Below are positions 1 to 55,414 of a stretch of DNA of 55,414 nucleotides, piece by piece. Position 1 is the stretch's first letter; every line of letters starts with the position of its first letter. The notes beneath the pieces are model-generated. The model saw only the letters and a list, made by a program, of their open reading frames with translations, had not been told where the DNA came from and did no database searches. The DNA lies in the NCBI GenBank assembly GCA_913020715.1, contig CAJVZH010000012.1, forward strand, positions 1 to 55,414. The letters run 5' to 3'. The translations under genes were made by a program, and so were the position numbers. Source of the stretch: an uncultured Gammaproteobacteria bacterium. Its GTDB lineage: Bacteria > Pseudomonadota > Gammaproteobacteria > PS1 > Pseudothioglobaceae.

Positions 1-531
1 GGCTATTTTGGTTGTGGTTTGATCGATGGTCCAAACGTCCACATTAAAGGCCGTGTTGGTTGGTCATGTGCAGAAAACATGATGGCTGGTACTGTTCTTA
101 TTGAAATGAATGCTGGTTCTACATTCGGCGCTGCTATTCGTGGTGGTGACCTTGTTTGTAGAGGTAGTGTTGGTGCACGTACTGGTATTGACCAAAAGGG
201 TGGCACGATCATCGTTGGTGGTAATACAGGTGCTTTCTCTGGCTTCATGATGCAGCGTGGTCGTATGATCGTTTGTGGTGATGCAGGAAGAAACTTAGGT
301 GACTCAATGTACGACGGCGTAATCTACGTTGGTGGTGAAGTTGAGGAGCTAGGTATTGACTGTGTTCCAGGTGAAATGACAGAACTAGATGTTCGTTACT
401 TATCTTCTAAGTTAGATTTGTATGGCATTAAGTCTCCAAATGGCGCTGAAAAAATGCACAAGTACGTTTCTGGCAAAATGCTTTGGAACTACGATAAGTT
501 AGAAGCTCATGAGAAGAAGGTAGCCCTTTAA
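1..531 (+). CDS. mgsB: N-methylglutamate synthase subunit B (GXGXG beta-helix), 5'-truncated
   Basis: The frame is open from base 1, so the 5' end lies outside the window. The visible 176 residues are a glycine-rich right-handed beta-helix with repeated G-x-x-G-x-G turns, the fold of the C-terminal (alpha-3) domain of glutamate synthase. Stand-alone proteins of this type are the B subunit of N-methylglutamate synthase (MgsB, also GlxC), which with MgsA and MgsC transfers methylamine onto glutamate in the cytoplasm. The next gene, 36 bases on, is the matching FMN subunit, which supports this over a fragment of GltB. A formylmethanofuran-dehydrogenase C-like protein has the same fold but would not have this partner. 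Confidence 0.85.
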   Translation, partial: GYFGCGLIDGPNVHIKGRVGWSCAENMMAGTVLIEMNAGSTFGAAIRGGDLVCRGSVGARTGIDQKGGTIIVGGNTGAFSGFMMQRGRMIVCGDAGRNLGDSMYDGVIYVGGEVEELGIDCVPGEMTELDVRYLSSKLDLYGIKSPNGAEKMHKYVSGKMLWNYDKLEAHEKKVAL

Positions 532-567
532 TCGTTAACTCTAACTAAATTATAAAAAGGAAATATT

Positions 568-1908
568 ATGAGCAATCAAGTAGATGATACAGCCAAATTA
601 GGATCAAGTTTTATCTTCCCTAAAGAGGTTATGAATGATATTCATATCAAGTCTGATTTGGGTCGTTACAGAATGAGGGGTTTCTCTCTATTCAAAAAGA
701 TTCCAACTTGGGACGATTTGACATTTATGCCAGGCACCCTAACTCGCTTCATTATTGAGGGTTATAGAGAGAAATGTTTAACAAAAACAATCATTGGTCC
801 AAACGCCAAAGTACCACTTGAGCTAGACATCCCAGTCTACATCACAGGTATGAGTTTTGGAGCATTGAGCTATGAAGCGAAAACAGCCCTAGCACGTGGT
901 GCTACTATGGCTGGTACAGCGACGTGTTCTGGTGAAGGTGGTATGATTCCAGACGAGCGTCGTTACTCAAGCAAATGGTTCTACCAGTGTATTCAATCAC
1001 GTTACGGTTTTAACCCTAACCACTTACGTCTTGCTGACGCGATCGAGTTCTTCATTGGACAAGGTTGTAAAGTTGGTCTTGGTGGTCACTTAATGGGTCA
1101 AAAAGTAACAGACCAAGTAGCGGAAATGCGCTCACTACCTGCAGGTATTGACCAACGCTCTCCAGCACGTCACCCAGACTGGTTAGGTCCGGATGACTTG
1201 GCGCTTAAAATCGAAGAAATTCGTGAAGCGACAGACGGTCAGATTCCAATTCAGTTAAAACTAGGTGCTGCACGTGTATACGACGACGTTCGTATGGCTG
1301 CTAAAACCGGTTGTGACAGTATTTACATCGACGGTATGGAAGGTGGTACTGGTGCGGGTCCCCACCTTGCAACAGAAGAAACTGGCGTACCTGGTATTGC
1401 TGCGATTCGTCAAGCGCGTCAAGCGATTGAAGATGTTGGTATGGGTGGTGAAATCACTCTTATCTACGCTGGTGGTATCCGTAATGGTGGTGACGTAGCT
1501 AAAGCAGTTGCACTTGGTGCAGACGCGGTTGCGATTGGTCACTCAGCATTGATGGCACTTAACTGTAACAGAGACACTCCTGAAGCCGACTACGAAGGTG
1601 AAATGGGCGTTAGAGCTGGTGAATGTTATCACTGTCATACTGGCCGTTGTACGGTTGGTGTTGCAACGCAAGATCCTGAGCTTAGAAAGCGTCTAGACCC
1701 AGATCTAGCTGCTGAGCGTGTATTTAACTTCTTACACACACTAGCAATCGAGTGTCAAATGATGGCTCGTGCTTGTGGTAAGACTAATGTACACTCATTA
1801 GAGCCAGAAGATCTAGCTGCATTGACAATGGAAGCTTCAGCTTGTGCACAAGTACCTATCGCAGGTTCTCAGCACACGGTTGGTCGTCCAGACATGACAC
1901 GTTTTTAA
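568..1908 (+). CDS. mgsC: N-methylglutamate synthase subunit C (FMN, glutamate synthase-like)
   Basis: This 446-residue protein is a stand-alone glutamate synthase central domain: a TIM barrel for FMN with the typical M-S-F-G-A-L-S segment near residue 95, a G-x-A-R and glycine-rich phosphate-binding segment around residues 230-310, and a Cys cluster (ECYHCHTGRC) near residues 351-360 that fits the [3Fe-4S] site. This is the composition of MgsC/GlxD, the flavin subunit that makes N-methylglutamate from methylamine and glutamate. It starts with ATG after an AAGGAA ribosome-binding site and follows mgsB. A glutamate synthase of ammonium assimilation would be one large GltB polypeptide, so this is a specialised paralogue. 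Confidence 0.88.
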   Translation: MSNQVDDTAKLGSSFIFPKEVMNDIHIKSDLGRYRMRGFSLFKKIPTWDDLTFMPGTLTRFIIEGYREKCLTKTIIGPNAKVPLELDIPVYITGMSFGALSYEAKTALARGATMAGTATCSGEGGMIPDERRYSSKWFYQCIQSRYGFNPNHLRLADAIEFFIGQGCKVGLGGHLMGQKVTDQVAEMRSLPAGIDQRSPARHPDWLGPDDLALKIEEIREATDGQIPIQLKLGAARVYDDVRMAAKTGCDSIYIDGMEGGTGAGPHLATEETGVPGIAAIRQARQAIEDVGMGGEITLIYAGGIRNGGDVAKAVALGADAVAIGHSALMALNCNRDTPEADYEGEMGVRAGECYHCHTGRCTVGVATQDPELRKRLDPDLAAERVFNFLHTLAIECQMMARACGKTNVHSLEPEDLAALTMEASACAQVPIAGSQHTVGRPDMTRF

Positions 1909-1921
1909 GAAAGGAGATATC

Positions 1922-2302
1922 ATGAGTACTGAAGAAAAGTTTATTGAGATTGACTCTCTAGATAAAAGCCATGAGGAAATGACAGGCCAGCATATCGGTT
2001 ATAGATATGATGTAAACCTTGTACCAGACCTTAACTTTATCACCCCGTTTTTGCAAGATTACATTGACGAAATGGGCTGGAAAGATCTTAATTGGTTGGA
2101 AGATGTTCATATGGGTTATGAAGCAGACCAAGCGGCTGTTTTTGATAGAAATATCAACGGCTGGGTTACGATTCCTGACACAATTGAACTTCCAAATAAC
2201 CAGCAAGAGCGTGACATGATTGCACGTGAACTGTTGATTAAGTTCCAAATGTCTGAAAACCATCCAATGGTTGACTTAAACGCAGCTTACCGTAAGTTCT
2301 AA
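1922..2302 (+). CDS. Small acidic protein of unknown function in the mgs operon
   Basis: I do not recognise this 126-residue protein. It is soluble and strongly acidic, rich in Asp, Glu and aromatic residues, with no signal peptide, transmembrane segment or cysteine pattern. It begins 13 bases after mgsC behind a strong AAAGGAGAT ribosome-binding site, and a hairpin terminator follows it, so it is the last gene of the mgs operon. That position suggests an accessory or assembly factor for N-methylglutamate synthase, or a small regulator of methylamine flux. No catalytic motif is visible. The reading frame, codon use and ribosome-binding site make it a real gene. Confidence 0.75.
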   Translation: MSTEEKFIEIDSLDKSHEEMTGQHIGYRYDVNLVPDLNFITPFLQDYIDEMGWKDLNWLEDVHMGYEADQAAVFDRNINGWVTIPDTIELPNNQQERDMIARELLIKFQMSENHPMVDLNAAYRKF

Positions 2303-2375
2303 GGTAAGTGAGTTTTTAGGGAACGTGAAGAGGTTGTTTGACTTGCTCAAGTAACTTCTTCTCCCCTTAGTTTGG

Positions 2376-2402
2376 CAGCATCCCCTCCCCCCTGGGATGC
2401 TG
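2376..2402 (+). terminator. Hairpin terminator of the mgs operon
   Basis: A perfect 9-bp stem (CAGCATCCC / GGGATGCTG) encloses a pyrimidine-rich 9-base loop, 73 bases after the stop of the 126-residue gene. The downstream T content is modest (TTATAACT), so termination may be partial. Confidence 0.6.
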
Positions 2403-2412
2403 TTATAACTAA

Positions 2413-2450
2413 AAATACAGTTTCAATTCTCTCTTATGAGGTCTGTATTT
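2413..2450. repeat. Inverted repeat AAATACAG...CTGTATTT, copy 1
   Basis: AAATACAG at 2413-2420 is mirrored by CTGTATTT at 2443-2450 with 22 bases between. The same half-sites recur at 2944-2976. It lies just after the mgs terminator. It may be an operator or one end of a decayed element. Confidence 0.45.
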
Positions 2451-2943
2451 GATAATTTTTATTTTGCTGATCAAGATAAATATGTCTTTTAGAGTATTTA
2501 AAATATCAGTACTAACATATCAAGAATCTCAATGGCAATAAGAAGTCTTTCAAAGCCACACTTCAGAGCCAGTTCATATAGATCGTCATACCTTGAACCG
2601 GTACTACTATGTTGATTCTGACCCTGTTTCCCCACCTCAATGAACATACACCCCCCCACTCTTTAATGACTTTGGCACCAATAAAGATTAAGCGCCATCA
2701 TCGGGCATTGCTCTTGATGTATGACGCTAACACCTCGCCCATCTACTAATGAAACGGTATGGTCAGCGTTGAAATAACTTTTTTGGTGGCGTGTTTATAA
2801 AACTGACTGCAATTTTACTTGCTTGTCTGTTTAGAGCACTGGGTAGGGTTCATTTAAATCCACAGTAGTAAATAATAAAAGTTTCATTAAGAAGTTGGGT
2901 TAATAGCAAAAAAAATAAGAAGAAAGAGTGTGTTAAAAGAGAT

Positions 2944-2976
2944 AAATACAGTCAAAAATAAAAGTAAACTGTATTT
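2944..2976. promoter_or_regulatory. Inverted repeat AAATACAGT...ACTGTATTT upstream of tdm, candidate operator
   Basis: A perfect 9-bp inverted repeat (2944-2952 and 2968-2976) with a 15-base spacer ends 74 bases before the tdm start. The same half-site pair occurs at 2413-2450. The low-GC spacer and lack of a T-run argue against a terminator. Binding by a regulator of TMAO use is an inference. Confidence 0.45.
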
Positions 2977-3050
2977 CAGTAACTAAAGATAGAAGCAGTA
3001 TAAATAGAGTAAGACAAGTAATCTTTAACCGACCTTAAAAATTATTTAGA

Positions 3051-5351
3051 ATGAGAGTAACAGAAATTAAATACGCAGAAAACTGTGAAACGTACCAAAT
3101 TCACGGTGGAGAAGCGGTTTTAATTGATCTCCAGATTGGCGATCAAGTTGAAATTATTGATGTTGAAGGCGACCAAAAATGTAGTGTTTTGGCGTTTGAC
3201 ACAAAAGGCAGTTCCGCAATTAATTCACTTAATTGGGAAAGCGCACCAAATTCAAAACAATCATCATTCGTTTATGATGATTCTTCAAATATGCTTAAGG
3301 CAATTCTTAAGTTTAATAAAATCGACACAGACTCAACGGATACAGCAGAATTATTTGCAGATTTGTCTCCGTCTGATTCCAGACAAAATTTTCAAGTTGA
3401 TGCAGACACGTTATGCGTTTTTGATGCTAAAGGTGGCGTGATGCCTGTAGATCAGCAGTCGACGCCAACGGAAATATTGATTAATGTCACTCGCGCAAAT
3501 CCGAAAAGCATTGAAGATCGTTTGCCAGAACCTCTGGCTAAGCCACTCCAAGATTTTAGAGTTGCTCACAGCTCGGCCAAATCGTACACAGTTGAAGCCG
3601 GTCAATACATTCAAATCATTGACGTTCAAGGGCAGCAATGTTCAGATTTTCAAGCTTTTTCAGTTGAGGATTTAAAAAATGGCGTAGAGTTAACACTTGA
3701 TCCAACCGTTACAAGATCGTTAATGTTGTCAAGTTACCCAGCCCCTGGTGTGCATGATAAATTTTATAATCAAAATTCAGAGCCGTATATTGAAGTGATT
3801 CGCGACACAGTTTGCAGGCACGACACATTTGGCTTGGCTTGTAATTCTAAATACTACGACGATCGTGGCTACCCAGGCCATATTAGTTGTACTGAGAACT
3901 TTAATCGGACATTGAGTGAACATGGTATTGCGGCGCGTAAGAATTGGGTTGCTGTCAATTTCTTTTTTAACACCAATATTTTAGAGTGCCATACATTGGA
4001 TTCAGATGTTTCATGGTCGCGGGCGGGGGATTCTGTCCTACTTCGTGCGGTAACGGATTTAGTCTGCGTTTCATCGGCTTGTCCTGATGACACTTCTCCA
4101 GCTAACAACTGGAACCCAACGGACATCCACGTCAGAGTTTATGATGCGGATAATAATTTTTCCCAAGGTATCGATTTTAGACCCGATCCACAAACCATAC
4201 CGACTATGACTAAAGAAACAGGATTTCACAAAAATACCTCTAAATTAACGAGGAATTTCACAGAATACAATGGCTACTGGTTGGCACTTGATTACACCAA
4301 CTTGGGTCAAATCAAAGAATATTGGCAGTGCCGTGAAGGTGTTGCAATGATTGATCTTTCCCCTTTGAGAAAATTCGAAATTTATGGCCCTGATGCTGAA
4401 GTGTTGTGTCAATATGCAATTACCAAAGACGTTCGCAAAATGGCGATTGGCCAAGTTGTCTACACGGCAATGTGCTATGAAAATGGCTGCATGATTGATG
4501 ACGGAACCTTGTTCAGGCTTTGTGAAAATAACTTCCGCTGGGTTGGTGGTTGTGGAAGTGGCGGTAAATACCTTCGCAAAATTGCCGAAGAGAAGGGTTT
4601 GAATGCGTTCGTTAAGTCATCGACCGATCAATTACAAAACGTCGCTGTACAGGGGCCTAAGAGTCGCGATACGTTAAGAAAGATTATTTGGACCGCAAAA
4701 ACACAAACAACCGTAGATGAATTGAAGTGGTTTAGATTTACTTTTGCTCGTATTGGTGGCGAATTTGGTATTCCAATTATGCTATCTCGTACCGGTTACT
4801 CTGGTGAACTCGGCTATGAAGTATTTGCCCATCCGGATGACTGTGAGGCGGTTTGGAATGCAATTGCAGAGGCAGGTGAAGAATTTGACATTTGCCCAGT
4901 AGGCCTTAATGCACTTGACATGCTACGTATTGAAGCGGGCTTGATATTTGCTGGCTACGAATTTTGTGATCAAACTGATCCGTTTGAGGCAGGCATTGGC
5001 TTTGCCGTTCCATTGAAGACCAAAGAGGATGATTTTTCCGGTAAAGAAGCATTAATGCTCCGTAAGAATTCTCCACAGAGGGCTCTTGTTGGGTTAGAAT
5101 TAGCTAAAAATGAAGTTGCAACACCAGGAGATGGTGTGTATATTGGCAAGCAACAAGTAGGACACATTACAAGCGCAACACGTTCACCGATACTTAAAAA
5201 GAACATTGCCTTGTGCCGAATTACTACTACAGCATCCGAGATTGGAACTGCAGTTGAAGTGGGCAAATTAGATGGACATCATAAAAGGTTAGAAGCAACA
5301 GTTGTGCGCTTTCCGTTTTATGACCCTGAGAAGACTAGAGTTAGAATGTAG
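3051..5351 (+). CDS. tdm: Trimethylamine N-oxide demethylase (DUF1989 + GcvT fusion)
   Basis: This 766-residue cytoplasmic protein joins DUF1989-type sequence (about residues 15-150 and a fuller copy at 175-370) to a C-terminal GcvT-like tetrahydrofolate domain (about 395-766, with the acidic pair in CMIDDG at 480-485 and the SRTGYSGELGYE signature near 579). That order and length are those of Tdm, which splits TMAO to dimethylamine and formaldehyde. The second DUF1989 copy holds C264, H277, C280 and C344, a set suited to the Zn site of this family; the first copy lacks most of it. It stands directly upstream of a betaine/TMAO-type importer and after the mgs genes, which supports the call. 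The ATG at 3051 has only a weak ribosome-binding site. Carboxyguanidine deiminases share DUF1989 but lack the GcvT half. Confidence 0.85.
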   Translation: MRVTEIKYAENCETYQIHGGEAVLIDLQIGDQVEIIDVEGDQKCSVLAFDTKGSSAINSLNWESAPNSKQSSFVYDDSSNMLKAILKFNKIDTDSTDTAELFADLSPSDSRQNFQVDADTLCVFDAKGGVMPVDQQSTPTEILINVTRANPKSIEDRLPEPLAKPLQDFRVAHSSAKSYTVEAGQYIQIIDVQGQQCSDFQAFSVEDLKNGVELTLDPTVTRSLMLSSYPAPGVHDKFYNQNSEPYIEVIRDTVCRHDTFGLACNSKYYDDRGYPGHISCTENFNRTLSEHGIAARKNWVAVNFFFNTNILECHTLDSDVSWSRAGDSVLLRAVTDLVCVSSACPDDTSPANNWNPTDIHVRVYDADNNFSQGIDFRPDPQTIPTMTKETGFHKNTSKLTRNFTEYNGYWLALDYTNLGQIKEYWQCREGVAMIDLSPLRKFEIYGPDAEVLCQYAITKDVRKMAIGQVVYTAMCYENGCMIDDGTLFRLCENNFRWVGGCGSGGKYLRKIAEEKGLNAFVKSSTDQLQNVAVQGPKSRDTLRKIIWTAKTQTTVDELKWFRFTFARIGGEFGIPIMLSRTGYSGELGYEVFAHPDDCEAVWNAIAEAGEEFDICPVGLNALDMLRIEAGLIFAGYEFCDQTDPFEAGIGFAVPLKTKEDDFSGKEALMLRKNSPQRALVGLELAKNEVATPGDGVYIGKQQVGHITSATRSPILKKNIALCRITTTASEIGTAVEVGKLDGHHKRLEATVVRFPFYDPEKTRVRM

Positions 5352-5516
5352 TGCTAGTCCTCCGGGAAAGAAACATTCTTAGACGTAACTAAATCTAAGA
5401 TTGTGGGAGTGGTTTTTTTGGCAATTTTGCCGGAACAACCGCATTAACAGTTGGTTTTATTAGCTTTCTCGTTATTGAGAAAATATAAAAACCAATGAAC
5501 TATAAAGGAGAAATAA

Positions 5517-6455
5517 ATGAACAAGTTCACTTCTAAAGCGGCTGTTGCTGCTTTAACAATGACTTTGGCTTCTGTCTCAGGTCAGTCTCTAGCTGACTCA
5601 AGCGAGCCAATTAAAATTCCAACTCATAACTGGTCAAGCCAAGTTGTAATGGCTTACGTTATTGGTGGTATTTTTGAAAGCATGGGCAATAACGTAGAAT
5701 ACGTTTCTGCAGACTCTCAAGGTGTATACGAAGCGATTCGTCTTGGAGATGTTACTATCTCTCATGAAGTATGGCAGTCAAGCTTTGGTGCGTCATTCTA
5801 CAATGCAATGGCAAAAGGCGGTCTAATTGACGCTGGTACTCACGCTGCTCCAACTCTTGAAGAGATGGGTGTACCTACTTGGGTTATCGATCAAAACTTA
5901 TGCCCAGGCCTTCCTGCATGGGAAGCTCTAGCAGACTGTGCTGAAGTATTCGCTACAGCAGATTCTGGTGGTAAAGGTCGTTGGTTAGAGGGTCCACAAT
6001 CATGGCACGGTGACTTGATGCCTGAGCGTATTGACGCACTTGGTCTAGGTGATAGCTATGTTGTTAAGTTTGCTGGTGGTGCTGATGCGCTATGGGCTGA
6101 ACTTGCTTCTGCTAAAGCTGAAGGTCGTGGTACTATCATCTTTAACTGGACGCCTAACTTCACGGATGCTGAAGGTTTCACATTCATCGAGTTCCCTGAG
6201 TACACAGATGGTTGTCGTACTGTAGACGGTGGTGATGGTTCTTGTGGTTCACCGAAAGGTTGGTTGAAGAAAGCTGCTAACGCAGACTTCCCTAATACCC
6301 ACCCAGCTGCATACACTGCGTTTAGCAAGATGTCATTCACAACTACAGACATCGGTCAAATGGCTGCTCTAGTTGACATCGAAAAGATGGATCATCAAGC
6401 TGCTGCTAAACAGTGGTTAGCCGATCATGAAGACGTGTGGAGCGCTTTCTTATAA
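5517..6455 (+). CDS. tmoX: Periplasmic TMAO/betaine-binding protein of ABC importer
   Basis: The 312-residue protein starts with a signal peptide (about residues 1-26, ending SGQSLA before DSSEP) and continues as an OpuAC-type quaternary-amine binding protein. It is rich in tryptophan (HNW, VWQ, PTW, RWLEG, SWHG), which fits a Trp cage for a trimethylammonium or N-oxide group. The family covers glycine betaine, choline and TMAO binders. Its position 165 bases after tdm and ahead of matching ATPase and permease genes makes TMAO the best guess (TmoX), with glycine betaine or choline as alternatives. The ribosome-binding site AAAGGAG is strong. A hairpin follows the gene and would raise its level above that of the membrane parts. 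Confidence 0.8.
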   Translation: MNKFTSKAAVAALTMTLASVSGQSLADSSEPIKIPTHNWSSQVVMAYVIGGIFESMGNNVEYVSADSQGVYEAIRLGDVTISHEVWQSSFGASFYNAMAKGGLIDAGTHAAPTLEEMGVPTWVIDQNLCPGLPAWEALADCAEVFATADSGGKGRWLEGPQSWHGDLMPERIDALGLGDSYVVKFAGGADALWAELASAKAEGRGTIIFNWTPNFTDAEGFTFIEFPEYTDGCRTVDGGDGSCGSPKGWLKKAANADFPNTHPAAYTAFSKMSFTTTDIGQMAALVDIEKMDHQAAAKQWLADHEDVWSAFL

Positions 6456-6510
6456 AGAAAGAATAGATGCCGATATTCTTGTGCTTTGAGTGCAAGAATG
6501 TTTACTCGGT

Positions 6511-6561
6511 ACCCTAACCCCTTGGGTCTTATCTAAGCTTGAGGGGTTTAGGGTATTTTTT
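6511..6561 (+). terminator. Hairpin attenuator between binding-protein and ATPase genes
   Basis: ACCCTAACCCCT pairs with AGGGGTTTAGGGT with one bulged base, followed by a run of seven T. It lies inside the importer operon, so partial read-through is expected. Confidence 0.75.
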
Positions 6562-6615
6562 TAGATGTTTGTAAGTGCATATATTTTGCAATAAAGTATA
6601 TTTTAGGAAGTAATT

Positions 6616-7674
6616 ATGTCTGTTCAAAATCAAGCCGTCATTAAGTGCGATTCAGTTTATAAAATCTTTGGCGAGAGTGCCGACCAAATGCTAAAGGACT
6701 CAGGTGGTAATGTTGATGCTTCAGAGTTTCAAAAAGCAGGCTGCGTCGTCGGTGTAAATGATGCCTCCTTCGAGGTTGAAAAAGGGGAGATGCTTGTTAT
6801 TATGGGCCTTTCTGGTTCTGGAAAGTCAACCCTTCTTCGCTGTATTTCAAGATTAACAGACGCCACTGCCGGTAATATTTATATCGATGGTGATGATGTT
6901 ACAACAATGAACGAAAAGGAGTTGATTGAACTCCGTAGAAACAAAATGGGTATGGTATTTCAGAGTTTTGCCTTATTACCCCATAAAACCGTAATAGAAA
7001 ACATCGCCTTTCCTTTGCAAGTTAAAGGCAGTAGTTTAAAAAATAGCATGCAGAGAGCAATGGACATGGTTGAGCTTGTTGGCTTAACTGGTCGTGAGAA
7101 TTATTTCCCAAGAGAGTTGTCGGGTGGTCAGCAGCAACGTGTTGGTATTGCACGTTCACTAGCAGTTGAACCAGATATTTGGTTCTTAGATGAGCCATTC
7201 TCAGCACTCGATCCTCTGATTCGTAAAGAAATGCAGGATGAGTTTTTAAGACTTCAGGCAGTACTAAACAAAACGATTCTATTTGTTACACACGACTTCG
7301 ATGAGGCAATTCGTCTTGCTGATCGTGTTGCGATTATGAAGGATGGTATTATTGAACAGCTTGATACCCCGGCAAACATTGTACTAAATCCGGCAACTGA
7401 ATACGTTCGTAAATTTACCGAAGAAGTGCCAAGAGAGAAGGTGCTTAAAATTCAATCAGTGATGGATCCTGTGGATAGTGAAGCTGATCTTAGTGATCTT
7501 AAGGTTTCTGCTGATGCAATCATTGAAACCGTTGCAGAAGCTGTTTTGAGTGAAGAAAAGGCTGTTGCTGTTGTTGACGAGAATGATAACGTTGTTGGTC
7601 TACTGCATAGAGATAAAGTCATTCACGTGCTGTTTGGTAAGAGCGCCTCACTTGAGAGTAACACCCAAAGGTAG
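6616..7674 (+). CDS. tmoW: ABC importer ATPase, glycine betaine/TMAO type
   Basis: This 352-residue ProV/OpuAA-type ATPase has Walker A GLSGSGKST near residue 64, the Q-loop VFQSFALLPH, the signature LSGGQQQR near 170, Walker B WFLDEPFSALDP near 190 and the switch His in VTHDFDEA. A long N-terminal lead (residues 1-45) and a C-terminal tail with a CBS-like half (about 280-345) are typical of quaternary-amine importers, where CBS modules sense ionic strength; here only a short version is present. It would power the doubled permease encoded five bases downstream. I use the tmo name because of the neighbouring tdm, and the exact V/W letter assignment should be checked. Confidence 0.8.
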   Translation: MSVQNQAVIKCDSVYKIFGESADQMLKDSGGNVDASEFQKAGCVVGVNDASFEVEKGEMLVIMGLSGSGKSTLLRCISRLTDATAGNIYIDGDDVTTMNEKELIELRRNKMGMVFQSFALLPHKTVIENIAFPLQVKGSSLKNSMQRAMDMVELVGLTGRENYFPRELSGGQQQRVGIARSLAVEPDIWFLDEPFSALDPLIRKEMQDEFLRLQAVLNKTILFVTHDFDEAIRLADRVAIMKDGIIEQLDTPANIVLNPATEYVRKFTEEVPREKVLKIQSVMDPVDSEADLSDLKVSADAIIETVAEAVLSEEKAVAVVDENDNVVGLLHRDKVIHVLFGKSASLESNTQR

Positions 7675-7679
7675 AAAAT

Positions 7680-10214
7680 ATGAGTTATTTAAATTATTTA
7701 ACTGAACGCCCTAAGTTATTACAGTTTGGCCTTATCTTAATTGTTTTCTTTCTGCTAGTCTCAATGACTGGAGAGTATCACGATTTAATGATTGAGCGCG
7801 ATAGTTTCGCTAAAGCCGTTAAAAAAGGACATATTGAGGATTCAGTTGGTTTTGTTGAGTCAATTAGAATGATCTTTAGTTGGCAGCTACCACCTCAATT
7901 GGTAAGGGTGCCTGAAATACCATTTTGGACTCCTGCTGTAAGCACTTCTTTTGTATATTGGCTAGTTGCTATCGTGGCGTCTACTGCTCTTTTGTACAGT
8001 AGCTATACTAGGTCAAGTGATCAAAGAAATTGGTTTGCAAATAATTGGGGGCAGTTTTTCTCTAAAGGTTTTTTTGGTATTTTGATAGGTTTGATTCTTG
8101 CTCCAACACTGGCTTATTGGTTGTTCTCTGACGAAATTACCACCACCACTTTTTGGGAGCTCCCAGGTCTCATTCATGAGCTTGGCCAATTTCTGATGTT
8201 TGACTTTTTGTTGGTTGATCATTGGAATGCAAGAGGTCAGAAATACGATGAATGGGCTTTAGTAAGAGTTATCACTAGATCGCTCGCCGACGGCCTTCAG
8301 TTCCTGATAACTTTCCTTCGTGAAATCATGATGGGCGGTTTTAAGACAATCGTTAATGTAGCCGCCTGGTTCTCCGATACCGGTAGTGGTTGGGACTGGA
8401 TGGGCAAGCACAAGGGGAGCTGGTATGCAAGCATTCCTGCATTGCCTTGGACGGTTCTTACTGCCGGCTCGTTTCTGTTGGGCTACAGACTTAAGGGCTT
8501 CGGTCTTTCAATGTTGGCGGGCTTTGGTTGTTTTTACTTGCTAATCTTTGGCCAGTGGGAGCCAGCGATGGAAACGCTGTCGTTCATTCTTATTGCTGCA
8601 CCAATTTCAGGTATTTTGGGTGTTATTTGGGGTGTCTTGGCTTACAAGAGCAAAGGGGTTGAAAAAGCGATAACGCCTTTGTTAAATGTTGCGCAAACAA
8701 TGCCACACTTCTCTTACTTGGTGCCTGTAATCGTGTTCTTTGGCTTGGGCGACCATGCGGGTGCTATTGCGACAATCATTTTTGCCACACCGCCAATGGT
8801 TCGTCTGACACTTTTGGGCCTTAAAAAGGTTTCACCAGAGGTTTTAGAGGCTGGTCAAATGAGTGGTTGTACTAATTTCCAGTTATTGTTCAAAGTTCTA
8901 ATTCCAACAGCCCGATACGATATCTTAATTGGCGTTAACCAGGTAATAATGCAGTGTTTGGCAATGGCTGTTATTGCATCACTAATTGGTGCCAAGGGAC
9001 TTGGCTTTAACCTTCTCTTGGCTCTAAACCAACTTAGGATTGGCCAAGCTCTAGAGTTGGGTGTATGTATTGTTGTTATTGCCGTAGTCTTGGACAGGTT
9101 ATCTCTTGCTTGGGCAAATAAACAAAAAGATTATTTTGCCGACTTGAGTTTTGTTGAACGTCACAAAACAGGCTTTCTTTTTGCGGCCATCTTCTTTTTT
9201 GCTTGCCTTTTGGCTTGGGTCGGTCAAGAAATGGTTGGTGGTACTTTCTTTGGCTTCCTTGATGGTGTGATCGATAGTATTCGCCTTGGTTTGGCGGGTG
9301 TTTTTGATATAACCATTCGCCCAATTAAGCACGGCGTTACAAACTATTTTTCTCTAGTCCCTCATAATATGGGCATTACTACCGAGCCATTTTGGCAGGG
9401 CGGCGTTAACTGGATGGTGAGTAACTGGACAACAGATATCAAAATATTCAACAAGTGGTTATTACAGGAAGTATTAATGCCAATGAAGGGAGGCTTCCTT
9501 GCAATGCCTGTTGTTGCAACCTTTGTCTTGTTTGCTGGTGTGAGTTATATTATTGGCGGTATTCGCTCAGCATTAGTAATCACTGGTTTCTTAACCTTTA
9601 TTGCTCTGACCGAGTGGTGGGAAAGGGCGCTAATTACAATGTACATGGCAACATTTGCAGTAGTTGTTTCAGTAATTCTTGGTACAATTGTTGGTGCAGT
9701 TGCGGTCCAGAATAAGCGTGCCACAAAATTTATTTTGCTAGTTTGTGATACCTTTCAAGTATTGCCATCGTTTATTTATTTGATTCCTGTAATCATGTTG
9801 TTTGGAATTAATGACACTGCCGTTTTGATTGCGGTGATGGTTTATGCGGTTATTCCGCCAACTCGCTACACGATTGAGGGTTTGCGCAGTGTCCCGGAAT
9901 CATTAGTTGATGCCGGTCATATGTCCGGTGCAACCAAGTTACAAAGAATGGTTAAGATTGAATTTCCATTGGCTTTCCCGCATATTATGCTGGGTGTTAA
10001 CCAGTGTGTCGCCTTTGCACTCTTCATGATCATTATCGGTGCCTTTATTGGTACCGATGATTTGGGTCAGTTTATCCTAGGTGCATTGTCACACAAAGAA
10101 GGTATTGGTGTTGGCTTGATGCTGGGTATTTGTGTGGCCTTTATTGGTCTTGCGGTTGATCATCTTATCCAGGTTTGGTCTAAGAAAAGAAAAGAGGAGT
10201 TAGGTATCGCTTAA
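7680..10214 (+). CDS. tmoV: Tandem-duplicated permease of TMAO/betaine ABC importer
   Basis: At 844 residues this is about three times a usual ProW permease. It contains two separate BPD-type transmembrane modules: an EAA loop of the form EAGQMSGCTNFQ near residue 390 and a second, DAGHMSGATKLQ, near residue 743, each followed by an INxxxP-like helix. About 90-300 residues of extra membrane and linker sequence precede each module. One polypeptide could therefore supply both membrane halves of the importer. It starts five bases after the ATPase gene and is translationally coupled to it. TMAO is the likely substrate from context, betaine the alternative. A strong hairpin terminator follows. Confidence 0.82.
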   Translation: MSYLNYLTERPKLLQFGLILIVFFLLVSMTGEYHDLMIERDSFAKAVKKGHIEDSVGFVESIRMIFSWQLPPQLVRVPEIPFWTPAVSTSFVYWLVAIVASTALLYSSYTRSSDQRNWFANNWGQFFSKGFFGILIGLILAPTLAYWLFSDEITTTTFWELPGLIHELGQFLMFDFLLVDHWNARGQKYDEWALVRVITRSLADGLQFLITFLREIMMGGFKTIVNVAAWFSDTGSGWDWMGKHKGSWYASIPALPWTVLTAGSFLLGYRLKGFGLSMLAGFGCFYLLIFGQWEPAMETLSFILIAAPISGILGVIWGVLAYKSKGVEKAITPLLNVAQTMPHFSYLVPVIVFFGLGDHAGAIATIIFATPPMVRLTLLGLKKVSPEVLEAGQMSGCTNFQLLFKVLIPTARYDILIGVNQVIMQCLAMAVIASLIGAKGLGFNLLLALNQLRIGQALELGVCIVVIAVVLDRLSLAWANKQKDYFADLSFVERHKTGFLFAAIFFFACLLAWVGQEMVGGTFFGFLDGVIDSIRLGLAGVFDITIRPIKHGVTNYFSLVPHNMGITTEPFWQGGVNWMVSNWTTDIKIFNKWLLQEVLMPMKGGFLAMPVVATFVLFAGVSYIIGGIRSALVITGFLTFIALTEWWERALITMYMATFAVVVSVILGTIVGAVAVQNKRATKFILLVCDTFQVLPSFIYLIPVIMLFGINDTAVLIAVMVYAVIPPTRYTIEGLRSVPESLVDAGHMSGATKLQRMVKIEFPLAFPHIMLGVNQCVAFALFMIIIGAFIGTDDLGQFILGALSHKEGIGVGLMLGICVAFIGLAVDHLIQVWSKKRKEELGIA

Positions 10215-10232
10215 CTTTTCTAAAGACTTAAA

Positions 10233-10265
10233 TAAACGTGGCGCATGTATCATGCGCCACGTTTA
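10233..10265. terminator. Bidirectional terminator between tmoV and the aldehyde dehydrogenase gene
   Basis: A perfect 15-bp stem (arms 10233-10247 and 10251-10265, core ACGTGGCGCATG) with a three-base loop lies between two converging genes and serves both. Confidence 0.85.
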
Positions 10266-10298
10266 ATTTTGAGCATTAAAAGGTTGTTAGAAAAGCCT

Positions 10299-11744
10299 CT
10301 AAAGCTTAATAGCTATATTTTTGGTGCGCACATAGTTGTATAGTGCTTCAACACCCTTTTCTCGGCCAAAACCTGACTTTCCAATACCACCAAAAGGCGT
10401 AGCCATTCCGCCTGCATACCACTCATTAACAAACACTTGACCGGCTTTTAAGGCGCTTGCTGTTTTATGGGCGAGTGAGAGGTTCTTGGTAAAAATACCA
10501 GCGACTAAGCCAAACTCTGTGTCGTTAGCAATGCGAATTGCCTCTTCACTGCTTTCAAAAGGGATAAGGCATAGCACAGGCCCAAAAATTTCTTCCTGGG
10601 CGATACGAGCTTTTGCTGGCACATTGGATAAGATTGTTGGCGCCATAAAGTTTCCACAGCCTTCTATTCGAGTTCCGCCTGTTGCAACAGTTATGCCCTC
10701 GTTTTTTGCTTGAGTAATTTTGACTTCAATCTCTTCTAATTGCTGCGCTGAAATAATTGGCGTTAAATCTGGATTCTCTAGGCCGTGTCCAATGGTTAAA
10801 TTTTCAGCAAGTTTAATGCAGCGCTCAAGCACTTCGTCATAACGCTCTTTGCAAACAAGGAGTCTTGACATAGCTGAGCATACTTGGCCAGCATTAAAGA
10901 AAATACCCCATTTAACACTGTCGACAACTTCTTCAATATCGGCATCTTTAAAAACGATACCTGCGGACTTGCCACCAAGCTCCATTAGTGACGGCACAAC
11001 TTCGTTGGCTGCTGATTTTAAAATAGCTTGTCCCGTAGGAACTGATCCGGTAAACACTATTTGGTCAATGTCCTTGGAAGCGACGAGTTTGGCGCCTAAA
11101 TCTGCACCCACCCCATTAAGAATGGATACTACGCCTTTTGGCACACCGGCTCGCTCGATTGCAAGACCCAGTGAGGCCAATGCTAGTGGATCGAGTTCAG
11201 GCGATTTGATAATAACTGAATTTCCTGCAGCAAGTGCAGGAGCTAGTGAGCGCGCTGCAAGTGAGACAGGGAAGTTCCAAGGTACAATTTGCGCAGAAAT
11301 TCCATACGCCTCATAAACTGTATAGTCAATGTAATCGGGGCCTAATGGGATCGATTTGCCTTCAATTTTGTCTGCCAGGCCGCCGTAATAATCAAAGTAA
11401 TCTGCAGCTTCAATAAATTCGGCTTTGGCGTCGCTGAGTGTTTTTCCGCTTTCTTTGCATAATAGCTCACCACCCTCGTCAACAAGCTTTCGAATTTCGA
11501 CGGCAATATTTGTCAGCAGTTTGGCTCGTTCCACCGGCTTCAAGTCTTTTATTGCGCCAGACTCAAAACTTTGTCTTGCGCCCAGTAATGCTTGAGAGAG
11601 ACTCTTGCCTGATGCAAGTGCACAATAGGCAATGACTTCACCCGTTGCAGGGTCTTCAACAGCAATGCTTTGATTGTTGTCACCGCCTTGCCATTCGCCA
11701 GCAACAAAGTTCAGGGCGGTGTTGTTGTCAAAAAATGATTTCAT
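10299..11744 (-). CDS. NAD(P)-dependent aldehyde dehydrogenase
   Basis: This 481-residue protein has the full aldehyde dehydrogenase pattern: the PWNFP segment near residue 158, the FTGSVPTGQ nucleotide loop, the general base Glu in MELGGKS near 254 and the catalytic Cys in NAGQVCSA near 288. It oxidises an aldehyde to an acid with NAD(P)+. It lies three bases after a Rieske oxygenase gene and is co-transcribed with it, so the substrate is probably that oxygenase's aldehyde product: malic semialdehyde if the Rieske enzyme cleaves carnitine, betaine aldehyde if it hydroxylates choline, or formaldehyde-related products. The sequence alone cannot choose among these. Confidence 0.85.
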   Translation of the reverse strand: MKSFFDNNTALNFVAGEWQGGDNNQSIAVEDPATGEVIAYCALASGKSLSQALLGARQSFESGAIKDLKPVERAKLLTNIAVEIRKLVDEGGELLCKESGKTLSDAKAEFIEAADYFDYYGGLADKIEGKSIPLGPDYIDYTVYEAYGISAQIVPWNFPVSLAARSLAPALAAGNSVIIKSPELDPLALASLGLAIERAGVPKGVVSILNGVGADLGAKLVASKDIDQIVFTGSVPTGQAILKSAANEVVPSLMELGGKSAGIVFKDADIEEVVDSVKWGIFFNAGQVCSAMSRLLVCKERYDEVLERCIKLAENLTIGHGLENPDLTPIISAQQLEEIEVKITQAKNEGITVATGGTRIEGCGNFMAPTILSNVPAKARIAQEEIFGPVLCLIPFESSEEAIRIANDTEFGLVAGIFTKNLSLAHKTASALKAGQVFVNEWYAGGMATPFGGIGKSGFGREKGVEALYNYVRTKNIAIKL

Positions 11745-11747
11745 GAT

Positions 11748-12938
11748 TTAAGCCTTTCTGTAGTTGTTGACTTTGTTGGCAACCCATTGATGAAATATGT
11801 GGGTAGGGCCGTCCATTACTGGTGAAAATTTACCACCGTCAAATTTTAACCCATGTCTGCCTTTTTGCATGCCTTGGACAACACCGACATCTTCCATGAA
11901 TACTGTCCTCCAAAAGCGAGCGTTGGAATTCATCAGGGCGCCCAACTTTTGCATTTCTTCAATTGGCTTAGTGTAGTATATTGAAACGTGCTCAATGGTT
12001 TTACTTGTTCCCACGGGTTCGAGAATAATACTAAACACATGATCTCGATGAACACCCATTAGTAAGTTGGGGTATACGCAAATGTACTCACTGCCGGTAT
12101 CCCACTTTTCACTTAAGCCTTCAAAGTCAGGAAAAACATCACCATTCTCCGTTTTTAGTTGTTGGTAGACAAGAGAGCCTTGGCCAGAGAAATTCCCCGG
12201 TTCTTCAATATGATAGTGATCTTCAATTTTGGAGGTGATATTAAGCTCTGGGTGGACAAAGGGTAAGTGGTAACTTTCGGCGTAGTTTTCAACGGCTAGC
12301 TTCCAGTTGGTGTCAACTTCAAGGGTGAAATAAGCGCCAGCACCACCGTGATAAACTGGTTTTTCAAACTCTTTCCAGCGAGTTATTAATTTTGCAGCAT
12401 AATCGACAAATTCTGCTGCATTCTCATTGATGTTGACAAAAATTACATCCTGCCAGACATAAGAGCGAATTTTGAATAGGGCAAGTTCTGAAGGGTCAAC
12501 TGCTTCATGGGTATTACACTCTACACCACCCACCATAGGCGTTGCCAACATGTCACCATTCAGTTCGTAGCACCAAGAGTGGTACGGACAACGTATGGCA
12601 CCGATGATTTTGGTTGGTTCATCCACTAAAATCATGCCGCGATGACGACACGTGTTTTGAAAGACGTTGACATTGCCATCATTATCACGCACCATTAAAA
12701 GTGGTATGTCGACAAAGTTAATGGGTTTGGCGTCTCCCGCTTCAGGGATGTCTTTAGCAAAACCAATGGCCGACCAGTTGTTGAACAAAATGGCTTGTTT
12801 TTCTTCTTCAAATACACTATCACTGATGTAATGTTCGTTTGGCAGGCCCCTTGCCGACTCGATTGGATTAAGGGTGGCGTCAATATTAGTTAGCGGTATT
12901 TCAGACATAGAAAAATTGCCGAATAAAAAAAACGACAT
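11748..12938 (-). CDS. Rieske non-heme iron oxygenase, likely quaternary-amine monooxygenase/demethylase
   Basis: The 396-residue protein has a Rieske [2Fe-2S] site C97-x-H99 ... C117-x2-H120 and a mononuclear iron site E-N-Y-A-E221-S-Y-H224-x4-H229. The residue that bridges the two metals is Glu rather than the Asp of ring-hydroxylating dioxygenases, as in enzymes acting on quaternary amines (carnitine monooxygenase CntA, betaine demethylase GbcA, choline monooxygenase). The reductase partner is not in the window. A second ATG at 12908 (MSEIPLTN) may be the true start, because the first ten residues are hydrophobic filler without a good ribosome-binding site. The LysR-Rieske-aldehyde dehydrogenase set resembles carnitine loci of Acinetobacter, and TMA from carnitine would feed the TMAO genes next door. 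That substrate is an inference. Confidence 0.8.
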   Translation of the reverse strand: MSFFLFGNFSMSEIPLTNIDATLNPIESARGLPNEHYISDSVFEEEKQAILFNNWSAIGFAKDIPEAGDAKPINFVDIPLLMVRDNDGNVNVFQNTCRHRGMILVDEPTKIIGAIRCPYHSWCYELNGDMLATPMVGGVECNTHEAVDPSELALFKIRSYVWQDVIFVNINENAAEFVDYAAKLITRWKEFEKPVYHGGAGAYFTLEVDTNWKLAVENYAESYHLPFVHPELNITSKIEDHYHIEEPGNFSGQGSLVYQQLKTENGDVFPDFEGLSEKWDTGSEYICVYPNLLMGVHRDHVFSIILEPVGTSKTIEHVSIYYTKPIEEMQKLGALMNSNARFWRTVFMEDVGVVQGMQKGRHGLKFDGGKFSPVMDGPTHIFHQWVANKVNNYRKA

Positions 12939-13025
12939 GATACAATTAAGTCGAAATAAACACTGCCAATTAATTTCCTCAAAAAAATTGAAATTAATTC
13001 AAGGAAGGTTTTGTTAGTTGACTGC

Positions 13026-13916
13026 CTAGGGTTTGGCGAGGAGGAAGTCTCTTAGCGCCTTAACATTTTCAGGCAGTAATTCTTCTTTTTCACTCATGAT
13101 ATAAATGGCAGAAGGTGCTGGAATGGCGGTGTCTCCCAAGATTACCAATTCACCGCTATCAATTTTTGGCTTAACCAAGTGCTTCCAGCCAAGAACAATA
13201 CCGGTGCCGTCACTTGCCGCTTGCAAGGCGATCATGTAGTTATTGACGTGGGTGCCGTGCGAAATTTTTCCTTTATAGCCTAGTGCGTTAAACCAAGAAA
13301 ACCAATTCGACCAGTTTTTATCTTTCGCCCTTAAGTGAATAAGAGGAAGTTGAGCCAGCCCTTCAATGCTTGGATTTGGATTTTCTTTGGCAAATTTAGG
13401 GCTGCAAACAGGCACTAATTCGTCGTGGAACAGGGTGTGCTTTTGGTTTGATTCATTTTCAACAAAGCCGTAGCAAATTTTCAAATCAACAGCTATGCCT
13501 TGAGAGTTTGGATTGTCGGTAACGTGTTGGTTAACTGGAATTTCTGGATGTTCGCGCCAAAATTGCGATAAACGCGGTGTTAGCCACAAGCCAGAAACAG
13601 CTGTTGTTGCGCTGATAGTGACCTCTTGATCATTAGCCGACCTTCTAAGGTTGGCCAATGTGGAGGAGATGGCAGAAAAACTGGACTGGAGTACGGCAAA
13701 TAATGACTCACCGTGGTCGGTAAGATTGTTGCCATGGTGTTTTCTGTCAAAGAGTGAGAGTCCTAGTTCGGTTTCAAGAAACTTGATTTGATGACTGACT
13801 GCACCGGGGGTAACTCCTAGTTCTTCGGCGGCGCCTTTAAAGCTTCGGTGACGTGCTGCTGTTTCGAAAGTTGCCAAAGAGGTCAACGGCGGTAATTTAT
13901 AGTATCTGCGTGACAT
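13026..13916 (-). CDS. LysR-family transcriptional regulator (GcvA-like)
   Basis: This 296-residue protein has an N-terminal winged helix-turn-helix (about residues 8-65, with SFKGAAEELGVTPGAVSHQIKFLE arranged as in GcvA, AmpR and TrpI regulators) and a C-terminal ligand-binding domain (about 92-290). It is the first gene of the minus-strand set and lies 87 bases before the Rieske oxygenase. It probably controls that operon and perhaps the divergent FAD-oxidoreductase/sox operon across the 387-base gap. The inducer is likely a methylated amine or its breakdown product, inferred from neighbours only. Confidence 0.88.
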   Translation of the reverse strand: MSRRYYKLPPLTSLATFETAARHRSFKGAAEELGVTPGAVSHQIKFLETELGLSLFDRKHHGNNLTDHGESLFAVLQSSFSAISSTLANLRRSANDQEVTISATTAVSGLWLTPRLSQFWREHPEIPVNQHVTDNPNSQGIAVDLKICYGFVENESNQKHTLFHDELVPVCSPKFAKENPNPSIEGLAQLPLIHLRAKDKNWSNWFSWFNALGYKGKISHGTHVNNYMIALQAASDGTGIVLGWKHLVKPKIDSGELVILGDTAIPAPSAIYIMSEKEELLPENVKALRDFLLAKP

Positions 13917-14303
13917 GATCTCTACCTATAATGTTGAATACAAGTATACTTGCTTTTTGTTTTAATTGCTAGCTATATTGCTTTTGGCGGCTATACTTTC
14001 CCTCGCAATAACAGGGCTGTGATCTTATATTCTGCTTTAAAACGGCTTTTTCAACAATGACGACCAAGTCAATATTTGAGCTTTTGTTAATATAATATGA
14101 ATTCAACAGAAAGAGAGGTAAGTGAATTTTCTGCTAATGATTTCATCTCAGTGTGAATATTTTTAGAGTCCAGTACTTTCATTTACAAGATAATAGTGCT
14201 ATTAAAATTTTCATAAGTTTAACTTAATAGATTTAGTAAGGTTTTACTAGGTCTTAGTATTTTTTTTATTTTTTCAACTAACCAATCCAACAGGAGAAAT
14301 AGT
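13917..14303. promoter_or_regulatory. 387-base divergent control region (LysR gene / FAD-sox operon)
   Basis: AT-rich gap with no gene. It must contain the promoters of the minus-strand lysR set and of the plus-strand oxidoreductase operon. A TATAAT at 14091-14096 is a possible -10 element for the plus strand, but no good -35 is seen at the right distance. The ribosome-binding site AGGAG at 14292 decides the start of the plus-strand gene. A 12-bp palindrome lies near the lysR end. Confidence 0.5.
13941..13952. promoter_or_regulatory. Palindrome CAAGTATACTTG, candidate operator
   Basis: A perfect 12-bp palindrome begins 25 bases upstream of the lysR start codon. Position and symmetry suit an autoregulatory site, though LysR sites usually have a T-N11-A core, which this does not show. 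Confidence 0.35.
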
Positions 14304-15650
14304 ATGTCATTACCAAGTCAAGCCGAATACGTTATCATCGGTGCCGGTATCCACGGTTTATCAACAGCATGGCGTTTAGCCGAAAATTTAACGGCAGCAG
14401 GCGAAAGCATTGATGGTCGTATCGTTATTATTGACAAAGCTGGCGAGATTGCAGCGGGTGCTACAGGTATCGCTTGTGGTGTTGTTCGTAACAACTACTT
14501 CCAACCAGCAATGCGTAAATTAATGGCGCATTCAGTAAGTGTTTGGGAAAGCGATCCAGAGGCGTTCAGCTACCACGCAAACGGCTACATGCAAATTTCT
14601 TGTGAAAGCATGCGTGAAGACGTAAAGCAAATTCACAAAGAGCAACAAGCCATCGGTTACGAAAGTGTTTTCATTGAAGGTGAAGAAGAGTCACGTGAAT
14701 ACATGCTTAACATGTTTGATGACTGGCAAGCGCAAGGCATTACTTCGGTTCTTCATGAGAAGCCAGGTGGTTATGCAAACAACGTCAAAGCAATGGAAGG
14801 CCTTTCTAAGAAAGTTCTTGCGCTGGGCGTAACTATTGTTCTTGACACTGAAGTAACAGGTTTTGTTTCTGCAGGCGAGGGTCAAAAAGTGACAGCAGTT
14901 GAGACAAGCAATGGCACAATCGCATGTGATAAATTAGTTATCGGTGCAGGTCCATGGGTTCGTGACTTCTGGACAATGCTTGGCCTACCTTCACAAATTG
15001 AGCTAAAAGACTTAGACGGTAACGTTCATGAAAACGTTGACATGTGGGTTTTCTGGCAGCTTGAAGAAGGTGTTCTTGAAATTCCACCTGAAACTTTAGT
15101 TACTAACGACGGTAAAGTTCCACCAGTATTGCACGTTGATACTGATGCGCCTTTGTACTCGACTGTTGATGGTTCATTGATTACTGATCAATTATGGGGT
15201 ATTTACTACAAGCCGGATTGGGGCTTTGGTGGCATTCAAGGTGGCGCAGCCCCTTGGAAAGTTCCTACGCCAGTAGACGAAGTAGCAATCGACCCTTACG
15301 GTCCAGCAAGCACAGAATTTGTTGCCTCTAAAGAATTCCCTGAAATGTGGGTTTCTGCACTAGCGCATTGTCATAAGCGTTTCGAAGGCACAATGGACAG
15401 TTACCATAAAGAGGCTTCAGGCGGTATTGGTTGTATGACTGCTGACAGCTTCCCAGTTGTTGATACTTATAACGAAAACGTAACAATTATTGCTGACTCT
15501 AACCATGGCTATAAAATGCTAGGTGTTGGTTGTTTAGTTGCTGAAGAATTGTTGGGCGAGAAGCAAGAGCTTCTTGAGCCATTCAGATTCTCTCGCTTTA
15601 AAGAGGGTAAATTACACCCAGTATCAAACAGCCCTTATCCTTGGAGTTAA
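14304..15650 (+). CDS. FAD-dependent oxidoreductase (DAO family), amine-oxidising
   Basis: This 448-residue flavoprotein opens with a dinucleotide-binding fold (YVIIGAGIHGLSTAWRLAE, residues 10-28) and closes with the glycine-rich segment around the FAD ribityl chain (DSNHGYKMLGVGCLVAEELL) of the D-amino-acid oxidase/SoxB family. It has no GcvT domain. The next gene, a SoxB paralogue, begins three bases downstream, so both are made together. It probably oxidises an N-methylated amine such as dimethylglycine, handing formaldehyde to the downstream complex. Low similarity to the neighbouring SoxB and a longer mid-section argue against simple duplication. The ATG is preceded by AGGAG. The substrate is unproven. 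Confidence 0.8.
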   Translation: MSLPSQAEYVIIGAGIHGLSTAWRLAENLTAAGESIDGRIVIIDKAGEIAAGATGIACGVVRNNYFQPAMRKLMAHSVSVWESDPEAFSYHANGYMQISCESMREDVKQIHKEQQAIGYESVFIEGEEESREYMLNMFDDWQAQGITSVLHEKPGGYANNVKAMEGLSKKVLALGVTIVLDTEVTGFVSAGEGQKVTAVETSNGTIACDKLVIGAGPWVRDFWTMLGLPSQIELKDLDGNVHENVDMWVFWQLEEGVLEIPPETLVTNDGKVPPVLHVDTDAPLYSTVDGSLITDQLWGIYYKPDWGFGGIQGGAAPWKVPTPVDEVAIDPYGPASTEFVASKEFPEMWVSALAHCHKRFEGTMDSYHKEASGGIGCMTADSFPVVDTYNENVTIIADSNHGYKMLGVGCLVAEELLGEKQELLEPFRFSRFKEGKLHPVSNSPYPWS

Positions 15651-15653
15651 ACT

Positions 15654-16916
15654 GTGAGCAAGACAAAGTATTCTGCCTTCAAAGTCTTGAAAGAGGCTTT
15701 GACGGGGCACAAAGGTTGGGAGCCTGCTTGGCGTGATGCTGAGCCTAAGGCTGACGGCTATGACGTTATTATTGTAGGTGGTGGTGGCCATGGTTTGGCG
15801 ACCGCTTATTATTTGGCAAAAAATCACGGTATTACTAATATAGCCGTACTTGAAAAAGGCTGGATTGGTGGCGGTAATGTTGGTAGAAATACCACCATTA
15901 TTCGTTCAAACTACCTTTTGCCAGGTAACGAGCCTTTTTACGAGATGTCTATGCAGTTGTGGGAGAATCTTGAACAAGATTTGAACTACAACGCAATGGT
16001 ATCTCAACGTGGAATTATGAACTTAATTCACTCGGATGCTCAACGTGACGCCTTTATGCGTCGTGGTAACGCAATGTTATTTGCGGATGCCGGTTGTGAG
16101 TACTTGAACAAAAAAGAAGTTAAGGAAAGATACCCTTTCCTTGATATGGACAATGCTCGCTTCCCAATTCAGGGTGCGTTAGCACAACCTCGTGGTGGTA
16201 CGGTTCGTCACGATGCCGTAGCTTGGGGTTATGCTCGTGGTGCGAGTGATCTTGGTGTTGATATTATCCAAAACTGTGAAGTTACTGGTTTTAATATCGA
16301 GAACGGCAAGTGTCTAGGTGTTCAAACAACAAAAGGCGATATTAAAGCTGGCCGTGTTGGTGTTTGTGTTGCTGGTTCGTCAAGTCGCGTAATGGCTAAA
16401 GCGGGTATTAACTTGCCAATCGAATCTCATGTATTGCAAGCATTCGTAACTGAAGGCCTTAAGCCTGTTATGGACAACGTTATAACATTTGGCGCGGGTC
16501 ACTTCTACTGTTCACAGTCTGACAAAGGCGGCCTCGTCTTTGGCGGTGATATCGATGCATACAACACTTATGCGCAACGTGGTAACTTACCTGTTGTGGA
16601 AGATGTGTGTTCTGGCGGTATGGCGATTATGCCTATGGTTGGTCGTGTTAGATTGTTGCGTATGTGGGGCGGTATCATGGACATGTCTATGGACGGCTCA
16701 CCGTTTATTGACAAGACTGACGTTCAAGAATTGTTCTTTAATGGCGGCTGGTGTTATGGCGGCTTTAAGGCAACACCTGCCAGTGGTTATTGTTATGCGC
16801 ATTTATTGGCAACCGACGAGCCTCATGAAGTTGCAACAGCTTTCCGTCTAGATCGCTTCAGACGCGGCGAAATGATTGATGAGAAGGGTGTTGGCGCACA
16901 ACCCAACCTACATTAG
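15654..16916 (+). CDS. soxB: Sarcosine oxidase / N-methylglutamate dehydrogenase beta subunit
   Basis: The 420-residue protein has an FAD-binding fold (VIIVGGGGHGLATAYYLA, about residues 40-57) and the motif GGTVRHDAVAWG with H186 in the place of the His that holds FMN covalently in heterotetrameric sarcosine oxidase. It is the catalytic amine-oxidising subunit of a SoxBDAG-type complex, which either oxidises sarcosine to glycine or, as MgdA, N-methylglutamate to glutamate. The two enzymes cannot be told apart by sequence at this level. The mgs genes at the left end and the betaine-type genes nearby leave both possible. The start is GTG, three bases after the preceding stop. Confidence 0.82.
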   Translation: MSKTKYSAFKVLKEALTGHKGWEPAWRDAEPKADGYDVIIVGGGGHGLATAYYLAKNHGITNIAVLEKGWIGGGNVGRNTTIIRSNYLLPGNEPFYEMSMQLWENLEQDLNYNAMVSQRGIMNLIHSDAQRDAFMRRGNAMLFADAGCEYLNKKEVKERYPFLDMDNARFPIQGALAQPRGGTVRHDAVAWGYARGASDLGVDIIQNCEVTGFNIENGKCLGVQTTKGDIKAGRVGVCVAGSSSRVMAKAGINLPIESHVLQAFVTEGLKPVMDNVITFGAGHFYCSQSDKGGLVFGGDIDAYNTYAQRGNLPVVEDVCSGGMAIMPMVGRVRLLRMWGGIMDMSMDGSPFIDKTDVQELFFNGGWCYGGFKATPASGYCYAHLLATDEPHEVATAFRLDRFRRGEMIDEKGVGAQPNLH

Positions 16917-16927
16917 AGGATAAGACT

Positions 16928-17218
16928 ATGATAATAAACCATCCGTTGTTAGGTCCTCGTGATTCTGAGGAGTTTGTTTATTTAGGATCTGCTGATCTTA
17001 TCAATAGACCAACAAACTGGGAATCTGAAGAAGCCGCTGAAGACTTCTATCAGTACCTATACATTAGAGAAAATATTGCTGGTGACAACCGTGAACTTTG
17101 GTACCACGAACAAGGTGACCAATCTTGGTTAGTTGTTACTCGCTGTACTTTAACACATGAGATTAAAAGTGTTGAGCTTGCTCAAGACGTCTCAAGAGCA
17201 CAGGGTCGATCAAAATGA
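16928..17218 (+). CDS. soxD: Sarcosine oxidase / NMG dehydrogenase delta subunit, zinc ligands lost
   Basis: This 96-residue protein matches SoxD/MgdB in position, length and the segments GPRDSEEFVYLG, INRPTNW and THEI. In the family the N-terminus reads C-P-x-C-G and a later segment H-x2-G-C, which together bind Zn. Here they read HPLLG (residues 5-9) and HEQGD, so all three ligand cysteines are gone while the His is kept. The subunit may fold without metal or use His5. It overlaps soxA by four bases (ATGA), so translation is coupled. Confidence 0.8.
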   Translation: MIINHPLLGPRDSEEFVYLGSADLINRPTNWESEEAAEDFYQYLYIRENIAGDNRELWYHEQGDQSWLVVTRCTLTHEIKSVELAQDVSRAQGRSK

Positions 17219-20178
17219 GTCAAATTAACAGAATCGATGGCGGTCTAATTGACCAAACTAAATCTGTAAGCTTTACTTTCAATGGCCAAATTTTACGAGG
17301 TTATGAAGGTGACACGCTTGCTTCTGCGTTGCTTGCAAATAACAAGCATTTAGTAGGACGCTCGTTCAAATACCACCGTCCACGTGGTATCGTAACAGCG
17401 GGTTCAGAAGAGCCAAATGCCATCATGGAAATCGGTCACGGCGCTTACAAAGAGCCAAATACACGTGCTACGATTACACAATTATATAACGGCTTAGAAG
17501 CCAACTCTCAAAACCATAGAGGTCCTCTAGGCTTCGACTTTATGGCAATTACGGATTTCTTCTCGCCATTCCTAAGTGCAGGTTTTTACTACAAGACCTT
17601 CATGTGGCCAAAAGCCTTTTGGGAAAAATTTTATGAGCCGGCAATTCGTCATTCTGCTGGACTGGGTAAGCTTTCTATGTTGGAAGATCCAGACACTTAT
17701 GATAAGGGCTTCCGCTACTGCGATATCTTGATCATTGGTGCGGGTGCTTCTGGTTTGTCTGCTGCACTGACAGCTGCCGAATCTGGTGCTAGAGTTATTC
17801 TTGCTGACGAAGATTTCATCATGGGTGGTCGATTAAATTCGGAAACTAATGAAATTAACGGCATGTCTGGCAGTGAGTGGGCCAAGCAAGCGGTTGCAAA
17901 ACTATCTGCGATGGACAACGTCACGCTAATGGCTGACACGACTATTTTCGGTGCTTATGACCACGGTATTTACGGTGCGATTGAAAACAGAGCAGACGAG
18001 GCGAGAGCCGATAGCAATAAGCCACGTCAAGTAAACTGGCGCATATACACAAAACGTACGATTCTTTGTGCGGGTGCAACGGAAAGAGCTATTGCCTTTG
18101 GTAATAACGATCGTCCAGGCATTATGATGGCGAGTGCTGTTAGAACGTATCTAAACAGATTTGCGGTTGCAACCGGTCAAAGCGTTAGTGTTTACACAAA
18201 CAATGACGACGGTTGGCAAACAGCGAAAGATTTGACTGATAAAGGCGTGAAAGTTGTAGCGGTGATTGATTCACGCTCAATTGATCCAGTGATGGCAATT
18301 GAAGGTGCTGAGATCTTTATGGGTACAGATGTTACCGATACTAAGGGTCGTAGAGCTATCAAGTCAATTACGCTTTCAAATGGCAAGACAATCAATACAG
18401 ACACACTAGCCGTTTCTGGCGGTTGGAATCCAAACCTTCATTTGACGTGTCACCATCGTGGCATTCCTAAGTGGAATGAAGAGCTTGCAACATTCTTGCC
18501 AGATTCTTCAGTACCTGTTGGTATGTCAGTTGCTGGTCGTGCTAAAGGCACAATGGTATTGGCGGACGCAATTGTTGAGGGCCATAACGAAGGCTCTTCT
18601 GTTGCAGCAGATCTTGGTTTTAAAACTGGCGATTCTAAGCCAGCTACGACAGCTTCAGTTGCTTACAACGTTAGTGCAAAATGGGGCGTTCCAAGCGGCA
18701 AAAACCGCGCTTGGGTTGACTATCAAAACGACGTAACGGCGAAAGATATTAAGCTTGCTAATCAGGAGGGCTTTAAATCGGTTGAACACGTTAAGCGTTA
18801 CACAACACTTGGTATGGCAACAGACCAAGGAAAAACAGCAAACGTTCTTGCGATTGGCATTATGGCTGATAACATGGACAAATCAATTGAAGATACTGGT
18901 ACAACGATTTTCCGCCCACCATACAACCCAGTTGCAATGGGTGCGTTTGCGGGCAGAAGACGTGGAATGGAGTTCTATCCAACGCGCTATACACCGAGTC
19001 ACAAATGGTCTGCTGAGCAGAACGCTATTTTTGTTGAAGTTGGCATGTGGTATCGTTCGCAGTGGTTCCCTCAACCAGGTGAAACTTTCTGGCGTGATTC
19101 AGTGGATCGTGAAGTTAGGCAAACACGTGAATCTGTGGGTATCTGTGACGTAACAACGCTGGGCAAGATTGATATAAAAGGTGCTGATGTTTCTGAATTC
19201 CTAAACAGACTTTACGTTAACGCTTTTGCCAAAGTGCCAGTCGGCAAAACACGTTACGGTCTAATGCTTCGTGAAGACGGCATAGCAATGGATGATGGCA
19301 CAACAGCAAGACTTGGTGAGAATCATTTTGTAATGACAACGACTACTGCGAATGCGGTCAGTGTTTATCGTCATATGCAATTCTGTCATCAGTGTCTATG
19401 GCCTGATTTAGATGTCCATATGATTTCTGTTACTGAGCAGTATGCACAGTACGCAGTTGCGGGGCCAAACTCTCGTAAACTACTGCAGAAAATTGTTGAC
19501 GCTGAGCACGATATTTCGAATGAAGCGTTCCCTTATATGGGTGCTGGTGAAATTTCAATTTGTGGCGGCATTCCTGCAAGGCTTTTCAGAATCTCATTCT
19601 CGGGTGAGCTTGCTTATGAAATCGCTGTTCCTACGCGTTACGGTGATTCACTGATTCGTGTTCTTATGGAAGCGGGTGAAGAGTTTAATGCAATCCCTTA
19701 CGGTACGGAAGCACTGGGTGCGATGCGTATCGAGAAAGGTCACGCGGCGGGTCCTGAGCTTAACGGTCAAACAAGTGCTTACGACCTTGGTATGGGTGGT
19801 ATGGTTTCAGGTAAGAAAGACTTTATTGGTTACACACTTGGTCTACGTGAAGGTATGCAGCGCGATGATCGTATGCAAATGGTTGGTTTCAAGCCGGTTA
19901 ATAAAGGCGCCTTATTGGATGCAGGTCATTCAATGGCTGGTGCACACTTAGTTAACTTGCGCGATAAGCCAGATACGTTTACCGATCAAGGTTGGATTTC
20001 ATCGTCTATCTATTCGCCAATATTTGGTCATTACATTGGCCTAGGTTACATTAAAGGCGGACACAGCCGTAAAGGTGAGACGGTCCGTGCAGTTGATTTA
20101 GTAAGAGGTCAAGATATCGAGGTTGAAATTTGTAGCCCACACTTCTATGATCCAGAAGGGGAGTGTCTACGTGTTTAA
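17215..20178 (+). CDS. soxA: Sarcosine oxidase / NMG dehydrogenase alpha subunit
   Basis: The 987-residue subunit has the three expected parts: an N-terminal Fer2-like domain (about 10-110, ending in SFKYHRPRGIVTAG), an NAD-binding fold (DILIIGAGASGLSAALTAAE, about residues 171-190, plus FAD-reductase-like sequence to about 480) and a C-terminal GcvT-like folate domain (about 600-987). The folate domain would capture formaldehyde as methylene-tetrahydrofolate. This is SoxA or MgdC in a heterotetramer with SoxB, SoxD and SoxG. Its length agrees with both families. It starts at an ATG overlapping the soxD stop. Confidence 0.88.
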   Translation: MSQINRIDGGLIDQTKSVSFTFNGQILRGYEGDTLASALLANNKHLVGRSFKYHRPRGIVTAGSEEPNAIMEIGHGAYKEPNTRATITQLYNGLEANSQNHRGPLGFDFMAITDFFSPFLSAGFYYKTFMWPKAFWEKFYEPAIRHSAGLGKLSMLEDPDTYDKGFRYCDILIIGAGASGLSAALTAAESGARVILADEDFIMGGRLNSETNEINGMSGSEWAKQAVAKLSAMDNVTLMADTTIFGAYDHGIYGAIENRADEARADSNKPRQVNWRIYTKRTILCAGATERAIAFGNNDRPGIMMASAVRTYLNRFAVATGQSVSVYTNNDDGWQTAKDLTDKGVKVVAVIDSRSIDPVMAIEGAEIFMGTDVTDTKGRRAIKSITLSNGKTINTDTLAVSGGWNPNLHLTCHHRGIPKWNEELATFLPDSSVPVGMSVAGRAKGTMVLADAIVEGHNEGSSVAADLGFKTGDSKPATTASVAYNVSAKWGVPSGKNRAWVDYQNDVTAKDIKLANQEGFKSVEHVKRYTTLGMATDQGKTANVLAIGIMADNMDKSIEDTGTTIFRPPYNPVAMGAFAGRRRGMEFYPTRYTPSHKWSAEQNAIFVEVGMWYRSQWFPQPGETFWRDSVDREVRQTRESVGICDVTTLGKIDIKGADVSEFLNRLYVNAFAKVPVGKTRYGLMLREDGIAMDDGTTARLGENHFVMTTTTANAVSVYRHMQFCHQCLWPDLDVHMISVTEQYAQYAVAGPNSRKLLQKIVDAEHDISNEAFPYMGAGEISICGGIPARLFRISFSGELAYEIAVPTRYGDSLIRVLMEAGEEFNAIPYGTEALGAMRIEKGHAAGPELNGQTSAYDLGMGGMVSGKKDFIGYTLGLREGMQRDDRMQMVGFKPVNKGALLDAGHSMAGAHLVNLRDKPDTFTDQGWISSSIYSPIFGHYIGLGYIKGGHSRKGETVRAVDLVRGQDIEVEICSPHFYDPEGECLRV

Positions 20179-20213
20179 TAATACTCCCTTTGACAAAACT
20201 TCAGGAGAAGCCC

Positions 20214-20786
20214 ATGTCTGATTATACAATGGTAAAAGAGTCGCCACTTGGTGGTGCTGAACATGAGTTCGATGGTGTCACTGTCTCAGAGGTAGTTGAT
20301 CAATCGTTAGTCATGATTGCTATGCCAAATGGCGAAGCTGAAAATATCGAAGCGGCAATGAATAAGGCTTGTGGTTTGTCTGTCCCTGCAATGGGTCAGT
20401 CGACGCAGTCTTCGGACGGTTCGGTTACGCTTTGGCGCTTGCAAAAAAACCAAGTAATGGCTTATTATGCTTACGAAGGTGACGATGCTGAGGCAAACAT
20501 TGCCGAGCGTATCGATGCACCATCTGCTTACTACACAGATCAGTCTGATACTTGGGCAATGATTCGTGTTAGTGGTGAGCGCAGTCGTGATATTCTTGAG
20601 CGTATTTGCCCAATCGATCTAGATCCTAACGTCTTTACATTGGGTAGTGTTTCAAGAACGATTATGGAGCACATCGGAACAGTCATCTACAGAGACGGTG
20701 ATGATTCATACGTGTTGTTAACTATGCGTTCGTTTGGACGCTCTATGTTGCACGCGATTGAAGTGTCGGTTGAGAACGTTTTGTAA
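20214..20786 (+). CDS. soxG: Sarcosine oxidase / NMG dehydrogenase gamma subunit
   Basis: The 190-residue product is the small GcvT-like gamma subunit. The folded part carries the segment TWAMIRVSGERSRDILERIC and a C-terminal FGRSMLHAIE typical of SoxG. I place the start at ATG 20214, eight bases after AGGAG, not at the upstream GTG at 20163, whose extension overlaps soxA and has no ribosome-binding site. It closes the five-gene operon from 14304, and a strong terminator follows. Confidence 0.85.
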   Translation: MSDYTMVKESPLGGAEHEFDGVTVSEVVDQSLVMIAMPNGEAENIEAAMNKACGLSVPAMGQSTQSSDGSVTLWRLQKNQVMAYYAYEGDDAEANIAERIDAPSAYYTDQSDTWAMIRVSGERSRDILERICPIDLDPNVFTLGSVSRTIMEHIGTVIYRDGDDSYVLLTMRSFGRSMLHAIEVSVENVL

Positions 20787-20804
20787 GACTGAGCTGGTTA
20801 GTCC

Positions 20805-20839
20805 AAAAAAAGCCCCGACACAGTTCGGGGCTTTTTTTT
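20805..20839. terminator. Bidirectional terminator after soxG
   Basis: GCCCCGA / TCGGGGC with a six-base loop, flanked by seven A and eight T. It serves soxG on the plus strand and ubiG on the minus strand. Confidence 0.93.
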
Positions 20840-20862
20840 GAGTGGTCTTGCAAAGGTTTCTT

Positions 20863-21564
20863 TTAGGTTTTTTGATAATGACTGAGGTAGTTGACGCTGA
20901 CGTCATTCTCAAGTTTGTAGATTTTAGTAATCGGGTTATAGGTCATGCCAATCATTGATTTAATCGACAAGTCACAATGCCTCGCCCAACGGTCAATTTC
21001 ACTGGGTTTGATAAACTTTTCGTAATCATGTGTGCCTTTCGGCAATAAATTAAGAATGTACTCTGCACCAACAATGGCAAAGAAATAAGATTTTGGGTTG
21101 CGATTAATCGTTGAGAAAAACACGTCGCCTTGCGGTTTAACAAGCGCTGAACAAGCATTGACAATCGAGCTTGGGTCGGGCACATGTTCTAACATCTCAA
21201 GACAGGTAACAACATCAAAAGATGCAGGCTCATTTTCTGCCAATTCTTCCACAGGGATCATTTGGTAAGTGACATCTAGGCCTGACTCCAGTAAATGCAA
21301 TTTAGCTACCTCTAAGCTCGCCTCAGCAAGGTCAATACCAACAACTTCGGCGCCTTCGAGAGCTAAAGATTCGGCAAGAATACCACCACCACAGCCAACA
21401 TCAAGTATGCGTTTTCCTTTAAGCGAGCCACCGCAGTGCTCTTTAATGTAGCCAAGCCGTAATGGATTAATCTCATGTAGCGGTTTGAATTCTGAGTTTT
21501 TATCCCACCATCGCGCTGCCAACGAGGCGAACTTTTCAATTTCATCGTAGTCAACATTACTCAT
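20863..21564 (-). CDS. ubiG: Ubiquinone biosynthesis O-methyltransferase
   Basis: This 233-residue class I SAM methyltransferase carries the SAM motif [13 protein letters not shown] (residues 54-66) and the acidic loop EVVGIDLAE, with the C-terminal region of UbiG ([17 protein letters not shown]). It performs both O-methylations of ubiquinone synthesis, at the membrane. The length is normal. It follows bcp on the minus strand with a four-base overlap and ends before the shared terminator. Confidence 0.92.
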
Positions 21565-22010
21565 AACGCTTTAATTGCCTCCAGTACTTCGTCAGCGTGC
21601 CCTTTGACCCTAACTTTATCCCAATTCTGAAGGATACTCCCTTCGGGGCTGATGATAAAGGTTGAGCGAACAATGCCCATATATTCCTTCCCGTAAAGTT
21701 TTTTCAACTGAATAACGCCAAATTGATTACAAAGTACTTCGTCAGGATCGGAAATAAGATCAAAGTTAAAATTGTATTTACAGATAAATTTATCATGAGA
21801 GGTGATTGATTCTCGAGAGACGCCGTAAACAACGCTATTGTGGTCAATAAATTGTTGGTTGAGGCGAGTAAAGTCTTGCCCTTCGGTGGTGCATCCGGGT
21901 GTGTCGTCTTTCGGATAAAAATAGAGCACAACATGGCGCCCTTGATCGTCTGGAATTTGCACCTTTAGGTCGCTTGTGGCGATACAGGTAATTGGATTAA
22001 TTTTGTTCAT
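21561..22010 (-). CDS. bcp: Thioredoxin-dependent peroxiredoxin (Bcp/PrxQ)
   Basis: The 149-residue protein has the peroxidatic Cys in [17 protein letters not shown] (near residue 40), the hallmark of Bcp/PrxQ thiol peroxidases, which reduce H2O2 and organic peroxides at thioredoxin's expense. Its second Cys, in the usual position five residues on, is replaced (CTTEGQ), so it appears to be of the one-Cys type. The gene faces away from lepA across 52 bases and overlaps ubiG by four bases. Confidence 0.9.
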
Positions 22011-22062
22011 GTACGATATAATAAGCGGGTTTTAAATCACAAGCATTCATTTTATCATCGAT

Positions 22063-23850
22063 ATGCAAAATATCCGAAATTTTTCTATTATTGCTCACAT
22101 TGATCACGGCAAATCAACGATTGCCGATCGCTTTATTCAGCATTGCGGTGGCTTAAGTGACCGTGAAATGTCGTCCCAGGTTTTGGATTCGATGGACATT
22201 GAGAAAGAGCGAGGCATTACCATTAAGTCACAAAGCGTGACACTGGATTATAACGCCAAAAATGGCGAAACTTATCAGCTGAATTTTATTGATACACCCG
22301 GACACGTGGACTTTTCTTATGAGGTATCTCGTTCGTTATCGGCTTGTGAAGGTGCACTACTCATTGTTGATGCCTCTCAAGGTGTGGAGGCACAAACAGT
22401 TGCCAATTGTTACACGGCACTTGATCAAGGTCTTGAGGTTGTTGCGGTCCTTAATAAGGTTGATCTACCGGCGGCAGAGCCTGAGAGGGTGGTCGATGAA
22501 ATTGAAGATGTTATCGGCGTTGAGGCGCATGACGCCGTGCATGCAAGCGCCAAATCTGGCCTTGGTATTGAAGCCATTCTAGAGCAAATCGTTGAAAAAA
22601 TTCCTGCACCAGAGGGTGTAATTGATGCACCAATCAAAGCGTTGATTATTGATTCTTGGTTTGATAATTATTTGGGTGTGGTGTCTCTGATTCGCGTTAT
22701 TGATGGTGAGATCCGTGCCAAAACAAAAATCAAAATATTTTCCAATGGCAATGAACACTCTGTGGACGAAGTCGGTGTTTTTACCCCGAAACGCACCAAA
22801 ACAGAAAGCCTAAAAGCCGGTGAAGTGGGCTTCTTGATTGCCAATATTAAAAACATTGACGGCGCCCCTGTTGGCGACACCATTACCAGTAGCAAGAATC
22901 CAGTTAGCGAACCGCTTGAGGGTTTCAAGCCGGTACAGCCACGAGTATTTGCAGGCCTCTTTCCAACTTCTGGTGAGGATTACGAAAAATTTAGAGATGC
23001 ACTGGGTAAATTGCGACTTAATGATGCCGCACTACAATACGAGCCGGAGAATTCCGATGCTCTTGGTTTTGGTTTCCGTATTGGATTTTTGGGTCTATTG
23101 CACATGGAGATTGTGCAAGAGCGATTAGAGCGTGAATACGACCTAGATCTCATTACTACCGCACCTACCGTTGTTTATGAAATTGTGGACACCAAGGGCA
23201 ATATTCATCGAGTAGACAGCCCTTCAAAATTACCTTCAATTCAAGGTATTGCAGAGTTTAGAGAGCCAATCATCACTGCCAATATTTTGGTCACGAATGA
23301 ATATGTTGGGCCGGTGATCAGTCTTTGTGTAGATAAGCGCGGTGTGCAAAAGGATATTCAATACATGGGCCGTCAAGTTTCTATTGTTTACGAGCTACCG
23401 CTTAATGAAGTGGTGCTCGATTTCTTTGATCGATTAAAATCCGTTTCTCGTGGTTTTGCATCGATGGATTATCATTTTGAGCGTTATCAACCATCCGACT
23501 TAATTCGTTTGGATATCTTGATTAATGATGAGGCTGTTGATGCCTTGGCGCTCATTATCCACCGTGATAATTCGGTTTATAAGGGTCGAGAAATTGCTGT
23601 GAAGATGAAAGAGCTTATCCCTAGACAAATGTTTGATGTGGCTATTCAGGCTTGTATTGGCTCAAAAATCATCTCGCGCACAAATGTCAAGGCGTTAAGG
23701 AAAAATGTAACAGCCAAGTGTTATGGTGGCGATATTTCGAGAAAACGAAAGCTACTTGAGAAACAAAAGAAAGGCAAAAAACGGATGCGCTCTATTGGTC
23801 GAGTGGACATTCCACAAGAGGCGTTTCTTGCCGTCTTGCATATAGATTAA
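22063..23850 (+). CDS. lepA: Elongation factor 4 (back-translocating GTPase LepA)
   Basis: The 595-residue translational GTPase has G1 AHIDHGKST (residues 10-18), G2 RGITIKS, G3 DTPGHVDF, G4 NKVD and the LepA-specific C-terminal domain with [12 protein letters not shown] near the end. It binds ribosomes stalled or mis-translocated under stress. Length is normal. Its last four bases overlap the tail of the converging ypjD gene. Confidence 0.97.
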
Positions 23851-24635
23851 GCGAGTAGTCGCTCTAAAACAAACTTAGTCCCGAAATAGGCTAAAACAAG
23901 TGCTGCAAAGCCAATTTGTGTAGCAAGTGTTGCGTGTTTTCCACGCCATCCGAATATTTTATGGCCAACGACTAAGCCCACAAAAACTGCCCAAGCAATT
24001 ATCGATAATAGTGTTTTTGCAGTGAGCTCTTGAGTGAAGAAATCGTCAATAAATAGAAAGCCAGAAGCCAGCGATAAGGTTAATAAAAAGCAGCCCATTT
24101 TTAAAGTTTGGAATAAAAAATCTTCCATTGTTTGTAACGGCGGTAATTTATTAATAAAGTTGTTAATTTGATGCTCATGCAGAAGCCTCTCCTGAATGTT
24201 TAACAGTACCGATTGACAAACGGCAATCGCCAAAAGGGCGTAGGCGCTAATTGAAAGAAAAACATGCGCCGCTATGGAGACTTCTATCAGTTTATTTTGC
24301 GTGTCAGGGAAGGCCAGTGAAAACAACAGGGCGACTGCTGCCAAGGGGTAGACAATAATCCCGAGCGCATGAATTGGTTTGCTAAATGATGTGGCGAATA
24401 AAAGTGCAGCAACCACCCAGGCAACAAAAGAAACACTACTTGCAAGGCCAAAAAAGACACCCTCGGCTTGCCACAAATCGCTTAATAAATAGGCGTGCGA
24501 AACACAGGCCGATAAAAGCAAAATATTAGCCAGTGTTTTGTGTTGGTGCGTCTCACTTTCTTGTGTGAAGTAGCGGGTTAAAAGTAGCGCCACAAGTAGA
24601 TATGCAACAAATGGAATAATGGTCAAAAAGGGCAT
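23847..24635 (-). CDS. ypjD: Inner-membrane protein of the CcsA/YpjD (cytochrome c assembly) family
   Basis: A 262-residue membrane protein with about eight hydrophobic segments, homologous to the CcmC/CcsA/HemX heme-handling superfamily. The YpjD subgroup normally sits next to ffh, as here (divergent, about 60 bases apart). The function is not fixed; a role in heme or cytochrome assembly is suggested by the family. I use ATG at 24635; the codon before it is a TTG that could also serve. Two His in membrane loops (VSHAYL, AAHVFL) could be heme ligands. Confidence 0.82.
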
Positions 24636-24694
24636 CAATTACTATCAATAATGCAAAAGCTATATAATACGATATTTTGTCCAATAAGAAAATA

Positions 24695-26110
24695 ATGTTT
24701 GATAATTTAAGCGATCGCCTCTCCAATAGTTTCAAGGCTTTACAGGGTAAAAACAAGCTTTCTGAAGCGAATATTAAAGACGCAATTCGTGAAGTTAGGC
24801 GCTCGTTATTAGAGGCCGATGTTGCCCTTGAAGTCATTAAGGTCTTTATTGAGAAAGTACAAACTAAAGCGCTTGGCTTTAAAGTTGGCGAAGGCTTAAA
24901 CCCGTCTCAAGCCTTTATTAAGTTGGTTGAAACAGAACTCACCCAGATTATTGGTGGTGAGAACGAATCCCTTAATTTAGCGACTCAAGCCCCTGCAGTA
25001 GTCATGGTGGCTGGCCTACAAGGTGCTGGTAAAACAACCTCGATTGCCAAACTAGCGCGCTTTTTAAAAGAGCAAGAAAAGAAAAAGGTATTGGTGGTTA
25101 GTGCCGACGTTTATCGACCGGCCGCGATTGAGCAATTAAAAATTCTTGCCGAACAAGTTGATGTTGATTTTTTCCCGTCCAGCACTAATGACAAACCAGA
25201 GAAAATTGTTGCTGAGGCGAAAAAACACGCGCAAAAACAATTTCATGATGTGTTGTTGGTCGATACCGCGGGTCGTTTGCACGTTGACGAACAAATGATG
25301 GCTGAGATTCAAACTCTACAACACAAGGTCAATCCAATTGAAACCCTGTTTGTTGTAGACTCAATGACAGGCCAAGATGCCGCTCACACTGCCAAAGCTT
25401 TTGCCGACGCACTGCCTTTAACGGGTGTTATTCTTACCAAGACTGATGGTGATGCCCGCGGTGGTGCGGCACTTTCGGTAAGACACATTACCGGCAAACC
25501 AATTAAGTTTCTCGGTGTTGGTGAAAAAACCGACGCCCTAGAGCCATTCCATCCAGATCGCATCGTTTCACGATTACTCGGTATGGGCGACGTACTTTCT
25601 CTGGTTGAAGAGATTTCTCGCAAGGTTGACCAGAAGAAAGCGATGAAAAGCGCGCAAAAAATCATCAAAGGTCGTTTTGATCTTGGTGATATGCGTGACC
25701 AGCTCCTTCAAATGCAACAGATGGGTGGCATGGGTGCTTTAATGGACAAGTTGCCGGGTATGGGTAATTTACCCCAAAGCGTTAAAAACCAGGTGATTGG
25801 CGATAGCGAGAGTGTTTACATGATTGCTATTATCAACTCGATGACACCTAAAGAAAAAACCCATGTTAATCTTATTAAGGGCTCTCGTAAGAAACGTATT
25901 GCTAATGGCTCTGGCACCAGTATTCAGCAGGTGAACAAGGTACTTAAACAGTTCGAGAAAATGCAGAAAGGGATGAAGAAAATGGGTGGCGGCAAGATGA
26001 AAAAAATGATGGAGCAAATGGGTCAGATGCAAGGCGAAGGGGGTATGCCTGACTTTTCAAAAATGGGTGGCGGCGTACCAGGCCTTGGGAGTAAGAAGTT
26101 TCCTTTTTAA
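24695..26110 (+). CDS. ffh: Signal recognition particle protein Ffh
   Basis: The 471-residue protein has the N domain (1-90), the GTPase G domain (GLQGAGKTTS near residue 107, DTAGR, TKTDGDARGG) and a methionine-rich M domain (about 300-471) with many MGG and KKM stretches that bind signal sequences and 4.5S RNA. It targets nascent membrane proteins to the translocon. The ATG at 24695 (MFDNLSDRL) is the family start; the upstream TTG at 24677 is not. Confidence 0.97.
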   Translation: MFDNLSDRLSNSFKALQGKNKLSEANIKDAIREVRRSLLEADVALEVIKVFIEKVQTKALGFKVGEGLNPSQAFIKLVETELTQIIGGENESLNLATQAPAVVMVAGLQGAGKTTSIAKLARFLKEQEKKKVLVVSADVYRPAAIEQLKILAEQVDVDFFPSSTNDKPEKIVAEAKKHAQKQFHDVLLVDTAGRLHVDEQMMAEIQTLQHKVNPIETLFVVDSMTGQDAAHTAKAFADALPLTGVILTKTDGDARGGAALSVRHITGKPIKFLGVGEKTDALEPFHPDRIVSRLLGMGDVLSLVEEISRKVDQKKAMKSAQKIIKGRFDLGDMRDQLLQMQQMGGMGALMDKLPGMGNLPQSVKNQVIGDSESVYMIAIINSMTPKEKTHVNLIKGSRKKRIANGSGTSIQQVNKVLKQFEKMQKGMKKMGGGKMKKMMEQMGQMQGEGGMPDFSKMGGGVPGLGSKKFPF

Positions 26111-26259
26111 TTGACCAAATACTCAAGTAACAAAAAAATCAATATTAAAGATTCAAATAAATCACTTCTGAAAGGTTACACGCTGGAATTATTCATATAA
26201 AATTTCCGAAATCATCAAATCGTTGTTGGTATCAACATATTCCATTCATGGAGAAAATA

Positions 26260-26643
26260 GTGAAAACAATTAAAAGTTTATTCGCATTCCTAGTAATCGG
26301 TTTTGTTTCGGTTACAGCAATGACAACTTCGCTTGCTGCAGAAGATACCACGGCGAACACTGTTCAAATGACCCTCGAGATTGTTGCTGACGATCAAATT
26401 ACATTAAATGTAGTCACACAGGTTGCAAAAGGTTTAAACGCTATTCAGGCTCTTCAACAAGTTGTTACTATGGGCATTAAAGATACAGATTGGGGTCCAC
26501 AAATTATGGCACTTGGTGGTGTAGAAGCTGTCGGCAACACATACTGGGCTTTATGGGTGAACGGCGAAATGTCAATGGTTGGTGCGCAAGACGTTATTCT
26601 TGATGCGGACACAACTATTAGCTTGATTCTTACGGGATTCTAG
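26260..26643 (+). CDS. Exported DUF4430 protein, putative ligand-binding partner of the next gene
   Basis: The product has a signal peptide (KTIKSLFAFLVIGFVSV, cleaved near SLA-A) and one DUF4430 domain of about 95 residues, the beta-rich fold seen at the C-terminus of transcobalamin-like proteins, with the YWALWVNG segment of that fold. I prefer the GTG at 26260, spaced six bases from GGAG, over ATG 26248, which would add four residues. Thirty-seven bases downstream is a DUF6580 membrane gene. A periplasmic or anchored substrate-capture protein for that transporter is an inference; no B12 riboswitch is visible upstream. Confidence 0.7.
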   Translation: MKTIKSLFAFLVIGFVSVTAMTTSLAAEDTTANTVQMTLEIVADDQITLNVVTQVAKGLNAIQALQQVVTMGIKDTDWGPQIMALGGVEAVGNTYWALWVNGEMSMVGAQDVILDADTTISLILTGF

Positions 26644-26680
26644 AGTAATATTTATTGATTAAACGATTAGGAGAATTGTT

Positions 26681-27274
26681 ATGAGTACACAAGATCACAA
26701 ACTTAACTCAAGTTTTACTTATTTAGTTATTTTGGCAGCGTTGATTGCTTTGGGTGTTGCTGGTAGGTTGCTACCACATCCACCAAACTTTACACCAATG
26801 GCAGCCATTGCACTTTTTGCAGGTTTTATTTTTGTTAAGAGATACATGTCTATTGTTGCGGTTGTTGCGACGATGCTTTTGACTGACTATTTTGCTTTTG
26901 GCTACCTTTCTCCTGATTGGTTTGCTTCAAAATCTATGATGGTTGTTTATATGGCTTTGTTGTTTCCAATCGTCTTTAGAGGTTTTTTACAGAAAAAACT
27001 AGGCGTGATGAGAATCGCTGGTGCTGCGCTTGCAAGTTCAACGGTGTTTTTTATTGCAACAAACTTTGCAGTTTGGGCGTTCTCGCCAATGTACGAAAAA
27101 ACATTTGCAGGTTTGGCGCTTTGTTACACGATGGCAATCCCATTCTTCCAAAACACTATTGCTGGCGACATGATGTGGTCCGGCATAGTTTTTGGTGTTT
27201 ATTTCGCACTTCGTCATTTTTCAAAGTTGCGTGTTTTGACAGAAAAGAACGACGTCTTATACAGTGCGAACTAA
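26681..27274 (+). CDS. DUF6580 family membrane protein, possible ECF-type S component
   Basis: This 197-residue protein has about five to six transmembrane segments and the family hallmark RLLPHPPNFTPMAAIALFAG (residues 29-48). The arrangement resembles substrate-binding S components of ECF vitamin transporters, though the family is uncharacterised. It follows the exported DUF4430 protein behind an AGGAG ribosome-binding site and shares its operon and terminator. The pair may import a vitamin-like molecule, with an energising module elsewhere. Cobalamin is one guess, from the DUF4430 partner. Confidence 0.7.
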   Translation: MSTQDHKLNSSFTYLVILAALIALGVAGRLLPHPPNFTPMAAIALFAGFIFVKRYMSIVAVVATMLLTDYFAFGYLSPDWFASKSMMVVYMALLFPIVFRGFLQKKLGVMRIAGAALASSTVFFIATNFAVWAFSPMYEKTFAGLALCYTMAIPFFQNTIAGDMMWSGIVFGVYFALRHFSKLRVLTEKNDVLYSAN

Positions 27275-27297
27275 GACACTCAAAGTCAATTAAGATG

Positions 27298-27329
27298 AAA
27301 AAACCCTCGCAATGCCGAGGGTTTTTTTT
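27298..27329. terminator. Rho-independent terminator after the DUF6580 gene
   Basis: CCCTCG / CGAGGG stem with a six-base loop, preceded by six A and followed by eight T. Confidence 0.92.
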
Positions 27330-27408
27330 ACTTTAAACGCCTCCAGCGCGTCACACTAACCTCTCTAGCTTAAGATAAAATTAGTTCTTTATTGATCAGT
27401 ATTCATCA

Positions 27409-28083
27409 ATGATTTATCAAATTTTCAGCATTATTTTCCCGATGGTGGTCATTGTCTTGGTTGGCTATTTCTATGCGGCTAAATATCAGCCAAATATTGA
27501 TGCGGTTAACTCGATCAACATTACTATATTTTTGCCAGCACTGATGTTTTCAGTGCTCTCGAAAGAGTCCTCTCATCTACAAAATTACCAAGAGCTGGCG
27601 CTATCTGCTGTAATGATTGTCTTGGGATCTGGCTGTATTGCTTGGCTTGTTGCAAAGCTATTAGCTATCAATTTAAAGACGTTTATACCGCCGATGATGT
27701 TTAAATAATACTGGCAACGTTGGCCTGCCAATTGCTGTGCTGGCTTTTGGCGAAGTTGCACTCGGCACCCCAGTGGTGTTAATTTTGATGATTGGAAACT
27801 GGGTGTTTTGGGTGCTGTGGTATGCCCTTTGTCGGGTTTAATTGCCGCACTGTTAATGGTTAGCGTGTTTGAAGTTGAGGGTCTGCACTACCAGCAACAT
27901 ATTTTGTTCAGTGTATTGCCACCAGCGGTGTTTAATCACATGATGGTTGAGAAATATCAACAACAACCAAAGACGCTCGCCTCCATCGTTATGATGGGTA
28001 ACATGGGTAGCCTAGTCGTATTGCCGATAACACTTTTTTTTATTCTTTACAAGAGACCCCTAAAACTATGTCACAGCATTTAA
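27409..28083 (+). pseudogene. Frameshifted AEC (auxin efflux carrier) family transporter
   Basis: The first 98 codons (27409-27705) encode the N-terminal membrane part of an AEC permease. At TTTAAATAAT (about 27702) one extra A puts a stop in frame; in the shifted frame the text resumes as NNTGNVGLPIAVLAFGE, the family's central motif, until about codon 140. A second shift near 27800 returns to the frame ending at 28083 (SGLIAALLMV and QQQPKTLASIVMM). The last 16 bases overlap the next gene. Two independent shifts make sequencing error unlikely, though a single homopolymer error at AAA should be excluded. The normal function would be export or uptake of small organic acids. Confidence 0.8.
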
Positions 28084-28937
28084 AAGGAATCTTAATCACT
28101 GTTTTAGCGGTGATTATCTTAAGTCCAGATTCGGTATTGATTCGTTTGGCGGACGCAAATGATGGCTGGACATTAGTTTTCTGGCGTGGCCTAACTTATG
28201 CTGTTGTTGTTAGCATAATTCTTGTCATCATGCACGGCTCACGCACGGCTCAAGTTTGTCGAAGTATTGGTGGTGGAGGTGTATGGATTGGATTGCTTTC
28301 TGGTGTTTGTACGGCAACTTTTGTTTTTTCCATTCAAAACACCTCTATTGCGAACGCGCTCGTTATTATAAGTACAGCTCCTATCCTGATAGCAATAGTT
28401 TCTTGGTTTATGCTTGGGGAAAAAGCTGGATTGGCAACATTTACTTCGATGATTCTAGTCTTTATCGGTATTTACATCGTTATGAGCGGCAACTTTGGCG
28501 GTTCAAGTTTAAATGGCGACTTGTTTGCCTTGTTGACAGCCTTCATAATGGGTTTCACGTTTACATTGACACGAAAATACCGTGAAGTGAGCATGATACC
28601 CACCAATGTTCTTGGCGGTGTGGTTGCGGCACTGATCTCTGCATTTATGGCAGAAACCCTATATTTAGCGCCAGAGCCCAGACTCTATATAGTTATTAGC
28701 GGTGTTTTATTGGCCGTTGCTTTTAGCATGATTGTCATTGCGCCGCGATATATGCCTGCCGCAGAAGTCGGAATGATTATGCCCTTGGAAACTGTGTTGG
28801 CAATTATTATCGCTTGGTTTGTTCTTGGTGAAATACCCTCGTCTAACGCAATAATAGGGGGCTTCGTTGTCATTGTTACATTGTTTTTTCATGCTTGGTA
28901 CAGTACTCATCTGGCAAGAAAAAACAACATAGTTTAA
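28068..28937 (+). CDS. DMT-superfamily (EamA) transporter
   Basis: The 289-residue protein has ten predicted membrane segments in two EamA repeats (about residues 8-140 and 150-285). It is a drug/metabolite transporter, substrate unknown, typically an amino acid or small metabolite exporter. The ATG at 28068 lies inside the tail of the decayed AEC gene, so it may once have been coupled to it. A second EamA gene lies at 30333. Confidence 0.88.
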   Translation: MSQHLKGILITVLAVIILSPDSVLIRLADANDGWTLVFWRGLTYAVVVSIILVIMHGSRTAQVCRSIGGGGVWIGLLSGVCTATFVFSIQNTSIANALVIISTAPILIAIVSWFMLGEKAGLATFTSMILVFIGIYIVMSGNFGGSSLNGDLFALLTAFIMGFTFTLTRKYREVSMIPTNVLGGVVAALISAFMAETLYLAPEPRLYIVISGVLLAVAFSMIVIAPRYMPAAEVGMIMPLETVLAIIIAWFVLGEIPSSNAIIGGFVVIVTLFFHAWYSTHLARKNNIV

Positions 28938-29102
28938 GGGTCGGTTTGCTCTTGCTGATTAGTTAATTATCCAATAACAGTTATTTGTTTTTTTTGTGGT
29001 TGAATGGTTAGTGTCCCGATAAAATATGTTTTCAGTTATTTAAGCGCCGAACGTTCCTAGTTCGGTCTTAATCATTATTTAATTTCAAATTAGGAGATTA
29101 TT

Positions 29103-30194
29103 ATGAGTGAAGAATTACCACGTGAGTCAAAATTAGCCAGTCGTCACAAAGCGCTAGGCTCTGGCCTTGAAGACTGGAATGGTATGGGCACTGCTTGGTC
29201 GTATGACAGCAATGCCGATGATGAGCATAACGCGGTTCGTGAAGATGTTGGCATGTTTGATATGTCGCCACTCAAAAAAGTTCATATCCGTGGTGCAGAT
29301 TCAGCGTCTGTAGTTGATCATTTGATCACTCGTAAGATGGAGAAAATCTACACGGGTAAGTCAGCCTATGGCGCCATTCTTAACGAAGAGGGCGGTGTAT
29401 GTGATGATGCAATTATTGCCAACAACGGCGATGAGTATCTTTTAGTGCACGGTTCCGGTGAGAGCATGGAGATGTTGCAAGATTCAGCCCAAGGCAAAAA
29501 TGTTGACATTGAATTTGATGATGATATGCACGACATTTCAGTTCAAGGCCCTAAGTCTGTTGAATTGTTGAATGCGCACACGCCGATTGATCTGCTTTCT
29601 CTCGATTACTTTCATCAGCAAAAGACGGAAATTTTTGGCCATCCATGTACAATTTCTCGCACCGGTTACTCTGGTGAGCGTGGCTACGAAATCTTTGTTG
29701 GTGCAGACAGCGTTTGTGATGTTTGGGATAATCTTGTAGGTGAGGGTGTGATGCCATGCTCATTCGACTCATTAGATAAAGTACGAGTTGAGGCGGCATT
29801 GTTGTTCTTTGGTTACGATATGACGGCGGATCACTCCCCTTGGGAAGTTGGCCTTGGCTGGTCGGTTTGTCGCACAAAGGGCGACTTCCGCGGCAAAGAA
29901 GCTGTGTTTGCCCGTGAAGGCAATGAGCGCTTTGTCATGGCCGGCCTTGTGGCTGATTATGGCGAAGGCCTTGCTGGCGGTGAAACGCTTTCGGTTGATG
30001 GTCAAGTAATAGGCGTTGTCAACAGCCCAGTGTGGTCTGAGCGTTTGCAAAAGTCCATTGCACTTGTTCACATTCAGAAGGAGTTTTCTATGCCAGGTGT
30101 AAAGGTTGTTGTTTCTGGTGAAGGTGTGGAGTGTGCTGGTGAAATTTCAGCTGTGCCATTTTATGATCCTAGTAAGTCTAATACACACGCATAA
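29103..30194 (+). CDS. Orphan GcvT-family folate-dependent aminomethyltransferase-like protein
   Basis: The 363-residue protein is a single GcvT unit: N-terminal domain with NEEGGVCDDAII (residues 97-108, acidic pair as in the aminomethyltransferase active site), the signature SRTGYSGERGYEIF near residue 185 and a C-terminal barrel. No gcvH or gcvP is nearby, so it is not the housekeeping T protein of glycine cleavage. It may demethylate an N- or S-methylated compound with tetrahydrofolate as acceptor, in the style of DmdA or of the GcvT halves of Tdm and SoxA. Strong ribosome-binding site TAGGAG. A hairpin (29047-29065, CCGAAC / GTTCGG) lies in the leader and a terminator follows. Confidence 0.82.
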   Translation: MSEELPRESKLASRHKALGSGLEDWNGMGTAWSYDSNADDEHNAVREDVGMFDMSPLKKVHIRGADSASVVDHLITRKMEKIYTGKSAYGAILNEEGGVCDDAIIANNGDEYLLVHGSGESMEMLQDSAQGKNVDIEFDDDMHDISVQGPKSVELLNAHTPIDLLSLDYFHQQKTEIFGHPCTISRTGYSGERGYEIFVGADSVCDVWDNLVGEGVMPCSFDSLDKVRVEAALLFFGYDMTADHSPWEVGLGWSVCRTKGDFRGKEAVFAREGNERFVMAGLVADYGEGLAGGETLSVDGQVIGVVNSPVWSERLQKSIALVHIQKEFSMPGVKVVVSGEGVECAGEISAVPFYDPSKSNTHA

Positions 30195-30213
30195 TTAAAT
30201 TATTAACACCTTA

Positions 30214-30252
30214 AAACACCCACTGAGAGTTGCATCTTCAGTGGGTGTTTTT
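30214..30252 (+). terminator. Terminator after the GcvT-like gene
   Basis: 13-bp stem AAACACCCACTGA / TCAGTGGGTGTTT with an 11-base loop, continuing into a T-rich run. Confidence 0.92.
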
Positions 30253-30332
30253 GTTTGTAGAATTGTTCAATTTTATAGGGCAAATTGGCGAGTATAATGC
30301 CGATTAATTTTCAACTCAATACATAAATACTC

Positions 30333-31256
30333 ATGGAAAGAAAAGCACTTAGAGCGGACTTATTAATGCTAATTGCAGCGGCTATTTGGGGCTTTGCATT
30401 TGTCGCTCAACGTGTGGGCATGGAGACCATGGGCCCGCATTTCTTCAATGCTATTAGGTTCTTTATCGGCGCATTAGTTTTAGTGCCTGTGGTATGGTTT
30501 TTTTCGAAAAAACCGATAAAATCAGGCAAAGCAGAAACATCCACCAAGAAGTTGCTGATTGCAGGCTCTTTGGCGGGAATATTGTTATTTGGTGGTGCTG
30601 CATTTCAGCAAGTGGGCATTCAATATACCACGGCAGGGAAGGCTGGATTTATTACCGGTTTATACATTTTCTTTGTGCCGTTAATCGGCTTATTTTTTGG
30701 CCAACGAACAGGCTCGGGCACATGGCTTGGCGCCACAATGGCACTGGTCGGCCTTTATTTGTTGAGCTTTTCTGATGGCTTGAGTTTAAATTTTGCTAAT
30801 TCTTTAGAGTTAAAGGGTGATCTTCTCGAGTTAGTATGTGCTGTTTTCTTTGCAGGTCACGTTTTAATTATTGGTTTTTTGGCCAAAAAAATGGATCCGA
30901 TCAAACTCTCTATTGTGCAATTTTTTGTTGCAGCTGTTCTGAGTTTATTGGTTGCTGTTTCGCTAGAATTAATCACATGGGCGATGATTGCTGCTACAGC
31001 TATTCCATTGCTTTATGCTGGCGTTATGTCAACAGGCGTCGCCTACACGCTACAAGTGGTTGCCCAGCAGCATGCGCACTCATCCCATGCTGCTATTATT
31101 CTTAGCCTAGAGGGTGCGTTTGCTTTGCTGGGTGGTTGGCTGTTGTTAGACGAGCAACTACCCGCCAGAGGTCTTCTGGGTTGTGGGTTAATGTTGGCGG
31201 GCATGTTGTTGTCACAGTTAATGCCAAAAATAGGATTTTCTCGGGCAAAGTCTTAA
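30333..31256 (+). CDS. DMT-superfamily (EamA) transporter
   Basis: The 307-residue membrane protein has ten hydrophobic segments in two EamA halves and the N-terminal ADLLMLIAAAIWGFAFV motif. It resembles the RhaT/YdcZ-like general exporters. It is distinct from the protein at 28068 and is the first of a run of three plus-strand genes up to 32829. The substrate is unknown. Confidence 0.9.
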   Translation: MERKALRADLLMLIAAAIWGFAFVAQRVGMETMGPHFFNAIRFFIGALVLVPVVWFFSKKPIKSGKAETSTKKLLIAGSLAGILLFGGAAFQQVGIQYTTAGKAGFITGLYIFFVPLIGLFFGQRTGSGTWLGATMALVGLYLLSFSDGLSLNFANSLELKGDLLELVCAVFFAGHVLIIGFLAKKMDPIKLSIVQFFVAAVLSLLVAVSLELITWAMIAATAIPLLYAGVMSTGVAYTLQVVAQQHAHSSHAAIILSLEGAFALLGGWLLLDEQLPARGLLGCGLMLAGMLLSQLMPKIGFSRAKS

Positions 31257-31310
31257 TTGTTCCCCTATAAAAGTTATACTTGATTCCTTTTTAAAAGAAA
31301 GACTTAAGTT

Positions 31311-32003
31311 GTGACAAAAAGCAAAAAGAGCTACCTGCCAATTCCTTTGCCAGATCGTCTTGATCTCAGTGATGAGGAGGCATTGCAGGCAGCAATTTCA
31401 TTCTCGAAACTTATGGCTAAGCGCCATACTGTGCGCCATTTTTCAGATCGCGCAGTCGATCTATCCGTGATTGAATCATGTGTTCGAGCTGCGGGCTTTT
31501 CGCCCAGTGGTGCCAATCAGCAGCCCTGGCACTTTGTTGCTATTTCTAATTCAATAATTAAGCAAAGAGTCCGTCAAGCTGCCGAAGTTGAAGAGCAAAA
31601 TTTTTACACAGGAAAGGGCGGCGATGAGTGGATTAATGCCCTTGAACCGATAGGTACAGATGCAACAAAAGAGCATCTAGAAAAAGCACCTTGGCTGATT
31701 GTAATTTTTGCTGAACGTTATGGTGTTGATGACAATGGTGAAAAATATAAGCATTATTACGTTACTGAAAGCGTTGGTATTGCTGTGGGTGTTTTGATTA
31801 CGGCACTTCATCAAGCGGGTTTAGTGTCTTTGACGCACACACCTAATCCAATGCGCTTTCTAAATGCAATATGCGAAAGGCCTGAGTCGAATAGGGCGGT
31901 GATGATTCTTGCTGTGGGGCATCCAAGAGAAGACGCCACTGTGCCCTCTGCGGCTAAACAGAAGAAGCCTTTAGAGGAAATTTTAACAATTTTATTGGAT
32001 TAG
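31311..32003 (+). CDS. Iodotyrosine deiodinase-like flavin reductase (nitroreductase fold)
   Basis: This 230-residue protein is a nitroreductase-fold FMN enzyme. Residues R38, H39, T40, V41, R42 and S64-P65-S66-G67-A68-N69-Q70-Q71-P72-W73 form the FMN phosphate and lid region. It looks most like the IYD branch: E95, Y99 and K120 keep the exact spacing (4 and 21) of the three residues that hold the amino and carboxyl groups of iodotyrosine in animal IYD, and the segments PWLIVIF, KYKHYYVTESVGIAVG and KPLEEIL follow the IYD pattern. Bacterial IYD homologues reductively remove iodide, bromide or chloride from halotyrosines, which are plausible seawater substrates. The start is GTG. BluB is the main alternative, but it lacks the E/Y/K triad. 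Confidence 0.8.
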   Translation: MTKSKKSYLPIPLPDRLDLSDEEALQAAISFSKLMAKRHTVRHFSDRAVDLSVIESCVRAAGFSPSGANQQPWHFVAISNSIIKQRVRQAAEVEEQNFYTGKGGDEWINALEPIGTDATKEHLEKAPWLIVIFAERYGVDDNGEKYKHYYVTESVGIAVGVLITALHQAGLVSLTHTPNPMRFLNAICERPESNRAVMILAVGHPREDATVPSAAKQKKPLEEILTILLD

Positions 32004-32046
32004 CTTATTGGCTTATAATGGCAGGTAACAATTATTCAGTCCATTT

Positions 32047-32829
32047 ATGCAGAACATTATTGAAATCAAAAATGCCACTTTGTTTCAGGGCAGCACAAGA
32101 GTATTTAATAATTTAAACCTCGACATTAGCAGTGCATGCAATACTGCCATATTGGGCCCAAATGGTGCTGGCAAAACCACCTTACTAAAACTCATTAACC
32201 GTGATTTTTACCCCGTGGTTGCTAGTAATAGTTGCGTTAAACTGTTCGGCAAAGAGCGCTGGGATGTGCAAGAGCTACGCTCTCGTCTTGGTATTGTTTC
32301 CCACTCATTGCAGCAAAACTATTCAGGCGATACTATCGGGCTTTATGTGCTTTTATCGGGCTTTTATGCCAGTGATGGTATTTGGCAGCATCAACATTTT
32401 GATGAGATAAAAATCCAGCGTGCTCACGCTATTGCCGAGCAGCTGGGTATTGCGCATTTGCAAGATCGTGAGTTTTCGTCCATGTCAACAGGAGAACAAC
32501 GGCGGTTTTTGCTTGGCCGTGCATTGGTCCACGATCCGCAGGTATTGGTGCTGGACGAACCAACCAGTGGTCTTGATATTAGTGCCTGTTTCCAATATTT
32601 AGAGACGATTCGAGGCCTGATGAGCAAGCGCAAAAAATTGATTCTTGTAACCCATCATGTGCATGAGATTCCGCCAGAAATTGAAAGAATAATTTTCTTA
32701 AAAGAGGGTGAAATTGTCGCAGATGGTGATAAAGAGAAGTTGCTTAACAGTGAGCAACTATCAAAATTATTTGATTGCCCGATTAATATTGTGCGCTCCA
32801 ATGGCTTTTATCAGGCGTTTCCAATTTGA
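32047..32829 (+). CDS. Orphan ABC transporter ATPase (YlmA/ModF-like)
   Basis: The 260-residue ATPase has Walker A GPNGAGKTT (residues 36-44), Q-loop SHSLQQ, signature MSTGEQRR, Walker B VLVLDEPTSGLD and the switch His in VTHHVHE. No permease gene is adjacent. It belongs to the soluble ATPase group with a conserved IVSHSLQ region (YlmA-like), of unknown function. It may assist a remote transporter or act in the cytoplasm. Downstream is the decayed aminotransferase. Confidence 0.82.
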   Translation: MQNIIEIKNATLFQGSTRVFNNLNLDISSACNTAILGPNGAGKTTLLKLINRDFYPVVASNSCVKLFGKERWDVQELRSRLGIVSHSLQQNYSGDTIGLYVLLSGFYASDGIWQHQHFDEIKIQRAHAIAEQLGIAHLQDREFSSMSTGEQRRFLLGRALVHDPQVLVLDEPTSGLDISACFQYLETIRGLMSKRKKLILVTHHVHEIPPEIERIIFLKEGEIVADGDKEKLLNSEQLSKLFDCPINIVRSNGFYQAFPI

Positions 32830-32862
32830 CCTGCTCAATATAATGTTAATGGAGAGAGTAAA

Positions 32863-33040
32863 TTGAAGTTTGCTGAAAGAATGTTACGACTAGGCACCGA
32901 AACTGCCTTTGAAGTGATGGCCAAGGCAAAAACCTTAGAGGCTCAAGGCAAAGATATGATCTATTTACAGATTGGTGAGCCTGATTTTCTCACGCCAAAA
33001 CACATTATCGAGGCTGTGCTTGAAGGTCTTAAGGCTGGAG
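32863..33040 (+). pseudogene. 5' fragment of a class I aminotransferase
   Basis: Behind a good ribosome-binding site (GGAGAG) and TTG start, 59 codons match the N-terminus of an aspartate aminotransferase-like PLP enzyme (ERMLRLGTETAFEVMAKAK and YLQIGEPDFLTPKHI). After KAG (about 33040) the homology stops and the frame runs into the antisense of the hisD 3' end, ending at 33096. More than 300 residues, including the PLP lysine, are missing. The junction lies at most about 11 bases from the hisD stop, so one deletion removed the rest of the gene and any genes between. Confidence 0.82.
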
Positions 33041-33051
33041 TGCGGTCTAAA

Positions 33052-34347
33052 TTAGTCGTTAAGGCGGTATCTGGCAGATTCTGCATGTGCTTGTAAGCCT
33101 TCGCCATCGGCAAGCGTTGCAGCAACTCTTCCCAGAGTATTGGCGCCTTCGCTGGAAACCATAATCAAGCTCGATTTCTTTTGAAAATCGTAAACACCAA
33201 GCGGTGATGAGAAGCGCGCCGTACCTGAAGTTGGCAGTACGTGGTTTGGTCCTGCGCAGTAATCACCAAGGGCTTCACAGGTGTGTTTTCCCATAAAGAT
33301 AGCCCCTGCATGTTTGATGTCGTCAAGCAGCGATTCCGGATTATCAACTGAGAGCTCCAAATGTTCTGGTGCAATGGTATTCGAGATTTTAATGGCCTCA
33401 GCTAAGTCTTGAGTACAAATCAGCGCACCACGGTCTTTAAGTGCCGTGCGAATAATATCTTGTCTATCCATTGTCGGTAATAGTTTTTTAATGCTTTGCT
33501 CAACTTGATCGATAAACAATTGATCTGGGCATAGGAGAATGGATTGTGCATCCTCATCGTGCTCTGCTTGAGAGAACAGATCCATGGCAATCCAATCGGA
33601 GTCGGTGTTACCGTCGCAAATGACTAGAATTTCTGAAGGGCCAGCAATCATGTCGATACCTACTTGGCCGAAAACAGCGCGTTTTGCGGTAGCAACATAA
33701 ATGTTGCCAGGTCCAACGATTTTGTCCACTTTTGGCACGCTTTCGGTGCCGTAAGCAAGGGCTGCAACGGCTTGTGCGCCACCAACAGTAAACACCTGAT
33801 CAACACCAGCAATATGTGCGGCCGCGAGCACTAATTGGTTAACTTGGCCACCAGGGGTTGGGACCACCATAATAAGCTCTTCAACGCCAGCAACTTTTGC
33901 TGGAATGGCGTTCATCAATACCGAAGAAGGGTAGGCTGCCTTACCTCCAGGTACATACAGACCCACTCTATCCAAAGGGGTAATTTTTTGCCCAAGCATA
34001 GTGCCATCGCTCTCGGTATACGTCCAAGTTTTCTGGGTTTGTTTTTGGTGGTAGTTCTTAACCCTCTCAGCGGCTGTTCTTAACGCCTCTTTCTCCTTGG
34101 CCTCTAGCGTATCAAAGGCTTTTTTTAGTTCACTTTGACTGACCGTAAGATCATTCATCGACGTTGCATTGACGCCGTCAAATTGGATAGAGTAATTAAT
34201 GAGAGCCTTGTCACCATCGACTCTGATTGACGAAATAATCTTGTCAACAGTTGATACTACTTCTTTATTGGAGACACCTTCCCAAGCCAGAAGGGCGGCA
34301 AGTTTTTCATCGAAGTCCGATTGTTGAGATGACAGTTTGGCTATCAT
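33052..34347 (-). CDS. hisD: Histidinol dehydrogenase
   Basis: The 431-residue enzyme (family about 430) carries the HisD hallmarks [28 protein letters not shown], the Zn-site segment [13 protein letters not shown] and EHLEL. It oxidises histidinol to histidine in two NAD-dependent steps. It overlaps hisG by four bases. hisC, usually next in gammaproteobacteria, is absent here; the gene ends where the aminotransferase fragment is cut. Confidence 0.95.
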
Positions 34348-34961
34348 AAATTAGCCTCGATACGAGTAACCCAGTCTTTAATCTCCGTGTGCTTGGTGTT
34401 AAACGAGGCAGAATTAACAACAAGGCGTGAACTAATGTCTTGAATGTGATCAAGAGGAATTAAGCCATTGGCTTTGAGTGTGTTTCCAGTATCTACCAAA
34501 TCAACGATACAATGTGCCAGACCAACGATTGGGGCAAGTTCCATCGCGCCATAAAGTTTAATAACTTCTACCTGCTGACCTTTGGCTTGGAAATATTGCT
34601 TGGCGGAGTTAACGTATTTTGTTGCAATTTTTAAAGTGCTTTGATTTAGATCTTGACTCGGCTCTGCTGCAACCATAAGGCGACATTTGGCGATGCCCAG
34701 GTCTAACAGTTCAAAAAGTCCGTTAGCGCCATGTTCAAGCAGAACGTCTTTACCAGCAATACCGATGTCGGCAGCACCATGTTGGACAAAAACAGGGACA
34801 TCACTTGCCCTGATGATGATGACCTTAACGTCGTCAAGATTGGTGTCAAGAATGAGTTTTCTGCTTTTTAGTTCTTCAGCAGAGACGGCAAGACCAGCTT
34901 TCTCAAGTAGAGGAAGTGTTTGTTCTAATATTCTGCCTTTTGAAAGAGCGATTGTTAGCAT
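34344..34961 (-). CDS. hisG: ATP phosphoribosyltransferase, short form
   Basis: At 205 residues this is the short HisG (long forms are about 300), with the segments [19 protein letters not shown] and [13 protein letters not shown]. The short form needs HisZ as partner, which must lie elsewhere in the genome. It catalyses the first step of histidine synthesis. Its place downstream of murA and upstream of hisD is the conserved gammaproteobacterial order. Confidence 0.95.
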
Positions 34962-35070
34962 GAGACCTTTGTGTAAATGATTTTAGATTTGATAGTGGAA
35001 TATTTTATTGTTGCACAAGGCATAATTTTGGAAGTTTTACTCAAAGATCTCAACATATTTTTTGTAAAAG

Positions 35071-36330
35071 TTAATGTTGAACGCGCTCGATATTCGCGCC
35101 TAGCATTTTAAATTTTTCTTCAATCGATTCGTAGCCACGATCAAGGTGATAAACACGCTCGATGGTGGTTGATCCGTGTGCAGCAACGCCTGCCAACACT
35201 AGGCTGGCAGATGCTCTTAAGTCGGTAGCCATCAAATTCGCGCCAGATAGCGATTTTACCCCTTTGCAAACAACTGTGTTACCTTCCAGCCTGAGATCTG
35301 CACCCATTCGGCACAACTCTGGCACATGCATAAAGCGATTTTCAAAAATGGTTTCGGTGACTGTACTACTACCCAGTGCAATGGAATTAAGTGCAACAAA
35401 TTGCGCTTGCATGTCGGTCGGAAAATTTGGGTGCGGACTGGTTCTGATGTTAACTGCTTTTGGTCGCCTACCTTTCATGTCCAGTTTGACAGAGTTTTCA
35501 TTGGTTTGAATGTCGGCTCCGGTCTCAATCAGTTTGCCAATTACTGCGCGCATTGCATCAGGTTGGATGTTTTTTACCGTTATGCAGCCACCAGTGATTG
35601 CTGCAGCCACTAGATAAGTGCCTGCTTCGATCCTGTCTGGACAGATGTTGTATTCAGTGCCGTTGAGACGATCAACACCCTCAACAATGAGTGTTGAGGT
35701 ATTTTCGCCGGATATTTTTGCGCCCATTTTTCGCAAGCAATGAACCAAGTCTGTTACTTCCGGCTCTTGAGCGGCGTTATTAATAGTTGTCACTCCGTCT
35801 GCTAAAGTTGCAGCCATCAGGATATTCTCAGTTGCTGTGACCGAAACCAGGTCAAAGTTGATTTGACAGCCTACTAATTTTTTTGTGCTGGCATAAATGT
35901 ACCCGTTTTTTACTTCAATTTTTGCACCCATTTCCTCAAGGGCTTTCAAGTGCAAGTCAACTGGTCGAGTGCCAATCGCGCAACCGCCAGGAAGAGAAAT
36001 TTTTGCTTCCTTGTATTTTGCCAACATTGGACCAAGAGAGAGAATTGAGGCGCGCATTGTTTTAACGAGCGAATAATCCGCCACCAGGTTTGTTAAGTTT
36101 GAAGAATCAATGAGAATTGAGCTATCGGCCTCTAAAATAAAATGAGCACCCATATCCATCAACAGTCGTAACGTCGTTGAGATGTCACTTAATTGCGGAG
36201 TATTTGAAAGCTTTAAGGATTCGTCTGCGAGAATGGAGGAGAAAAATATCGGTAGTGCAGCATTTTTTGAGCCAGACGCCTTAATCTCACCATTAAGAGG
36301 CGTGCCACCTTGAATAACCAGTTTGTACAT
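35071..36330 (-). CDS. murA: UDP-N-acetylglucosamine 1-carboxyvinyltransferase
   Basis: The 419-residue enzyme has the N-terminal GSKNAALPIF segment and the catalytic Cys117 in LPGGCAIGTRP, which is the fosfomycin target. It transfers enolpyruvate to UDP-GlcNAc in the first committed step of peptidoglycan synthesis. It follows mlaC with a two-base gap and precedes hisG by 109 bases. The ibaG/bolA and mlaB genes that usually lie between mlaC and murA are missing. Confidence 0.96.
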   Translation of the reverse strand: MYKLVIQGGTPLNGEIKASGSKNAALPIFFSSILADESLKLSNTPQLSDISTTLRLLMDMGAHFILEADSSILIDSSNLTNLVADYSLVKTMRASILSLGPMLAKYKEAKISLPGGCAIGTRPVDLHLKALEEMGAKIEVKNGYIYASTKKLVGCQINFDLVSVTATENILMAATLADGVTTINNAAQEPEVTDLVHCLRKMGAKISGENTSTLIVEGVDRLNGTEYNICPDRIEAGTYLVAAAITGGCITVKNIQPDAMRAVIGKLIETGADIQTNENSVKLDMKGRRPKAVNIRTSPHPNFPTDMQAQFVALNSIALGSSTVTETIFENRFMHVPELCRMGADLRLEGNTVVCKGVKSLSGANLMATDLRASASLVLAGVAAHGSTTIERVYHLDRGYESIEEKFKMLGANIERVQH

Positions 36331-36332
36331 TA

Positions 36333-36962
36333 TTAAATTTTTTGAAGAAAGTTGTGTAAACCGTAGCGATGAATTTTGGCGCCGTAGCTCATTTTTTCAA
36401 TCTCTAGAATGCTGATGGTTTGATAAACCAAGTCGTAAACGCGCCAGCGACTGTTGTTGCGTATCATTTTTAGTGTGATTGCAGTCACCTCTCTGTCGCT
36501 ACCAGTAGAGGTGTATATTTTTACTTCAGATGTTTTACCTTCGAGAATGATTTTTTTATCAACCTCAACGTAGATACTTTCGAATTTATCGTAATTAACT
36601 AATAAGCTGACGTAGTCTTCAATCAGTGATTTTGTTAGGTCGCCCTTAAAGGTCTTTTTTTCCTCAGGCTTTAACCCTTCCCAGTGTTCGTCCAGAACCA
36701 GTTCGGCGGTGTAAGGAATGTCAATAAATGGAATGACTTGTTTTTTGATTAAATCGAGTACATTGTGGTAACGATATTCACCGTCTTTTTTGAGCTGAAT
36801 TAATGCGCATAAAGCGCTACCAATGACTGCTTCAGCTTGCGTGGCCGGAGAAATGTAGTTTTTGTCGATTGATAGGGCTGGGCAGGTGGTCGCAGAAAAT
36901 GCCACGCCGATAAATAGAATGTTTAAAAGGAATGCCTTTAAAATATTGTTAAGTGTTTTCAT
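36333..36962 (-). CDS. mlaC: MlaC/Ttg2D-family periplasmic phospholipid-binding protein
   Basis: The 209-residue protein begins with a signal peptide (to about residue 23, before ATTCPA) and matches the MlaC fold, with the ALIQLKKDGEYRYHNVLDLI and FIDIPYTAELVLDEHW segments. MlaC carries phospholipid between the outer-membrane MlaA and the inner-membrane MlaFEDB. None of mlaFED is here: the upstream side is the divergent uvrC 59 bases away. It may work with a remote Mla complex or with another lipid carrier. It is divergent enough that I give the symbol with caution. Confidence 0.75.
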   Translation of the reverse strand: MKTLNNILKAFLLNILFIGVAFSATTCPALSIDKNYISPATQAEAVIGSALCALIQLKKDGEYRYHNVLDLIKKQVIPFIDIPYTAELVLDEHWEGLKPEEKKTFKGDLTKSLIEDYVSLLVNYDKFESIYVEVDKKIILEGKTSEVKIYTSTGSDREVTAITLKMIRNNSRWRVYDLVYQTISILEIEKMSYGAKIHRYGLHNFLQKI

Positions 36963-37021
36963 GGAGTGTGATAAATACTTTAGCTGCTATTTTACTATCT
37001 TTCGAGCGATTTCTGATTGAA

Positions 37022-38812
37022 ATGACAAGGCAAACATTAAAGGATAAATTAAAGCATTTGAGCACTAGTCCGGGCGTGTATAGAATGCTGGATCGTAGCC
37101 AAAAGGTAATTTATGTTGGCAAAGCAAAAAACCTAAAAAAAAGGGTTTCTCAATATTTTGTTGAATCGAAATTGCACGACAAGACAAGCATTTTAAAAAA
37201 GCAAATCGACACCTTTGAAGTTATTATTACCAAAACAGAAACCGAGGCGCTTCTTTTAGAGAACGACCTTATTAAGCAGCACAAGCCCAAATACAACATC
37301 CTTCTTAAAGATTCAAAGAGCTATCCTTACATTTTTATCAGTGGCGACAAACATCCTAGGCTTGGTCTTCACCGCGGAAAAAAAACGTCAGAAAATCAAT
37401 ATTTTGGCCCTTATCCTTCTGCTTATGTAGCGAGAGACGCCTTGGCTCTTTTAAAGAAAATATTCAAAGTAAGGCAGTGTACTAACAGCTTTTACCGGGC
37501 AAGGTCAAGACCTTGTCTTGAGTACCAAATAGGACTCTGTAGTGCGCCTTGTGTCGAAAAAATATCGGATAAAAAGTACCTGCAAGATGTTGATATGGTT
37601 GCGTTATTTTTAAAAGGAAAGGGCGCTAAATTGTTAAATAGTGTTTCAGATAAGATGACACAGGCCTCTATTGATTTAGATTTTGAAGCGGCTGCAAATT
37701 ATCGAGATCAGTTGATTGGATTGCGCACTATTCAGGAACAGCACGGGTCTCAATTCTCTTCGGACATGGATGTGGTTAGCGTTGTTGAGAAATCCAACAA
37801 GCATTGTGTTGAGGTGTTATTTGTGCGCTCTGGAAAGCAAATCGGTTCTGAGAGTTTCTTCCCAAAACACACCACTGAAAAAGATTGCAACACTGTGTTA
37901 AGTGCTTTTTTGCCTCTGTATTATCTTGGCAAGAAAACACCAAAGCAAATTCTTATTAGTCATAAATTGAGCGATAAGACGCTGATTTCCAGCGCCCTAT
38001 CAACACAGTTGATTCAGTCGCCAGGAGTTGAAAAAAAACATTTTTTGGAGATTGCAACATTAAATGCCAAGGAATCCCTCAAACAGCACCTATTGTCCGG
38101 TTTTACCAAAAAAAATCAGCTTGAGTCTTTGCAAAAAACACTCGCTCTTGATGAGTTGCCAGAGTGGATGGAGTGTTTTGATATAAGCCACACTATGGGA
38201 GAGGCGACAACTGCATCCTGTGTAGTGTTTGAAAAAGGCCTGCCAAAAACAACCAAATATCGTCAATTTAATATTAATGACATTACCCCAGGGGATGATT
38301 ATGCCGCGATGAATCAGGCTGTGTTTCGTCGGTATTCTCGTCTGATACAAGCGGGTAGGCCATTACCTAGTGTGGTTTTTATTGATGGTGGTTTGGGTCA
38401 ACTTAACCAGGCGATTATGGTGATGAATTCAATTGGTGTAGAATCCATTCAGTTGGTGGGTGTTGCAAAGGGCGAGGGCAGAAAAGCCGGACTAGAGACC
38501 TTGATTGTGATTGAGGATGAGGGAGTGAGGCGCATTAACTTGTCACCACACGATCCTGCATTATTACTTATTAATCATATTCGCGATGAGTCGCATCGCT
38601 TTGCGATAAAAAACCATCGACAAAAGAGAGCGAAAAAACGTAACACCTCTCCACTTGAGGCGGTAAGGGGTATTGGTGCCAATAAGCGCACAGCTTTGCT
38701 TAATCATTTTGGCGGGTTACAAGAAATTCAAAAGGCGAGTCTTGATGAATTGCAAAAAGTAGTTGGCATTAATGAGAAATTGGCAGCTAAAATATTGGAA
38801 AGCTTCAAATAA
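37022..38812 (+). CDS. uvrC: Excinuclease ABC subunit C
   Basis: The 596-residue UvrC has the GIY-YIG nuclease (GVYRMLDRSQKVIYVGKAK, about residues 17-35), a UVR motif for UvrB contact near 205, the C-terminal RNase H-like half (DISHTMGEATTASCVVFE near 380, VVFIDGGLGQLNQA) and two helix-hairpin-helix motifs at the end. It makes both incisions of nucleotide excision repair. I place the start at ATG 37022, the usual family N-terminus, not at GTG 36953, whose extension runs back into the mlaC start. Confidence 0.95.
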   Translation: MTRQTLKDKLKHLSTSPGVYRMLDRSQKVIYVGKAKNLKKRVSQYFVESKLHDKTSILKKQIDTFEVIITKTETEALLLENDLIKQHKPKYNILLKDSKSYPYIFISGDKHPRLGLHRGKKTSENQYFGPYPSAYVARDALALLKKIFKVRQCTNSFYRARSRPCLEYQIGLCSAPCVEKISDKKYLQDVDMVALFLKGKGAKLLNSVSDKMTQASIDLDFEAAANYRDQLIGLRTIQEQHGSQFSSDMDVVSVVEKSNKHCVEVLFVRSGKQIGSESFFPKHTTEKDCNTVLSAFLPLYYLGKKTPKQILISHKLSDKTLISSALSTQLIQSPGVEKKHFLEIATLNAKESLKQHLLSGFTKKNQLESLQKTLALDELPEWMECFDISHTMGEATTASCVVFEKGLPKTTKYRQFNINDITPGDDYAAMNQAVFRRYSRLIQAGRPLPSVVFIDGGLGQLNQAIMVMNSIGVESIQLVGVAKGEGRKAGLETLIVIEDEGVRRINLSPHDPALLLINHIRDESHRFAIKNHRQKRAKKRNTSPLEAVRGIGANKRTALLNHFGGLQEIQKASLDELQKVVGINEKLAAKILESFK

Positions 38813-38848
38813 GTATTTTTAAAGGCATTTAACAAGGACATTCACTCT

Positions 38849-39031
38849 ATGGCACCCATTCTTAAACTACTGCTTATTGCTTTTATTGTTAGTTACGTGA
38901 TTTGGTTTGTGGATAAGCACTTTTTAGGAAAACAAATTTCTTTTAACAAGCTTATGTTGTACGGCTTTTTAGCAGCCTTTTCTGTTTTCGCGGTGTTGTA
39001 TTCTTTGAATTTTTTGGTTACTGGCCTTTAA
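38849..39031 (+). CDS. Small two-helix membrane protein
   Basis: A 60-residue protein with two hydrophobic helices (about residues 4-22 and 38-58) separated by a short basic loop. It follows uvrC by 36 bases, with AAGGA twelve bases before the ATG. I recognise no family. The codon use and composition look genuine. Confidence 0.6.
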   Translation: MAPILKLLLIAFIVSYVIWFVDKHFLGKQISFNKLMLYGFLAAFSVFAVLYSLNFLVTGL

Positions 39032-39067
39032 GCGGGCAGATTAACGGTTGATGAAAGAAGAGAGCCT

Positions 39068-39625
39068 CTATGAGGCTGATTCGCCTTTTCTTGATAGAAC
39101 CAATGTTTTTAGATGACTGGTATTGTTGATGATGCGCTTGCTTGCGTTGACAATGATTGCAAGGTTTGAGGCATCCCACACGGGCAAGTCACGCATATGG
39201 TCTCCCATATAATCAAATTGGCCTTCACCAAAGCGCTGAACGAGTTTTTCAGCCTTGTTGTGGCTTGAGAGATTAAAGTCTTTATTGCTTGCCATTACAT
39301 CGTCAAAAATTGTTAAATGCTTGGCGACGGCATAGGCGTAGTTTTTGTGGGACGCCGTTGCAAGAATGACGCTAGCCCCAAGTTTCTTTCTCTTTTGAAT
39401 GTAGACGATGACCGACTCGTTAAAAGGCAGTTCGGCAATGTTAATTTCAAAACGTTTAACCAGCTGATCTTTCAAGTAGCCTTTGCCCTTTGAAAGCCAG
39501 TATAGGTAATGAAAAATTAGCCATGGCGACTTGCCAAGAACACCTTTAGACGACTCCACTAAAAGATCGGTATCAATAAGGGTGTGATCCAGATCAACAA
39601 TTAAAGGTATTTTGTTTTTATCCAT
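39068..39625 (-). CDS. HAD-superfamily phosphatase
   Basis: The 185-residue protein has HAD motif I VDLDHTLIDTD (residues 9-19), motif II ATASH near 100, a motif III Lys and the motif IV acidic pair in MGDHMRDLPVWDAS. It resembles the HAD half of HAD-UbiA fusion proteins but has no UbiA part. The product would be a cytoplasmic phosphatase with an unknown substrate. It overlaps the uup gene by eight bases, so the two are co-transcribed. Confidence 0.85.
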   Translation of the reverse strand: MDKNKIPLIVDLDHTLIDTDLLVESSKGVLGKSPWLIFHYLYWLSKGKGYLKDQLVKRFEINIAELPFNESVIVYIQKRKKLGASVILATASHKNYAYAVAKHLTIFDDVMASNKDFNLSSHNKAEKLVQRFGEGQFDYMGDHMRDLPVWDASNLAIIVNASKRIINNTSHLKTLVLSRKGESAS

Positions 39626-41468
39626 TATCCAGTTCGCTCCACTTATCGTACATCTGCTCTAATTCGAACTCCATTTTACTTAATTCAATGGTTATATTTT
39701 GAGCGTCTGGATTTTGGTAAAAAGCCGGGTCTGACAATTGCTTTTGCGCAACGGCAATGTTGTTTTCAAGGCTTTCGATTTTCTTAGGCAGTTCATTTAA
39801 TAGCTGCTGCTCTTTGTACGAGAGCTTGGTTTGTGTTTTTTTTGGCTTTTCGACAATCTTTGTTTTGCTTTTGCTTTTCAACTCTAATTGCTCAGAGCGT
39901 TGGCGCAGGTAGTCGTCGTAGCCACCAATGTACTGTTCAATATTGGCATCACCCTCCATAACAATGGTCGAACTAACAATATTATTGAGAAACGTTCGAT
40001 CGTGTGAGATGAGAATAACGGTGCCAGCGTAATCAACCAGCATTTCTTCGAGTAATTCTAGGGTTTCTACATCCAGGTCGTTGGTGGGTTCGTCGAGTAC
40101 AAGCAAATTAGCTGGCTGAGATAAGATTTTAGCCAGCATGAGTCGGTTTTTCTCACCACCAGAGAACATTCGAATAGGTGCCATCGATTGTTTTCCAGTA
40201 AACAGAAACTGGCGTAAGTAGCCGACAACGTGTTTGTCTTTACCGTTGATGTTGATGTAGTCGCGACCACCGGAAACAAAATCCATTGCTTTCATATCCG
40301 GCTCAAGCATTTCTCTCATCTGATCGAAGTAGGCAAGTTCAATGGTTTTTGAGCGACGGATATTGCCTTTATCGGGCTGGAGCTCACCAAGCAAGAGGCG
40401 AATTAGCGTGGATTTTCCAGAGCCGTTGCCACCAATAATGCCTATTTTTTCACCCTTTAGAACCAATGCTGAAAATTCTTTAACAAGCTCTAGTTCGCCA
40501 ATCTGATAGCTAATTTTTTTAACTTCAAAGACAATTTTTGAGACGCGTTGCTCATCCTCAAGTGTGTGAATTCTAGCCTTTCCTTGTTGCTTGCGTCGAT
40601 TAACAGAGGTTTGGCGCATTTCTTCCAGAGCCCTGACACGACCTTCGTTTCTTGTGCGTCTTGCCTTGATGCCTTGGCGAATCCATGTTTCTTCTTGCGC
40701 AAGCTTCTTGTCGAATCTGGCATTGGCCAAATCTTCTGCATTGAGCAGGCTGTCTTTGCGTTTAATATAGTCTGAGTAGCCGCAGTCAAAAATTGCCAAA
40801 TTGCCTCGGTCTAAATCGAACACTTTGTTGGCAATGCCTTTTACAAAAGAGCGATCATGGCTAATTAACATCAGAGTGCCGTGAAAATCTTTAAGCATTT
40901 TTTCCAGATCCAAGATGGCGGTAATGTCCATGTGGTTGGTTGGCTCATCCAGTAATAACAAATCAGGATCTTGTACTAATGCTTTAGCGAGCAAGACGCG
41001 TCGTCGCCAGCCACCTGAAAGAGTTGCAAGTGTGGCCTTTGAGTCGAGCGTAAAGCGATTAAGAATGGTTTCAATTTTGTTGAGGTAGTGCCAAGCATCT
41101 TTTCTCTCAATTTCATCTTGATAGGCGGCGCTTTCGTCAATATTACCATTGTTCAGACAGGCTTGGTATTTGGCTAATAGCTCGCCAATATCACCAAGTC
41201 CTTGGGCAACGATTTCAAACAAAGTTAGGTTGTTATCTTCGGGTGGCGATTGCTCTAGATAACTTATTGTTGTGCCATTTTTGATTTTTAGATTGCCATC
41301 GTCAGCTTGAATGAGGCCTGCCAGTACTTTCATAAAGCTGGATTTGCCTTCACCATTACGCCCAATCAGTGCGATTTTGTCGCCCCTATGAATGGTAGCG
41401 TTCACTTCACAAAGAATAGGCTTCTCAGCAAAACGTAGGGAAAGATTGTCTAAGGTGATAAGTGGCAT
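39618..41468 (-). CDS. uup: ABC-F ATPase Uup
   Basis: This 616-residue ABC-F protein has two ATPase domains: Walker A GRNGEGKSS (about 36) and GGNGSGKST (about 346), LSGGWRRR and FSGGEKNR signatures, and two LLDEPTNHMD / VLDEPTNDLD Walker B motifs, followed by a C-terminal coiled coil (about 540-616). Uup acts on ribosomes or on DNA branch points in gammaproteobacteria and limits transposon excision. No membrane segment is present. It runs away from ccmH. Confidence 0.93.
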   Translation of the reverse strand: MPLITLDNLSLRFAEKPILCEVNATIHRGDKIALIGRNGEGKSSFMKVLAGLIQADDGNLKIKNGTTISYLEQSPPEDNNLTLFEIVAQGLGDIGELLAKYQACLNNGNIDESAAYQDEIERKDAWHYLNKIETILNRFTLDSKATLATLSGGWRRRVLLAKALVQDPDLLLLDEPTNHMDITAILDLEKMLKDFHGTLMLISHDRSFVKGIANKVFDLDRGNLAIFDCGYSDYIKRKDSLLNAEDLANARFDKKLAQEETWIRQGIKARRTRNEGRVRALEEMRQTSVNRRKQQGKARIHTLEDEQRVSKIVFEVKKISYQIGELELVKEFSALVLKGEKIGIIGGNGSGKSTLIRLLLGELQPDKGNIRRSKTIELAYFDQMREMLEPDMKAMDFVSGGRDYININGKDKHVVGYLRQFLFTGKQSMAPIRMFSGGEKNRLMLAKILSQPANLLVLDEPTNDLDVETLELLEEMLVDYAGTVILISHDRTFLNNIVSSTIVMEGDANIEQYIGGYDDYLRQRSEQLELKSKSKTKIVEKPKKTQTKLSYKEQQLLNELPKKIESLENNIAVAQKQLSDPAFYQNPDAQNITIELSKMEFELEQMYDKWSELDNG

Positions 41469-41506
41469 GCGTTAAAATTTAAGCTTTACAAAACAACTGT
41501 TTTTGA

Positions 41507-41950
41507 ATGCGCTATTTTATTCAATTTGCACTTCTACTTTTACTTATTCAAGGTGTTTCTGCGCAGAGTATTGATGCTAAAGAGTTTTCATCTGTCCAAC
41601 AAGAGCAGCGTTATCAAGATTTAATTAATGAAATTCGTTGCCCCGTTTGTCAAGGACAGAGTATTGGCGGCTCAAACGCTTCTCTAGCGCTAGATCTGCG
41701 AGAGAAGGTGCGGCAGTTGATTATCAGCGGAAAAACGGATGATGAAATTCACCACTTCATGGTTGAACGCTTTGGTGATTTTGTCGTCTTTAAGCCCCCA
41801 GTAAAGATCTCGACTTACGCGTTGTGGTTTGCGCCTTTTGCTTTTTTGTTGATTTGTTTAATACTTCTATTTCGTTCGACCAAATCAAGAGCGATTAAAA
41901 CAAGTGAAGAGGGAGTTGATATAGAAAAGGCAAAAAGCTTATTAAAGTAG
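41507..41950 (+). CDS. ccmH: Cytochrome c biogenesis protein CcmH
   Basis: The 147-residue protein has a signal peptide (about 1-18), the redox pair C45-P-V-C48 in the motif IRCPVCQ, and a C-terminal transmembrane helix (about 104-122). CcmH keeps apocytochrome c thiols reduced for heme ligation in the periplasm. The rest of the ccm operon is not in the window, so this gene is detached. The following TPR gene is not a CcmI, as it has no membrane anchor. Confidence 0.88.
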   Translation: MRYFIQFALLLLLIQGVSAQSIDAKEFSSVQQEQRYQDLINEIRCPVCQGQSIGGSNASLALDLREKVRQLIISGKTDDEIHHFMVERFGDFVVFKPPVKISTYALWFAPFAFLLICLILLFRSTKSRAIKTSEEGVDIEKAKSLLK

Positions 41951-42037
41951 ACCCCTTCAATGCCACAGAGGCTAAAATACACGCTCTTTATGGGCGACCT
42001 TTGCGCGAATTATTTTAGAGTTTTCTAAATAGATAAA

Positions 42038-42697
42038 ATGAATACAGATCAAGAGCTTAGTGATTTAATGGTTGAGGCCTATACCCGTCAAAAACAGGGC
42101 GAGCTTTCTTTAGCTATTCAATCTTGGAATGCGCTTGCCAGACATCCATCGAGTGATAGCGAACTAAAGGCAAACGCACATCTTAATTTGGGCCATCTTC
42201 ATCAACAGCAAGGCAACAATGACTTGGCGCATGAAAGCATGGCTAATGCTATTGCAGCCAATCCGAACAGTGCGGAAGCTTATTTTTGTTTGGCCTATTT
42301 GGCGCAAGAAAAAGAGAGTTTTGAGGAGGCGATTGGGTATTTTGAAAGCGCCCTTGATCTAAATAAAAACGATGCCGGCGCTTATAATAATCTGGCTAAT
42401 TGCTATGACCGTTTGAATAAAAATGCTGAAGCAATAGTGAATTACACAAAAGCACTGGCGATTGATAACAAATACATTGCAGCTTACTATAACCGTGGCA
42501 ATGCATATATTAAAATAGCGAAAGAAAAATTAGCTATTAAGGACTTAAGCAAAGCACTCGAGATTGATGAGGATTTCTACCAAGCTTATTACAACCGCGG
42601 CACGGTTTATAAGCAACTAGGCAAAGACGATTTGGCAGAGAAAGATTTGGCAAAGGCGAAGTCCTTGGCTCAAGCAGAATTAGAACAGCAAGAATAA
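42038..42697 (+). CDS. Tetratricopeptide repeat protein
   Basis: This 219-residue protein holds about five TPR units (A-x3-Y-x2-L-A patterns, e.g. AYFCLAYLAQ, AYNNLANCYD, AYYNRGNAYI). It has no signal peptide or enzyme domain, so it is a scaffold or assembly factor. It lies 88 bases after ccmH and 12 bases before lysS. The substrate or partner is unknown. A loose link to cytochrome biogenesis is suggested by ccmH only. Confidence 0.85.
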   Translation: MNTDQELSDLMVEAYTRQKQGELSLAIQSWNALARHPSSDSELKANAHLNLGHLHQQQGNNDLAHESMANAIAANPNSAEAYFCLAYLAQEKESFEEAIGYFESALDLNKNDAGAYNNLANCYDRLNKNAEAIVNYTKALAIDNKYIAAYYNRGNAYIKIAKEKLAIKDLSKALEIDEDFYQAYYNRGTVYKQLGKDDLAEKDLAKAKSLAQAELEQQE

Positions 42698-42709
42698 TAG
42701 CGAGATAAA

Positions 42710-44194
42710 GTGAACGAACAAGACGACAACAAACTGATTGCAGAAAGAAAATCCAAATTAGCAGTATTGCGCGAACAGGGCAATCCTTTCGTAAATAATT
42801 TTAAACCCAAGGATTCCATAAAAAACCTTGTTGATGCATACAACGTTTTATCTAAAGAAGATTTGGATGAGAAAGTTGTAGAAGTGAGTGTCGCCGGGCG
42901 AATGATGCTAAAGCGTGTCATGGGTAAGGCCAGCTTTGCACAGTTGCAAGATTCAAGCGGACAAATTCAGTTGTTTGTTACTCGCGACGAACTGAAAGAG
43001 GGGTTTTATAACGAGCAGTTTAAAAAGTGGGATATAGGCGACATTATTGGCGCCAGTGGTACTTTGTTCAAAACCAAGACGGGCGAGCTCTCAATACGAG
43101 TAAGTGATGTTCGCTTACTGACCAAATCTCTTCGACCTTTGCCAGAAAAATTTCACGGCCTCTCAGATCAAGAAACCATTTATCGTCAGCGTTATGTGGA
43201 CCTAATTATGAATGAGGAGTCGCGAGATGTCTTTAAACGCCGCAGTGCAATTGTTGGCTATATTCGCAACTTTTTTATTGAGCACGATTATTTAGAAGTT
43301 GAAACGCCAATGATGCAAGTCATTCCAGGCGGCGCAACGGCAAAACCATTTGTTACTCATCACAATGCGCTAGACATGGACTTGTTCTTGCGCATTGCAC
43401 CAGAACTCTATCTTAAGCGCCTGGTTGTGGGTGGTATGGATAGAGTGTTTGAAATTAACCGAAACTTCAGAAACGAGGGTCTCTCGACCCGTCATAACCC
43501 TGAATTTACGATGATTGAGTTCTACCAAGCTTACGCCACTTATCATGATCTGATGGATTTGACTGAGACACTTTTCAGAGGCATAGCGACCGATGTATGT
43601 GGCAGTACCAACATACATTATCAAGGTGATGATTTTGACTTCTCAAAATCGTTTACGCGACTGAGTGTTGTTGATTCCATTCTGCAGTACAATTCAACAT
43701 TAACAGTGTCCGATCTGCAAGAGGGTAGTGCAAAGAGCACGGCTGAGAAATTGGGTATCCACATTAAAGACAACTGGGGTTTGGGTAAAATTCAAATTGA
43801 AATTTTTGAGGCAACGGTTGAAGAGAAACTCATCCAACCAACCTTCATTACCGAATACCCAACAGAGGTATCTCCATTAGCTCGACGCAACGACGACAAT
43901 CCGTTTATTACTGACCGCTTTGAGTTGTTTATTGGCGGTCGTGAAATTGCAAACGGCTTCTCCGAGCTTAATGATGCCGAAGACCAAGCGCAACGATTCC
44001 AAGATCAGGTAAGTGAAAAAGATGCGGGTGACGATGAAGCCATGCATTATGACGCTGACTATATTCGTGCTTTAGAGTATGGCATGCCACCAACAGCGGG
44101 TGAGGGAATTGGTATCGATCGTTTGGTAATGTTGTTCACCGACTCCCCCTCAATCAGGGATGTGCTTTTATTCCCTCACATGCGCCCAGAATAA
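42710..44194 (+). CDS. lysS: Lysyl-tRNA synthetase, class II
   Basis: The 494-residue enzyme has an N-terminal OB-fold (about 60-155) and the class II core with motif 2 [18 protein letters not shown] near 250 and motif 3 [12 protein letters not shown] near the end. It charges tRNA-Lys, and a tRNA-Lys(TTT) gene lies 3 kb downstream. Start is GTG. It is followed by cmk after one base. Confidence 0.96.
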
Positions 44195-44195
44195 A

Positions 44196-44867
44196 TTGGC
44201 AAATATACCTGTATTAACCCTTGATGGCCCAAGTGGCGTTGGTAAGGGGAGTGTTGCGCGTATCGTGGCTGGAAAAATGGGCTGGCATCTGCTTGATTCT
44301 GGCGCTATTTATCGTGGTTTTGCGCTTGCCGCTCACAGTCGAGGTATTGTTTTTGATGACGAGCAAGGTTTGGTTGCGCTTGCTAAAAAACTGGATTTGA
44401 AGTTTGAATCAGTTGAAGGTCAAGAGCTGCTGAATGTTTACGTAGATGGCGTAGAAGCATCCAAAGAGCTTCGCACTGAACAAACGGCAGAATTAGCCTC
44501 GCAGCTAGCGGTTATTGCATCCCTGAGGGAGGCGCTTTTAAAAAAGCAACAGCAATTTGAGCAAGCACCGGGATTAGTCGCTGATGGTAGGGACATGGGA
44601 ACTGTGGTTTTTCCTGATGCCCCCTACAAAGTTTATTTGACGGCAAGTGCCGAAGAGCGTGCTCAGAGACGCTTAAAACAGTTGCAAAATAGTGCTAATG
44701 CTGGTAACATTTCGCAGATTTTGGCAGAGGTTAAAAAAAGAGATGAGCGCGATTCTAATCGCAAACATTCTCCCTTAACACCTGCTAAAGATGCATTAAT
44801 CATTGACACAACCTGTCTTACGATTAATGAAGTCGTTGCAAGAGTAATGGCACTAGTTGAAGTTTGA
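44196..44867 (+). CDS. cmk: Cytidylate kinase
   Basis: The 223-residue enzyme has Walker A GPSGVGKGS (residues 9-17), the CMP-binding ADGRDMGTVVFPDA segment and lid RRLKQL. It phosphorylates CMP and dCMP. A TTG start at 44196, one base after the lysS stop, fits the family N-terminus; the longer frame from 44160 overlaps lysS. It precedes rpsA, the usual gammaproteobacterial neighbour. Confidence 0.93.
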   Translation: MANIPVLTLDGPSGVGKGSVARIVAGKMGWHLLDSGAIYRGFALAAHSRGIVFDDEQGLVALAKKLDLKFESVEGQELLNVYVDGVEASKELRTEQTAELASQLAVIASLREALLKKQQQFEQAPGLVADGRDMGTVVFPDAPYKVYLTASAEERAQRRLKQLQNSANAGNISQILAEVKKRDERDSNRKHSPLTPAKDALIIDTTCLTINEVVARVMALVEV

Positions 44868-44957
44868 GCGGTCAAACTTCCTAATTAACTAACCCGATAT
44901 GCATTAAGCGCAAACCGTAAGAGCTTAATAATTACCGGTCAACATCAAAAATATAAT

Positions 44958-46631
44958 ATGTCAGAATCATTTTCCGAGCTATTTGAAAATAGCGAATCTC
45001 AACAAAACGTTAAAGTCGGCGCCTTATTAATGGGCACAGTCGTCAGCATGAACCGCGAGAAAGCGGTAATTAATGTCGGCCTTAAATCTGAAGGCTTTAT
45101 CTCTCTTAGCCAATTTAAAGATGCACACGGCGAAATTGAAATCAGTGAAGGCGATGTCGTCGAAGTGGCTCTTGAGTCTATCGATGATGGCCTTGGTCAC
45201 ACGCTTCTTTCTCGTGAGAAAGCGAAGCGCATTAAGATGTGGCAAGAGCTTGAAACTGCAATGACTTCTAAGGAAGTGGTTACTGGTGTCGTAACAGGCG
45301 TTGTTAAAGGCGGCCTTACAGTTGATATCGGTGTTATTAAAGCGTTCTTACCGGGCTCATTGGTTGATGTTAGACCTGTTAAAGACTTTGATTATTTACA
45401 AGGTCAAGAAATTGAGGCCATCGTTATTAAGATGGATGAGGTTAGAAACAATATTGTTATTTCAAGAAAAGCAGTTATGCAAGAGGTTAATTCTGCAGAC
45501 AGAGAGGCACTTCTTGAGACACTTGAAGAGGGTAAAGAGATCGAAGGTATCGTTAAGAACCTTGCTGATTACGGCGCCTTTGTTGATTTAGGCGGCATCG
45601 ACGGTCTACTTCACATTACAGATATTTCGTGGCAGCGTGTTAACCACCCATCTGAAAAGCTTGCGATTGGTGACAAGATTATCGTTAAGGTACTAAATTA
45701 CGATAAAGAGAAGATGCGTGTTTCTCTTGGTCTGAAGCAGCTAACCCCAAGTCCTTGGGACAGTATTTCAGAGCGCCTTCCAATTGGTAAGAAGGTGACT
45801 GGTGAGGTTTCTAACCTAACTGACTACGGAGCGTTTGTACGCATTGAAGCCGGTGTTGAGGGTCTTGTTCACGTTAGTGAAATGGACTGGACAAATGCCA
45901 ACGCTAGACCTTCTAAGTTTGTTAAATTGGGTCAAGAAGTTGAAGTGGTTGTATTAGACGTTCAAGAAGCTAAGCACCGTATTTCTCTAAGTATGAAGCA
46001 AGCTCAAGAGAACCCTTGGGAGTCTTTTGAAGGCAGCTTCACGAAAGGCGACAAGATCAATGTAGTGGTTAAATCAATCACTGACTTTGGTTTGTTTGTT
46101 GGTCTTCCAGGCGGCATTGATGGCTTGATTCACTTGGCTGATATCTCATGGGAGAAGCAATCTGCAGATCAAATCGTTTCTGATTTCTCGAAAGGTCAAG
46201 AACTTGAAGTTGTAATCCTTAACATTGATGCTGAAAAAGAGCGTATTTCTCTAGGCATTAAGCAAATGGTTGAAGATGACTTCTCTCAATACGCAAACTC
46301 TAATGGCAAAGGTTCGATCGTTAAAGGTACTGCTGTTGAAGTAGATGCAAGAGGCGCAGTCATTGAGCTTGCTGAAGGCGTTACTGGTTACTTACGTGTT
46401 TCTGAAATCTCACAAGATCGTATTGAAGACGCTTCAACAGTGATCAAGCAGGGTGCAGAGTTAGAGGTTGTCATTACTCAAATCGACAGAAGAACGAGAA
46501 AAATTGCACTAAGCATTAAAGCGAAAGATTCAGTAGAAGAAAAAGCAGCGATGGACGACTACAATGCGCAAGTATCAGGCTCTGGCAGTTCGACTTTCGG
46601 TGATTTACTTAAACAAGCGAAAGATAAGTAA
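44958..46631 (+). CDS. rpsA: 30S ribosomal protein S1
   Basis: The 557-residue protein has six S1 RNA-binding repeats, each with a VTxxxDFGAFV or similar signature (for instance VKNLADYGAFVDLGGIDGLLH and VKSITDFGLFVGLPGGIDGL). S1 brings mRNA to the 30S subunit. It sits between cmk and ihfB, the standard order. Confidence 0.97.
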   Translation: MSESFSELFENSESQQNVKVGALLMGTVVSMNREKAVINVGLKSEGFISLSQFKDAHGEIEISEGDVVEVALESIDDGLGHTLLSREKAKRIKMWQELETAMTSKEVVTGVVTGVVKGGLTVDIGVIKAFLPGSLVDVRPVKDFDYLQGQEIEAIVIKMDEVRNNIVISRKAVMQEVNSADREALLETLEEGKEIEGIVKNLADYGAFVDLGGIDGLLHITDISWQRVNHPSEKLAIGDKIIVKVLNYDKEKMRVSLGLKQLTPSPWDSISERLPIGKKVTGEVSNLTDYGAFVRIEAGVEGLVHVSEMDWTNANARPSKFVKLGQEVEVVVLDVQEAKHRISLSMKQAQENPWESFEGSFTKGDKINVVVKSITDFGLFVGLPGGIDGLIHLADISWEKQSADQIVSDFSKGQELEVVILNIDAEKERISLGIKQMVEDDFSQYANSNGKGSIVKGTAVEVDARGAVIELAEGVTGYLRVSEISQDRIEDASTVIKQGAELEVVITQIDRRTRKIALSIKAKDSVEEKAAMDDYNAQVSGSGSSTFGDLLKQAKDK

Positions 46632-46675
46632 TAATCATAGTTAGCCATCACGCATTGTGTGGTGGCTTATTCTCA

Positions 46676-46954
46676 ATGAAAAAAACAAACCTTATTGAGT
46701 TTATCTCAAACACTTGTAACTTATCTCGCACAGAGGCAAAGCGCTCTGTTGAGGTGATTATTGACGAGCTGAGTAAGGCAATTATTTCGGGTGACGGTGT
46801 TGAAATACGCGGCTTTGGTGGCTTCTCTAGAAAGCACCGTAAAAGTAGAGTGGGTATCAATCCAAAAACCAGTGAAAAAACTGCAGTTGCAGAGAAATAT
46901 GTACCTTTTTTTAAGCCAGGAAAACAGCTTAGAGAGTCGGTAAATAAAGACTGA
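46676..46954 (+). CDS. ihfB: Integration host factor beta subunit
   Basis: This 92-residue DNA-bending protein of the HU/IHF family has the DNA-binding arm around GGFSRKHRKSRVGINPKT, where IHF-type proteins place their Pro. Its place immediately after rpsA is typical of IhfB. I use ATG 46676; the frame could be read seven codons earlier (46655) but that lacks support. Confidence 0.93.
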   Translation: MKKTNLIEFISNTCNLSRTEAKRSVEVIIDELSKAIISGDGVEIRGFGGFSRKHRKSRVGINPKTSEKTAVAEKYVPFFKPGKQLRESVNKD

Positions 46955-46999
46955 TTTACGATTGATTATTACTCGCTTGTTGAGTATAATTTCTCGTTT

Positions 47000-47028
47000 T
47001 TGACAAAGCACACAAGTTCAGTTATTTT
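47000..47028 (+). promoter_or_regulatory. Promoter of tRNA-Lys
   Basis: TTGACA (47000-47005), 17-base spacer and TATTTT (47023-47028), 24 bases before the tRNA. An inverted repeat CAAGTTCA / TGAACTTG (47013-47020, 47028-47035) overlaps the -10 and could be an operator or the ihfB terminator. Confidence 0.65.
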
Positions 47029-47052
47029 GAACTTGCGACAAGCTTTTTTTTG

Positions 47053-47128
47053 GGGGCGTTAGCTCAGTTGGTAGAGCACCGGACTTTTAATCCGATGGTC
47101 GAGCGTTCAAGTCGCTCACGCCCCACCA
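47053..47128 (+). tRNA. tRNA-Lys (anticodon TTT)
   Basis: A 76-base cloverleaf with encoded CCA: acceptor GGGGCGT / ACGCCCC, D arm GCTC / GAGC, anticodon loop CTTTTAA with TTT at 47086-47088, T arm GAGCG / CGCTC. The anticodon stem closes with a C-A mismatch (47079 with 47095). It reads AAA and AAG. A terminator follows. Confidence 0.96.
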
Positions 47129-47135
47129 TATTTAA

Positions 47136-47166
47136 TAAGGCCTTACAGCGATGTAAGGCCTTTTTT
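47136..47166 (+). terminator. Terminator after tRNA-Lys
   Basis: AAGGCCTTACA / TGTAAGGCCTT stem, loop GCGA, followed by T-run. Confidence 0.92.
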
Positions 47167-47184
47167 ATGTGTTTAAATATTTTT

Positions 47185-47205
47185 TGGGTACACAATGGGT
47201 ACACA
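47185..47205 (+). repeat. Tandem TGGGTACACA repeat next to tRNA-Lys
   Basis: Two copies of TGGGTACACA eleven bases apart, 57 bases past the tRNA. Such direct repeats next to a tRNA occur in the leftover of tyrosine-integrase elements; no integrase gene remains. Confidence 0.5.
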
Positions 47206-47220
47206 TTCATCTATTCGGAT

Positions 47221-47273
47221 GCGATGGCGCCATAAATTAATGCACCCACCATTAATTCAACAAATGCCATCGC
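47221..47273. repeat. Nested inverted repeat past tRNA-Lys
   Basis: GCGATGGC (47221-47228) mirrors GCCATCGC (47266-47273), and ATTAAT repeats lie inside the loop. This could form a cruciform. Possible attachment-site remnant. Confidence 0.4.
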
Positions 47274-47286
47274 TGAATTTTACGAG

Positions 47287-47502
47287 ATGTATGAAGCCTT
47301 AAGAGCGGTAGCAACTGAAACCTTTATTATAGCTACTGCAGAAGCAAGGACTTTGTACGAGCAAACTGTCGAGCCTGTTGAAGATGAGTATGATAGAGCT
47401 ATAGAGGGCATTGCAATAAAGAGAGATGGTCTTTTATGGCAAGCATATGATGCAAAAAAAAGGAGGGGGGCTGTACTCGTCGCACTTTCTTCTTCAGGGT
47501 AA
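47287..47502 (+). CDS. Small hypothetical protein, perhaps a relic
   Basis: A 71-residue frame, rich in Glu and Ala with heptad-like spacing (RAVATETFIIATAEARTLYE), starts at ATG 47287. No clear ribosome-binding site and no known family. It lies in the tRNA-adjacent, repeat-rich stretch. It may be a cargo gene or a degraded fragment. Weakly supported. Confidence 0.35.
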   Translation: MYEALRAVATETFIIATAEARTLYEQTVEPVEDEYDRAIEGIAIKRDGLLWQAYDAKKRRGAVLVALSSSG

Positions 47503-47517
47503 AATCAACCTTCTATC

Positions 47518-47547
47518 GACATTCTTTGACATACTTTGACACATTTG
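47518..47547 (+). promoter_or_regulatory. Three 10-bp direct repeats, candidate response-regulator site
   Basis: GACATTCTTT, GACATACTTT and GACACATTTG follow each other exactly 10 bases apart, about 75 bases before the response-regulator gene; a TATAAT lies at 47554-47559. The spacing suits the direct-repeat sites of OmpR-type regulators, so autoregulation is suggested. Confidence 0.5.
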
Positions 47548-47619
47548 TAAGAATATAATCTATTTACAGTGCAGGTATGTTAAATTGCTTTTTAGTCAAC
47601 AATTATATTTGTTATATAG

Positions 47620-48282
47620 ATGAATAAAATCGCTCTTATCGACGATGATCTGGAAATACGTCGGTTGTTAGACCAATACTTTGTAAAAAACGGATTTGAG
47701 GTGTCAGATTTCGCTGATGGTGAGAGCTTTTTGACGGAGGATTGCAAGCAATTTAACATAGTTATTTTGGATATTGGCTTGCCAGGTATGGACGGCCTAG
47801 AGGTGTGTCGTAAGCTTCGTCAAAACTCTTCGATTCCGATTATTATGCTCACTGCTGCCAGTGATGACTTTGATCGAATTTTGGGATTAGAGCTGGGAGC
47901 GGATGATTATGTGAGCAAGCCTTTTAATCCGAGAGAGTTGCTTGCCCGAGTTAAGGCATTGCTTCGTCGTGTAAGTGTCGAAGATGATACCACTGATTCT
48001 CGTATACACATAAACCATGTTGCCAGAAGTGTGACTATCGACAGTGTGCAAGTAGAATTGACTGGCGCTGAGTTTGACTTGCTTTGTGTTTTGCACAAGC
48101 AAGCTGGAACTGTTCTGACTAGAAATGAAATCGGTGAATTGTTGCGTGGTAGAAGAACGCAACCGTTTGATCGATCTATTGATACGATAGTTAGTCGTCT
48201 TCGCCAAAAACTTGCCGATTATTTTGAGGGTGAAATTATTCAAAGTGTACGCGGCAAGGGTTACACATTGCTTTCGAAATAA
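47620..48282 (+). CDS. OmpR-family response regulator, GltR-like
   Basis: The 220-residue regulator has a receiver domain (1-115) with the phosphoacceptor D51 in ILDIGLPGMDG and Lys in VSKPF, and a C-terminal winged-helix domain (about 130-218). The partner kinase follows at 48400 and the sugar importer starts behind it, the order gltR-gtrS-glucose transporter of Pseudomonas. It probably activates the importer. Confidence 0.88.
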   Translation: MNKIALIDDDLEIRRLLDQYFVKNGFEVSDFADGESFLTEDCKQFNIVILDIGLPGMDGLEVCRKLRQNSSIPIIMLTAASDDFDRILGLELGADDYVSKPFNPRELLARVKALLRRVSVEDDTTDSRIHINHVARSVTIDSVQVELTGAEFDLLCVLHKQAGTVLTRNEIGELLRGRRTQPFDRSIDTIVSRLRQKLADYFEGEIIQSVRGKGYTLLSK

Positions 48283-48399
48283 ACCAAAACAAGTTGTGAC
48301 ACTGATTATGATTTTTTATTGGAGAGGGTTGTCACTGTTACATAACAACTGAACCTCATTGTAAGGGGATAGTTGTTTTGAATAATATTACAACTATGA

Positions 48400-49851
48400 A
48401 TGATGGGGTTTAAAAACCGAATTCTACATTTTCTTTTGCCACAAACCATTGTGGCGAGAATGGCCGCTGTTCTATTTTCTGGAGTATTGCTTGCTCAGAT
48501 ATTAGGCACTGTTTATTGGGTTGGGCAAGTTGAGTCAGCTGAGAGAAACCGGCTGGTTGAGGTGTCACAATCCATGGGCTCTCGTATTGGGCAAACCGTT
48601 GGGTTTTTTGAAAAACTGCCAAAACAATACCGTCATATGGTTCTTGATCAGTTACGCGATATGGGAGGCACTCGCTTTTTTGTTTCCGTGAATAGGGAAT
48701 TTATCGAGTTAGACCAAATAATTGAAACAGAGTTTTCGTCACTAGTTCGCAGTAACCTACAGTCGAGCATATTGGATCAAACAGGCGCTATTCATGAACT
48801 AACGATTCAATTTGTAGACTTTGATGATCTTAAAATATTATCGGGCGACAATACCATGGTTGACTTGCCACCAAAGTGGAAAAGATTTGCTTTGCTGGAA
48901 CCTGGCGATTCAAGCCCTTTTGCCGTTGTTCAATTTCCGATAGACAAGGAGTGGATGTATCTAACTACAGTTGTGCCGAATGGTGGTGTAATGCTCGGCA
49001 CCAATTGGATTAGTGGTGAACGCATAATAAGCCTTGTCGGAGTTTCTATTGCGGTGCTACTGTTTATGATTATATTGATTCGCTGGGTTGTTTTGCCATT
49101 CAAGTTATTGGCGAGCCAGGCCGACCACTTGGGGAAGGGGCGTAATCCGCGACAATTGGTTGAGAGTGGCTCTAAAGAAGTGGCAACAACAATCAGAGCG
49201 TTTAATGCTATGGCTAGACGTATTCAAAAGTTTATCTCTGAAAGGGAGCAGTCATACGCCGCTATCTCGCACGACTTAAAAACACCATTAACGAGAGCGC
49301 GCCTTAGGGTTGAAGAAATGGATGAAAGCGAGATGAAAGAAAACCTCATTGGAGATTTGGAGTATCTTGACCAGATGGTAAAAGGTAGCCTGCAAGTAAT
49401 GACAGATGGCACTATTTATGAAAACTCTACGACTATTAATTTAAACAACTTACTGGATGAATTGACCAGTAAAGAAAAAATTCTTGGTTTGCCTATTGCA
49501 CTTAAGATGCAGGAGAACATGACAATCAATGGGCGAGCTATCGCAATCGAAAGGCTTTTCTCTAATTTGATAAATAATGCCCTAACCTACGGCAAGGGCG
49601 TTGAAATCAAAGGAACAAAGCAAGTCAACGGACTCCTAATAAAAGTCATGGATCGAGGGCCAGGTTTATGTGATGCAGAAAAAGCTAATGTATTTGAGCC
49701 GTATTATCGTCTAGAACAACACCTCTCCAGTAGTCATTCTGGCCTAGGTTTAGGTATCGTGCGTAACATTGTAAACCTCCATGGCGGCGATATTGAATTA
49801 AAGGATCGTCAAGGAGGCGGTCTGATTGTCGAGATTTATTTCCCTTTGTAA
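48400..49851 (+). CDS. Sensor histidine kinase, GtrS-like
   Basis: This 483-residue kinase has a first membrane helix (about 24-42), a periplasmic sensor domain (about 43-205), a second helix (about 208-230), HAMP (about 230-283), H-box with H291 in AAISHDLKTPLTR, N-box LFSNLINNALTYGKG, and G boxes DRGPGL and SGLGLGIVRN. It is EnvZ-like. The downstream sugar importer suggests a sugar or sugar-acid signal. ATG ATG doubled start. Confidence 0.88.
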   Translation: MMGFKNRILHFLLPQTIVARMAAVLFSGVLLAQILGTVYWVGQVESAERNRLVEVSQSMGSRIGQTVGFFEKLPKQYRHMVLDQLRDMGGTRFFVSVNREFIELDQIIETEFSSLVRSNLQSSILDQTGAIHELTIQFVDFDDLKILSGDNTMVDLPPKWKRFALLEPGDSSPFAVVQFPIDKEWMYLTTVVPNGGVMLGTNWISGERIISLVGVSIAVLLFMIILIRWVVLPFKLLASQADHLGKGRNPRQLVESGSKEVATTIRAFNAMARRIQKFISEREQSYAAISHDLKTPLTRARLRVEEMDESEMKENLIGDLEYLDQMVKGSLQVMTDGTIYENSTTINLNNLLDELTSKEKILGLPIALKMQENMTINGRAIAIERLFSNLINNALTYGKGVEIKGTKQVNGLLIKVMDRGPGLCDAEKANVFEPYYRLEQHLSSSHSGLGLGIVRNIVNLHGGDIELKDRQGGGLIVEIYFPL

Positions 49852-49853
49852 TG

Positions 49854-49884
49854 TTTTGCCACATTATGTAGTATTTAGCCACAT
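49854..49884 (+). promoter_or_regulatory. Two GCCACAT direct repeats before the sugar-binding gene
   Basis: GCCACAT at 49858-49864 and 49878-49884, 20 bases apart (two helical turns). With flanks TTTGCCACATT they resemble TTTGACACATT at the response-regulator promoter (47535-47545). Candidate operator for the two-component system. Confidence 0.5.
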
Positions 49885-49950
49885 AGACGCTCTTAGAATT
49901 CCTAGTGTGTTCCAATGTAGGGGCATAAAACTAAATAAAAGGAAAAAACT

Positions 49951-51204
49951 ATGAAAAACAATAAAAAAGTTTCGGCGATTGCTGCAGCTGCCATTATGGC
50001 AAGCTCGACAGCGGTTATGGCCGGTGAAGTTGAAGTACTACATTGGTGGACAAGTGGCGGTGAAGCTGCTAGTGTTGGGTATTTACAGGACAAGTTAAGC
50101 GATGCTGGCGTTAGCTGGACTGATTTTGCCGTTGCTGGTGGTGGTGGTGAAAACGCCATGACTGTTCTTAAATCTAGAGCTATCTCGGGCAACCCGCCTA
50201 CAGCAGCTCAAATCAAAGGCCCTTCAATTCAAGAATGGGGTGATTTAGGATTTTTAGCTGATATCGATGCTGTTGCTCAAGCAAACGACTGGGACAGTCT
50301 TTTACCTAAAGTTGTTTCAGACGTAATGAAGCACAATGGTAAATATGTTGCTGCGCCAGTTAACGTTCACAGAGTTAACTGGATGTGGTCTAATCCTGAA
50401 GTGTTCCGTGCAGCGGGTGCTACTATCCCTACAACATGGGATGATTTCATGGTACAGGCTAAGAAAATTCAAGATGCTGGTTATATTGCTTTAGCGCACG
50501 GCGGACAAGCTTGGCAGGATGCTACGTTATTCGAAGCAGTTGTACTTGGTGTTGGTGGTGCAGACTACTACAAGAAGGCTTTTGTTGAAACAGACATGAG
50601 CGCACTTCAGAGTGATACGACGTTAGCGGTATTTGAAACGTTTGGTCAATTGCGTCAGTTTATTGATACTAACTCACCTGGACGTGATTGGAACGTAGCT
50701 ACTTCAATGGTTATCAATGGCGAAGCAGCGATGCAGATCATGGGTGACTGGGCGAAAGGTGAATTCAAAGTAGCTGGTAAGAGTGTTGGTACTGATTACA
50801 CATGTACTGCTGCGCCAGGTACTTCAGGTACGCACACGTTCAACATCGACTCTTTTGCATTCTTTGCGCAAGCAGATGCAAGCGCCACTGCGGCTCAGGC
50901 AGTTATGGCTGCGGAAATTCTTGGTAGCGACTTCCAAGAAGTATTCAACCTTAACAAAGGTTCAATTCCTGCACGCTTAGGCATGTCACGTGATAAGTTC
51001 GATTCATGTGCCCATGATTCAATGGATGCATTTGTTGCGAGCTCTCAAACTGGCGGCCTAGTACCGAGCTTTGCCCACGGCATGGCTGTTTCATCAGCAG
51101 TTTCTGGTGCGATTTATGACGCTGCTACAAACTTCTTTAACACAAATCAAAGTGCAGAAGAAGGTGTAAGACAATTGGTTGGTGCGATTGCAGCAGCTAA
51201 ATAA
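49951..51204 (+). CDS. gtsA: Sugar ABC transporter binding protein (glucose/mannose type)
   Basis: The 417-residue protein has a signal peptide (to about residue 24, STAVMA-GEV) and the motif VEVLHWWTSGGEA followed by AVAGGGGENAMTVLKSRAISGNPP, which marks the glucose/mannose binding proteins of the CUT1 family. It delivers sugar to the permeases encoded downstream. The ribosome-binding site AAAAGGA is strong. A hairpin terminator follows, likely giving excess binding protein. Confidence 0.85.
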   Translation: MKNNKKVSAIAAAAIMASSTAVMAGEVEVLHWWTSGGEAASVGYLQDKLSDAGVSWTDFAVAGGGGENAMTVLKSRAISGNPPTAAQIKGPSIQEWGDLGFLADIDAVAQANDWDSLLPKVVSDVMKHNGKYVAAPVNVHRVNWMWSNPEVFRAAGATIPTTWDDFMVQAKKIQDAGYIALAHGGQAWQDATLFEAVVLGVGGADYYKKAFVETDMSALQSDTTLAVFETFGQLRQFIDTNSPGRDWNVATSMVINGEAAMQIMGDWAKGEFKVAGKSVGTDYTCTAAPGTSGTHTFNIDSFAFFAQADASATAAQAVMAAEILGSDFQEVFNLNKGSIPARLGMSRDKFDSCAHDSMDAFVASSQTGGLVPSFAHGMAVSSAVSGAIYDAATNFFNTNQSAEEGVRQLVGAIAAAK

Positions 51205-51273
51205 AGTGCAGTAATTATTAAGCATTAGGCAAATTACTCTCCTTTTTTGCCAACTCGCTTAATAGGCACAAGC

Positions 51274-51310
51274 AGGGCGCTCAGTTTCAGCATGAGCGCC
51301 CTACTTTTTT
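51274..51310 (+). terminator. Hairpin attenuator after the sugar-binding gene
   Basis: 10-bp stem AGGGCGCTCA / TGAGCGCCCT, nine-base loop, followed by six T. Confidence 0.9.
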
Positions 51311-51405
51311 ATAGATTGATCGGCATGATTGAATTAAAAAATGATAATCACGTTGTTGTTAGTACAAGTAATTAAATTACAATCGCATTGATAAAAGGAA
51401 TCACA

Positions 51406-52278
51406 GTGCTAAACTTATTAGAAAAACACCTTCCAAAAATTGTTATTGCCCCCACAACAGTGGCGATGATAGTGTGTATGTATGGCTTCATTTTATGGAC
51501 GGGTCTATTGTCGTTCACGAAAAGTCGGATGATGCCGCAATGGGACTTCGTCGGATTTGAGCAGTATGTACGTTTATTTGATAATCCAAGGTGGCATATT
51601 GCACTTGATAATCTATTTATATTTATATTTTTATTTATTGCCATCTCATTAGTTTTAGGGCTTTTATTGGCAATATTTCTTGATCAAAGAATTCGTAATG
51701 AGGGTGCAATCCGAACCATTTATTTATATCCAATGGCCATATCGTTTATTGTTACCGGTACCGCCTGGAAGTGGATTCTTAACCCCGGTCTTGGTATCGA
51801 AAAATTACTCCGTGATATGGGCTTCGTGGATTTTGAATTTCGTTGGCTTGTTGATCCAGATATGGCAATTTACACCATAGTAATAGCTGCCGTGTGGCAA
51901 TCCAGTGGCTTTGTTATGGCCATGTTTTTGGCTGGATTACGTGGTGTTGATGACAACCTCACCAAGGCGGCCAAGATTGATGGGGCATCAGCCATAAGAT
52001 TGTATTGGCACATTATTTTACCCATAATGCGACCTGTGTTCTTTAGCGCTATTGTTATTCTGACTCATATTGCAATTAAAAGTTTTGACTTGGTGCAGGC
52101 GCTTACAGGTGGCGGGCCTGGGTATGCCTCTGATTTACCGGCTAATTTTATGTACACTTTTGCCTTCAATAGGGCGCAGATGGGGGTGGGTGCCGCAAGT
52201 GCCATGATTATGTTGTTTGGGGTTCTGGCTGTTCTTATTCCTTATTTATATTCTGAACTACGGGAGAAAAAATCATGA
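51406..52278 (+). CDS. gtsB: Sugar ABC transporter permease (MalF-like)
   Basis: The 290-residue protein has six membrane segments and an EAA loop with TKAAKIDGASAIRLYWHIILP near residue 190. I place the start at GTG 51406, six bases after AAAGGAA, not TTG 51388. It pairs with the following permease and overlaps it by four bases. Confidence 0.9.
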   Translation: MLNLLEKHLPKIVIAPTTVAMIVCMYGFILWTGLLSFTKSRMMPQWDFVGFEQYVRLFDNPRWHIALDNLFIFIFLFIAISLVLGLLLAIFLDQRIRNEGAIRTIYLYPMAISFIVTGTAWKWILNPGLGIEKLLRDMGFVDFEFRWLVDPDMAIYTIVIAAVWQSSGFVMAMFLAGLRGVDDNLTKAAKIDGASAIRLYWHIILPIMRPVFFSAIVILTHIAIKSFDLVQALTGGGPGYASDLPANFMYTFAFNRAQMGVGAASAMIMLFGVLAVLIPYLYSELREKKS

Positions 52279-53144
52279 ATCTGAAAATGTTATCTGGTAT
52301 CAGTCTTGGTCGAGTGGCAATCTATTTAATCCTGATTGTATTCGCCTTGCTTTATTTAGCCCCTCTGTACGTGATGCTCACCACATCACTTAAAGACATT
52401 GAAGAAATTCGTAGTGGTAATTTACTGGCCCTACCGAATGATCCTACTTTTTATGCGTGGATTAAAGCCTGGTCTTCCGCTTGCACTGGCAGTGAATGTA
52501 ATGGCCTTGCTCCTTTTTTCTGGAATAGTGTGAAGATAGTGGTTCCAGCGGTATTAATCTCAACTGTTGTTGGTGCATTTAATGGCTATGTTTTGGCGAA
52601 ATGGAAGTTTAAAGGAAGTGAGCTGTTGTTTGGCGCACTACTGTTCGGTTGTTTTATTCCATTTCAGGTAATTTTATTGCCAATGGCAATATTGCTGGCG
52701 AAATTAGGCTTGGCAAATACTGTATCTGGGTTGGTATTGGTGCATGTGATATATGGTGTCGCCTTTACAACATTATTTTTTCGTAATTATTATGTTGGCA
52801 TTCCAACCGAACTGGTTCGTGCCGCACAACTTGATGGCGCTGGTTTTTTAAATATTTTTAGACATGTTTTCCTACCGCTGTCGACACCCATCTTTGTGGT
52901 AACAATAATCTGGCAGTTTACTCAAATATGGAACGATTTTTTATTTGGTGTGGTTTATTCAGGACCAGGAACCCAGCCGATTACTGTGGCATTGAACAAT
53001 TTGGTCAATACTTCAATTGGCGGTAAAGAATATAACGTGGATATGGCGGCAGCCATTATCGCTGCGCTACCGACCCTGTTCGTTTATGTGGTTGCAGGAA
53101 AATATTTTGTACGTGGCCTAACCGCCGGAGCTGTGAAAGGCTAG
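52275..53144 (+). CDS. gtsC: Sugar ABC transporter permease (MalG-like)
   Basis: The 289-residue protein has six membrane segments and EAA loop VRAAQLDGAGFLNIFRHVFLP near residue 195. It forms the importer channel with GtsB. The start overlaps gtsB by four bases (ATGA). Confidence 0.9.
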   Translation: MNLKMLSGISLGRVAIYLILIVFALLYLAPLYVMLTTSLKDIEEIRSGNLLALPNDPTFYAWIKAWSSACTGSECNGLAPFFWNSVKIVVPAVLISTVVGAFNGYVLAKWKFKGSELLFGALLFGCFIPFQVILLPMAILLAKLGLANTVSGLVLVHVIYGVAFTTLFFRNYYVGIPTELVRAAQLDGAGFLNIFRHVFLPLSTPIFVVTIIWQFTQIWNDFLFGVVYSGPGTQPITVALNNLVNTSIGGKEYNVDMAAAIIAALPTLFVYVVAGKYFVRGLTAGAVKG

Positions 53145-53181
53145 TAATAGTAAATTTATAAGACAAATAATAACTAACCAA

Positions 53182-54288
53182 ATGGACAACAATATGGGAC
53201 ATATACAACTTAACAATATCTGCAAGTCTTTTGGCTCGACAGAGGTGCTCAAAAACATTGATCTTGAAATTCAAGATGGTGAATTTTTAATTTTAATCGG
53301 GCCATCCGGTTGTGGCAAGTCCACTCTTATGAACTTAATTGCCGGTCTTGAGGATATTACCAGTGGAGAGATTGTCATTGGTGGTAGCGATGTATCTGAT
53401 AAGTCGCCAAAAGACAGGGACATTGCCATGGTGTTTCAGTCGTATGCATTATATCCAACAATGAGTGTTGGAAGAAATATCAGTTTTGGCTTGGAGATGC
53501 GTAAAGTGCCAAAAGCAAAGCGGGAAAAAATTGTTGCCGAGGTGGCAGAGCTGCTTCAGATTAATCATCTTTTGGATCGCAAACCCGGCCAGCTGTCCGG
53601 CGGACAGCGTCAACGGGTAGCCATGGGACGAGCTTTGGCGCGATCACCAAAAGCTTTTTTATTTGATGAGCCGTTATCTAATTTAGATGCGAAACTCAGA
53701 GTTGAGATGCGTACTGAAATTAAGAAATTGCATCAACGTCTGGGCACAACTATTGTTTATGTGACGCATGATCAGGTCGAAGCAATGACCTTGGCTGATA
53801 GAATTGCTGTATTGAAAGATGGTGTGGTACAACAACTGGGAACGCCCTACGAAATATACAATGATCCAGTCAATCATTTTGTTGCTGATTTTATGGGCTC
53901 TCCTGGAATGAACTTTGTTGAGTGTGTTGTTTTTAATGACAAATTGATTATTGAGAGTGCCTCGAAAAGTTATCAGTTAGCGGTGCCCTGTGCAAAAGCG
54001 ATAAAAGATTCGGGTTTGGAGAGCGTGCTATTGGGTATACGCCCGGAGATGCTTACCGATCCCAAGCCGTATGACGATAGTGGGTTTGTTCAAGAAGTGT
54101 GTTTTGATGTGGAAGTTGTTGAACCAATGGGTGCCGATACAGTAGCGATTGGCAAATGGAACGACACTGAAGTGCAGGTTAGGTTAAGCCCAGAATCGGG
54201 TGAAGTGGCAGGTGAGGGTTTTACTCTGCAGGTTGACACAAGTAAGTCGATTATTTTTGATCCGCGTTCGGGTAATCGAATTCGCTAA
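53182..54288 (+). CDS. Sugar ABC transporter ATPase (MalK/UgpC-like)
   Basis: The 368-residue ATPase has Walker A GPSGCGKST near 44, signature LSGGQRQR near 140, Walker B FLFDEPLSNLDAKLR, switch His VTHDQVEA, and a C-terminal TOBE domain (about 245-368, with LLGIRPEML). It energises the GtsBC permease. The ATG at 53182 has no clear ribosome-binding site; ATG 53194 is an alternative start. Confidence 0.92.
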   Translation: MDNNMGHIQLNNICKSFGSTEVLKNIDLEIQDGEFLILIGPSGCGKSTLMNLIAGLEDITSGEIVIGGSDVSDKSPKDRDIAMVFQSYALYPTMSVGRNISFGLEMRKVPKAKREKIVAEVAELLQINHLLDRKPGQLSGGQRQRVAMGRALARSPKAFLFDEPLSNLDAKLRVEMRTEIKKLHQRLGTTIVYVTHDQVEAMTLADRIAVLKDGVVQQLGTPYEIYNDPVNHFVADFMGSPGMNFVECVVFNDKLIIESASKSYQLAVPCAKAIKDSGLESVLLGIRPEMLTDPKPYDDSGFVQEVCFDVEVVEPMGADTVAIGKWNDTEVQVRLSPESGEVAGEGFTLQVDTSKSIIFDPRSGNRIR

Positions 54289-54368
54289 CAGGTTGAGCAT
54301 ATATACATTTTTAATAATGGAGAGGCGGCAATTATAAATACGCTTGCAAAATTATCTGGAGCTATTAA

Positions 54369-55313
54369 GTGAGATTCGGAATTTTAGGTGAGGCAAAAAT
54401 AGCTCGTGAATGGCTTGTGCCAGCAATTATCGAAGCTGGACATGAGGTTACCCATCTTGGACGCAGGAACCCCTGTCAAGAAGCCTTACCCGAAATTTAT
54501 CAAGACATTATTGAAACTGATTATGAGAGCTTGTTGGCAGAGCCAGCTATTGATGCAATCTACAACCCTTTGCCAAATCACCTTCATGTGCTATATTCCA
54601 TCGCTGCACTCCAATCAGGCAAACACGTACTCTGTGAAAAACCTGTCGCATTAAATATAAAAGAGTTGAAGCAACTTGAAACAGTGGCCAGTAAAAGTGG
54701 CTGTTATTTTCAAGAGGCCTTTATGATTCCACACCATCCGCAGTGGCAATGGTTACAAAAATTAGATATTGGTAAAATTCAATCAGCACATTTTATTTTT
54801 AGCTACCCTCAACAACCCTCTGGTAATTTTAGAAATCGTTCAACGGATGGCGGCGGCCCTCTATATGATATTGGTTGTTACGCTATTTTGACCGGTTGTT
54901 TTCTTTTTGGAGGCATGCCTGAAGTTATCTCAGCAGTTGCAATAATGAGTGACAAATATGATGTCGAGAAACAAGTTGATGCTGTTCTTAGGTGGCCGAA
55001 TGGTGCAATTCTTAACTTTACCGTTTCGGGTGATGCTGCGCTTTGTCAAACTTTACATGTTTTAGCGAGCAATGGCTGGGCAAAGCTTGATGTACCAGTT
55101 AATCCTCCTGAGATAACACATGCGCACTGGTCAACTGGAGGTTTAGAGAAAGGCACTAAAGTGAGCTTCTCAAAGTGTAACCAATACAGACTCATGGTTG
55201 ATGATTTTGTAACCCGAGCCAATTCAAACACCCTTTCAGATTTCTCACATTCTAAGGTAGTAATACAAGCCATCAATGAAATTCAGCAAAAAATAGGCCT
55301 TGTGTGCAAATAA
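54369..55313 (+). CDS. Gfo/Idh/MocA-family oxidoreductase
   Basis: The 314-residue NAD(P)-dependent enzyme has an N-terminal Rossmann fold (FGILGEAKIA, residues 3-12) and the catalytic Lys in HVLCEKPVALN near residue 96, then a C-terminal alpha/beta domain. It would oxidise or reduce a sugar or polyol hydroxyl. It follows the importer in the same direction, so it probably starts the metabolism of the imported sugar. Start GTG at 54369. Confidence 0.85.
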   Translation: MRFGILGEAKIAREWLVPAIIEAGHEVTHLGRRNPCQEALPEIYQDIIETDYESLLAEPAIDAIYNPLPNHLHVLYSIAALQSGKHVLCEKPVALNIKELKQLETVASKSGCYFQEAFMIPHHPQWQWLQKLDIGKIQSAHFIFSYPQQPSGNFRNRSTDGGGPLYDIGCYAILTGCFLFGGMPEVISAVAIMSDKYDVEKQVDAVLRWPNGAILNFTVSGDAALCQTLHVLASNGWAKLDVPVNPPEITHAHWSTGGLEKGTKVSFSKCNQYRLMVDDFVTRANSNTLSDFSHSKVVIQAINEIQQKIGLVCK

Positions 55314-55414
55314 CCCTTTATGTCAACCGATAGGTAGGACCTAATCCCAAGACTAGGAAGAGTGTTTGGGTTGTGAGAGAAGAACCAAGAAGCAATTTTC
55401 TAGCCACACAACCT
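55314..55414. other. Window end, unassigned sequence
   Basis: No gene visible. A 7-bp inverted repeat GGTTGTG / CACAACC (55369-55375, 55407-55413) may be part of a leader or terminator that continues outside. Confidence 0.4.

Follow-up and report, generated by a model that had tools for sequence, protein, structure and literature searches.

A glutamate synthase-like gene set associated with TMAO demethylase as a candidate dimethylamine route in marine bacteria

INTRODUCTION

Import of TMAO by TmoXWV and its demethylation by Tdm are described for Ruegeria pomeroyi, Methylocella silvestris and SAR11, and the dimethylamine monooxygenase Dmm of R. pomeroyi acts at the step after Tdm (PMC5520151; papers cited by PMC number are represented here by excerpts of their text). 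According to the same excerpt, dmmDABC is absent in SAR11 and in abundant marine Gammaproteobacteria, leading to a dimethylamine bottleneck that is linked to marine aerosol amines, and tmm and tdm sequences related to Candidatus Thioglobus singularis are already mentioned. The SAR11 strain HTCC1062, which is without dmm, grows on TMAO as the sole nitrogen source, far more weakly than on ammonium, and the authors supposed that it has a DmmDABC isoenzyme (PMC8918994). The N-methylglutamate pathway, GmaS-MgsABC-MgdABCD, is represented by the pMET1 operon of Aminobacter, which runs amidotransferase-GXGXG-FMN subunit-glnT-sox. In SAR11, glxBCD and glnT (SAR11_1313-1316) were described as putatively encoding N-methylglutamate synthase and GmaS; the product of SAR11_1304, beside the aminomethyltransferase gene SAR11_1303, was called a monomeric sarcosine oxidase possibly for unknown substrates (PMC3160333). 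A literature search judged by titles and abstract openings, with most subscription journals and bioRxiv outside it, returned no glutamate-linked dimethylamine route.

In the present study, we analysed a stretch of 55,414 nucleotides (the window), which is contig C12 of a Candidatus Thioglobus-like genome of 1,553,307 bases in 26 contigs (G000; completeness 94.69). A preliminary description had read it as tdm and a complete tmoXWV-type importer next to mgsBC of the N-methylglutamate operon, with dimethylamine monooxygenase as the missing step.

RESULTS

The tdm-tmoXWV block

The product of tdm (Table 1) carries the Pfam domains DUF1989, GCV_T and GCV_T_C, scored above the cut-off of the NCBIfam TMAO demethylase family NF053776 (1113.8 against 1100 bits) and had the TMAO demethylase 9q59 as its top PDB match (835 bits, over residues 9-765). 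It keeps the Zn cysteines C264, C280 and C344 as well as H277 and D347 of the proposed Fe site, which are the positions of the M. silvestris enzyme (C263/C279/C343 for Zn, H276/D346 for the proposed Fe site; PMC12560246, excerpt) shifted by one. All four residues that had been picked out for alignment with that enzyme (C264, H277, C280 and C344) are thus present, H277 belonging to the proposed Fe site according to the excerpt. On the family score, the PDB match and the metal residues, the gene is assigned to TMAO demethylase, as the preliminary description had it. The closest tdm loci in named genomes were of Candidatus Thioglobus/SUP05 types, the best (L043) at 91%.

The binding protein, ATPase and permease of the importer all lie together in the window, so that the earlier reading of a complete tmoXWV-type importer stands. 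The top PDB match of TmoX was 4xz6 (295 bits; next match 24 bits), named as R. pomeroyi TmoX in PMC8918994 (excerpt), and the cage residues W39, W86, F90, E115, W163, F209 and W211 agree at 7/7 positions with the list given there. An importer of glycine betaine or choline was set aside on these two grounds, the difference in score and the intact TMAO cage. Since SAR11 TmoX also binds choline (Kd 2.5 μM; PMC8918994, excerpt), TmoX may have a choline side activity. The tdm-tmoXWV block at 3051-10214 is confirmed, ordinary and already known. A scan of positions 1900-7700 gave 19 promoter-like sites against 13.7 expected and 2 terminator-like sites against 4.4 expected, and offers nothing to lean on.

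Table 1. Predicted features of the window discussed in the text
Feature	Predicted product	Position	Strand	Basis
gx_b	GXGXG subunit of set b, 5' part cut by contig start	1..531	+	Pfam GXGXG, 47 bits
mgsC_b	FMN glutamate-synthase-like subunit of set b	568..1908	+	Pfam Glu_synthase, 307 bits; clade b
p126	Conserved 126-aa protein, end of set b run	1922..2302	+	Aligned with 21 homologues
tdm	TMAO demethylase, 766 aa	3051..5351	+	NCBIfam, Pfam, PDB match, metal residues
tmoX	TMAO-binding protein	5517..6455	+	PDB 4xz6 match, cage residues
tmoW	ATPase of TMAO importer	6616..7674	+	NCBIfam proV family, 344 against 326.6 bits
tmoV	Permease, two transport domains	7680..10214	+	BPD_transp_1, 2 stretches
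fadox	FAD amine oxidase-like enzyme of set b	14304..15650	+	Pfam DAO, 105 bits
mgdA	N-methylglutamate dehydrogenase subunit (SoxB-like)	15654..16916	+	71% to Aminobacter pMET1 SoxB-like protein
mgdB	SoxD	16928..17218	+	Pfam SoxD, 88 bits
mgdC	SoxA-like	17215..20178	+	52% to Aminobacter pMET1 operon protein
mgdD	SoxG-like	20163..20786	+	Pfam SoxG, 21 bits, at gathering score; operon position

A synthase-like set separate from canonical MgsABC

In a maximum likelihood tree of 47 FMN subunits, for which every second of 59 set b rows was used, the protein encoded at 568-1908 did not fall in the clade found beside GmaS/glnT, that is, canonical MgsABC (clade a; 12 rows, one a duplicate; support 100/99). 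It fell instead in clade b (30 rows; support 97/90), and a third, longer type, c, formed a clade of its own. The labelling of the tdm neighbours as mgsBC of the N-methylglutamate operon was thus not borne out, and we assign the genes at 1-531 and 568-1908 by sequence to a sister clade, 'set b', instead of canonical N-methylglutamate synthase, and relabel them. The window set keeps the amidotransferase-GXGXG-FMN subunit order of canonical MgsABC. Its FMN subunit has the Fe-S-type cysteines C353, C356 and C361, and by alignment count the motif C-x2-C-x4-C occurs in 59/59 set b proteins against 2/11 of set a. We assume that the set b cysteines are Fe-S cluster ligands, like those of glutamate synthase.

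Sets a and b lie side by side in some genomes (L046, L128, L149 and L150). At L046, tdm is flanked both by gmaS and mgsABC (set a) and by a set b run of ligase-amidotransferase-GXGXG-FMN subunit-p126, in which masked bases break the frame of the ligase. The window mgsC shares 88% identity with the b copy of that genome and 51% with its a copy. Instead of an ordinary N-methylglutamate operon, tdm has beside it a paralogous set that elsewhere coexists with canonical mgsABC.

The usual order of set b, fadox, gs_b, gat_b, gx_b, mgsC_b and p126, was seen in Alphaproteobacteria including SAR11 and in a gammaproteobacterium (L042); fadox lies elsewhere within the run in an actinobacterial locus (L050) and in L046, and some set b loci are without one gene of the run. 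In the genome of the window, the set is divided between contigs: at the end of C15, a helix-turn-helix cupin regulator is followed by the ligase, the amidotransferase and the initial 105 codons of gx_b, and the end of C15 and the start of C12, both inside gx_b, overlap by 5 bases in the right frame. Here fadox is not beside mgsC_b and heads the mgdABCD operon instead. The protein p126 had no Pfam or NCBIfam match, and its model (pLDDT 70) had no PDB fold match at E<=0.001; a fold-based hint to its role was set aside on that account.

Profile searches of the genome placed gmaS on contig C11 (662 bits against a cut-off of 469.6) and tmm on contig C13 (812 against 675 bits), both outside the window, where the preliminary description had suggested looking for them. 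The window mgsC had two other matches in the genome, one GltB-type protein and one weak match, and there was no second MgsC-like gene closer than the GltB-type protein. In a near relative (G009; mgsC 99%), set a mgsABC lies between gmaS and a second glutamine synthetase (GS)-like gene (L145). The corresponding two genes are 48 bases apart in the genome of the window, so canonical mgsABC looks truly absent from that place.

The ligase, the FAD enzyme and the dehydrogenase operon

The ligase gs_b, a 492-aa frame, adjoins the amidotransferase on C15, another contig than the window. It matched the GmaS family TIGR03105 in two pieces (153 + 146 bits), under 469.6, and the window set b operon is not paired with a TIGR03105 GmaS. 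In the numbering of Rhodovulum GmaS (PMC7948447, excerpt), K30, Y147, Q175, D177, E179, E186, N188, W300 and R312 are kept in 50/50 gs_b proteins, whereas V and W stand where glutamine synthetase has its ammonia-binding Asp and flap Glu, and these ammonia-specific residues are absent in 50/50. Because the catalytic residues of GmaS are kept and the ammonia-specific ones absent, gs_b is probably an amine rather than an ammonia ligase, and an ordinary glutamine synthetase was set aside. Compared with the GmaS of the same genome, gs_b differs without exception by Y174I, N176G, G231A and A48V; I174 and G176, replacing Y and N, flank the base D177, and it is a guess that this leaves space for another methyl group. 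Dimethylamine is a poor substrate of Rhodovulum GmaS (Km 16 mM; PMC7948447, excerpt), an observation that counts against a dimethylamine role of set b.

The gene fadox lies 3 bases upstream of mgdA. The nearest PDB folds of its model (mean pLDDT 81) were sarcosine oxidase beta subunits, L-proline dehydrogenase, monomeric sarcosine oxidase and dimethylglycine oxidase/dehydrogenase, and the enzyme is predicted from the model to have the sarcosine/dimethylglycine oxidase fold. Across an alignment of 22 sequences, R62 and K404 do not vary; the motif N-x-G-x-K was found in 34/34 sequences of a broader set, and the exact string VRNNY in 28/34. By analogy with sarcosine oxidase, we take R62 and K404 to anchor a carboxylate, in which case the substrate of fadox would be an N-methylated amino acid rather than free dimethylamine. 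The products of mgdA and mgdC are closer to the pMET1 proteins (Table 1) than to the other SoxB (53%) and SoxA (37%) of the same genome, and by this similarity mgdABCD probably encodes N-methylglutamate dehydrogenase. The preliminary description did not mention the FAD oxidoreductase and the mgdABCD operon at 14304-20786.

Co-occurrence of set b with tdm

Fifty of 80 fetched tdm loci were chosen by Tdm similarity for analysis of their genomes, and the 30 dropped were mostly of Thioglobus, SAR11 and Acidimicrobiia, like those kept. Set b was found in 47/50 tdm genomes, in G020, G044 and G050 as fragments, and was absent from G026, G031 and G045. Among the 80 loci, whose fetched flanks are often cut by contig ends, mgsC_b (>70%) was present in 41, and at least one gene labelled set b in 49, where the gat_b and gx_b labels are unfiltered by identity.

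In a sample of 385 Alphaproteobacteria drawn evenly, tdm was found in 34 at E<=1e-150, 29 of them over the cut-off, and set b in 38, defined by an mgsC identity of at least 76%, with a clean gap to set a at 56% or below. Set b was present in 27/34 genomes with tdm against 11/351 without it (Fisher p 2e-26, relatedness uncorrected), and in 14 of the 27 with both it lay within 25 kb of tdm on the same contig. The link between set b and tdm is thus well supported. The seven tdm genomes without set b were G072, G209, G302, G309, G333, G360 and G385, and in two of them, G072 and G385, the Tdm-like proteins score below the cut-off. Set a, called in this sample by identity (50-56% to the window mgsC) and not by tree, was also associated with tdm (18/34 against 36/351; p 1e-8) and with PF11927 (p 9e-6). 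Furthermore, mgsC of set a identity occurred in 19/38 set b genomes, more than expected (p 1e-8), and set b is thus not simply a replacement of set a. A SoxB-type subunit was present in 38/38 set b genomes, a count of SoxB types whether Mgd or not, and GmaS over the cut-off was missing in 8/38, five of them with tdm, a finding that argues against free methylamine as an intermediate; these genomes may be incomplete.

Set b and dimethylamine monooxygenase

We take PF11927 to mark a Dmm subunit. Its use as a marker is supported by its position beside gmaS, mgsABC, tmm or tdm in G026, G302, G333 and G360. It had 0 matches in the genome of the window (94.7% complete), and the missing dimethylamine monooxygenase of the preliminary description thus holds as far as tested. 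PF11927 was found in 7/50 tdm genomes and 48/385 Alphaproteobacteria, 14 of these being tdm genomes, in which the neighbourhoods were read (in G026, G209 and G360, of one of two matches), with dmmA-D labels assigned from the Pfam families, sizes and order of the genes in G026, a lettering that may not agree with the published one. Clusters of dmm genes were found in G026, G209, G302, G333 and G360, all without set b, and the other 9/14 had no other dmm subunit near the PF11927 match, the contig ending there in G031. In G023 and G042, the neighbours, named by eye, were gyrase and ruvABC. PF11927 matches in set b genomes were rejected as Dmm, no dmm cluster being present at them.

Clusters of dmm genes were thus present in 0/73 tdm genomes with set b against 5/10 without it (p 9e-6; 83 genomes, G030 counted once), and among the tdm Alphaproteobacteria in 0/27 against 4/7 (p 8e-4), the raw PF11927 counts being 1/27 and 6/7. 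Over all 385 Alphaproteobacteria, PF11927 occurred in 1/38 genomes with set b against 47/347 without it (p 0.07), an overlap below chance, though not clearly so; the exclusivity of set b and dmm is therefore confined to tdm genomes and is based on five dmm clusters. Five of the 10 tdm genomes without set b are also without a dmm cluster, and two of these have Tdm-like proteins under the cut-off.

DISCUSSION

The gene families, the operon, the separate clades, the residue patterns, the co-occurrence with tdm and the lack of overlap with dmm clusters together suggest that the neighbouring set b fills the dimethylamine gap seen in the preliminary description, and we give an even chance to set b being the missing route, standing in for dimethylamine monooxygenase. 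Of the readings considered, a role in dimethylamine use is the one that anatomy and distribution support best, with the chances about balanced, and the exact chemistry is less secure; dimethylamine as the substrate and every chemical step are what we infer. TmoXWV would import TMAO, and Tdm would demethylate it to dimethylamine and a C1 unit. The ligase gs_b may join dimethylamine to glutamate, giving gamma-glutamyl-dimethylamide, from which the amidotransferase/GXGXG/FMN complex would release dimethylamine and add it reductively to 2-oxoglutarate to form N,N-dimethylglutamate. Subsequently, fadox may take one methyl off to give N-methylglutamate, and MgdABCD would take off the second to return glutamate. 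That fadox, gs_b, gat_b, gx_b, mgsC_b and p126 constitute, as a whole, an undescribed dimethylamine pathway through these two intermediates, oxygenase-free and with no free methylamine, replacing dimethylamine monooxygenase in SAR11, SUP05/Thioglobus, Acidimicrobiia and other marine lineages, is proposed tentatively and at somewhat less than an even chance. The absence of GmaS from some set b genomes is what a pathway that does not pass through free methylamine would predict. Counting against the scheme are the association of set a with tdm, the set b Alphaproteobacteria without tdm, the tdm genomes with neither set b nor a dmm cluster, and p126, to which the scheme gives no part.

Set b might instead be an alternative N-methylglutamate synthase for methylamine that works with GmaS, with gs_b as a second GmaS and fadox as a single-chain N-methylglutamate oxidase, dimethylamine being handled otherwise or excreted. 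Sun et al. (2011) proposed SAR11 glxBCD (1313-1315) as such a synthase (PMC3160333, excerpt), and the GmaS pocket is kept in gs_b. Moreover, the genome of the window and SAR11 have gmaS without mgsC of set a, so the synthase of set b may serve there, perhaps only, as an ordinary N-methylglutamate synthase. However, the positive association of the two sets, their adjacency at four loci and the set b genomes showing no GmaS speak against this explanation, which also leaves the strength of the tdm link and the absence of dmm clusters unexplained, and we regard it as rather unlikely.

It is improbable that the substrate of set b is some other N-methyl or small alkyl amine, its company with tdm reflecting a shared marine osmolyte diet: the 11/38 set b Alphaproteobacteria without tdm would fit such a role, whereas the proximity to tdm in 14/27 genomes with both and the finding that 0/5 dmm clusters are in set b genomes argue against it. 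A role for set b other than in dimethylamine use is also implied if, in Thioglobus, the block of Rieske oxygenase, aldehyde dehydrogenase and LysR genes at 10299-13916 demethylates dimethylamine. The Rieske gene occurs in 12/80 fetched tdm loci, all of Thioglobus/SUP05-type genomes, and shows weak similarity to GbcA (112 bits against a cut-off of 670); however, the tdm loci fetched from SAR11 and the other lineages did not show it, within flanks that reach no further than 10 kb and are in many cases truncated, and no reductase gene lies among the window neighbours at 7680-20786. We consider this improbable.

The dimethylamine reading of set b bears on SAR11, and the growth of dmm-less HTCC1062 with TMAO as its nitrogen source (PMC8918994) speaks for it. 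SAR11_1303 is taken for tdm, and glxBCD, glnT and SAR11_1304 are taken to be the SAR11 set b by description and gene order, the HTCC1062 genes being known from description alone (PMC3160333, excerpt); the SAR11 set b itself was read in the SAG loci L095, L099 and L102. Unlike in the naming of glnT in 2011, the gene closest to GmaS in L095 and L099 lies downstream, after amtB, and in G257, which is ordered like these loci, the gene after amtB passes the GmaS cut-off. Set b thus offers a concrete six-gene candidate for the dimethylamine step of HTCC1062. If the proposal is true, counting dimethylamine consumers in metagenomes by dmm alone overlooks a large part of the community, and those set b genes that have been labelled N-methylglutamate synthase should be renamed.

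Compared with the TmoXWV and Tdm systems of R. pomeroyi, M. silvestris and SAR11, the window agrees in gene content, in the score of Tdm against its family, in the metal residues and in the TmoX cage, with no notable difference. Set b is proposed for the same step after Tdm as Dmm of R. pomeroyi (PMC5520151, excerpt), but the genome of the window has no PF11927 match and the tdm genomes with set b have no dmm cluster at their PF11927 matches. With the GmaS-MgsABC-MgdABCD pathway of the Aminobacter pMET1 type, set b shares the amidotransferase-GXGXG-FMN subunit order, a ligase of the glutamine synthetase type and an Mgd-like dehydrogenase; it differs in the separate clade and the cysteines of its FMN subunit, in its ligase, and in the additional fadox and p126.

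Results and discussion

A third type of FMN glutamate-synthase-like subunit (clade c, 652–654 aa) was found in loci L058, L064, L065, L094, and L118. The clade c FMN synthase and an accompanying amidotransferase adjoined tmm in L058, L064, and L065, and amtB and a cupin regulator in L118. Among the 11 FMN subunits of the canonical mgsABC set (set a), Fe-S-type cysteines were kept in two (L128:2220 and L149:9851) and absent from the other nine. The loss of these cysteines may thus have occurred later than the origin of set a.

The 748-base interval between p126 and tdm (2303–3050) contained no ORF of at least 100 aa. This interval was approximately 200–300 bases in relatives L031, L034, L023, and L036, and approximately 4 kb, with other genes inside, in L042. 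The Rieske gene of the minus-strand block was found in 12 of the 80 fetched tdm loci, all 12 Thioglobus-type. The stand-alone GcvT-like protein, a putative aminomethyltransferase, scored 233 bits against the GcvT model, below the cut-off of 300, and 208 bits with the Tdm model.

Features of the window and of the genome's own contig C11
Feature	Position	Remark
Aldehyde dehydrogenase, GbcA-like Rieske oxygenase, and GcvA-type LysR regulator	10299–13916	minus strand
Stand-alone GcvT-like protein	29103–30194	putative aminomethyltransferase
gmaS region	L019:5006–10340	own contig C11

On C11, gmaS is preceded by a second GS-like gene, whose product lacks D177 (Rhodovulum GmaS numbering), and by genes for an AsnC/Lrp-like regulator, a cupin, and a glyoxalase-like protein (names assigned by eye), with a further Rieske oxygenase upstream of these. 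Helix–turn–helix cupin regulators sharing 40–44% identity (L138, L141, L143, and L106) form a family found in dmm/gmaS clusters and also next to the GmaS-like ligase gene gs_b on own contig C15, hinting at shared control.
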